DNA from: a virus
Direction: 5' to 3' (one strand)
Length of the DNA stretch: 28,150 nucleotides
IMG/VR virus record: IMGVR_UViG_3300030333_000820
Location: 1-28,150 of that record
Below, one piece after another: positions 1-28,150 of the stretch (within the stretch, counting starts at the first letter, position 1; every line of letters starts with the position of its first letter). The notes below the pieces were generated by a model, which was not told the origin of the DNA, did not search any database, and saw only the letters and a program-made list of their open reading frames with translations. Position numbers and translations under genes: made by a program.

Positions 1-1107
1 GTATCTAATAAGTATACATATTCAGTAGAAGATGATGGAACTAGAGGAGCTTCATATGAAGCCTTAAATGGTATGCCTGAAACATTAGGCGACCTTGGAT
101 TAAGGTATACTTGTAATGCGTCTGTAAACGGCTATATGTTCGCAGGAAACTGCTATCACGGAGAGTTTCCAGATGGAGAGAATTTGTTATTTAGAAGTGA
201 ACCCGGTAAATATTCTATTTTTAACTGGTCCCAGAATTTTATACAATTAGACTTTATACCAGTAGCATTAGAAGGATTCTTAGGAAAGCTATATGTTTTT
301 GGAAAGAATCAAATGTGTATTGTAAATCCAGAAACACTTGTTATTGAAGAAAATATTAAGGGGATAGGGTGTTTAGGACCTAAAGCTTTAAAGACTACTT
401 CAAGTGGATTATTCTGGTTTGATTACAATAATATTTACCACTCTTCACCTAAGATAGAAAAGATAGGTACAAGAATATTAGACCAACAAGGTGCATTAGG
501 GCTTGGGCAATTTGGTTGGAATCAGCTTACTAATGCAGAAAAAGATGAAGCTATTGTAGGTTTTGATGCTACAAAGCAAACTATCTTAGTTTTCTTTACT
601 CACGTAGAAGGTAATACTACTCACCATTTAGCTTGGGCTTATTATATACCTCAAAAAAGATTTGACCTCTGGGAAACAGATTATAAAATACTAGATAGTG
701 TAGATGGAGACGATGGTACTCCAATTTTATTAGCTAGTCAAGGCAGAATATTAAAGATGTGTGCTCACGATACAGATAGGAGAGATTGGGAGTGGGTAAG
801 TAAGAAGTTAACTTTTGGAACGGACACGAATTACAAAAAAGCTAGAGTCATAAAAGCTGAAGCAAATTCAAGAAGTGGCACTGATGTTCAATACCAAACA
901 AATGACACTTCAGCATCAACAGCTAAAGATGGTACAGATGTTAGCAATAACTACGGAAACGATTGGAAAGGCAATGCTATTAAGATTGATTCTGCTGATT
1001 CAAAAATAAGGTGGTTAAGAGTTAAGTTATCAGGTACTAATGCTAGTAGCACAGATAGAAAAGTTTATTCTTTAGGCGTAATTTATAAACCAAAGAAGCC
1101 AAAATAA
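1..1107 (+). CDS. Tail nozzle / tail-stabilisation-like virion protein (5' partial)
   Basis: The frame is open from base 1, so this gene begins upstream of the window; the first internal ATG is at 73. About 368 residues are visible. The sequence is beta-rich, with aromatic and Gly-rich strands such as LYVFGKNQMCIVNP, then IGCLGPKAL and GLFWFDYNNIYHSS. This resembles the beta-propeller-like tail accessory proteins of podoviruses (P22 gp10-like stabilisation or T7-like nozzle proteins), in which a 'global constant, then displayed variable' strand pattern repeats. The C-terminal 100 residues look like a separate beta domain rich in Ser, Thr and Asp. It sits directly before probable ejection proteins, which fits a tail-end component. 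The stop overlaps the next start (TAATG), indicating translational coupling. The family assignment rests on pattern only; another beta-rich tail protein is possible. Confidence 0.6.
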   Translation, partial: VSNKYTYSVEDDGTRGASYEALNGMPETLGDLGLRYTCNASVNGYMFAGNCYHGEFPDGENLLFRSEPGKYSIFNWSQNFIQLDFIPVALEGFLGKLYVFGKNQMCIVNPETLVIEENIKGIGCLGPKALKTTSSGLFWFDYNNIYHSSPKIEKIGTRILDQQGALGLGQFGWNQLTNAEKDEAIVGFDATKQTILVFFTHVEGNTTHHLAWAYYIPQKRFDLWETDYKILDSVDGDDGTPILLASQGRILKMCAHDTDRRDWEWVSKKLTFGTDTNYKKARVIKAEANSRSGTDVQYQTNDTSASTAKDGTDVSNNYGNDWKGNAIKIDSADSKIRWLRVKLSGTNASSTDRKVYSLGVIYKPKKPK

Positions 1108-1412
1108 TGCCTAGAAAGATACAAAATAGAAAAATTACGAGAGATTCAGGTTCAAGAACTAATTATTTTAGTGACGACATTGTAAGCTCTCCATCAGATA
1201 TACAAAGAACAATAGATACCATTGCAGACAAAGTAGATTCAGAAACGGGTAGGGTTGAAAAAAGTGATGCAACAACTTCAGAGGGTTCTATAAGAGCAGT
1301 AAAAGGAAAAAAGAACTGGTTTCTAGAGATAAAAACTAGTGACGGTTGGATTAGAAGTGCTGAAGAAATAGATAACGTCCCTCTGTTTAAAATCAAGGAT
1401 AAGAATAGTTGA
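1107..1412 (+). CDS. Small basic virion-associated protein, unknown function
   Basis: A 101-aa protein whose ATG overlaps the stop of the preceding tail gene (TAATG), so it is probably translated by coupling. The N-terminus is basic (MPRKIQNRKITR), the middle looks helical (SPSDIQRTIDTIADKVD), and the C-terminal half reads as a small beta unit (GSIRAVKGKKNWFLEIKTSDGW). That GSIR...EIK..DGW unit is reminiscent of short beta segments in tail appendage proteins of marine podoviruses, but I cannot assign a family. Position between the nozzle-like protein and the ejection proteins suggests a structural role. Confidence 0.65.
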   Translation: MPRKIQNRKITRDSGSRTNYFSDDIVSSPSDIQRTIDTIADKVDSETGRVEKSDATTSEGSIRAVKGKKNWFLEIKTSDGWIRSAEEIDNVPLFKIKDKNS

Positions 1413-1460
1413 GATTTTATAAGAGAATCTCTATATTCAATGGAAGAATAAGGTGACATA

Positions 1461-2825
1461 ATGGGCTTTCTAAGTAATTTATTTGGTACGAACCAAAAAA
1501 GAAGCGTATCTGGTCTAGGAAGACAGTATGATGACGCTTATAAACCTGCGACTGAAGCGTATAGTGATTTAATGGGTAGAGGACGGGAGATGATGGACCC
1601 GAACTCTGCTTTTAACCAAACGCAAAAAGCCAGAATGATGGCACAGGGACAGGATGCGGCGGCAGAATCTGCTCGTATGGCTCAAAGAACGGCGGCTATG
1701 TCAGGTGGTGTACCTGCGGCGGCTATGGCGGCTCAAGCAAGAGCATCATCAAACAAAGCACAAGAAGCATCACTTAATGCCTACAATGAATATTTATCAG
1801 GAGCTATGTCAGAGGGTACTGGATTATTAAGTGGAGCGGCTAACAACTTAGCAACTATGAACACCAACAAAATGAATGCTATGAATGCACAATCACAAGC
1901 TAATGCACAATTAGATAGTCAAGCGGCAGGTGCTACAGCATCACTTATTGGAACAGGACTTGGTATAGCAGGTACAGCTTTAGGTGGTCCAGTAGGTGGA
2001 GCTATTGGAAGTATGATAGGTGGATTATTTGGTCAAGAAGGTGGTGGAGTTAGTGAAAAGGGTATAGGCTTAATGGATATGGCTATGATGCCTGATGAAG
2101 AAGCTTTAGATAGTGTACAAAATTATCAGCACGGTGGCAATGTTGATGCTAGAGAAAATATAGCTGGATTGCTAGGTAGTTTAAAGAAAGATAAAAAGTC
2201 AGGTGATGAAGAATCTGGCAATAAAGAAATGCAAATGCAGATGGCTATGAAGTTATTACCGATGGTAGTAGGTGCACCACCAATGAGTAAAGGTGGAGAA
2301 GTTATACCAAAAAGTGACCCACGTCACCCAATACATAGACGAACACAAGCTGATAGAGATAATACTGGTATGATTAGCAGTCTACTAAAAGACTCTATGG
2401 ATAGCAGAGGTAAAAATGTTACTTCTAATGTAATAGTATCAGAAGGTTTTGAGGGAGACGAGCATTATAGACCAGACCGTCATACAAGTTATCTAATTGA
2501 TGAGGCTAGAGGTAATAGGGGTAAAAGTATGCTGTACACTAAAGGCTTAGATGGACAGTTAACAAAACATCCTACTGTGTATTCAGGTGGTTTATTATCT
2601 GGTGTAAGAAATTTGGCAAGTCAAGCTATGGGAAGCCGTGAAGTTGATAGCTTACCTGCTGGATATTCACCTGAAGAAATGCAAATGGAGTTTAATAAAG
2701 ATATAAGTAATTTACAAAAAGGTGATTACGTTTACGGACAACAAGGTGGAATGCTATCTCAAGTAAACGGACCTGATGGACCTATGCAAATAGGAACTCG
2801 TATGGGAGGTATTCAAATTGGATAA
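1461..2825 (+). CDS. Probable DNA-ejection / internal virion protein
   Basis: A 454-aa protein with ATG preceded by AAGGTGACATA. The first 160 residues are rich in Ala, Met, Gln and Asn and look like long helices (AAAESARMAQRTAAMSG). A Gly-zipper hydrophobic segment follows at about 160-190 (IGTGLGIAGTALGG), typical of phage ejection proteins that insert into membranes. The C-terminal part is polar. Similar Ala-rich plus glycine-zipper proteins occupy the gp14 (T7) or gp7 (P22) position just after the tail genes, as here. The end overlaps the next gene by 8 bases. The final residues (GGMLSQVNGPDGP...) look like the first half of a linker normally continuous with the GDxVPAMLEEGEYVLN motif that opens the next gene. 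Confidence 0.65.
   Translation: MGFLSNLFGTNQKRSVSGLGRQYDDAYKPATEAYSDLMGRGREMMDPNSAFNQTQKARMMAQGQDAAAESARMAQRTAAMSGGVPAAAMAAQARASSNKAQEASLNAYNEYLSGAMSEGTGLLSGAANNLATMNTNKMNAMNAQSQANAQLDSQAAGATASLIGTGLGIAGTALGGPVGGAIGSMIGGLFGQEGGGVSEKGIGLMDMAMMPDEEALDSVQNYQHGGNVDARENIAGLLGSLKKDKKSGDEESGNKEMQMQMAMKLLPMVVGAPPMSKGGEVIPKSDPRHPIHRRTQADRDNTGMISSLLKDSMDSRGKNVTSNVIVSEGFEGDEHYRPDRHTSYLIDEARGNRGKSMLYTKGLDGQLTKHPTVYSGGLLSGVRNLASQAMGSREVDSLPAGYSPEEMQMEFNKDISNLQKGDYVYGQQGGMLSQVNGPDGPMQIGTRMGGIQIG
2804..2820 (+). promoter_or_regulatory. Shine-Dalgarno plus TTG start of the 487-aa virion protein
   Basis: GGGAGGT at 2804-2810 lies 7 bases before the TTG at 2818-2820, inside the last codons of the upstream gene. 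It decides the start of the 487-aa gene, which has no suitable upstream ATG in frame. Confidence 0.65.
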
Positions 2826-4281
2826 ATACTCTCCTTACCCCGGTGATAAAGTACCTGCAATGCTAGAAGAAGGTGAATACGTTTTAAATAGAAACGCTGT
2901 TAAAGCTTTAGGTAAAAAGAAATTAGATATTATTAATAAATTACAACATCCAAGGTATCCATTAAAACAAGTAGGTTCTCAACAAATCGCTCAAATGGCT
3001 CACGATAATATAAACAAGTTAGCCTTTGCTGAAAAAATAGAACACGGTAATGCTTTTGATAGAACCTTATTTATGCAGACAGGTGGACAAGCTCTTCCTT
3101 ACGACCCTAGCACATTAAAAACAGTAAGTGTTACTGATAAAGACCAAGACCCCGGTCAAGTTATTCCCGGTACTCAAAAAGTAGTTCAAGAACCAGAGAA
3201 TATAGATTTAAGGGGACAAGAAGATGCTTTAGGCTTTGGTGGTGACCCAGAACCAGAAAACATAGACCTAAGAGGAAAAGAAGATGAACAGGGTTTTGGA
3301 GAAAATCCTGAAGCAGATTTCCAAGATGCTTTATGGGGTGATGATATGGGTGAGTTTGAAAAACAATTAGATAAGCTACCAGAAGAAGTTGACCTTAGAG
3401 GTCAGGAAGATAAGTTAGGTTTTGGTGACGATGAAGACATAGCTCTTGATGCAGAAGCAGAAGAAATGGAAAGGACTATGTGGGATGAATATGCTCCTAA
3501 AGAAGAAGAAAAGAAACCTGAAGTAGCAAAAGAAGAAGTTAAAGAAGAACCTAAAGAATCTGAAAAGATTATAGCAGAAGCTAAAGGCGAAGCACCAGAA
3601 GAAGCGAAAGACTCAAAGGGTTGGATGAGTAAAGCTTGGGATAAGGTAAAAGCTTTTGAAAAGAAATCAAGTGACTATCATCAGAAGAAATGGGATGAAC
3701 AAGATGCTAGAGATAAAAAGTTTGGCGAAGATGCTAAGGCTTGGATGAAGCAAAGAGGTGAAGATTGGAAAGCAGGTAAAGAAGGTTTTAAAGGACCAGA
3801 CTTTGACAAGGTATTAAGTGGTGAAGCTGAAGGTACTGGAGCACAGAAGTGGGGTAAAGCGGCAATGATGGGTAGTGAAATCTTTAAAGATTTAGCGGCT
3901 TTACAAGGCTTTGGTAAAGGTGGAGACTATGCAAAGTTTAAGAAACAAAAACAACTAGAAGCAGTTAAAGCAAAATCAGATAAACCAAATGTTGAAGAAA
4001 AATCAGAAGTCCCAACAACAAAACCAACTGCCGCCGAGATTGCAGAAAAAGCAAAAATAAATGAAGTAGGTGCTGAGAATTATGATGATGCTATAACCAA
4101 GGCTAAGTTAATGGAAGAAGCTGGAATAAAAGTTCCAAGTACATTAACAGAAGCAGTAGAAGACCAAGACCTAAATTTTATAGGACCTAGATTACCGGGT
4201 GGTATAACTGGAATGGGTAACCAAAGAGGTGGTTATATTAGCTTACACGGTTGGATAGCACAATCACTGAGGAATATGTAA
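2818..4281 (+). CDS. Acidic repeat-containing internal virion protein (TTG start)
   Basis: A 487-aa protein starting with TTG at 2818, supported by GGGAGGT at 2804-2810 with about 7 bases spacing. Residues 8-35 contain PGDKVPAMLEEGEYVLNRNA, a motif frequent in large tail and internal virion proteins of phages. Residues 125-206 hold three copies of a DLRGxEDxxGFG unit. The centre (about 210-330) is strongly acidic and charged, rich in Glu and Lys, with probable coiled coil and Trp-containing segments (WMSKAWDKVKAF, WDEQDARDKKFG). The C-terminus is Gly-rich. The stop overlaps the next ATG (TAATG). It lies within the ejection-protein cluster, so an internal virion or ejection role is inferred; no enzymatic motif is visible. 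Confidence 0.6.
   Translation: MDKYSPYPGDKVPAMLEEGEYVLNRNAVKALGKKKLDIINKLQHPRYPLKQVGSQQIAQMAHDNINKLAFAEKIEHGNAFDRTLFMQTGGQALPYDPSTLKTVSVTDKDQDPGQVIPGTQKVVQEPENIDLRGQEDALGFGGDPEPENIDLRGKEDEQGFGENPEADFQDALWGDDMGEFEKQLDKLPEEVDLRGQEDKLGFGDDEDIALDAEAEEMERTMWDEYAPKEEEKKPEVAKEEVKEEPKESEKIIAEAKGEAPEEAKDSKGWMSKAWDKVKAFEKKSSDYHQKKWDEQDARDKKFGEDAKAWMKQRGEDWKAGKEGFKGPDFDKVLSGEAEGTGAQKWGKAAMMGSEIFKDLAALQGFGKGGDYAKFKKQKQLEAVKAKSDKPNVEEKSEVPTTKPTAAEIAEKAKINEVGAENYDDAITKAKLMEEAGIKVPSTLTEAVEDQDLNFIGPRLPGGITGMGNQRGGYISLHGWIAQSLRNM
3190..3435 (+). repeat. Three copies of a DLRGxEDxxGFG protein repeat
   Basis: Inside the 487-aa virion gene, residues 125-165 contain two units 20 residues apart (ENIDLRGQEDALGFGGDPEP, then ENIDLRGKEDEQGFG). 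A third unit starts at residue 188 (PEEVDLRGQEDKLGFGDD). Unit cores are nearly identical in protein but differ in DNA (for example ttaaggggacaa, ctaagaggaaaa and cttagaggtcag), so the protein sequence is under selection and this is not a recent duplication. A Trp-containing acidic spacer (DALWGDDMG) separates units two and three. Confidence 0.85.
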
Positions 4282-5732
4282 TGAGTGAAATAAAACAACT
4301 TAATTTACCAGTAGTTCAATATGACCCTATGAGAGGGTTACCTAAGCAACAAAGCTTAGCAGACAATCTTCGTCAGGTTCAAGAAAGAAAGCTCAGAAAC
4401 AAGATGGGTGAGTATCAAGTTCAAAAGATGAAGAGGGATAATGAACAATACTTAATAAATAAAAGAGCTGAAAACTTTATGTTTTCTAATTACCCCAGTA
4501 GTAAACCTAAAGGTGATTTTACAACAGCTTTTCAAAACAGAAAATTTGGACCCGGTAGTAGAGAAGTTCTTTTAAAAGAGTGGAAAGAAAATGTTGGCGG
4601 GAACTTCGGAGCATTTCAACAATGGTACGATGCAGGTAAGAAAGCTGAAGACCAAGCTCTGTTTAAATCATTTGATAGAAATCCAGCTAAGTATAAAAGT
4701 GACAAAGCTTATAAGAAGGCTATATCTGATTGGATGAATGGTATGCCTGAAGCAGAACAACAACAGATATTAAATGACGCACCCCCTGAAGTTAGAGCTA
4801 TACTTAATGAAAATTGGGACGCCGCCAATGAGAAATGGTATGAGAAGCTAGAAAGAAATCTAGGGATGGGAGATGAAGATAAAGACGATGATAGCTGGTT
4901 ACCAGAAGCGGCGTTAGTAGGTTTAGGTGGTGTAGGTTTAGGTATACTAGGTGCTAAAGGAAAAGTTGTAAAAAAAGCAGTAGACCTTGTTACTAAATCT
5001 GGAAGCCTTAAAGGAAGAGCTCTTAAAAATGTAGACGAACTTACTAAAGGCAGTAAGATTGAAAAAGAGATTGCTGAAAAAGGTATTAATAGAGCTAGTG
5101 ATTATAGAAAGTTTAGAGCATCTCAAGAGATTCCACATAAAGCTTTTGAAACATTAGATAGAGATTTAGCTAAGCTAGTTCAAGACGGAGGAATGAATAG
5201 GTCTGATGCTAAGAAATTTAAAGCTGTTATAAATCAATTAGTAAAAAGCGGTAAAGAAGTTAATGCTGAATCTATTGGCAATGCCTTAAAGCAAGGTGGT
5301 AGAGAGAAGTATGGAAGCCTAATGAAATCACTTAATTCATATAATAAGTCTTCTATAGGTCCTATTAGAACTACAGGTCTTTTAAGGGGAATGGGTTATG
5401 GTTTAGGAACTAGTATTGCTGTCAATCAAGGTCTTCAAGCGATGGGAATGGATGAAGAGAAGGCTGGTGCTTGGGGTAATGCTATGGGTGCTTTACCAAT
5501 AGCTACTAACCCAGCAGGTATGTATCAAGCTATACAAAAACTTGCAGATAAAAAAGGCAGAGGCTACATAATGAAAAAGATTGCCGCCAAAGGTGGTGTA
5601 AAGCTACTAAGTTCTTTAGCCGCTAAAACAGTTTTAGGAGCAACGGGATGGGGTGCAGTTCCAGCCGCCGCTTTATTAACATACGATTTATATACCATAT
5701 ACGACTTATTAAAAGACGAAATGGAAGATTAA
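4281..5732 (+). CDS. Probable DNA-ejection protein with hydrophobic glycine-rich helices
   Basis: A 483-aa protein. I choose the ATG at 4281, which overlaps the previous stop (TAATG) and has GAGGAATATGTA before it; a longer TTG reading at 4251 lacks support. The N-terminal 200 residues are polar and helical. Glycine-rich hydrophobic segments follow at about 210-230 (ALVGLGGVGLGILGAKG), about 370-390 (GMGYGLGTSIAVNQGLQAMG) and at the C-terminus (VLGATGWGAVPAAALLTYDL). This alternation of soluble helical and membrane-seeking glycine-rich segments is typical of podovirus ejection proteins that build the conduit across the cell envelope. It directly precedes the giant probable virion polymerase. 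No catalytic motif is seen. Confidence 0.6.
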   Translation: MSEIKQLNLPVVQYDPMRGLPKQQSLADNLRQVQERKLRNKMGEYQVQKMKRDNEQYLINKRAENFMFSNYPSSKPKGDFTTAFQNRKFGPGSREVLLKEWKENVGGNFGAFQQWYDAGKKAEDQALFKSFDRNPAKYKSDKAYKKAISDWMNGMPEAEQQQILNDAPPEVRAILNENWDAANEKWYEKLERNLGMGDEDKDDDSWLPEAALVGLGGVGLGILGAKGKVVKKAVDLVTKSGSLKGRALKNVDELTKGSKIEKEIAEKGINRASDYRKFRASQEIPHKAFETLDRDLAKLVQDGGMNRSDAKKFKAVINQLVKSGKEVNAESIGNALKQGGREKYGSLMKSLNSYNKSSIGPIRTTGLLRGMGYGLGTSIAVNQGLQAMGMDEEKAGAWGNAMGALPIATNPAGMYQAIQKLADKKGRGYIMKKIAAKGGVKLLSSLAAKTVLGATGWGAVPAAALLTYDLYTIYDLLKDEMED

Positions 5733-5744
5733 TAGGGGAGTTCA

Positions 5745-8700
5745 ATGGCTGACCCGAAAGAATGGTCTCCCAAGTTTGACGAAGAACAAATTAGGGGCGT
5801 CATAGACCAATATGTAAGGTATCCTGAATTATTTAATGACAGAGATGATGATATACAAGCGTTAGAAGACCACGCTCATTATTACCGTATACCATTCGCC
5901 CGTAACAAAGAACACCAAGAAGCATTTGTATCCCGAACACTAAAACAATTTGGTCAAGGATGGACAGAGGGTTTTACAACTCTTCCTCCACCAAAGTTTG
6001 GTATAGGTCGTGAACCAGAAGATACTTGGGAAGGAATTGCACACAATCTAGGACATCTTAGTGGATTTGTAGGGTATTTACCCGGTGGAAAAACACTTAG
6101 AAAGCTAGGGTTCTTAAAAACATATTCAAGAATAGCCGATGGGATAAGGGGTAAATCTGCTCCTATGTTGGCGGCTAACGCAATCCAGAAAAGAGTTAAT
6201 AATAGTATAGAGCCTATACTAAAAGATTTACCTGACTGGGCTACAAGTGGAATAGTTCCTGATATGGCTAGTGGAGCTTTTCATTTAGGTACAGCTAGTG
6301 CTATATCTAGTTGGACACACGGAGTAGATGAGATGTTTCACGCCGCAGGTTTTGGAGCCGTTGCTGGTGGTGCTTTTAGAGGTATTGGTAATCTGAAAGG
6401 ATTTGGTGAAAGAATTTCAGCAGGTCAATTAAAGCCAAATGGTAGTCCAGATTTTAGCAAGATAAGTGCCGGTCAAAAGTTTGATTTAGCTATGAGAACA
6501 ACTGCTGGTATGGCTTTCCAAGGATTGCCCTCTACGTTGCAAGGTGCAACAACAGAAGAACAGGTATACCAATATGCTATGGGGGCTTTCTTTGGCTTTA
6601 AAGAAATACCTTATCAAACTAGAACAAGTAGAGAGTTTTTAGCAGAGTCTATTAAAGAAAAGTATGGACCAGACCCAGAGCTAAGTCCTAAATGGGATAC
6701 ACTTACTAAAGAAATGAAGGAGATTGTTAGAAAAGATTTCCAAGAAACTTTCCAATATAGTGCAGATGGTCCCAGTGAAACATCACACGTCTTATTTGAT
6801 ATATTAAGTAATAGAGGAATGAATCTAAAGCAGATAGAGGATATTGCTGAACAATATAGAGGTGCTTATGAAGTGGACCCTGTTACTGGTGAAGTAAACC
6901 AAAAGACTTTATCCCCTAAAGAAGTAAGAGAATATAAAGAAGCATATATGAAAGACCCGAGGTTTGAAGACCCTCAAGATTTAGATATGCACATAGCTGA
7001 AATACAAGAAGTACCCGGTAGGCTTATGGGTAAGAATGGATATATAGACCAAGTATATCCTCAAATATCAACAGTAGAAAGAATTGATAGGAGTAATGCA
7101 ATATGGAAAAAATGGAGAAGTTTACAAAATGAAGATGCGAAACCAATCCCGGGAGCAGAGCAAAAAATCATTAACTTTATTGAAAACTCGTATCAACAAG
7201 TCCTCACTGAAAGCGAAAAAGGTTGGTGGAGACGCTGGGCTGAAACGAATAGGAAACAAAAATGGGTTGAACAAATCGAAGTCGCTGATGGGAAAGTCCG
7301 TGTACTTGAAGAGAAGACTAATAAATTGGGCAACACGAAGAATCTTTCGCAAGAGCCACTCATCATCGAAGAAGGTTATAGAAACGAATACGAAAGAGTT
7401 AACAGAGGTAAAAAACTCCCGCCCGAAGACCAGTTCTTTAGGGTATTAGACCATATTATATACGGAAACAAAGAATACGATTTATCTAGAGCACAAAGAG
7501 GTATTTCTCAACAGAAGATGGTTGAGATTAGAAAGAGATTAGATAAAGCTGAACTAGAAAGATTAGACTGGGACCAGCTAAAAGAAATGGCTGATGGTGA
7601 AGCCGCTAGGCATATGAAGAAGGTTCGTAAAGCTGTTGCAGAAAAGATGTGGGAAGATGGTTACTACTATTATGGTGGTAAAGGTGATAATAAAAAGATG
7701 TATTTTATTAAGCAACATCCATCTCTAGTAAAGAACAGAGGTATTTATAAAACTGTTCTCAAGAATATGGCTCAGGTTATGAGAAAGAAGGGAGTAACTG
7801 ACTTTAGAAGAAAGTATACTAAAGACAAGAATGATTGGATGGAGACTTATGGTCATATTAAAGACGCTAGTAAGATGTATGATAAAATATATGCCTCTAA
7901 TATACTTTATGATTTAACTATGAATGGCTTTAGTGTAAGGGTTAAAGATTTAAAAAAGGGATTAGAAACTGTATTAAACGATAAAGAGTTTATTAATGAC
8001 CCTAAAGCTTTTAACAAGAGACAGCAAATCTGGTTTAATTCTGGATTATCAGCTAATGAAAGACCTGTAATTGATTACATAAGAAATAATTCTGTTAATA
8101 GAGACATTTCTATTACGGACCCTAACTTTAAAGTAGGTCTTTTCTCTGAAGCAGATGGTAGGAAAGTAAAATTAACAGATGGTGCTGAAAAGTATGCTGA
8201 AATATCTGATGGAGCTATCATAGCTAGAGAGGAAGTTGTGGATGCACTTAATATAGATAAAGGATTACCAACGTCTGGAAAGATGAATAAATCTTTTATT
8301 GTAGCTCCTGACCCTAAGTTAGGTGCTTTATTAGGTAAGTATGCTATACATATAGCTAGTCCAGAACTTCAAAGATATATGGAAACCAATGGTATTCATA
8401 TGTTAATGCCTAAATCTGCTGTTAAACAGACTGGTAAAAGATTAGATATGATGGGTGAATTATATATTTCACCTGATTTTCAGGATAAGAAGTTTGATAT
8501 AGAATTTAATGGTCAGTTGTTTGATGTTCCTGTAAGAAGTTTTAGAACCATTATGTCTGAAATTACTAGTGAAAAGTTTTTAAAGAGACAACAAGTACCA
8601 AAACAGATGTATTCCGTATTGAGCCAATATGGACATAAATCTATTGACCCGAAGGTTATTGCCGATATGTTTGAAACTCTCTCTGGTAGGGCTGTTAACG

Positions 8701-11700
8701 GCACTGAAGAGGGTATGGAGATGCTTAGAGAACATATGTCTAAGCCTACAGAAAAAACTACCAAAGATATTGTAGAAAATTTAGACCAAATACCACTTAG
8801 AGAAACATTTAATATACTTAGAGATGCTAAGCAAGAAGGGTTGGCTCAAAAGATTTATGAAAAGATTTTAAAAGTAAATGCTGAGGTTACTGAAAACCTA
8901 GCGGCAGAAGGTGAAATACCAAGAGAACAAGAACTTCAGATAAAAAAACAGAATGCAGATTATGAAGGTGTAATAGAACGTATGGGTAAGTTATTCCCAG
9001 ATGGTTCAATAGGAGCGTATCTTCATAAGTTTTCTCGTGATTATCGGATGCAAGCCCTGCGTAATTATGTAGTTAATAGATTAACAAGACCTCAAGTTGA
9101 TAATAGTGCATCATCAAGAATGAGACCTTGGGAAGTTGGATTGCAATTACCCAATAAGAAAACAGAAGTATTGTCCAGAAAAGAAGGTCAAGATGTATTC
9201 TTTTTAGATGATGGGTTTAAAGAGTTAAGAATTAAGGATGAAATCTTCGGCAAGGATAGGATGACACTTGGTAAACTTTGGGATATAGTTCAAAATAACT
9301 ATAAAGGTTATGAAAATTTCCAAGGTCAGATTAACGATATACTTACTGCTGTTGTTATGCGTGTTCCTATGGATTCAATAAGTGGTGCACACGGACTAAA
9401 GTTTGGTGGTTTTACTGGTATAAAAGGTATGGGTTCTTTATTACATCCCAGAACTATGAGAGCTCTAGGTGGTGCTGATTTAGATGGAGATAAGGCAACT
9501 ATATTCTTTGGTGGTGAGTCTAATGGCTTTAAAAAATCCTGGCGTAAGATGTATGAAGGCTCTAAAGATGAGTATCTAAAAGATGGTGGCACTAGAGAAG
9601 CTCATAATAAAAATGAAATAGACCCTGTAACTGGAGAAGTTTATGCAGAGCAACTTGCTAAAAGGGACCCAGCATTAGAGATGGACCAGAAACACCCAGC
9701 GTCACAATATTCCCCTTTTTGGAGAGAGTATATGTCTAAAGGTGCTTATGAAGGTAGAGATATGCTAGGTGTAGCTGTTACTAGAAGAATGGCTATACTT
9801 GGTGCTTATAATTCTATTAGAGGGATGACATCTCCTGAAGGAAGACATTCAGAAAAGATAGTATTACATTATGATGAAGGTGGTAAAAGAAAATCTGTAG
9901 AGGATGAAATTATACTTACTAAAGATAAGTATAGCGTTCCTTATATGGCTAAGAACAGAGCTGGTGAATGGGTTAAGCGTAGAATTATATTTCAAGCTAA
10001 GAAATCAGAAAAAGATTTACAAAGGTTTAGAGAAATGGCTAGGGCGGCGATTGCTCTAGGTTCTGACCCTATGGATGAAGCTGGTCTAAAAGGTGAAAAG
10101 TTTGAACCTAAGATGTTAGATGCTTTATTTGAGTATAAGATTTATGATGTAGTTGGTAAGAATAGACTTGAACCAAACAAGCAGGAAATGAAATTGATGG
10201 GTCAAGGTTATCGTGATTATCTAAAACAAAAAAGTTTACATAAGAAATTTCTACACGTTAATAGCGTTCTTTATGGAAGAAACCATATGGAAGGCAGAAG
10301 ACATAGCTTTGCAGAAATACAAGCTGGAGCTAGAGTATTAGATTTTCTACCAAAAGAATCTAAGAATACATTTTTACCTCAATTAGCTGATAGGATTAAA
10401 GAACTTAACTGGTCTGATAGTATGTTTAAACACGTTAATGGGGATGTATTAAATAGAATATACTTTGAACATAAAGACTTAGTAAGAGATAGTGAATGGC
10501 TTAAAGATGCTATGGGACGCAGTACTCTAAAGACTGAAATGGGTGATTTCATACAAAAAGTTTTAGATGCTGAGTTATGGACTAGAGCTGGGCGTCAAAG
10601 AATAGGTGAGTTTAAAAAGACATTTGATGAGTGGATGCAAGATGGTGTTATTAAAATACCTTGGAACTACAGAGAAGCTGATTTTACTAGAGAAAGTGTT
10701 AGGTTAAACTTCCTTGAGAATGTAAATCTTAAAGCAGAAGATTTTCTTACTAATGATTTAAGTGATATGGCATCATTAAAAAGCATATCAGATGTTGCAA
10801 GAGGTATGGACCCTAGAAGAATATCAGATATACATTCTAAAGTTGATGAGATAAAATCTAAAACAGTATATATGGCAAGGAAACGTAGGGAAATGGATGA
10901 AGCCTTACGCAAAATGGCTGACTTGGAACACGTAAAGCTTGTAGGAGATGAAGGTCATAATGCTTTTAAAGAGATTCCAATCAAAAGAAACCTTAATTCA
11001 CAACTTAAAAAAGCCCGTGATGAGTTTGGTTTTAATGATAAAGCTAGTGCAATGAATGATAGAGTTGCAACGGATGCTTTAATAAGAAGATATAAAAAGA
11101 ATTTATCCCAGCAGGAAAAAGATTTATTTGATATGCTTTACATAGGTACTTTTAGCAAGGGTAATAGAAAAATGCTAGAAAGAATGCAGAAGATGGAGAA
11201 GGCTATGCAAGGCATAGAGGACCCTGAAGTAAGATTAGCATTCGAGCAATTAAAAAGGAATGCAATGAATACCTCCTTAATAAGAGAAGGAGTTAATAGT
11301 AAGGAGATTAGTGATGCCAATTTAAAGAAGTACTTTAGCAACTTTAATCAGTTAATTAAAAAGACTAGAGCCGAGTTGAATGATAGTCAAAAAGAATTAT
11401 TAATGCGTGAAGCTGATGGTAAAGAACCTATTACTAAGTTTATGGACAATGAAGGTAATGAAATTAAAGGTGAGTTTATTGATGCTAATCAAATTGGTGA
11501 GAAAGATATAAAATACCTTGATGAAATCAGACCATTTACTAGATTATATGAAGGTAAGGTTAGGGACCCTGAACTACGGAGATTGTATGATAGTCTTACT
11601 GAACACCTCGAACACTATCATAATATTGATAATATTAATCTAAATGGTTTCTTTAGAGGGATATTTAAAAAGAATATTAATGAAGCTACAAAGCTAGACT

Positions 11701-14525
11701 TACAACAACTTGATAGAATATTTAAAGATATGCGTGATGGTACTTGGTGGCGTAAAACTATGGACTGGATGACTGGTAAAGATAAGAATCCTCAAATTAA
11801 GAGAGCTTATTATTGGATGTTCCCTAAAGCCGTTGATAGAGATTTAATGCGTAACCCAGCTATGATGGAATGGGTTGAAGATGTTGGTCCATATAAAGAC
11901 CACTTAGGAAATACTTTTGAAAATGCCAGAACCGTAAGACCTACGTCAGTCATTGGGACCATACAACAACTTGCTCATAGAACGCAAGAACTTTCTATGC
12001 AAAAGTATGAAGAAGAATCTGCTAGATGGAGAGATGAACTTAGACCATATGTTTCAGCTCTTAAAGATGGTGACATCTTATTTGAAATAGCAGTGGCTAA
12101 GAGGGAAATGAGATATGTTAAGGACAAGTTAAGAAAGAAATATAAAGATAGCTCAAGTGACTATACTTCAAAAGAAATGCCTTATGTAGAGAATTGGAAT
12201 AAGGTTAAAAAAGAATATGAAGTATTAAAGAATAAGAATTATATCATTCCTCTTAAAGAAGGTAATATACAAAAGACAGGCGAACAGGTAATAAACTCTA
12301 TTGACAACTTAATAACTATAAACAATAGAAGAACACGGGATTGGTTAACGGGTAAATCTGAACACGTAAATAAGTGGTTAGATATATCCCAGAATAGCTC
12401 TGGAGAAATTACTTGGAAGGGTGTTGATAGATTAAGGAAAGAATTTCATAAGTATATTATGAAGACTGTACAAGAACAGAAGTCTATACCTATTGAAGAG
12501 ATAGGTGTTGATGGAATGAGACAAATCGTTAAAAGAATACAGATTAGTCAGGTTCCTAATAGATTACGTACTTGGGAGAGATTAAAAGAACTTAGAAAAA
12601 GTTTAGAGGTAACTCCATTTGATGAAACAGGAGACTTAGGTGCTGATTATTATTTCCCTCATATGTCTTTCAATAGAAAATCTGCTAAAAACAAGTTAAA
12701 AGGTGCTTTAAAAAAGATTGTAGATGACCCAGCACTAACCCCAGAAGAGGTAGCCAAAGAATCTAAAAAGATAATGCACCAGTATAAAAAGATGACTGGT
12801 GACTTTATGAGTAGGGATGAAATGGGTGACAATTTTAATGTTATGCAAGATGTACTTACTGCGATGGCTAATGGTAAAAGAAAGAAAGCTGAACACATAT
12901 TAAGTAATGATTTAAAACGTGTAGGTAATCAATTTAGTAGAGATGCTCACATAGGTGGTTGGGAATTAACCCCTGAAGCATATGAAGTTTATATGAAAAA
13001 CATTACTAACACATTCTATAAACAAGCTATGCAATTATCTGCAAGAACATCAATGCACAACTTCAATAATTCTTTCTATAAGAAGACTAAAGATGGAGAC
13101 CTTACTAACGCTTGGATGAAATTCTTTGAACTATATACTCAAAGTGCTATGGGTTATCCTACTCATATTCCTGAAAGAGTAATGAATGACCCTCTTATGA
13201 AGATAAAAGGTACAGCTTATAAATGGTTAGCTGATAGCACAGCTAAGAAAAGAATTAATAGGATAGGTAAAGCTCTTGGTATAGGACGTAAAGAGCTAGA
13301 AAGAATGAACCTAGATGAGAAAACGATTGATGAATTAAGTGGTATAGAATATACCCAGCTACAAGGCTGGGGTGCTTTGGAAGCTAAGTGGCAGTTATCA
13401 TCACTACTTGCTCACCCTAAGAGTTCTATTGCAAACTTATATGGAGGTACTGTACACACTTGGATTAGTACAGGATATGAAAACTTAAAGAACGCTAGGA
13501 ATTTTGATTACTTAAAGACTAATGTTAACCCTAAGTGGGGTAATATGAAAGATGTAGAAAGATGGCTACAATCTAAAGGTATCATTGAAGAATTTTTAGT
13601 TCACGAAGCAGGTTTAAATCCTCAATTAAAAGGTAAAAGAAATCAACAATTTATAAAGAACGCAATCGCTAAGATAAAAAGAGACCCTAACTTTAGTGAT
13701 GAAAGTTTCTTACAACTAGCCAGAAAACACGGAATTACGGACCGTGCGTTTGCCGCCGCAAGTTCATTTATGCGTGTCCCTGAAAGAATTTTAAGACGTG
13801 ATTCATTTATGGCTCATTATTTACAGGCAAAAGAATTATTTGGAGGTGCTATAAGAGATTTTGATAGCCCTTTTCTAATCAATTACGCTAAAAAAGGTGT
13901 AAAGGGTACACAATTCTTGTACTCAGCACCATTTAGACCAATGTTTACTAACAGTACTCTGGGTAGGGTGTTTAGTAGATTCCAACTATGGAGCTGGAAC
14001 TCTGTTCGTTTTAGGAATGACGTAATAAGACGAGCAAAAATTGCAGGATTCCGTGAAGGTACTCCTGAATTTGAATCTTTTCAAAGACTTGCACAAGCTG
14101 ATTTATTTATGCTAGGCTTATCTAATCTATTTATGTATAGTTTATTTGAAAGTTCACTTCCAGCTCCGTGGAACTGGTTCCAAGATACTGCTGATTGGCT
14201 AATGGGAGATGAAAAAGAGAGAGACAGGGCTTTCTTTGGTTCACCACTTGGTCCAATACAAGCTGTTACTCCACCCTCATTTAGACTCTTACCACCTATG
14301 TTTAAGTGGATGGTATCAGGAGATAGTAGTAGATTAACTGACTACTATTTATGGACTATACCACCATTTGGTAGACTCGTTAGAGATGTTGTAGGACCCG
14401 GGGGTATAATAGAGAACCCGTTTTACACAGTAACAAAATTTACAGGATTACCATTGATGCAAGCCGGTCAATTAATTAAACAAGAAAAACCTGAAGCACG
14501 GCGAGGAAGGTTCTTTTACGGATAA
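5745..14525 (+). CDS. Giant virion protein with double-psi beta-barrel RNA polymerase signatures
   Basis: A 2926-aa protein; ATG preceded by GGGGAG. The N-terminal 300 residues contain glycine-rich hydrophobic stretches as in ejection proteins. Residues about 820-900 look like the first barrel of a two-barrel RNA polymerase: SDGA at 821-824, K849, GKYAIH at 864-869, and SAVKQTGKR with K894 and K898. Residues 1206-1249 match the second barrel: R1206-V-P, 39 residues later ADLDGDK with D1245, D1247 and D1249, equivalent to the NADFDGD metal site of cellular beta'. LHP at 1233-1235 is also shared with beta'. A helical stretch (GRDMLGVAVTRRMAILGAYN) follows at about 1340. The remaining 1500 residues are charged and helical, ending in aromatic and hydrophobic segments (FSRFQLWSWNSVRFRND near 2745; LFMLGLSNLFMYSLFES near 2790). 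Known relatives in concept: crAss-like phage virion RNA polymerase, YonO and QDE-1. Packaging in the virion is inferred from gene position. Confidence 0.72.
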   Translation: MADPKEWSPKFDEEQIRGVIDQYVRYPELFNDRDDDIQALEDHAHYYRIPFARNKEHQEAFVSRTLKQFGQGWTEGFTTLPPPKFGIGREPEDTWEGIAHNLGHLSGFVGYLPGGKTLRKLGFLKTYSRIADGIRGKSAPMLAANAIQKRVNNSIEPILKDLPDWATSGIVPDMASGAFHLGTASAISSWTHGVDEMFHAAGFGAVAGGAFRGIGNLKGFGERISAGQLKPNGSPDFSKISAGQKFDLAMRTTAGMAFQGLPSTLQGATTEEQVYQYAMGAFFGFKEIPYQTRTSREFLAESIKEKYGPDPELSPKWDTLTKEMKEIVRKDFQETFQYSADGPSETSHVLFDILSNRGMNLKQIEDIAEQYRGAYEVDPVTGEVNQKTLSPKEVREYKEAYMKDPRFEDPQDLDMHIAEIQEVPGRLMGKNGYIDQVYPQISTVERIDRSNAIWKKWRSLQNEDAKPIPGAEQKIINFIENSYQQVLTESEKGWWRRWAETNRKQKWVEQIEVADGKVRVLEEKTNKLGNTKNLSQEPLIIEEGYRNEYERVNRGKKLPPEDQFFRVLDHIIYGNKEYDLSRAQRGISQQKMVEIRKRLDKAELERLDWDQLKEMADGEAARHMKKVRKAVAEKMWEDGYYYYGGKGDNKKMYFIKQHPSLVKNRGIYKTVLKNMAQVMRKKGVTDFRRKYTKDKNDWMETYGHIKDASKMYDKIYASNILYDLTMNGFSVRVKDLKKGLETVLNDKEFINDPKAFNKRQQIWFNSGLSANERPVIDYIRNNSVNRDISITDPNFKVGLFSEADGRKVKLTDGAEKYAEISDGAIIAREEVVDALNIDKGLPTSGKMNKSFIVAPDPKLGALLGKYAIHIASPELQRYMETNGIHMLMPKSAVKQTGKRLDMMGELYISPDFQDKKFDIEFNGQLFDVPVRSFRTIMSEITSEKFLKRQQVPKQMYSVLSQYGHKSIDPKVIADMFETLSGRAVNGTEEGMEMLREHMSKPTEKTTKDIVENLDQIPLRETFNILRDAKQEGLAQKIYEKILKVNAEVTENLAAEGEIPREQELQIKKQNADYEGVIERMGKLFPDGSIGAYLHKFSRDYRMQALRNYVVNRLTRPQVDNSASSRMRPWEVGLQLPNKKTEVLSRKEGQDVFFLDDGFKELRIKDEIFGKDRMTLGKLWDIVQNNYKGYENFQGQINDILTAVVMRVPMDSISGAHGLKFGGFTGIKGMGSLLHPRTMRALGGADLDGDKATIFFGGESNGFKKSWRKMYEGSKDEYLKDGGTREAHNKNEIDPVTGEVYAEQLAKRDPALEMDQKHPASQYSPFWREYMSKGAYEGRDMLGVAVTRRMAILGAYNSIRGMTSPEGRHSEKIVLHYDEGGKRKSVEDEIILTKDKYSVPYMAKNRAGEWVKRRIIFQAKKSEKDLQRFREMARAAIALGSDPMDEAGLKGEKFEPKMLDALFEYKIYDVVGKNRLEPNKQEMKLMGQGYRDYLKQKSLHKKFLHVNSVLYGRNHMEGRRHSFAEIQAGARVLDFLPKESKNTFLPQLADRIKELNWSDSMFKHVNGDVLNRIYFEHKDLVRDSEWLKDAMGRSTLKTEMGDFIQKVLDAELWTRAGRQRIGEFKKTFDEWMQDGVIKIPWNYREADFTRESVRLNFLENVNLKAEDFLTNDLSDMASLKSISDVARGMDPRRISDIHSKVDEIKSKTVYMARKRREMDEALRKMADLEHVKLVGDEGHNAFKEIPIKRNLNSQLKKARDEFGFNDKASAMNDRVATDALIRRYKKNLSQQEKDLFDMLYIGTFSKGNRKMLERMQKMEKAMQGIEDPEVRLAFEQLKRNAMNTSLIREGVNSKEISDANLKKYFSNFNQLIKKTRAELNDSQKELLMREADGKEPITKFMDNEGNEIKGEFIDANQIGEKDIKYLDEIRPFTRLYEGKVRDPELRRLYDSLTEHLEHYHNIDNINLNGFFRGIFKKNINEATKLDLQQLDRIFKDMRDGTWWRKTMDWMTGKDKNPQIKRAYYWMFPKAVDRDLMRNPAMMEWVEDVGPYKDHLGNTFENARTVRPTSVIGTIQQLAHRTQELSMQKYEEESARWRDELRPYVSALKDGDILFEIAVAKREMRYVKDKLRKKYKDSSSDYTSKEMPYVENWNKVKKEYEVLKNKNYIIPLKEGNIQKTGEQVINSIDNLITINNRRTRDWLTGKSEHVNKWLDISQNSSGEITWKGVDRLRKEFHKYIMKTVQEQKSIPIEEIGVDGMRQIVKRIQISQVPNRLRTWERLKELRKSLEVTPFDETGDLGADYYFPHMSFNRKSAKNKLKGALKKIVDDPALTPEEVAKESKKIMHQYKKMTGDFMSRDEMGDNFNVMQDVLTAMANGKRKKAEHILSNDLKRVGNQFSRDAHIGGWELTPEAYEVYMKNITNTFYKQAMQLSARTSMHNFNNSFYKKTKDGDLTNAWMKFFELYTQSAMGYPTHIPERVMNDPLMKIKGTAYKWLADSTAKKRINRIGKALGIGRKELERMNLDEKTIDELSGIEYTQLQGWGALEAKWQLSSLLAHPKSSIANLYGGTVHTWISTGYENLKNARNFDYLKTNVNPKWGNMKDVERWLQSKGIIEEFLVHEAGLNPQLKGKRNQQFIKNAIAKIKRDPNFSDESFLQLARKHGITDRAFAAASSFMRVPERILRRDSFMAHYLQAKELFGGAIRDFDSPFLINYAKKGVKGTQFLYSAPFRPMFTNSTLGRVFSRFQLWSWNSVRFRNDVIRRAKIAGFREGTPEFESFQRLAQADLFMLGLSNLFMYSLFESSLPAPWNWFQDTADWLMGDEKERDRAFFGSPLGPIQAVTPPSFRLLPPMFKWMVSGDSSRLTDYYLWTIPPFGRLVRDVVGPGGIIENPFYTVTKFTGLPLMQAGQLIKQEKPEARRGRFFYG

Positions 14526-14731
14526 TGCCTATTCCTAATCACTGTGGTGAATGTGATAAGCCAATGTCTAACAATGATAATTGGATGTGCGAAGCTTGTG
14601 CTAGAGAAGAAGCTAGACAACAAAGTATGGTATCCTCTAATAATACTGGAGTACCATTAAAAGATATTTTACCAAGTATGCAAGATGAAGACAAAGATAC
14701 TCAAAGAAGCGAAGAAGATAGCGAAGACTAA
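14525..14731 (+). CDS. Small C4 zinc-ribbon protein
   Basis: A 68-aa protein whose ATG overlaps the stop of the giant polymerase-like gene (TAATG). Four cysteines are arranged as C7-x2-C10 and C22-x2-C25, a zinc-ribbon knuckle pair. The C-terminal half is acidic and disordered (DEDKDTQRSEEDSED). Function is unknown. Tight coupling to the polymerase-like gene makes an accessory role for that protein possible, but this is inference. The 3' end overlaps the next gene by 47 bases. Confidence 0.6.
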   Translation: MPIPNHCGECDKPMSNNDNWMCEACAREEARQQSMVSSNNTGVPLKDILPSMQDEDKDTQRSEEDSED

Positions 14732-16223
14732 GTACCAAGACTTTAAGAATGCTTACGAACCGATTGAAATAACAACAACGGACGTAGTTTCTGGTGGTTT
14801 AATGGGTACTGCTGGTGCAATGACTGCACAAAAACAAGAAGCTGTTGATTTTACATCTGATGATAATATAGAAAGATTAAAGATGATGGCTACTGTAGGT
14901 GCATCAATGGTAGGTGGTGCTGTTGGTGCAAGAGCTTTTAAATCTGGATTTCAAAAACTTTCAAGAGGTGCAGTTTCAAGAGGACAATTTAGAGATACTG
15001 CTGTGTCTGAATTACGTAATAACTTACAAGGTGATTTTTTTCATAAGGTAGCTATTCCTTTTTATGGTGGCGGGAAAGCTATGCAAGGATTAAGTGCTCT
15101 TACTGAAACTTTAATGGGTATGGGAAGAAGTGCAAAGCGTTTAGTGGACCCTAGAATGTCCTATGCTAGTAATAAGTCTGGTATACCACAGTTCTTTAAG
15201 AATGATATATATACTTTTAAACATATGATGAAAGAAGCTGAAGACAATATAAACAATATTGATATGTCTCAGTTTAAGGGTATGTCAAAAAAGGCAGGTA
15301 TAGCGGCGTATAAAAAAGAAGTTGCTAAGAAAATGAAAGATGTTAACAAAGCAACTAAAATTCTACACAATAAAATAATAAATGATTATAGTAATAGTGT
15401 AATCTTTAAGGGTATGCCTAAAGAAGAACTTAGAAAATATGCTGATGATTTTGTTGAGCAAATATCATATGAGAATCTAATTAAAGGTATCCCCGGTAAA
15501 CCTAACTTATCCAAGGAAGCAATAGACAACTTAATATCTGTTCAAGGAAATCTTAAAGGTCCTGTAAAATTTATGCAGTTAAGTGAGAAAGGATTAAAAC
15601 AAGGTGGAGATGTACTAAGAGGCATACAATTTGACCACAGAGCCGCAAAATGGTTTGAAAAGGCAAATCTCGGGGAAACAAGTCCAGAAAAACTTTTACA
15701 AAACGCCAAATTAATTTTTGGTAAAAATTCGGTCCGGAAATTAAAGAATGGGGAAATACAAATTATATTTTCTCCGACAAGGAAAGGTAATATAGACTGG
15801 GGTGGCTATGCAGGTACCATTGTCATTGACCCTAAAAATCCCAGTCATATTACGATGATGGCAGATGATTTAAGAGACTTGTTTAGTATAAAGGGTGGTG
15901 AATATAATGTACTTAATATGAGCCCTGTAAGAAAAATTGCAATACCTGATGTTTTAAAGAAAGTGAAAGCTCCAACTAAAACAGCAGACACCTCAACTAA
16001 AAAATATAAACCACGTCCCAACGTAAAAGTTACAGACGAGATGTTGGATAGGGTCGCTAAAAAAGCGAATATGGCTAAAGGTGATATAGAAAATATGTTA
16101 GAATTAGCTGATAATTATACTAAGTATCACAAAGACTGGAAACTTACTGGTGATTTCGTAGCAAGTCGTCTGGGTGCTGGAGCAGGAATACTTGGTGTTT
16201 ACGCTTTAGCGTCAGAAGATTGA
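14685..16223 (+). CDS. Glycine-rich structural / virion-associated protein, unknown
   Basis: A 512-aa protein, last gene of the virion arm. The start at 14685 overlaps the zinc-ribbon gene; its ribosome site is weak (GCAAG), so translation may be coupled. Early hydrophobic glycine-rich segments (VVSGGLMGTAGAMTA near 35-50; MMATVGASMVGGAVGARAF near 68-86) and a short hydrophobic tail (GAGAGILGVYALASED) suggest membrane contact. The centre is helical and basic. Near residues 355-410 a beta-rich unit (QIIFSPTRKGNIDWGGY, then GTIVIDPKNPSH, then DDLRDLF) resembles domains in large phage virion proteins. Codon choice changes in part of this region. It is followed by a terminator hairpin. No enzymatic signature is seen. 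Confidence 0.6.
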   Translation: MKTKILKEAKKIAKTKYQDFKNAYEPIEITTTDVVSGGLMGTAGAMTAQKQEAVDFTSDDNIERLKMMATVGASMVGGAVGARAFKSGFQKLSRGAVSRGQFRDTAVSELRNNLQGDFFHKVAIPFYGGGKAMQGLSALTETLMGMGRSAKRLVDPRMSYASNKSGIPQFFKNDIYTFKHMMKEAEDNINNIDMSQFKGMSKKAGIAAYKKEVAKKMKDVNKATKILHNKIINDYSNSVIFKGMPKEELRKYADDFVEQISYENLIKGIPGKPNLSKEAIDNLISVQGNLKGPVKFMQLSEKGLKQGGDVLRGIQFDHRAAKWFEKANLGETSPEKLLQNAKLIFGKNSVRKLKNGEIQIIFSPTRKGNIDWGGYAGTIVIDPKNPSHITMMADDLRDLFSIKGGEYNVLNMSPVRKIAIPDVLKKVKAPTKTADTSTKKYKPRPNVKVTDEMLDRVAKKANMAKGDIENMLELADNYTKYHKDWKLTGDFVASRLGAGAGILGVYALASED

Positions 16224-16240
16224 TTCCTGTTAGTATCAAG

Positions 16241-16280
16241 AAATAAAAAAAGAAATGCCGATTGCTCGGCATTCCTCTTT
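16241..16280. terminator. Bidirectional intrinsic terminator between convergent arms
   Basis: Perfect 8-bp stem AATGCCGA (16254-16261) and TCGGCATT (16266-16273) with loop TTGC. On the - strand the stem is followed by TTTCTTTTTTTATTT; on the + strand by CCTCTTT. It lies between the last + gene (stop 16223) and the last - gene (stop 16288). Confidence 0.9.
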
Positions 16281-16287
16281 CGATACG

Positions 16288-16476
16288 TTAATCCATCAAC
16301 TTACCCATAGCTATGTAAAATAACTCTGGTGTAAGTCTCTTTAGATTACCCTCTTTGCACCGCCCTGCCATTCTATTGACAACGCATTTCAATTCGTACA
16401 GTATCTGGTCCATAGCCCCAGCTCCTAACTGTACACCGTGCTGTGCAAAAGCTTTCTTTATATCTGACTTAGTCAT
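16288..16476 (-). CDS. 62-aa protein with histone-fold-like pattern (tentative)
   Basis: Start ATG has TAGGAG seven bases upstream, so this is a real gene. The protein reads as a short helix (residues 3-13, with IKKA at 6-9), a turn with V15, a long helix (about 20-42), then K46-R47-L48-T49 and a final helix (ELFYIAMGKLM). Order and spacing resemble archaeal histones such as HMf: IKNA, then V, then about 32 residues to the R-K pair before the last helix. The KR-x-T...A ending also recalls histone H4. Similarity is weak and based on pattern alone; it could be an unrelated small helical phage protein. Last gene of the - arm, reading into the shared terminator. A hairpin lies in its leader. Confidence 0.6.
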   Translation of the reverse strand: MTKSDIKKAFAQHGVQLGAGAMDQILYELKCVVNRMAGRCKEGNLKRLTPELFYIAMGKLMD

Positions 16477-16503
16477 ACACTTCTCCTATCTTTTTATAAA
16501 GGT

Positions 16504-16537
16504 GGTAGAGGAGGGGAAAGGACACCCACCCTCTACC
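16504..16537 (-). promoter_or_regulatory. Leader hairpin upstream of the 62-aa gene
   Basis: GGTAGAGG at 16504-16511 pairs with CCTCTACC at 16530-16537 (8 bp, 18-base loop). It lies 27 bases before the ATG of the 62-aa gene, ahead of its ribosome site, so it may stabilise or regulate that message. Confidence 0.45.
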
Positions 16538-16552
16538 GAGTGCATCAAAACC

Positions 16553-16582
16553 CCTTAACAAGCTGAATAGGACCTGTTAAGG
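16553..16582 (-). terminator. Weak terminator-like hairpin after the MazG-like gene
   Basis: CCTTAACA (16553-16560) pairs with TGTTAAGG (16575-16582), 8 bp with a 14-base loop. On the - strand the stem is followed by GGTTTTG, a short U-run. It could partly terminate readthrough before the 62-aa gene. Confidence 0.35.
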
Positions 16583-16766
16583 ACAAACAAACACTACTAA
16601 CCTTTAATTCTAAAGAGGTTCTGGTGCCAACCATTTTATTCATTTGCCATTCTTTCATTTTTGGAAGCTGTTTCGCTAGGCATTATTGCCATCCTTGCTA
16701 TTCATCTTCCTCACTGAAGCAGACTTTGGTCTACAAACTTCAGACAAATTAGAACCTCTCTATTTC

Positions 16767-17252
16767 TTAATCGCAATTACTTCCCGGTATGCACTTACTT
16801 TGTGCCGCTAACGGATTATCGTTTTCGTCACCCGGGTCGTGTGGGCTTACATCGTGTATTTTATTGATAGGATTATCAGTTTGTCCGATTCTCTTATCGT
16901 CCTCGTGACACCACTTACTACCTTTCTTTAATACGTCTATAAGCTCCATTATCTCATTAGCACTAGCCATACTATTTTCTCTGTATGCTTCACTATGTAT
17001 TTCGTGTAAACCTCTGAGAATAAGTGACATCTTATTAGGTCCTATAGTTACTGGTTTCTTTTCTTTCTGGTCTTCTTCTATTTCTAATAAGTATGCTGTA
17101 AGATATACTACTGTGTCAAGTACCTCATCTATAGCTTCTTGAAGATTGGTTAATCCTCTTTCCCGCCTGATTGGTACTTCACGTTTATATTCTTCTTGAC
17201 CTTTATCAAGTCTAGCTTGAATCATATCAATTATTTTCTCGTTAACTGACAT
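16767..17252 (-). CDS. MazG-like nucleotide pyrophosphohydrolase
   Basis: A 161-aa protein starting right after the HNH stop (TAGATG) with AGGAGGGAG upstream. The N-terminal 60 residues match the all-alpha MazG-like NTP pyrophosphatase pattern: RLDKGQEEYKRE, then LQEAIDEVLDTVVYLTAYL, where acidic residues (E20, E21, E38, E42, D45 or nearby) would bind Mg2+. These enzymes hydrolyse (d)NTPs to monophosphates and pyrophosphate; in phages they adjust nucleotide pools or alarmones. The C-terminal 60 residues are polar, probably disordered, with two late cysteines (SKCIPGSNCD). It follows the HNH gene in the early operon. Confidence 0.7.
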   Translation of the reverse strand: MSVNEKIIDMIQARLDKGQEEYKREVPIRRERGLTNLQEAIDEVLDTVVYLTAYLLEIEEDQKEKKPVTIGPNKMSLILRGLHEIHSEAYRENSMASANEIMELIDVLKKGSKWCHEDDKRIGQTDNPINKIHDVSPHDPGDENDNPLAAQSKCIPGSNCD

Positions 17253-17732
17253 CTAGTATCTCCCTCCTTTAGCTAATTTCTTCATTACGTACACGTTTAA
17301 TTCCTCTGGTAGCTCACTTATTAATTGTATAAGTAGCATAAAGTCTTTCTCATTTAGAGGACCCTTGCGTGTATTACAAGTTTTACAGATTAACTGTAAG
17401 TTCTTCTTGTTCGATGGTCCACCTTTTGTAAGAGGAATGATATGGTCACAGGCTATTGTTCTAAACGTAAGTTGCTTATCACAATACCTGCAACCCTTAC
17501 CATATTCAGTATAGAACATAACACGAATATCGGCGGCATCTATGTCGAACTTTACTTCGTATTGTTCACTACGCCTTTTGAGAGAACTCTTCAGAGAACT
17601 CATTTTAGAGGCTAGTTTCTTATATGCCTTTTGCCAATATGTTTTGTGTATAGGTTCTAAAACCTTTTTAAACTCTTCTTTACTTGGTGGTCCCAGCGTC
17701 AAGTCTCGTTTCTGTGCCATAATTTGCACCAT
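17253..17732 (-). CDS. HNH endonuclease
   Basis: Up to 159 aa. The C-terminal half holds the HNH fold: CRYCDKQ zinc pair, then CDHIIPLTKGG (the D-H catalytic element), then NKKNLQLICKTCNTRKG (the N residue and second zinc pair). The N-terminal 70 residues are basic and helical. HNH proteins cut DNA; here it could be a homing enzyme, but its position within the operon with tight neighbours suggests a resident phage nuclease, for example for recombination, packaging or host DNA attack. The start is uncertain: ATG at 17732 or ATG at 17720 (MAQKRD); neither has an ideal ribosome site. It overlaps the preceding 78-aa gene. Confidence 0.82.
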   Translation of the reverse strand: MVQIMAQKRDLTLGPPSKEEFKKVLEPIHKTYWQKAYKKLASKMSSLKSSLKRRSEQYEVKFDIDAADIRVMFYTEYGKGCRYCDKQLTFRTIACDHIIPLTKGGPSNKKNLQLICKTCNTRKGPLNEKDFMLLIQLISELPEELNVYVMKKLAKGGRY

Positions 17733-17916
17733 ACCTCAATCTTTTATACTTCAAGAGTTTATTTGATTTAGCAATCAAATCTGTCATACGTCTGTACCCT
17801 GCACTTCCAACTTTTATTCGACCATTACGAACTAATCCCTGATAAAAGGAAATTAATCCATTTAAAGTTATGCGATTGTCACTACCCTTTTCTGGGTTTG
17901 AACTTACTAGCTTCAT
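17680..17916 (-). CDS. 78-aa basic protein, unknown
   Basis: The ATG is preceded by AAGGAGGTCAT, an excellent ribosome site, so the gene is real. The protein is basic with a probable helical core (LNGLISFYQGLVRNGRI; RRMTDLIAKSNKLLKYKRLR). No family is recognised. It overlaps the upstream membrane protein by 35 bases and the downstream HNH gene by about 50 bases, so all three are likely co-translated. A DNA-binding role is possible given the charge but not shown. Confidence 0.65.
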   Translation of the reverse strand: MKLVSSNPEKGSDNRITLNGLISFYQGLVRNGRIKVGSAGYRRMTDLIAKSNKLLKYKRLRYGANYGTETRLDAGTTK

Positions 17917-18082
17917 ATGACCTCCTTGGTCTTTTTAATAGCTTATTTACTTTCCACTCTAATCTGTGAAGTCTCCATATTATGCTTAAAAACATACATA
18001 ACATAAAGAACACGTACGCTTCCCAAGCTAACAAGAAAGGTACAGTATTTTCCATCATAGAGTCCCAATAGTGTTTTAACAT
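17882..18082 (-). CDS. Small single-span membrane protein
   Basis: 66 aa; ATG with AGGGGTAGAAACT upstream. One clear transmembrane segment lies at about residues 13-36 (VPFLLAWEAYVFFMLCMFLS and following residues), then a basic cytoplasmic tail (LLKRPRRSYEASKFKPRKG), giving an N-out/C-in prediction by the positive-inside rule. Function unknown; small membrane proteins in phage early regions often affect host physiology or superinfection, but nothing specific can be inferred. It is preceded by a 9-bp hairpin. Confidence 0.6.
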   Translation of the reverse strand: MLKHYWDSMMENTVPFLLAWEAYVFFMLCMFLSIIWRLHRLEWKVNKLLKRPRRSYEASKFKPRKG

Positions 18083-18107
18083 AGTTTCTACCCCTATAGA
18101 AATTAAT

Positions 18108-18143
18108 GGGGAAGAGCATATGGCAACCCAACTACTCTTCCCC
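18108..18143 (-). promoter_or_regulatory. Strong 9-bp hairpin between two early genes
   Basis: GGGGAAGAG (18108-18116) pairs perfectly with CTCTTCCCC (18135-18143), with an 18-base loop. It lies just after the HTH gene stop (18150) and 25 bases before the membrane-protein ATG (18082). There is no U-run, so a processing or mRNA-stability element is more likely than a terminator. Confidence 0.5.
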
Positions 18144-18149
18144 TGATTA

Positions 18150-18365
18150 TTACGCTTGTACTAAACTGTACTCTGCGTATTTATTACCTGTATGAGACTT
18201 AACACGTTCAGTAGTAATGTTATGTCCATCAGTTCGCAATGAATTTATAACAGCCGCTAATCTAAAGCAACCACATCTATTCAATGCCATCATTGGTGTT
18301 ACTTTAACTCCTTGCTGTAGAAGTTCTAGTATCACTGTTTTTTGACTTCTTGCGTTTCTCGGCAT
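18150..18365 (-). CDS. Helix-turn-helix protein (HTH_39-like)
   Basis: 71 aa. The start at 18365 (MPRNARSQ) is chosen because GGAGGAGAACTT precedes it; a longer frame to 18413 lacks such a site. The sequence SQKTVILELLQQGVKVTPMM followed by ALNRCGCFRLAAVINSLRTD matches the small phage and prophage winged/HTH family in which a 'Q-x-x-I-L-x-x-L-x-x-G...T...A-L...G-C-x-R-L-A-x-x-I-x-x-L-R' pattern is diagnostic. It would bind DNA, probably as a transcription regulator or replication accessory. It sits in the early operon after the Gp157-like gene. Confidence 0.75.
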   Translation of the reverse strand: MPRNARSQKTVILELLQQGVKVTPMMALNRCGCFRLAAVINSLRTDGHNITTERVKSHTGNKYAEYSLVQA

Positions 18366-18529
18366 AAGTTCTCCTCCGATTTTACGAAAGTTAAGGCAAT
18401 ACCGAACCTCCATACAGCCAGTTGGACTTTCATATTATCATTGTGAAATAATATACTAGTCTGAAATAGCTGAAATAAAGTCAGTACTACACCATTTATT
18501 GGAAAGAATATATCTATAATAGGACTCAC
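18332..18529 (-). CDS. Possible small hydrophobic protein (doubtful)
   Basis: A 65-aa frame whose GTG start overlaps the stop of the Gp157-like gene (GTGA). Its first half is hydrophobic (IIDIFFPINGVVLTLFQLFQ), the second half polar. The ribosome site is weak (GAGGG about 11 bases upstream). It fills an otherwise empty 160-base stretch and overlaps the HTH gene start by 34 bases. It may be a coupled membrane peptide or simply untranslated spacer. Confidence 0.3.
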   Translation of the reverse strand: MSPIIDIFFPINGVVLTLFQLFQTSILFHNDNMKVQLAVWRFGIALTFVKSEENLCRETQEVKKQ

Positions 18530-19053
18530 GAGCGTCTTACCCTCTTTACTTTTTCAATAAAGAATCCGGGAATGTGGACGCCTCTTGTTAAGTCTTTTCT
18601 AGCTTTCTTCTTATCAATACTGGTAGTCATTTTAACTACCTTATACTCATCTGGTACTCGTTCTTCGTCTGCAACTGCTACTGGTCCAAATGTCTCATAG
18701 AGCTTGTATCTTGCAGTATCAGTTTCGTAGACTCCGTTTTCTCCAACTTCTTCTACTACCATAGGTATAAGTGTTTGATTAAAGTATTTCTTTAAAGACT
18801 CTGTAGCTCTTCTACGCACTTTTAATCTTTGTATTTCTTTATTAAGTGCTTCTACTTCAGCGTCTATAAGATGTACTTTCTTGTCAATATTAACCATAAA
18901 ATGGTCAATGCCGTCAAGTTTCCTGCTAATGTCTTTTTTCGTAACTTCTAACGCACTTGTTAGAACCTTTGATTCTTCTTCATTAGCAACTTCTAGTTGG
19001 CATTCTAGGTCAATAAAATCACCTATTAGCTCTCTAGTCGTTTTCTTTTCCAT
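18526..19053 (-). CDS. Gp157-like phage protein
   Basis: 175 aa from ATG at 19053, which has TGAGGAAGAGT upstream; a TTG four codons earlier is less likely. The N-terminal 95 residues form a coiled coil (ELIGDFIDLECQLEVANEEE ... EALNKEIQRLKVRRRATESL), and the C-terminal part has the family pattern ARYKLYETFGPV...VPDEYKV...SIDKKKARKDL...VHIPGFFIEK. This matches the siphovirus Gp157 family, commonly found next to phage recombination and SSB genes and once linked to phage resistance. The molecular role is not established. It overlaps the ribbon-helix-helix gene by 20 bases and lies in the same operon as the primase-helicase. Confidence 0.8.
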   Translation of the reverse strand: MEKKTTRELIGDFIDLECQLEVANEEESKVLTSALEVTKKDISRKLDGIDHFMVNIDKKVHLIDAEVEALNKEIQRLKVRRRATESLKKYFNQTLIPMVVEEVGENGVYETDTARYKLYETFGPVAVADEERVPDEYKVVKMTTSIDKKKARKDLTRGVHIPGFFIEKVKRVRRS

Positions 19054-19201
19054 ACTCTTCCTCAATAGCTTTCTCGATTATGTATTCTAACTGTTTACGC
19101 ATACTACGCTTATTCTTTTGAGCAAGTTTCTGTAGCTGTAACTTCCTTTCCATAGGAATCTCTGTTTTAACTACAGCTTTTTCTCCGAATGGTATAGGCA
19201 T
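19034..19201 (-). CDS. Ribbon-helix-helix (Arc/MetJ-type) protein
   Basis: A 55-aa gene. ATG at 19201 overlaps the primase-helicase stop (TAATG) and has AAAAGGAGGATATA before it, an excellent ribosome site. The protein has a short beta strand (AVVKTEIP), helix A (MERKLQLQKLAQKNKR), a turn and helix B (SMRKQLEYIIEKAIEEEYG), the order and length of Arc/MetJ-type DNA-binding proteins, which dimerise through the strand and insert it into the major groove. It probably represses or modulates early promoters. Family call from fold pattern, not from a specific homologue. Confidence 0.72.
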   Translation of the reverse strand: MPIPFGEKAVVKTEIPMERKLQLQKLAQKNKRSMRKQLEYIIEKAIEEEYGKEND

Positions 19202-20979
19202 TATATCCTCCTTTTTAATCTAAATGATGGAGTCCACATCAATTCAACATCGAACAGGTCCCCATCACTATTCTTAAATAATGATACCGTTTTATCTACT
19301 GAGTCTTGTTTACCATTGATACCAATTACCTTTCTAGAGGCATTTTCTATCGCACCACTACCTTTACCAGCATATATGTCAAGAATCTGGTTACGTGAAT
19401 ACTCACGTGCTACTTGACTTATCTGTATAATGATAATGTCTAGGTTAACTGCAAGATTTGACAGGAAATGTGAAATATACCTGACTTGCTCATACTCTCC
19501 TCTAACACCTCTAGGTACTTCTACTAAGTCTATATAATCAACAACAACCAAGTTAGGCTGTAAGTCTCTTATAGTCTTTTGTATCATATCAGTAGTAGGT
19601 GCTACAGTTTGTAGATTTAGATGTTCTAAGTATTGATTGTAGTTGTCTCCAACATACTTATAATTAGCTGTAACATCGTCTTTGCTCATACCAGCGACTA
19701 TCTGCTGATTACGTCTGTGCATATACCAACCACTTAATTCTAAAGATAAGAACAATGTCGGTATTTGCCACTCTTGTTTGATTTCATCATTATAGAAATC
19801 ATATCCTAACGCTATGTTCTGGGCTAAAGCTGTCTTATTAGCACCAGTAGGTCCGAATATTGTTACTAATTCACCGGGATATATATTACAATCTTTACCT
19901 TCCATACCAAACATTTCAGCTAATGGTATCATTTTACCAGTAAAATCTGATTCTAATCTCTGTTCTAGTTCTGATTGTAAATCTCCTGATGTCTTAATAT
20001 CAACGAGATAGTCTTTGTTTTTGTAATATACGCACTTTGGATTGCAAACACTTGCTAACAACTCGTCTTGACAACCATATTTATATCCGTAGTTATATGT
20101 TGACTCGACCTTGTCTATAACTATCTGTGGATTTAACTGATTGTTATTCCAGTGTAGCAAACTTGCTTTTGTAGCATCACTTGGTATTCCATTCCGTCTA
20201 AAATGCGAAGCTATACGCAATAAAGAATGATTACGACTTCCCTGTTGTGGTCCTTTGTTATACAATGTTTGTACACAATTAACCACATTAGATGGTTCAT
20301 TAACCTTCTGCATTGACCTAACCCTTGGAACTTCATTTACTATTTTTTTTTCTAAGTGACCCTCTCCCCAGAGTTCTTCAACTCCGTGGTCAAGTCTCCT
20401 ATCTTGAGCTAGTTTAACGATGTTCTTATGGTTAGTATATAGTTCTTGCAATGTCAAAGGTATCTTGTACAAAGATGACTTTTGATTTAGACTGTGTGCT
20501 ACTCTTATGAGTGCTGTCCTTGTGTAGACTGCTGGGTCTGTTTTAATATCATCTATTAGATTAAGCATTGTAGCTTTAACTATGTAAGGTAAACTCTCAC
20601 TAGGTTTAAAACCAAAACACTCTGCACTAATATCTATATGATACCCTGTACCACTAAAGTATATTGCATAATTACCCTCTTTAATACTTAATTCTTTAAA
20701 TAAGTAATCCATAACAAACTGTGTCTGTTGTAGAGTGTACTCATCAGTATTTTGAGCTCTATCAATATCTATAGGTACATTATCTATATATCGTGTTCCA
20801 AGGAAATTCTTAACTGTACCGTTTGTTTTAATAAACTTTACAGCATCCTCATCATACATATAGACACTTCTGTATACGGCTTGTTCTTTACCTTGCTCGT
20901 ATACTATATCCCAGAAATCGTCCAAAGGAACGAGAGTCCCCCGTTTAGAGGGACTCCCGATTGCCAGTTCAACAAACAT
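19201..20979 (-). CDS. AEP primase - DnaB-type helicase fusion
   Basis: 592 aa. The N-terminal half is an archaeo-eukaryotic-type primase: D71-x-D73 in VPIDIDR, SGTGYHI with H114, and D148 plus R159 in TDPAVYTRTALIRVAHSLNQ with KSSLYKIPL following. A PriCT-like helical linker (about 245-305, RNHSLLRIASHFRRNG) and cysteines C303, C312, C316 come next. The C-terminal half is a RecA-fold DnaB-like helicase: Walker A GPTGANKT at 376-383, LFLSLELS at 409-416, Walker B LVVVDYIDL at 477-485, then IIIIQISQVAREY. It would prime and unwind the replication fork. The start overlaps the SSB-like stop (TAATG) without its own clear ribosome site, so translation is coupled. No DNA polymerase is in this window. 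Confidence 0.88.
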   Translation of the reverse strand: MFVELAIGSPSKRGTLVPLDDFWDIVYEQGKEQAVYRSVYMYDEDAVKFIKTNGTVKNFLGTRYIDNVPIDIDRAQNTDEYTLQQTQFVMDYLFKELSIKEGNYAIYFSGTGYHIDISAECFGFKPSESLPYIVKATMLNLIDDIKTDPAVYTRTALIRVAHSLNQKSSLYKIPLTLQELYTNHKNIVKLAQDRRLDHGVEELWGEGHLEKKIVNEVPRVRSMQKVNEPSNVVNCVQTLYNKGPQQGSRNHSLLRIASHFRRNGIPSDATKASLLHWNNNQLNPQIVIDKVESTYNYGYKYGCQDELLASVCNPKCVYYKNKDYLVDIKTSGDLQSELEQRLESDFTGKMIPLAEMFGMEGKDCNIYPGELVTIFGPTGANKTALAQNIALGYDFYNDEIKQEWQIPTLFLSLELSGWYMHRRNQQIVAGMSKDDVTANYKYVGDNYNQYLEHLNLQTVAPTTDMIQKTIRDLQPNLVVVDYIDLVEVPRGVRGEYEQVRYISHFLSNLAVNLDIIIIQISQVAREYSRNQILDIYAGKGSGAIENASRKVIGINGKQDSVDKTVSLFKNSDGDLFDVELMWTPSFRLKRRI

Positions 20980-21596
20980 TAGAAAGGAGCATCGTCCATT
21001 TCGGGGATACCACCGTTAGGTTGTACCACATTGTTTGTTGCTACCCCTTGTTGCACCTCTTTGATAAGGTTCTTAGACTTCATAAAATTTATGTAGCCTT
21101 CGAGGTCCTTACGACCAGCAGGTGAATTTTCGACCAACTTAGGAAACACGGTTGTATAAGTTTTACTAGGGTCTTTACGACCTTGTTCTTTATACAGATA
21201 TGCAAGATACCCGTGTTCTGGGTCTACTGGGGAAGTGATATGGTTAGAATTGAGGTAACTGACTAAGTCAATGCTCTCTCCATTACCATCCACCATATTA
21301 CCTTGCACATCTGGTCCACCATCGAAACCAATAGTGTCAAAGAGCCAGTATAGTCTCTTTAAGATTGTGCAAGTTTTGATATTACCATTAGGCTCTCTAT
21401 CAAAAGAACCGGCAAGCCTCATTTCTTGAGGGTATTGCGAACCTTCTAATGATAGTTGACATACTATGTAGACATCAGCCCAATCAAATTGGTCTGCTCT
21501 ATCTTCATAGCTGGTAATACCGACTGGTACGTATCCAAGGAATTTAGAACCATCACTAGCAGTATCTAAACCCTCTGGTCTGAATCGTCCACTCAT
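20979..21596 (-). CDS. SSB-like single-stranded DNA-binding protein
   Basis: 205 aa; ATG overlaps the upstream ATPase stop (ATGA). The body is predicted beta-rich, and the C-terminus ends PEMDDAPF, closely matching the acidic DDxPF tip by which bacterial SSBs recruit partner proteins. The segment before it (GVATNNVVQPNGG) looks like a flexible linker. Placement between a Sak4-like ATPase and a primase-helicase is exactly where phages keep their ssDNA-binding protein. The N-terminal domain does not show a textbook OB-fold pattern that I can identify by eye, so the call rests on tail, length and context. Confidence 0.72.
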   Translation of the reverse strand: MSGRFRPEGLDTASDGSKFLGYVPVGITSYEDRADQFDWADVYIVCQLSLEGSQYPQEMRLAGSFDREPNGNIKTCTILKRLYWLFDTIGFDGGPDVQGNMVDGNGESIDLVSYLNSNHITSPVDPEHGYLAYLYKEQGRKDPSKTYTTVFPKLVENSPAGRKDLEGYINFMKSKNLIKEVQQGVATNNVVQPNGGIPEMDDAPF

Positions 21597-22453
21597 TTTT
21601 CCTCCTTATACTTTAGGATTTCGTTAGATATAGCACTATACTCTAATGGGAGTATCTTTTGAGCAAGAGGTTTTAGTCGTGAACCGACCACTCTCTCGTC
21701 ATACGCCTCAAAAGAGATATAATACTTACCATCTTCTTTGGATGCTGTTGTATATCCAATAACGTCAGCTTTTGCCGCTAATGAGTATCCCAGTCCTCGT
21801 GGTAATTCAGGTGCTAATTGTACTTTGCCATCCTGCATCTGCGATGTTTTAGAATGACTAATTAACACTAGGTTACCACCTTTCTTTTTAATAAGGTCTT
21901 GGAACCTTTTGATGACATCTAGATTTTTACGTCTAGCTTTGCCCCAATCGGCACCCCATTGACCTTCACCCATTGCTGTAATACCTAGTTCGTGAGTAAC
22001 GACTTGTTCAATCCATTCGTTAACTTGACCTATAGTATCTATAGCAATAGTATCATACGGAAGCTCGTCCCATTCTTTAGCTAACCAGTTATAAACCTCT
22101 ATCATAGAGTAAACTGGCATAGCCTTGCCTTTATCTTCTCCAGAACGATACTGATAACCACGCTCTTCAGGTGGTACGGTTTCATTCTGTGCTATTCCGT
22201 TTTCTGTTACTTGTTTACCCTCGTGTAATACGGGGCGTATAGGAGCGTTAAGACTTGTAACAGTTACTGTATTTGCTTTATCAACAAAGTCAGAGCCAAG
22301 GTCAGTGTCGATGATTAATACACCGTCACTTCCCTTTGGGCTCCACTTTGATACAGCAGTAGTCTTACCTGTTTTAGGCTGTCCTATGATTAAATATGTC
22401 AGACCTCCCGGCATTGCTGTCCAGTCGGTTGACACTTTTCTCACTTGTATCAA
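21593..22453 (-). CDS. Sak4-like RecA-fold ATPase (AAA_24 type), TTG start
   Basis: 286 aa. The TTG at 22451-22453 is chosen because AAGGAGG (22460-22466) lies 6 bases upstream. Walker A is GQPKTGKTT at 24-32, followed by LIIDTD at 47-51; Walker B is DTIAIDTIGQV near 134-143, then a sensor-like NLVLISHSK near 200. This is the pattern of short RecA-like phage recombinases of the Sak4 group, which promote single-strand annealing or strand exchange with phage SSB. The gene begins inside the last 80 bases of the E1-like gene and ends overlapping the SSB-like gene, so recombination, ssDNA binding and Ubl activation are co-expressed. Confidence 0.85.
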   Translation of the reverse strand: MIQVRKVSTDWTAMPGGLTYLIIGQPKTGKTTAVSKWSPKGSDGVLIIDTDLGSDFVDKANTVTVTSLNAPIRPVLHEGKQVTENGIAQNETVPPEERGYQYRSGEDKGKAMPVYSMIEVYNWLAKEWDELPYDTIAIDTIGQVNEWIEQVVTHELGITAMGEGQWGADWGKARRKNLDVIKRFQDLIKKKGGNLVLISHSKTSQMQDGKVQLAPELPRGLGYSLAAKADVIGYTTASKEDGKYYISFEAYDERVVGSRLKPLAQKILPLEYSAISNEILKYKEEK

Positions 22454-23138
22454 CTGATACCTCCTTAACTGTTGGAGTTATTAATGTCCCAAATTCGACC
22501 ATATTTGGGTTCAGGCTGGTCCAAATATAGTCATAATATGCAAGACCTGCAACAATATTATATATTTGAGCTAAACCAAGGGACACAATATGGTTAGTAG
22601 CAAAAACTGTGTGTTTCATACTACAAGGTGCTGGTGGGATTGTATGCGTGGGCACCCAAGTTTCGAGGTAGTTATCGTTGCCGAACGTAACTGTAACCAA
22701 TTCTACGCTTGTAGCACCCATACGCATATCAATAAAGAAATGTGGGTTGTCACACTTTAACCACTTATTATATACCATTCGTCTCGATTCCATATCATCC
22801 GTGCAAACAACCATCTTTGGTGTTGCAGTATCATTCATCGTAAAGTTATCTTTTGGTACGAACTCCTGCCAGTCTTCACTATAAGCAGAGAAAAGTCCTT
22901 GTGCAGAATCTTTCTTTGCATTACCAGTTTCGTCTAACGGGTAGCAAGTGGTACTAAGGTTATGGTCTTCTATGACATCGCTGTCATAACCAATAACTTT
23001 GTGCCAACCCATCATAGCTAATCCTTGTATTAAGAATGAGCCAATACCACCTAGTCCTACTACGCTAATAGTACTAAGTGATTCTAATGGTATAAGGTCC
23101 TTATTTCTAAGAAACCTTGTTTTTATTTTGGTTGCCAT
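22374..23138 (-). CDS. ThiF/E1-like ubiquitin-like-protein activating enzyme
   Basis: 254 aa. The Rossmann-type adenylation domain shows VVGLGGIGS (26-34), YDSDVIEDHNL (51-61, with D52, D54 and N60), K75/K76 after a TGN turn, and D114-D115. The probable catalytic cysteine is C172 in IPPAPCSMKHTVFATNH. This arrangement fits E1/ThiF-type enzymes that adenylate the C-terminus of a ubiquitin-like protein and take it up as a thioester. The usual Arg after NL (NLxRQ) is replaced by Thr (NLSTT). The last 40 residues are polar. It overlaps the 145-aa gene by 16 bases and the ATPase gene by 80 bases. The partner Ubl, E2 and JAB genes lie just upstream in the same orientation. Confidence 0.88.
   Translation of the reverse strand: MATKIKTRFLRNKDLIPLESLSTISVVGLGGIGSFLIQGLAMMGWHKVIGYDSDVIEDHNLSTTCYPLDETGNAKKDSAQGLFSAYSEDWQEFVPKDNFTMNDTATPKMVVCTDDMESRRMVYNKWLKCDNPHFFIDMRMGATSVELVTVTFGNDNYLETWVPTHTIPPAPCSMKHTVFATNHIVSLGLAQIYNIVAGLAYYDYIWTSLNPNMVEFGTLITPTVKEVSVDTSEKSVNRLDSNAGRSDIFNHRTA
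22460..22466 (-). promoter_or_regulatory. Shine-Dalgarno that decides the TTG start of the ATPase
   Basis: AAGGAGG on the - strand, 6 bases before TTG 22453-22451, embedded within the E1-like coding sequence. No in-frame ATG with comparable support is found before the Walker A region. Confidence 0.8.
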
Positions 23139-23560
23139 TCAATAAATTCCTTCAACATTGCGTGTGCCGCCTCTTCCGAGCCAAACATAGCAACGTCTTT
23201 TATGCGTGTAGCTTCTTCGTAAAGCTTATTACGCTGGTTATGAATTTCATTATTGTCTTTAGCCTGTTGCTGTCCAAGTTCCTCTTTATATTCGTGGAAC
23301 CCTTTTAACATAGGCTCAATAGAAATATCTCCAAGTGCGGCTCCACCCCAGTGGATGTCTTTTCCATCTCCTAATATTAAATCGATAGCTTTATGAATCT
23401 TTTTAATATCATTGGGATATTCTATTCTTCCGTTAGCTAAGCCCATTTGAGCTATAGCTTTATTACTCATTCCTGTAATCTCTTTAAGCTCGGCTACCTT
23501 TTGGGTAACAATCTCATCGATACGTTTACAGAAATACTTCTTTTGTGGTACTGTCATCAT
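23123..23560 (-). CDS. 145-aa protein between JAB and E1 genes, unknown
   Basis: ATG at 23560 (or 23557) with AAGGAG and suitable spacing. The protein is mostly helical: an N-terminal helix (KKYFCKRIDEIVTQKVAELK), a middle segment, and a C-terminal coiled-coil-like stretch (EELGQQQAKDNNEIHNQRNK) ending in LKEFIEWQPK. No known family is recognised. The C-terminus overlaps the E1-like gene by 16 bases, so it is translationally coupled to it; this makes it a candidate extra component of the Ubl cassette, perhaps an adaptor or a target. It is the first gene behind the structured leader at 23590-23745. Confidence 0.7.
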   Translation of the reverse strand: MMTVPQKKYFCKRIDEIVTQKVAELKEITGMSNKAIAQMGLANGRIEYPNDIKKIHKAIDLILGDGKDIHWGGAALGDISIEPMLKGFHEYKEELGQQQAKDNNEIHNQRNKLYEEATRIKDVAMFGSEEAAHAMLKEFIEWQPK

Positions 23561-23589
23561 ATACAGTTCTCCTTATTATTATATTGATT

Positions 23590-23629
23590 GAAAAGAAAGG
23601 GACTACCAGATGCTGTGTTGATTGGTAGT
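23590..23629 (-). terminator. Attenuator-like hairpin in the leader of the 145-aa/E1 genes
   Basis: On the - strand ACTACCA (23629-23623) pairs with TGGTAGT (23608-23602), 7 bp with a 14-base loop, followed by CCCTTTCTTTTC. The GGTAGTCCC half can alternatively pair with GGGGCTACC (23650-23642), allowing for one bulge, giving two mutually exclusive structures, as in transcription attenuators. Confidence 0.4.
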
Positions 23630-23665
23630 TGTGGAAGGAAAGGTAGCCCCTCTTAAATGTAAGAA

Positions 23666-23745
23666 GGGCACGGCGTTGGTGTTAATTCACTGTATGACTC
23701 GGTACCGGGTTGGCTTAAACCAGAGTCAGAGCAACCGTGCCCTAT
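23666..23745 (-). ncRNA. Structured leader or small RNA (candidate)
   Basis: GGGCACGG (23666-23673) pairs perfectly with CCGTGCCC (23735-23742), closing a 77-base element. Inside, GACTC (23696-23700) pairs with GAGTC (23723-23727), enclosing GGTT (23708-23711) with AACC (23718-23721). It begins at the predicted start of the candidate promoter and precedes the 145-aa gene and E1 gene. The size is that of a tRNA, but no T-arm GTTCRA sequence or cloverleaf fits on either strand. It may be a regulatory leader or a stable small RNA. Confidence 0.45.
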
Positions 23746-23751
23746 GAGACA

Positions 23752-23780
23752 AATATACATCATTCCATCTTTAGATGCAA
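23752..23780 (-). promoter_or_regulatory. Candidate sigma70-type promoter after the JAB gene
   Basis: On the - strand TTGCAT (23780-23775) and TATATT (23757-23752) are separated by exactly 17 bases. The predicted start near 23745 falls two or three bases before the 8-bp stem that opens the structured element. The -35 match is weak (TTG plus no further matches), the -10 is 5 of 6. Confidence 0.5.
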
Positions 23781-23783
23781 GAA

Positions 23784-24677
23784 TTACCAATAAAGGTCCC
23801 CACTACCCATTCCATCCATAAATGAATATGGGTCAGCATTAGGACAATGCTTTCTGGCTTTCTCTACAAAATCGTGATAGGTAATATCCCCGTCACAAAA
23901 CTGCTGAGCCAATTCTTCCATTTTATCAAATTCCCCTTGAGACAGCTCCGTCTGACGGTCCCAAGAGGATAACCTCTTTTTTTCATCAGACTTCTCTTCT
24001 TTCTTCTCCGGTTCTTCTGGAGCTGTTATTCCGTGAACACCATATCCACGTCCATATCCATAGTTACCATAACCACCAACTAAGCTAAGTTGTCCATTAC
24101 CATTAACATAAGTTACCTTCTGTTCTTTCTGTTTAGCTTTCTTGATAGCGTTAGCTTCTGCGACCCAAGCTTTAGGAACATCAATCTTAGGCATTGTTAC
24201 TTGCACATCACCCTCTATTAGATTACTATAGCCAAACCTATCTAAATAGGTAAAGCAACAATCATATGGGTCCTTATTGGAAGCAACAACAGTGCTGAAG
24301 AAGAAACCATCGCTGGTTGCTTGTTCTCTGGCTGTGTCTTTATCTGTTCCTGATAAGAATGCACCCATAGTATGATGTGAATGTATCAATCCTAAATAAC
24401 AATCCTTTAGGTCTGGATACTGTTTATACATTTTAGGTAGAATCTTTCCTAACTTTTCGCCGTCAATCTCTGTTTCTGTACCGTGACCTAAATGTATTGG
24501 TTTAAAATGGACTAGCTCTACTTCAGTAGGAAATCCATTCTTTTCTGCTTTCAGAATCTTATACCACGCTGGTCCACTCCACTCTGTGTCTTTAAAACGA
24601 CTCAAGAGATAGCTGACTTTGTTGTGCATTAGTTCCGAAACCAGAATCTTGAACTGGCTTGTACTTTTCTTTGCCAT
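23784..24677 (-). CDS. JAB/JAMM metalloprotease (deubiquitinase-like)
   Basis: 297 aa. The complete JAMM signature is present: E32 in DTEWSGPAWY, then H99-S-H101, seven residues, S109-x2-D112 (HSHHTMGAFLSGTD). These residues coordinate the zinc and catalytic water. JAB proteins cleave isopeptide or peptide bonds after a ubiquitin-like protein; in bacterial Ubl systems they mature the Ubl tail or remove it from targets. A Gly/Tyr-rich linker (about 200-220) and a helical C-terminal domain with Cys (FCDGDITYHDFVEKARKHC) follow. The ATG at 24677 keeps the first beta strand (FKILVSE); its ribosome site is weak and the gene starts 86 bases inside the E2 gene, so it is probably coupled to E2 translation. 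Confidence 0.9.
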   Translation of the reverse strand: MAKKSTSQFKILVSELMHNKVSYLLSRFKDTEWSGPAWYKILKAEKNGFPTEVELVHFKPIHLGHGTETEIDGEKLGKILPKMYKQYPDLKDCYLGLIHSHHTMGAFLSGTDKDTAREQATSDGFFFSTVVASNKDPYDCCFTYLDRFGYSNLIEGDVQVTMPKIDVPKAWVAEANAIKKAKQKEQKVTYVNGNGQLSLVGGYGNYGYGRGYGVHGITAPEEPEKKEEKSDEKKRLSSWDRQTELSQGEFDKMEELAQQFCDGDITYHDFVEKARKHCPNADPYSFMDGMGSGDLYW

Positions 24678-26220
24678 CTTTAATACCCTTTATTTGCATT
24701 TTGGTTAATTTACTCTCGTAATTACAAAGAGTCTTGTAAGCCATTACATCTGCGAACTTATCTTCCACCTTTACTCTTTCAGTTCTACTTAATGACTCCC
24801 TAAAGCTCTCTAAAACTGCGAATCCACTAACGATACTTTCACCCCAATAGAGATAATCATCACCGTATTCTACTCGAGTCTCTATTCCAAAGAACTCGTA
24901 TACCTTATTTAAGGCTTCGGTCATATCTCTTAGGTAATCGATTCGTTCACTATTACTTCTAGCAATGGTATCAGCCATCGCTTTGTAAATGTCTTCATCA
25001 GCCATAAAGCTAAAGTTTCTATACCCTTTCTTCCTGTTGGCGTGTCTCATAAAATCAAGTAATTCTTCCATCTCAACACCAGCTATGCTAATGCTATCTC
25101 TATTCCTTACTTGATTTGTTAAGTGTGACCTAATGTTATCCTTTAACCTGCTCATTTCCCAATGCCAAGTGCTACTTGGATTAGAACTCCAAGGTTTAGG
25201 AGCATAAAGGTTCGCCTTATCAATAATTGTCTCTGAAATAATAGCTTCAGTTAACCCTTGTGGGGGATAGCTTAAAGCTTTATTTACACGTTCACTTATT
25301 GAATTGTGAATGGTCTCAATCCAGTTGATACCCTTGCGTACTTGGTACCCAAGTTTATCTTCAGTATCGTCTTTATTGACCTTGTTTGATATTGCACCAT
25401 AAAAAGCGTGAAATATACGTAACAAAGATACTCCTTCTTCATACGCTGGATTGTATACCATAGCTTCCACTTGTTCTAAATTCCGACTTACCCAATTAGT
25501 AAAATCAGAAATTCTGGTTCTACGTCTACCGTCACGAGTAAATTTGTACCATAAATGTAAATTGGACATTAAAACTGGTAGTGGCAACATCTTTCTCATA
25601 TACAATGGAAGCGTCCTGTAATACCTATAGATATAGTTAATATCATAATAGGCATCATTGGAAGTCCACGTATTTAAGAAACTTTGTGCTACTGGTACTA
25701 ATGATACCAAATTACCTGTGGCTATAGTCTGTGACCAAGCGTTAGCCCAGCCACCTAAACAAGGTTCATTGTAATCATTAATATGTGGATGTGCTGAATA
25801 AACATTATCGTTTAACCATCTATCCACAGAGGCGTTTTCCCTACCGAAATAAGAATGAGCTACATTCTTTATCCATTCAGGATGTTCGTAATTTTCAGCT
25901 AGACGCACAAATGTAGTCTGGTCTGTTCTAAATACTAAACTATGCTCGTGCAAAGTATAGTTAACAGTACCTCTGAACTTTGGCTGTCCAACTGTAATTC
26001 TAAATGTATAGTATGACCTACTGCATTCATCTTCTTCATCAAAGTAAGTATGATGAGAAACTGAATGAACATCTAGCTTTTCAACAAATGCTTTAGCTGT
26101 ATCATAAGCCTCGCTAACTGTTAGCTTTTGACTTTGATAAGTAGCATTGTTTAACAACCAAGACCTTACTGCTAAGATTTTGGCTTTTACTGTATGTAGT
26201 TTGATAATATTGTTTATCAT
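24592..26220 (-). CDS. E2-like ubiquitin-conjugating enzyme with long helical C-terminus
   Basis: 542 aa from ATG at 26220, which has TAGGAG upstream; an in-frame GTG at 26355 would add 45 residues but lacks a ribosome site. Residues about 35-200 show an E2 fold pattern: helix 1, beta strands (SYYTFRITVG, GTVNYTL, HSLVFRTD), then H144-P145-H146 followed by C154-L-G (HPHINDYNEPCLGGW), equivalent to the HPN...CL element of eukaryotic E2s with C154 as the thioester cysteine, and SFLNTWTSNDAYYDIN as the trailing helix. HPH in place of HPN is seen in several prokaryotic E2 groups. Residues 200-542 are helical, charged, without a recognised domain, and could select targets. Lies between Ubl and JAB genes. 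Confidence 0.82.
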   Translation of the reverse strand: MINNIIKLHTVKAKILAVRSWLLNNATYQSQKLTVSEAYDTAKAFVEKLDVHSVSHHTYFDEEDECSRSYYTFRITVGQPKFRGTVNYTLHEHSLVFRTDQTTFVRLAENYEHPEWIKNVAHSYFGRENASVDRWLNDNVYSAHPHINDYNEPCLGGWANAWSQTIATGNLVSLVPVAQSFLNTWTSNDAYYDINYIYRYYRTLPLYMRKMLPLPVLMSNLHLWYKFTRDGRRRTRISDFTNWVSRNLEQVEAMVYNPAYEEGVSLLRIFHAFYGAISNKVNKDDTEDKLGYQVRKGINWIETIHNSISERVNKALSYPPQGLTEAIISETIIDKANLYAPKPWSSNPSSTWHWEMSRLKDNIRSHLTNQVRNRDSISIAGVEMEELLDFMRHANRKKGYRNFSFMADEDIYKAMADTIARSNSERIDYLRDMTEALNKVYEFFGIETRVEYGDDYLYWGESIVSGFAVLESFRESLSRTERVKVEDKFADVMAYKTLCNYESKLTKMQIKGIKDGKEKYKPVQDSGFGTNAQQSQLSLESF

Positions 26221-26365
26221 AATACTCCTACTTATGAACATTGGAATCATCGTAAGCGTGACGGTCCGGCTTTTTAGCCCTACGGAGTGTTCCTCTATTG
26301 GACGCACATAGTCGGTTTTATTACTATTGGCTTCACGCCACGCTACACGAATCACTTATTTAATG
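26221..26365 (-). other. 145-base spacer between Ubl and E2 genes
   Basis: No separate gene is supported. The E2 frame stays open through most of it to a GTG at 26355, so an N-terminal extension of E2 cannot be excluded. A small hairpin (GGCT-AAAA-AGCC on the - strand) is present. No promoter is convincing. Confidence 0.4.
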
Positions 26366-26569
26366 CTAACAGCCTGATGTCACCTTATCAGTAACAAAAG
26401 CAACAAAGTCATCATCTCTCAATGACGCATTTGGCTCTGCTTTCTTAGCATTAACATTGATAGTGGTGTTATCTAGTGAGATACCTAATGATTCAGCTAA
26501 TCCTGCTGGATTGTCTGCTTCCATAGTCTTTACTACACCACCGAAGGTTTGTACTAGTACCTTAGCCAT
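26366..26569 (-). CDS. Ubiquitin-like beta-grasp protein (ThiS/MoaD/PRTRC-C-like) ending Gly-Cys
   Basis: 67 aa from ATG at 26569, which has GGAGGAAAGTCAAT upstream; a longer frame to 26656 is rejected. The pattern is that of a minimal beta-grasp fold: strand 1 AKVLVQTFGG, a hairpin return, helix around NPAGLAESLG, then INVNAKKAEPNASLRDDDFV, closely matching the ThiS/MoaD consensus 'VxVNGxxAxxxxxLxDGDxVxxV'. The C-terminus is TDKVTSGC: Gly followed by a single Cys rather than Gly-Gly. Ubl proteins of this size are adenylated by ThiF/E1 enzymes through a C-terminal Gly. The next genes are E2-like and JAB-like, and a ParB-like gene lies upstream, as in PRTRC cassettes. It probably conjugates to proteins, though sulfur transfer cannot be excluded. 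Confidence 0.82.
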   Translation of the reverse strand: MAKVLVQTFGGVVKTMEADNPAGLAESLGISLDNTTINVNAKKAEPNASLRDDDFVAFVTDKVTSGC

Positions 26570-26594
26570 ATTGACTTTCCTCCAATGTTCGGGG

Positions 26595-26807
26595 TTATGA
26601 AGATTTCTTACGAGGGCGTCCCCGGCGTGGTTTACTCGATTCCGCAAGTTTACCACTAACGCTCTCTAAAGAAAGTTCTAGTTCATTTAACTTATAAGAA
26701 ATACCGTTCAGTCTTCTTTGATGATTTCTTACTTGAAACCATAACGCATTAGTTGCCTTTTTCCAAGGCATTAGTATATTCCTAATCGTTCTTTTTATTC
26801 TACGCAT
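26595..26807 (-). CDS. 70-aa coiled-coil protein with AT-hook tail
   Basis: ATG preceded by TAGGAG. The N-terminus is basic and amphipathic (MRRIKRTIRNILMPWKKA), the middle a probable coiled coil (NGISYKLNELELSLESVSGK), and the C-terminus PRRGRPRKKSS matches the AT-hook core (RGRP) that binds the minor groove of AT-rich DNA. The AT-rich phage genome would be a suitable target. It lies between the ParB-like and Ubl genes, so it may be a DNA-bound partner or substrate of the Ubl system; that link is inference. Confidence 0.7.
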   Translation of the reverse strand: MRRIKRTIRNILMPWKKATNALWFQVRNHQRRLNGISYKLNELELSLESVSGKLAESSKPRRGRPRKKSS

Positions 26808-26819
26808 TATACGTGTCTC

Positions 26820-27500
26820 CTAGTTAGGGTTAACAAACTTAATATCAATCTTCTTCTTCTGCGTGACACACTTCCTAAGTGTATTTATAGGAATAAAGTG
26901 AGCTATTGCACTCTTTACTCTATATGGCGTCTCTACATTTAGCAAGAAATATGCTAATTGACGCATTGGTGTCTTCCTTTTATCTTGTGTAAAAGGTTTA
27001 ACACCCATATATCTACAATAAATACCCATAGTCATCTGGTATGTCAATGCTGATTTACCATCGTCCAGTATTCTATGGAACATTCCTCTAGCATAAGTTT
27101 TACCTAATGCTCTTTCTAACCATTCGATACGAGATAAATGCACCTTTGGTATGGGAGCACCCTTTAGGTATCTCCACAAATACTGATTACCATTGATTAG
27201 CATCGTATCCTCATTAGCCGCAATAAACATTCTATCGTATACTTCGTGTGAATTGCTGTTATGCTGGATAATCGACACTTTTACCTCTGATTGCTTTTGT
27301 TTCTTCTCTTTAGCAATCTTATTTAACGCTGTGTAGCGTCTATGACCGTCAACAATGGTCATATCATTTGCAACAACAATAGGGACTAATAACCCATTAG
27401 CCGCTATATTAGATGCAAGTACGTTTGTCTTTTTCTCACGCATTGGTGGATTCCAAGGTGAGGGCACTAACTTATCTAGTGTTACTCGTTTATACTTCAT
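26820..27500 (-). CDS. ParB/Srx-fold protein (PRTRC-like ParB)
   Basis: 226 aa from ATG at 27500, preceded by AAGGAGGGAGA. The N-terminal domain matches ParB: VTLDKLVPSPWNPP, NIAANGLLVPIVV (31-43), and DGHRRYTAL (51-59), whose GHRR holds the nucleotide-binding Arg of the ParB/sulfiredoxin fold. Chromosomal ParB proteins are CTPases; phage and plasmid relatives also include nucleases. The remainder is helical and basic, with a C-terminal segment (KKKIDIKFVNPN). A longer frame to 27596 is rejected because it would overlap the zinc-ribbon gene and lacks a ribosome site. Association with Ubl, E2, JAB and E1 genes recalls the PRTRC cassette. No ParA is seen, so partitioning is unlikely. Confidence 0.82.
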   Translation of the reverse strand: MKYKRVTLDKLVPSPWNPPMREKKTNVLASNIAANGLLVPIVVANDMTIVDGHRRYTALNKIAKEKKQKQSEVKVSIIQHNSNSHEVYDRMFIAANEDTMLINGNQYLWRYLKGAPIPKVHLSRIEWLERALGKTYARGMFHRILDDGKSALTYQMTMGIYCRYMGVKPFTQDKRKTPMRQLAYFLLNVETPYRVKSAIAHFIPINTLRKCVTQKKKIDIKFVNPN

Positions 27501-27519
27501 TCTCCCTCCTTTAAAGGGG

Positions 27520-27696
27520 TTAGGTGTTATCGTATTGGTCCATAACTCTTGACTCCAACCGGAGATTATGCTCGTCTGGGTCCTCGTGGTGGTCACACTT
27601 TGGGCAATAGATGCCTAGTTCAGATACGTCTGGTGCTCCTGCACTAACATATTCTGAATATTCTGTTTCTGTGTTTCCACACCTTGAGCACTCCAT
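27520..27696 (-). CDS. Small C4 zinc-ribbon protein
   Basis: 58 aa from ATG at 27696 with GGAG about 11 bases upstream; a longer GTG frame to 27783 is less likely because it overlaps the membrane gene. Cysteines C3-x2-C6 and C31-x2-C34 (CSRCGN and YCPKCDHHED) form a zinc ribbon. The C-terminus is acidic. Function unknown; such small ribbons in phages often bind nucleic acids or RNA polymerase. Located immediately upstream of the ParB-like gene. Confidence 0.62.
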   Translation of the reverse strand: MECSRCGNTETEYSEYVSAGAPDVSELGIYCPKCDHHEDPDEHNLRLESRVMDQYDNT

Positions 27697-27727
27697 ATCA
27701 GCTCTATCTCCGGCTGTCGGAATCGAG

Positions 27728-27916
27728 TTAATTTTCTTCGTCACGGTGTTTTTCTGACAACGCTTGTTGTCTCCAGTAATCACGTTGTAGTTCTAACTGC
27801 TCTACTCTCTTAATGTGATATTTAACTACACTTATTAAAACAAATACACTAATTAAGAGTAATAGGTAACCTGTACAAAGTAGCAGGTCTATGTAATCTG
27901 ATAGGAATAAAAACAT
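27728..27916 (-). CDS. Small membrane-anchored protein
   Basis: 62 aa; ATG with GGAGGAATAATTT upstream, itself inside the previous gene's end. The N-terminal 30 residues form one transmembrane helix (LLLCTGYLLLLISVFVLISV), followed by a charged helix (YHIKRVEQLELQRDYWRQQA) and an acidic tail. The layout (short membrane anchor plus coiled coil) resembles i-spanin or Rz-like proteins, but there is no lysis context, and the gene lies in the early arm, so that label is not given. Confidence 0.62.
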   Translation of the reverse strand: MFLFLSDYIDLLLCTGYLLLLISVFVLISVVKYHIKRVEQLELQRDYWRQQALSEKHRDEEN

Positions 27917-27919
27917 AAA

Positions 27920-28141
27920 TTATTCCTCCATAATGCAGATGAATGGTCCATCTTCGTCAACATCAACGTCCCAGCCTAATTCATCAATTTTCTGTTCTAT
28001 TTCATCAGTTGCCTGTTTTAACTGACTTTCTTTTTGTTCAAGTAATGCGTCTAATTCAACAAGCGACATTTCCATTACTTCTTCCAGTGATAGCTGGAGA
28101 CGCTCACAGGCGTCCCCAACTATAGCCTTTACTTTACCCAC
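27920..28141 (-). CDS. Small acidic coiled-coil protein (start uncertain, possibly partial)
   Basis: 73 aa from a GTG at 28141. The frame stays open to the window edge, so the real start may lie beyond it; an internal ATG at MEMSLVELD with GGAAGAA upstream is an alternative. The protein is acidic, with a helical region (SLVELDALLEQKESQLKQAT) and an acidic end (DVDVDEDGPFICIMEE). Function unknown. It is closely spaced to the downstream membrane gene. Confidence 0.55.
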   Translation of the reverse strand: MGKVKAIVGDACERLQLSLEEVMEMSLVELDALLEQKESQLKQATDEIEQKIDELGWDVDVDEDGPFICIMEE

Positions 28142-28150
28142 GACTCGGGC

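What the first reader, a model, noticed from the sequence alone, without database searches (positions are those of the whole stretch)
22374..27500. Complete ubiquitin-like conjugation cassette (Ubl, E2, JAB, E1) with ParB in a phage replication operon
Seen: consecutive same-strand genes with a beta-grasp Ubl ending in Gly-Cys (26366-26569), an E2-like protein with HPH...C154-L-G, a JAMM protease with HSHx7SxxD, and a ThiF-type E1 with GxGGxGS and C172, preceded by a ParB-like gene. Known: PRTRC cassettes of plasmids and integrated elements combine ParB, ThiF, JAB and small Ubl-like proteins, and bacterial Bil and CBASS systems use Ubl chemistry in defence. Inferred: here the set is a resident phage function, because it overlaps the Sak4-like ATPase, SSB and primase-helicase genes rather than standing as a separate island. 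It could modify replication or recombination proteins, or counter host defence.
Basis: partly seen in the sequence, partly recalled or inferred. Interest (0 to 1): 0.93.

Follow-up and report, generated by a model that had tools for sequence, protein, structure and literature searches.

The report
Phage-encoded ubiquitin-like conjugation pathway
A group of uncultured marine bacterial viruses carries, inside its DNA-replication operon, what looks like a complete miniature ubiquitin system (tag, two attaching enzymes and a tag-removing protease); the same gene set sits unnoticed in cultured gut phages such as crAss001, so a virus-run protein-tagging pathway can now be tested in the laboratory.

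Summary
On the minus strand, Ubl (26366-26569), E2-like (24592-26220), JAMM protease (23784-24677) and E1-like (22374-23138) genes run in order into Sak4, SSB and primase-helicase. All four occur in the same order and strand in 46 of 46 related marine viral loci that span the region. Sampling by primase-helicase instead finds E1 on 38 of 38 eligible contigs. Catalytic residues are invariant: E1 C172 60/60, E2 HPH...C-x-G 44/44, JAMM motif 53/53. Models give a beta-grasp Ubl and an E2 fold whose best PDB match, by sequence and structure, is UBE2W, which shares the HPH motif.

Corrections: the conserved Ubl end is Ser-Gly66. The terminal Cys is one of many 0-9-residue tails that JAB presumably trims. 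ParB is not part of the module (detected in 4 of 23 loci).

New: the same Ubl-E2-JAB-E1 order occurs in cultured phages (crAss001 gp79-gp76, DAC15, Flavobacterium Fpv phages), annotated only as 'ThiF', 'metalloprotease' or hypothetical. JAB and E1 homology to these is decisive; E2 and Ubl homology rests on motif and position.

Best reading: a working conjugation/deconjugation pathway, core to this phage lineage, related to but outside PRTRC/6d. Substrates are unknown; replication/recombination proteins are the leading guess.

The parts
26366..26569 (-). Ubl: 67-aa beta-grasp modifier; predicted mature end Ser65-Gly66, Cys67 a dispensable tail
   Evidence: AF2 pLDDT 88.7, order EEHEE; best PDB folds TtuB Z 9.1, MoaD 8.3, SAMP2 8.1, ubiquitin 7.2; Foldseek top hit ubiquitin E 2.7e-4; SG then 0-9 variable residues in 31 distinct Ubls; lowest dN/dS of the operon, 0.06
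24592..26220 (-). E2-like: UBC-like domain in roughly the first 200 residues with HPH(144-146)...C154-L-G, then a fast-evolving helical C-terminal region
   Evidence: HPH, C, G invariant 44/44; profile hits only UBE2W in the whole PDB, E 0.04, aligned across the active site; VIA best UBE2W Z 6.2, then TSG101-UEV, P. vivax E2, UbcH5c; active-site region 0.47 median identity against 0.12-0.13 in the helical C-terminus
23784..24677 (-). JAB/JAMM metalloprotease: predicted Ubl maturase and deconjugase
   Evidence: E32, H99, H101, S109, D112 invariant 53/53; Prok-JAB 23.8 bits here (cut-off 25), relatives over the cut-off; top PDB profile hit CsRpn11 (E 0.2)
22374..23138 (-). E1-like ThiF-type adenylating enzyme with catalytic C172
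   Evidence: Pfam ThiF 40.9 bits over the 28.1 cut-off; R11, D52, D54, N60, K75, D114, R119, C172 invariant 60/60; PDB profile best hit NEDD8 E1 UBA3 9e-6; C172 invariant also in crAss-like, Fpv and jumbo-phage E1s
23123..23560 (-). 145-aa protein of unknown role between JAB and E1; accessory (40 of 65 loci)
26595..26807 (-). 70-aa protein with AT-hook-like C-terminus (RGRPRKK); accessory, just upstream of Ubl
   Evidence: motif kept in most relatives; detected in 19 of 40 loci
26820..27500 (-). ParB-like N-terminal domain protein; neighbour, not part of the module
   Evidence: PHROG ParB 8e-12; detected in 4 of 23 eligible loci
21593..22453 (-). Sak4-like ssDNA-annealing ATPase, invariant downstream neighbour
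   Evidence: PHROG 2.8e-27; 80/80 loci
20979..21596 (-).
   Evidence: 72/72 loci
19201..20979 (-). Primase-helicase (PriCT_1 + DnaB_C), invariant neighbour
   Evidence: 55/55 loci

Best explanation
A complete, catalytically intact ubiquitin-like conjugation and deconjugation pathway that belongs to the core genome of this phage lineage. Proposed steps: (1) Ubl is made as a precursor; JAB cuts after Ser65-Gly66 where a tail exists. (2) The ThiF-type E1 adenylates Gly66 and takes it as a thioester on C172. (3) Ubl passes to the E2 Cys (C154). (4) The E2, whose helical C-terminus diverges fastest and could act as a built-in E3, attaches Ubl to lysines or, by analogy with the HPH-type E2 UBE2W, to protein N-termini. 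(5) JAB reverses conjugates. Most likely targets are phage or host replication/recombination proteins early in infection. Shown: genes, conservation, folds, catalytic residues, vertical inheritance. Inferred: every reaction, precursor cleavage, targets and timing.
For: All four genes, same order and strand, 46/46 spanning loci; E1 on 38/38 and JAB on 32/32 contigs chosen by primase-helicase. Catalytic residues of all three enzymes invariant. Folds: Ubl, E2. Conserved SG end with variable 0-9-residue tails, as in the archaeal Ub precursor cut by CsRpn11 (PMC6043591), whose Rpn11 is the best PDB profile hit of this JAB. Very low Ubl dN/dS, 0.06. Same gene order in cultured crAss-like and Fpv phages, with E1 (E 1.9e-32) and JAB (6e-26) clearly homologous. 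In cr106_1 an HNH gene splits the Ubl gene two residues after KSG, so Ubl domain and extension are separable there. Distances of E1 and JAB track the replication genes.
Against: No experiment shows a conjugate. Single terminal Gly (SG, not GG). E2 structural Z is only 6.2, whole-model Foldseek finds no E2 at significant E, and no Pfam E2 family matches. Ubl and E2 homology between marine and crAss-like phages is not significant by profile (E 0.46 and 0.03). No E3 gene is recognised. Replication proteins as targets rests on gene neighbourhood only, and phage replication genes cluster anyway.
Confidence: 0.8

Rival explanations
1. The pathway conjugates Ubl to host proteins for takeover or counter-defence (for example inactivating a host immune or replication protein), rather than to phage replication proteins. 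Same chemistry, different target.
For: E2 evolves far faster (dN/dS 0.51, C-terminal identity 0.12-0.13) than Ubl, E1 or the replication genes, as expected of a host-facing adaptor; phage genes in early operons often act on the host (general knowledge); bacterial Bil and CBASS use the same chemistry in defence (PMC12687455).
Against: The module is retained in every eligible genome sampled and its E1 and JAB track the replication genes, unlike typical accessory anti-defence genes. Rapid E2 divergence may also reflect a structural spacer.
Confidence: 0.3
2. ThiS/MoaD-like sulphur-transfer pathway: Ubl is thiocarboxylated for tRNA, nucleotide or cofactor modification; the E2-like protein is something else.
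For: Best fold matches of Ubl include sulphur carriers TtuB and MoaD; ThiF-family E1; JAB also occurs with sulphur carriers in prokaryotes (PMC1779556).
Against: An E2-like gene with invariant HPH...C-x-G in every spanning locus, matching UBE2W across the active site; no sulphurtransferase, rhodanese, ThiG or MoaE-like gene recognised in the operon; SG rather than GG end.
Confidence: 0.07
3. A member of the PRTRC / Iyer type 6d plasmid cassette captured by phage.
For: Same E2-JAB-E1 order and adjacency to Rad52 and dnaN in a Cytobacillus plasmid; E1 profiles related (E 1.7e-7), JAB E 4e-4; ParB nearby in the window.
Against: Far below PRTRC_ThiF (24 vs 144.75 bits) and PRTRC_A (12 vs 101.8) cut-offs, no PRTRC_C hit; the E2 keeps the upstream His that type 6d E2s lack (PMC1779556); ParB in 4 of 23 loci.
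Confidence: 0.08
4. Decayed or regulatory remnant: the proteins bind each other but do not conjugate.
For: No E3 recognised and no assay (absence of evidence only).
Against: Catalytic residues invariant across sequences sharing as little as 37% E1 identity, purifying selection.
Confidence: 0.05

Closest known systems
PRTRC / type 6d operons (Ubl, E2, JAB, E1, helical protein) of plasmids and mobile elements (Iyer et al. 2006)
   Same: E2-JAB-E1 order, stand-alone E1 and E2, distant E1 and JAB homology, CxGG-type E2 site
   Different: Below every PRTRC curated cut-off tested; canonical upstream HPH in E2; ParB not conserved; phage core rather than sporadic mobile cassette
Bil (BilABCD) and Bub operons of bacteria
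   Same: Complete sets of a Ubl, E1, E2 and specific protease (PMC12687455)
   Different: Those are bacterial, mainly defensive or stress operons; this is phage-borne, next to replication genes, with no detectable sequence match to defence models beyond generic E1-E2
Caldiarchaeum subterraneum Ub operon (CsUb, CsRpn11, E1, E2, RING)
   Same: Ub precursor with a tail trimmed by a JAMM; CsRpn11 is the best PDB profile match of this JAB
   Different: Has a RING E3 and a GG end; cellular
UBE2W, human E2
   Same: HPHxxxxGxxCL active site; best profile and structure match
   Different: No long helical C-terminus; sequence similarity confined to the active site, plus UBC-like topology
crAss001 gp79-gp76, DAC15, Flavobacterium Fpv phages
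   Same: Same gene order Ubl-E2-JAB-E1 beside primase or uracil-DNA glycosylase; E1 and JAB homologous
   Different: Ubl has a long C-terminal extension after KxSG; E2 has HSH; E2 and Ubl too divergent for significant alignment
Lambda TAPI/TAPK tail-assembly Ubl and JAB
   Same: Phage Ubl-like domain and JAB (PMC1779556)
   Different: No E1 or E2; late tail genes

Membership tests
E1 / ThiF-MoeB-UBA superfamily | ThiF-family fold by profile and adenylation residues | tested here: met
   40.9 bits, cut-off 28.1; residues 60/60
E1 / ThiF-MoeB-UBA superfamily | Catalytic cysteine after the adenylation core | tested here: met
   C172 60/60 here and in all 21 rows across four phage groups
E2 / UBC | Active-site Cys following an HPx motif | tested here: met
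   HPH...C 44/44; aligned to UBE2W HPH...CL
E2 / UBC | UBC fold | tested here: inconclusive
   Top structural hits are E2/UEV, Z 6.2-5.0, but below the Z 8 guide; Foldseek alone not significant
E2 / UBC | Pfam E2-family profile match | tested here: not met
   No E2 family at E up to 0.5 for any of 29 members
JAMM/JAB proteases | E...H[ST]Hx7SxxD metal-site motif | tested here: met
   53/53
JAMM/JAB proteases | Prok-JAB profile over cut-off | tested here: inconclusive
   Window 23.8 against 25; relatives 28.5 and 27.7
Ubiquitin-like beta-grasp modifiers | Beta-grasp fold | tested here: met
Ubiquitin-like beta-grasp modifiers | Conserved C-terminal glycine | tested here: met
   SG conserved in all 31 distinct sequences, with 0-9 aa tails; single Gly, not GG
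Ubiquitin-like beta-grasp modifiers | Covalent attachment to targets | not testable with these tools
   needs biochemistry
PRTRC system | Curated PRTRC ThiF, A and C models | tested here: not met
   24 vs 144.75 bits; 12 vs 101.8; no hit
PRTRC system | ParB in the cassette | tested here: not met
   4 of 23 loci
PRTRC system | E2 lacking the upstream His (type 6d) | tested here: not met
   HPH invariant; definition
Type II CBASS Cap2/Cap3 | E1-E2 fusion | tested here: not met
   separate genes in all spanning loci
Type II CBASS Cap2/Cap3 | CD-NTase gene in the operon | not tested
   no dedicated search made
Bil / Bub | Sequence membership in the published families | tested here: inconclusive
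   PADLOC 2023 shows only weak generic E1-E2 hits; Bil/Bub sequences were not at hand

The most novel reading that the evidence does not exclude
Several distinct tailed-phage lineages, marine and gut, encode a complete ubiquitin-like pathway as part of their replication module and covalently tag replication or host proteins during infection, with JAB-dependent maturation and reversal. In the marine lineage an HPH-type E2 may tag protein N-termini.
Probability: 0.5. Interest if true: 0.94.

Novelty: new variant of a known kind. Interest (0 to 1): 0.86.

Why it matters
Known bacterial ubiquitin-like systems appear mainly as defences against phages. Here phages themselves carry a full set as core genes, which reverses that picture and extends ubiquitin-type signalling to phage replication modules. 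Because the same gene order sits in cultured crAss001 and DAC15, an unnoticed function in abundant human gut viruses becomes directly testable. It also adds a virus-borne branch with an HPH-type E2 to the question of where ubiquitin signalling came from.

Tried and rejected
Direct E2 search of annotated phages: no match. Ubl profile against PDB sequences: only weak hits such as RelA-type proteins. hhalign of marine against crAss Ubl: no signal. BFVD search: one unnamed viral protein at 1.6e-4 and low-scoring crAss-like proteins. Bacterial genomes: no close relative of E1 (best segment identities of about 28% for the long matches), so no host or prophage assignment. JAB in the Xanthomonas jumbo phage: none found by Prok-JAB in the full record. 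Sak4 against the crAss ATPase: not significant, so exact synteny of replication genes between groups is not claimed. Promoter-like pattern scan: no more matches than chance. Rfam: nothing. Literature: no report found of a phage-encoded full Ubl pathway; the main text of the 2021 crAss survey PMC7886860 does not mention ThiF, ubiquitin or JAB; key Bil/Bub papers and bioRxiv are not held. Considered and dropped: ParB as component; Gly-Cys as working terminus.
Full report
Observation. The window is part of a 41,861-bp viral record with a large terminase, a P22-like portal and a major head protein. On the minus strand the genes run ParB-like, a 70-aa AT-hook-like protein, Ubl, E2-like, JAB, a 145-aa protein, E1, Sak4, SSB-like, primase-helicase. 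Only E1 passes a curated Pfam cut-off (ThiF 40.9 against 28.1 bits); JAB falls just short (23.8 against 25); Ubl and E2 have no family assignment.

Conservation. One E1 scan of viral contigs gave 39 loci; a profile scan extended this to 81 distinct contigs with E1, at identities down to 37%. In all 46 loci where all four genes were found they lie on one strand in the order Ubl-E2-JAB-E1; the others begin too close to E1, or to the preceding gene, to show the rest. Sak4, SSB-like and primase-helicase follow in 80/80, 72/72 and 55/55. To avoid choosing by the cassette, contigs were also sampled by primase-helicase: 38/38 with enough sequence carry E1 and 32/32 carry JAB. Protein distances of E1 correlate with SSB-like and primase-helicase at 0.94 and 0.93, like the replication genes among themselves. 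The cassette is therefore a core, vertically kept part of this lineage. ParB was detected in 4/23 and the 145-aa protein in 40/65, so these are neighbours rather than parts.

Catalytic anatomy. E1 keeps R11, D52, D54, N60, K75, D114, R119 and C172 in 60/60; JAB keeps E32, H99, H101, S109, D112 in 53/53; E2 keeps H144, P145, H146, C154 and G156 in 44/44 (where E2 is numbered from the GTG start as 189-201). The E1 residues correspond to the MoeB/ThiF adenylation site (MoeB Lys86 and Asp130; the residue pairing is from my own knowledge). E1's best PDB profile match is the NEDD8 E1. The E2 profile hits only two entries in the whole PDB set, both UBE2W, aligned HPHISADGEPCLG to HPHVYSNGHICLS (E 0.04). 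UBE2W is also the best structural match (Z 6.2). UBE2W is known for attaching ubiquitin to protein N-termini (own knowledge; not checked here), which suggests but does not show the same for the phage enzyme.

Ubl. The model is a confident beta-grasp matching TtuB, MoaD, SAMP2 and ubiquitin. In 31 distinct sequences Ser-Gly is followed by 0 to 9 variable residues; seven end exactly at Gly. Cys67 of the window is one such tail. This is the pattern of a precursor trimmed after glycine, as CsRpn11 trims archaeal ubiquitin, and CsRpn11 is the top PDB hit of this JAB, though weak. Where no tail exists JAB would be needed only for deconjugation. Ubl has the lowest dN/dS (0.06) and E2 the highest (0.51) of the eight genes compared; within E2 the active-site region is conserved and the helical C-terminus is not.

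The same set in cultured phages. E1 relatives occur in 78 annotated phage records; a search with the crAss001 E2 candidate gives 74 records with the same group counts (29 Flavobacterium, 29 Bacteroides, 12 uncultured, the same single records), lacking only the four jumbo Xanthomonas/Erwinia phages. In crAss001 the order is gp79 (Ubl domain ending KIKSG, then an extension), gp78 (HSH...PCTG), gp77 (JAMM), gp76 (E1), after a primase and one gene before a uracil-DNA glycosylase. Further gut phages and Fpv3 repeat it. Profile comparison of marine and gut/Fpv families gives E 1.9e-32 for E1 and 6e-26 for JAB; E2 aligns active site to active site at only E 0.03, and Ubl not at all. In cr106_1 an HNH gene interrupts the Ubl gene two residues after KSG, so the extension is separable. 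Xanthomonas phage PhiXhv-12 has a Ubl candidate ending SGG, an 892-aa protein with HPH...CLG, and E1, next to topoisomerases, but no detectable JAB.

Relation to known systems. Iyer et al. 2006 described bacterial type 6d operons with Ubl, E2, JAB and E1, whose E2 lacks the upstream histidine. A Cytobacillus plasmid shows E2-JAB-E1 beside Rad52 and dnaN, and its E1 and JAB are distantly related to the phage ones. The phage set fails all PRTRC cut-offs tested and keeps HPH, so it is a sister-type system, not a member. Bil and Bub have equivalent component lists; sequence membership could not be tested properly. No published account of a phage-encoded complete set was found in the held open-access library, which is partial.

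Mechanism and confidence. That the four proteins form a working Ubl conjugation and deconjugation pathway: about 0.8. That replication or recombination proteins are the main targets: about 0.4, resting on gene neighbourhood; host targets about 0.3. All biochemical steps are inferred. The named remnants (VTSG, +344.17 Da; SG, +144.05 Da for crAss001; computed by hand from residue masses) make the claim testable.

Noticed in passing
5745-14525: 2926-aa ORF containing LGGADLDGDKATIFFGG, reminiscent of the DxDGD motif of RNA-polymerase-like phage proteins; no Pfam or PHROG hit when searched in three pieces.
   Followed up: partly
L044:1680-2883: HNH endonuclease gene inserted in the crAss-like Ubl gene two residues after KIKSG, leaving Ubl domain and extension as separate genes.
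   Followed up: partly
L114, L115, L134: Contigs binned as Collierbacteria, Clostridium and Verrucomicrobia carry E2(H[PS]H...CLG)-JAMM-E1 sets; probably phage sequence, not checked.
   Followed up: partly
L041:2736-6612: Xanthomonas jumbo phage PhiXhv-12: Ubl candidate ending SGG, 892-aa protein with HPH...CLG, E1, next to DNA topoisomerases; no JAB detected in the record.
   Followed up: partly
26595-26807: Small protein with AT-hook-like RGRPRKK C-terminus directly upstream of Ubl, kept in many relatives.
   Followed up: partly
18526-19065: Sipho_Gp157-family protein (Pfam 5.5e-14), conserved downstream of primase-helicase (47/47 loci).
   Followed up: no
L147:109-5840: Cytobacillus plasmid with Rad52, dnaN and a Prok-E2_D/JAB/ThiF set: plasmid 6d-type operon also beside replication and repair genes.
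   Followed up: partly
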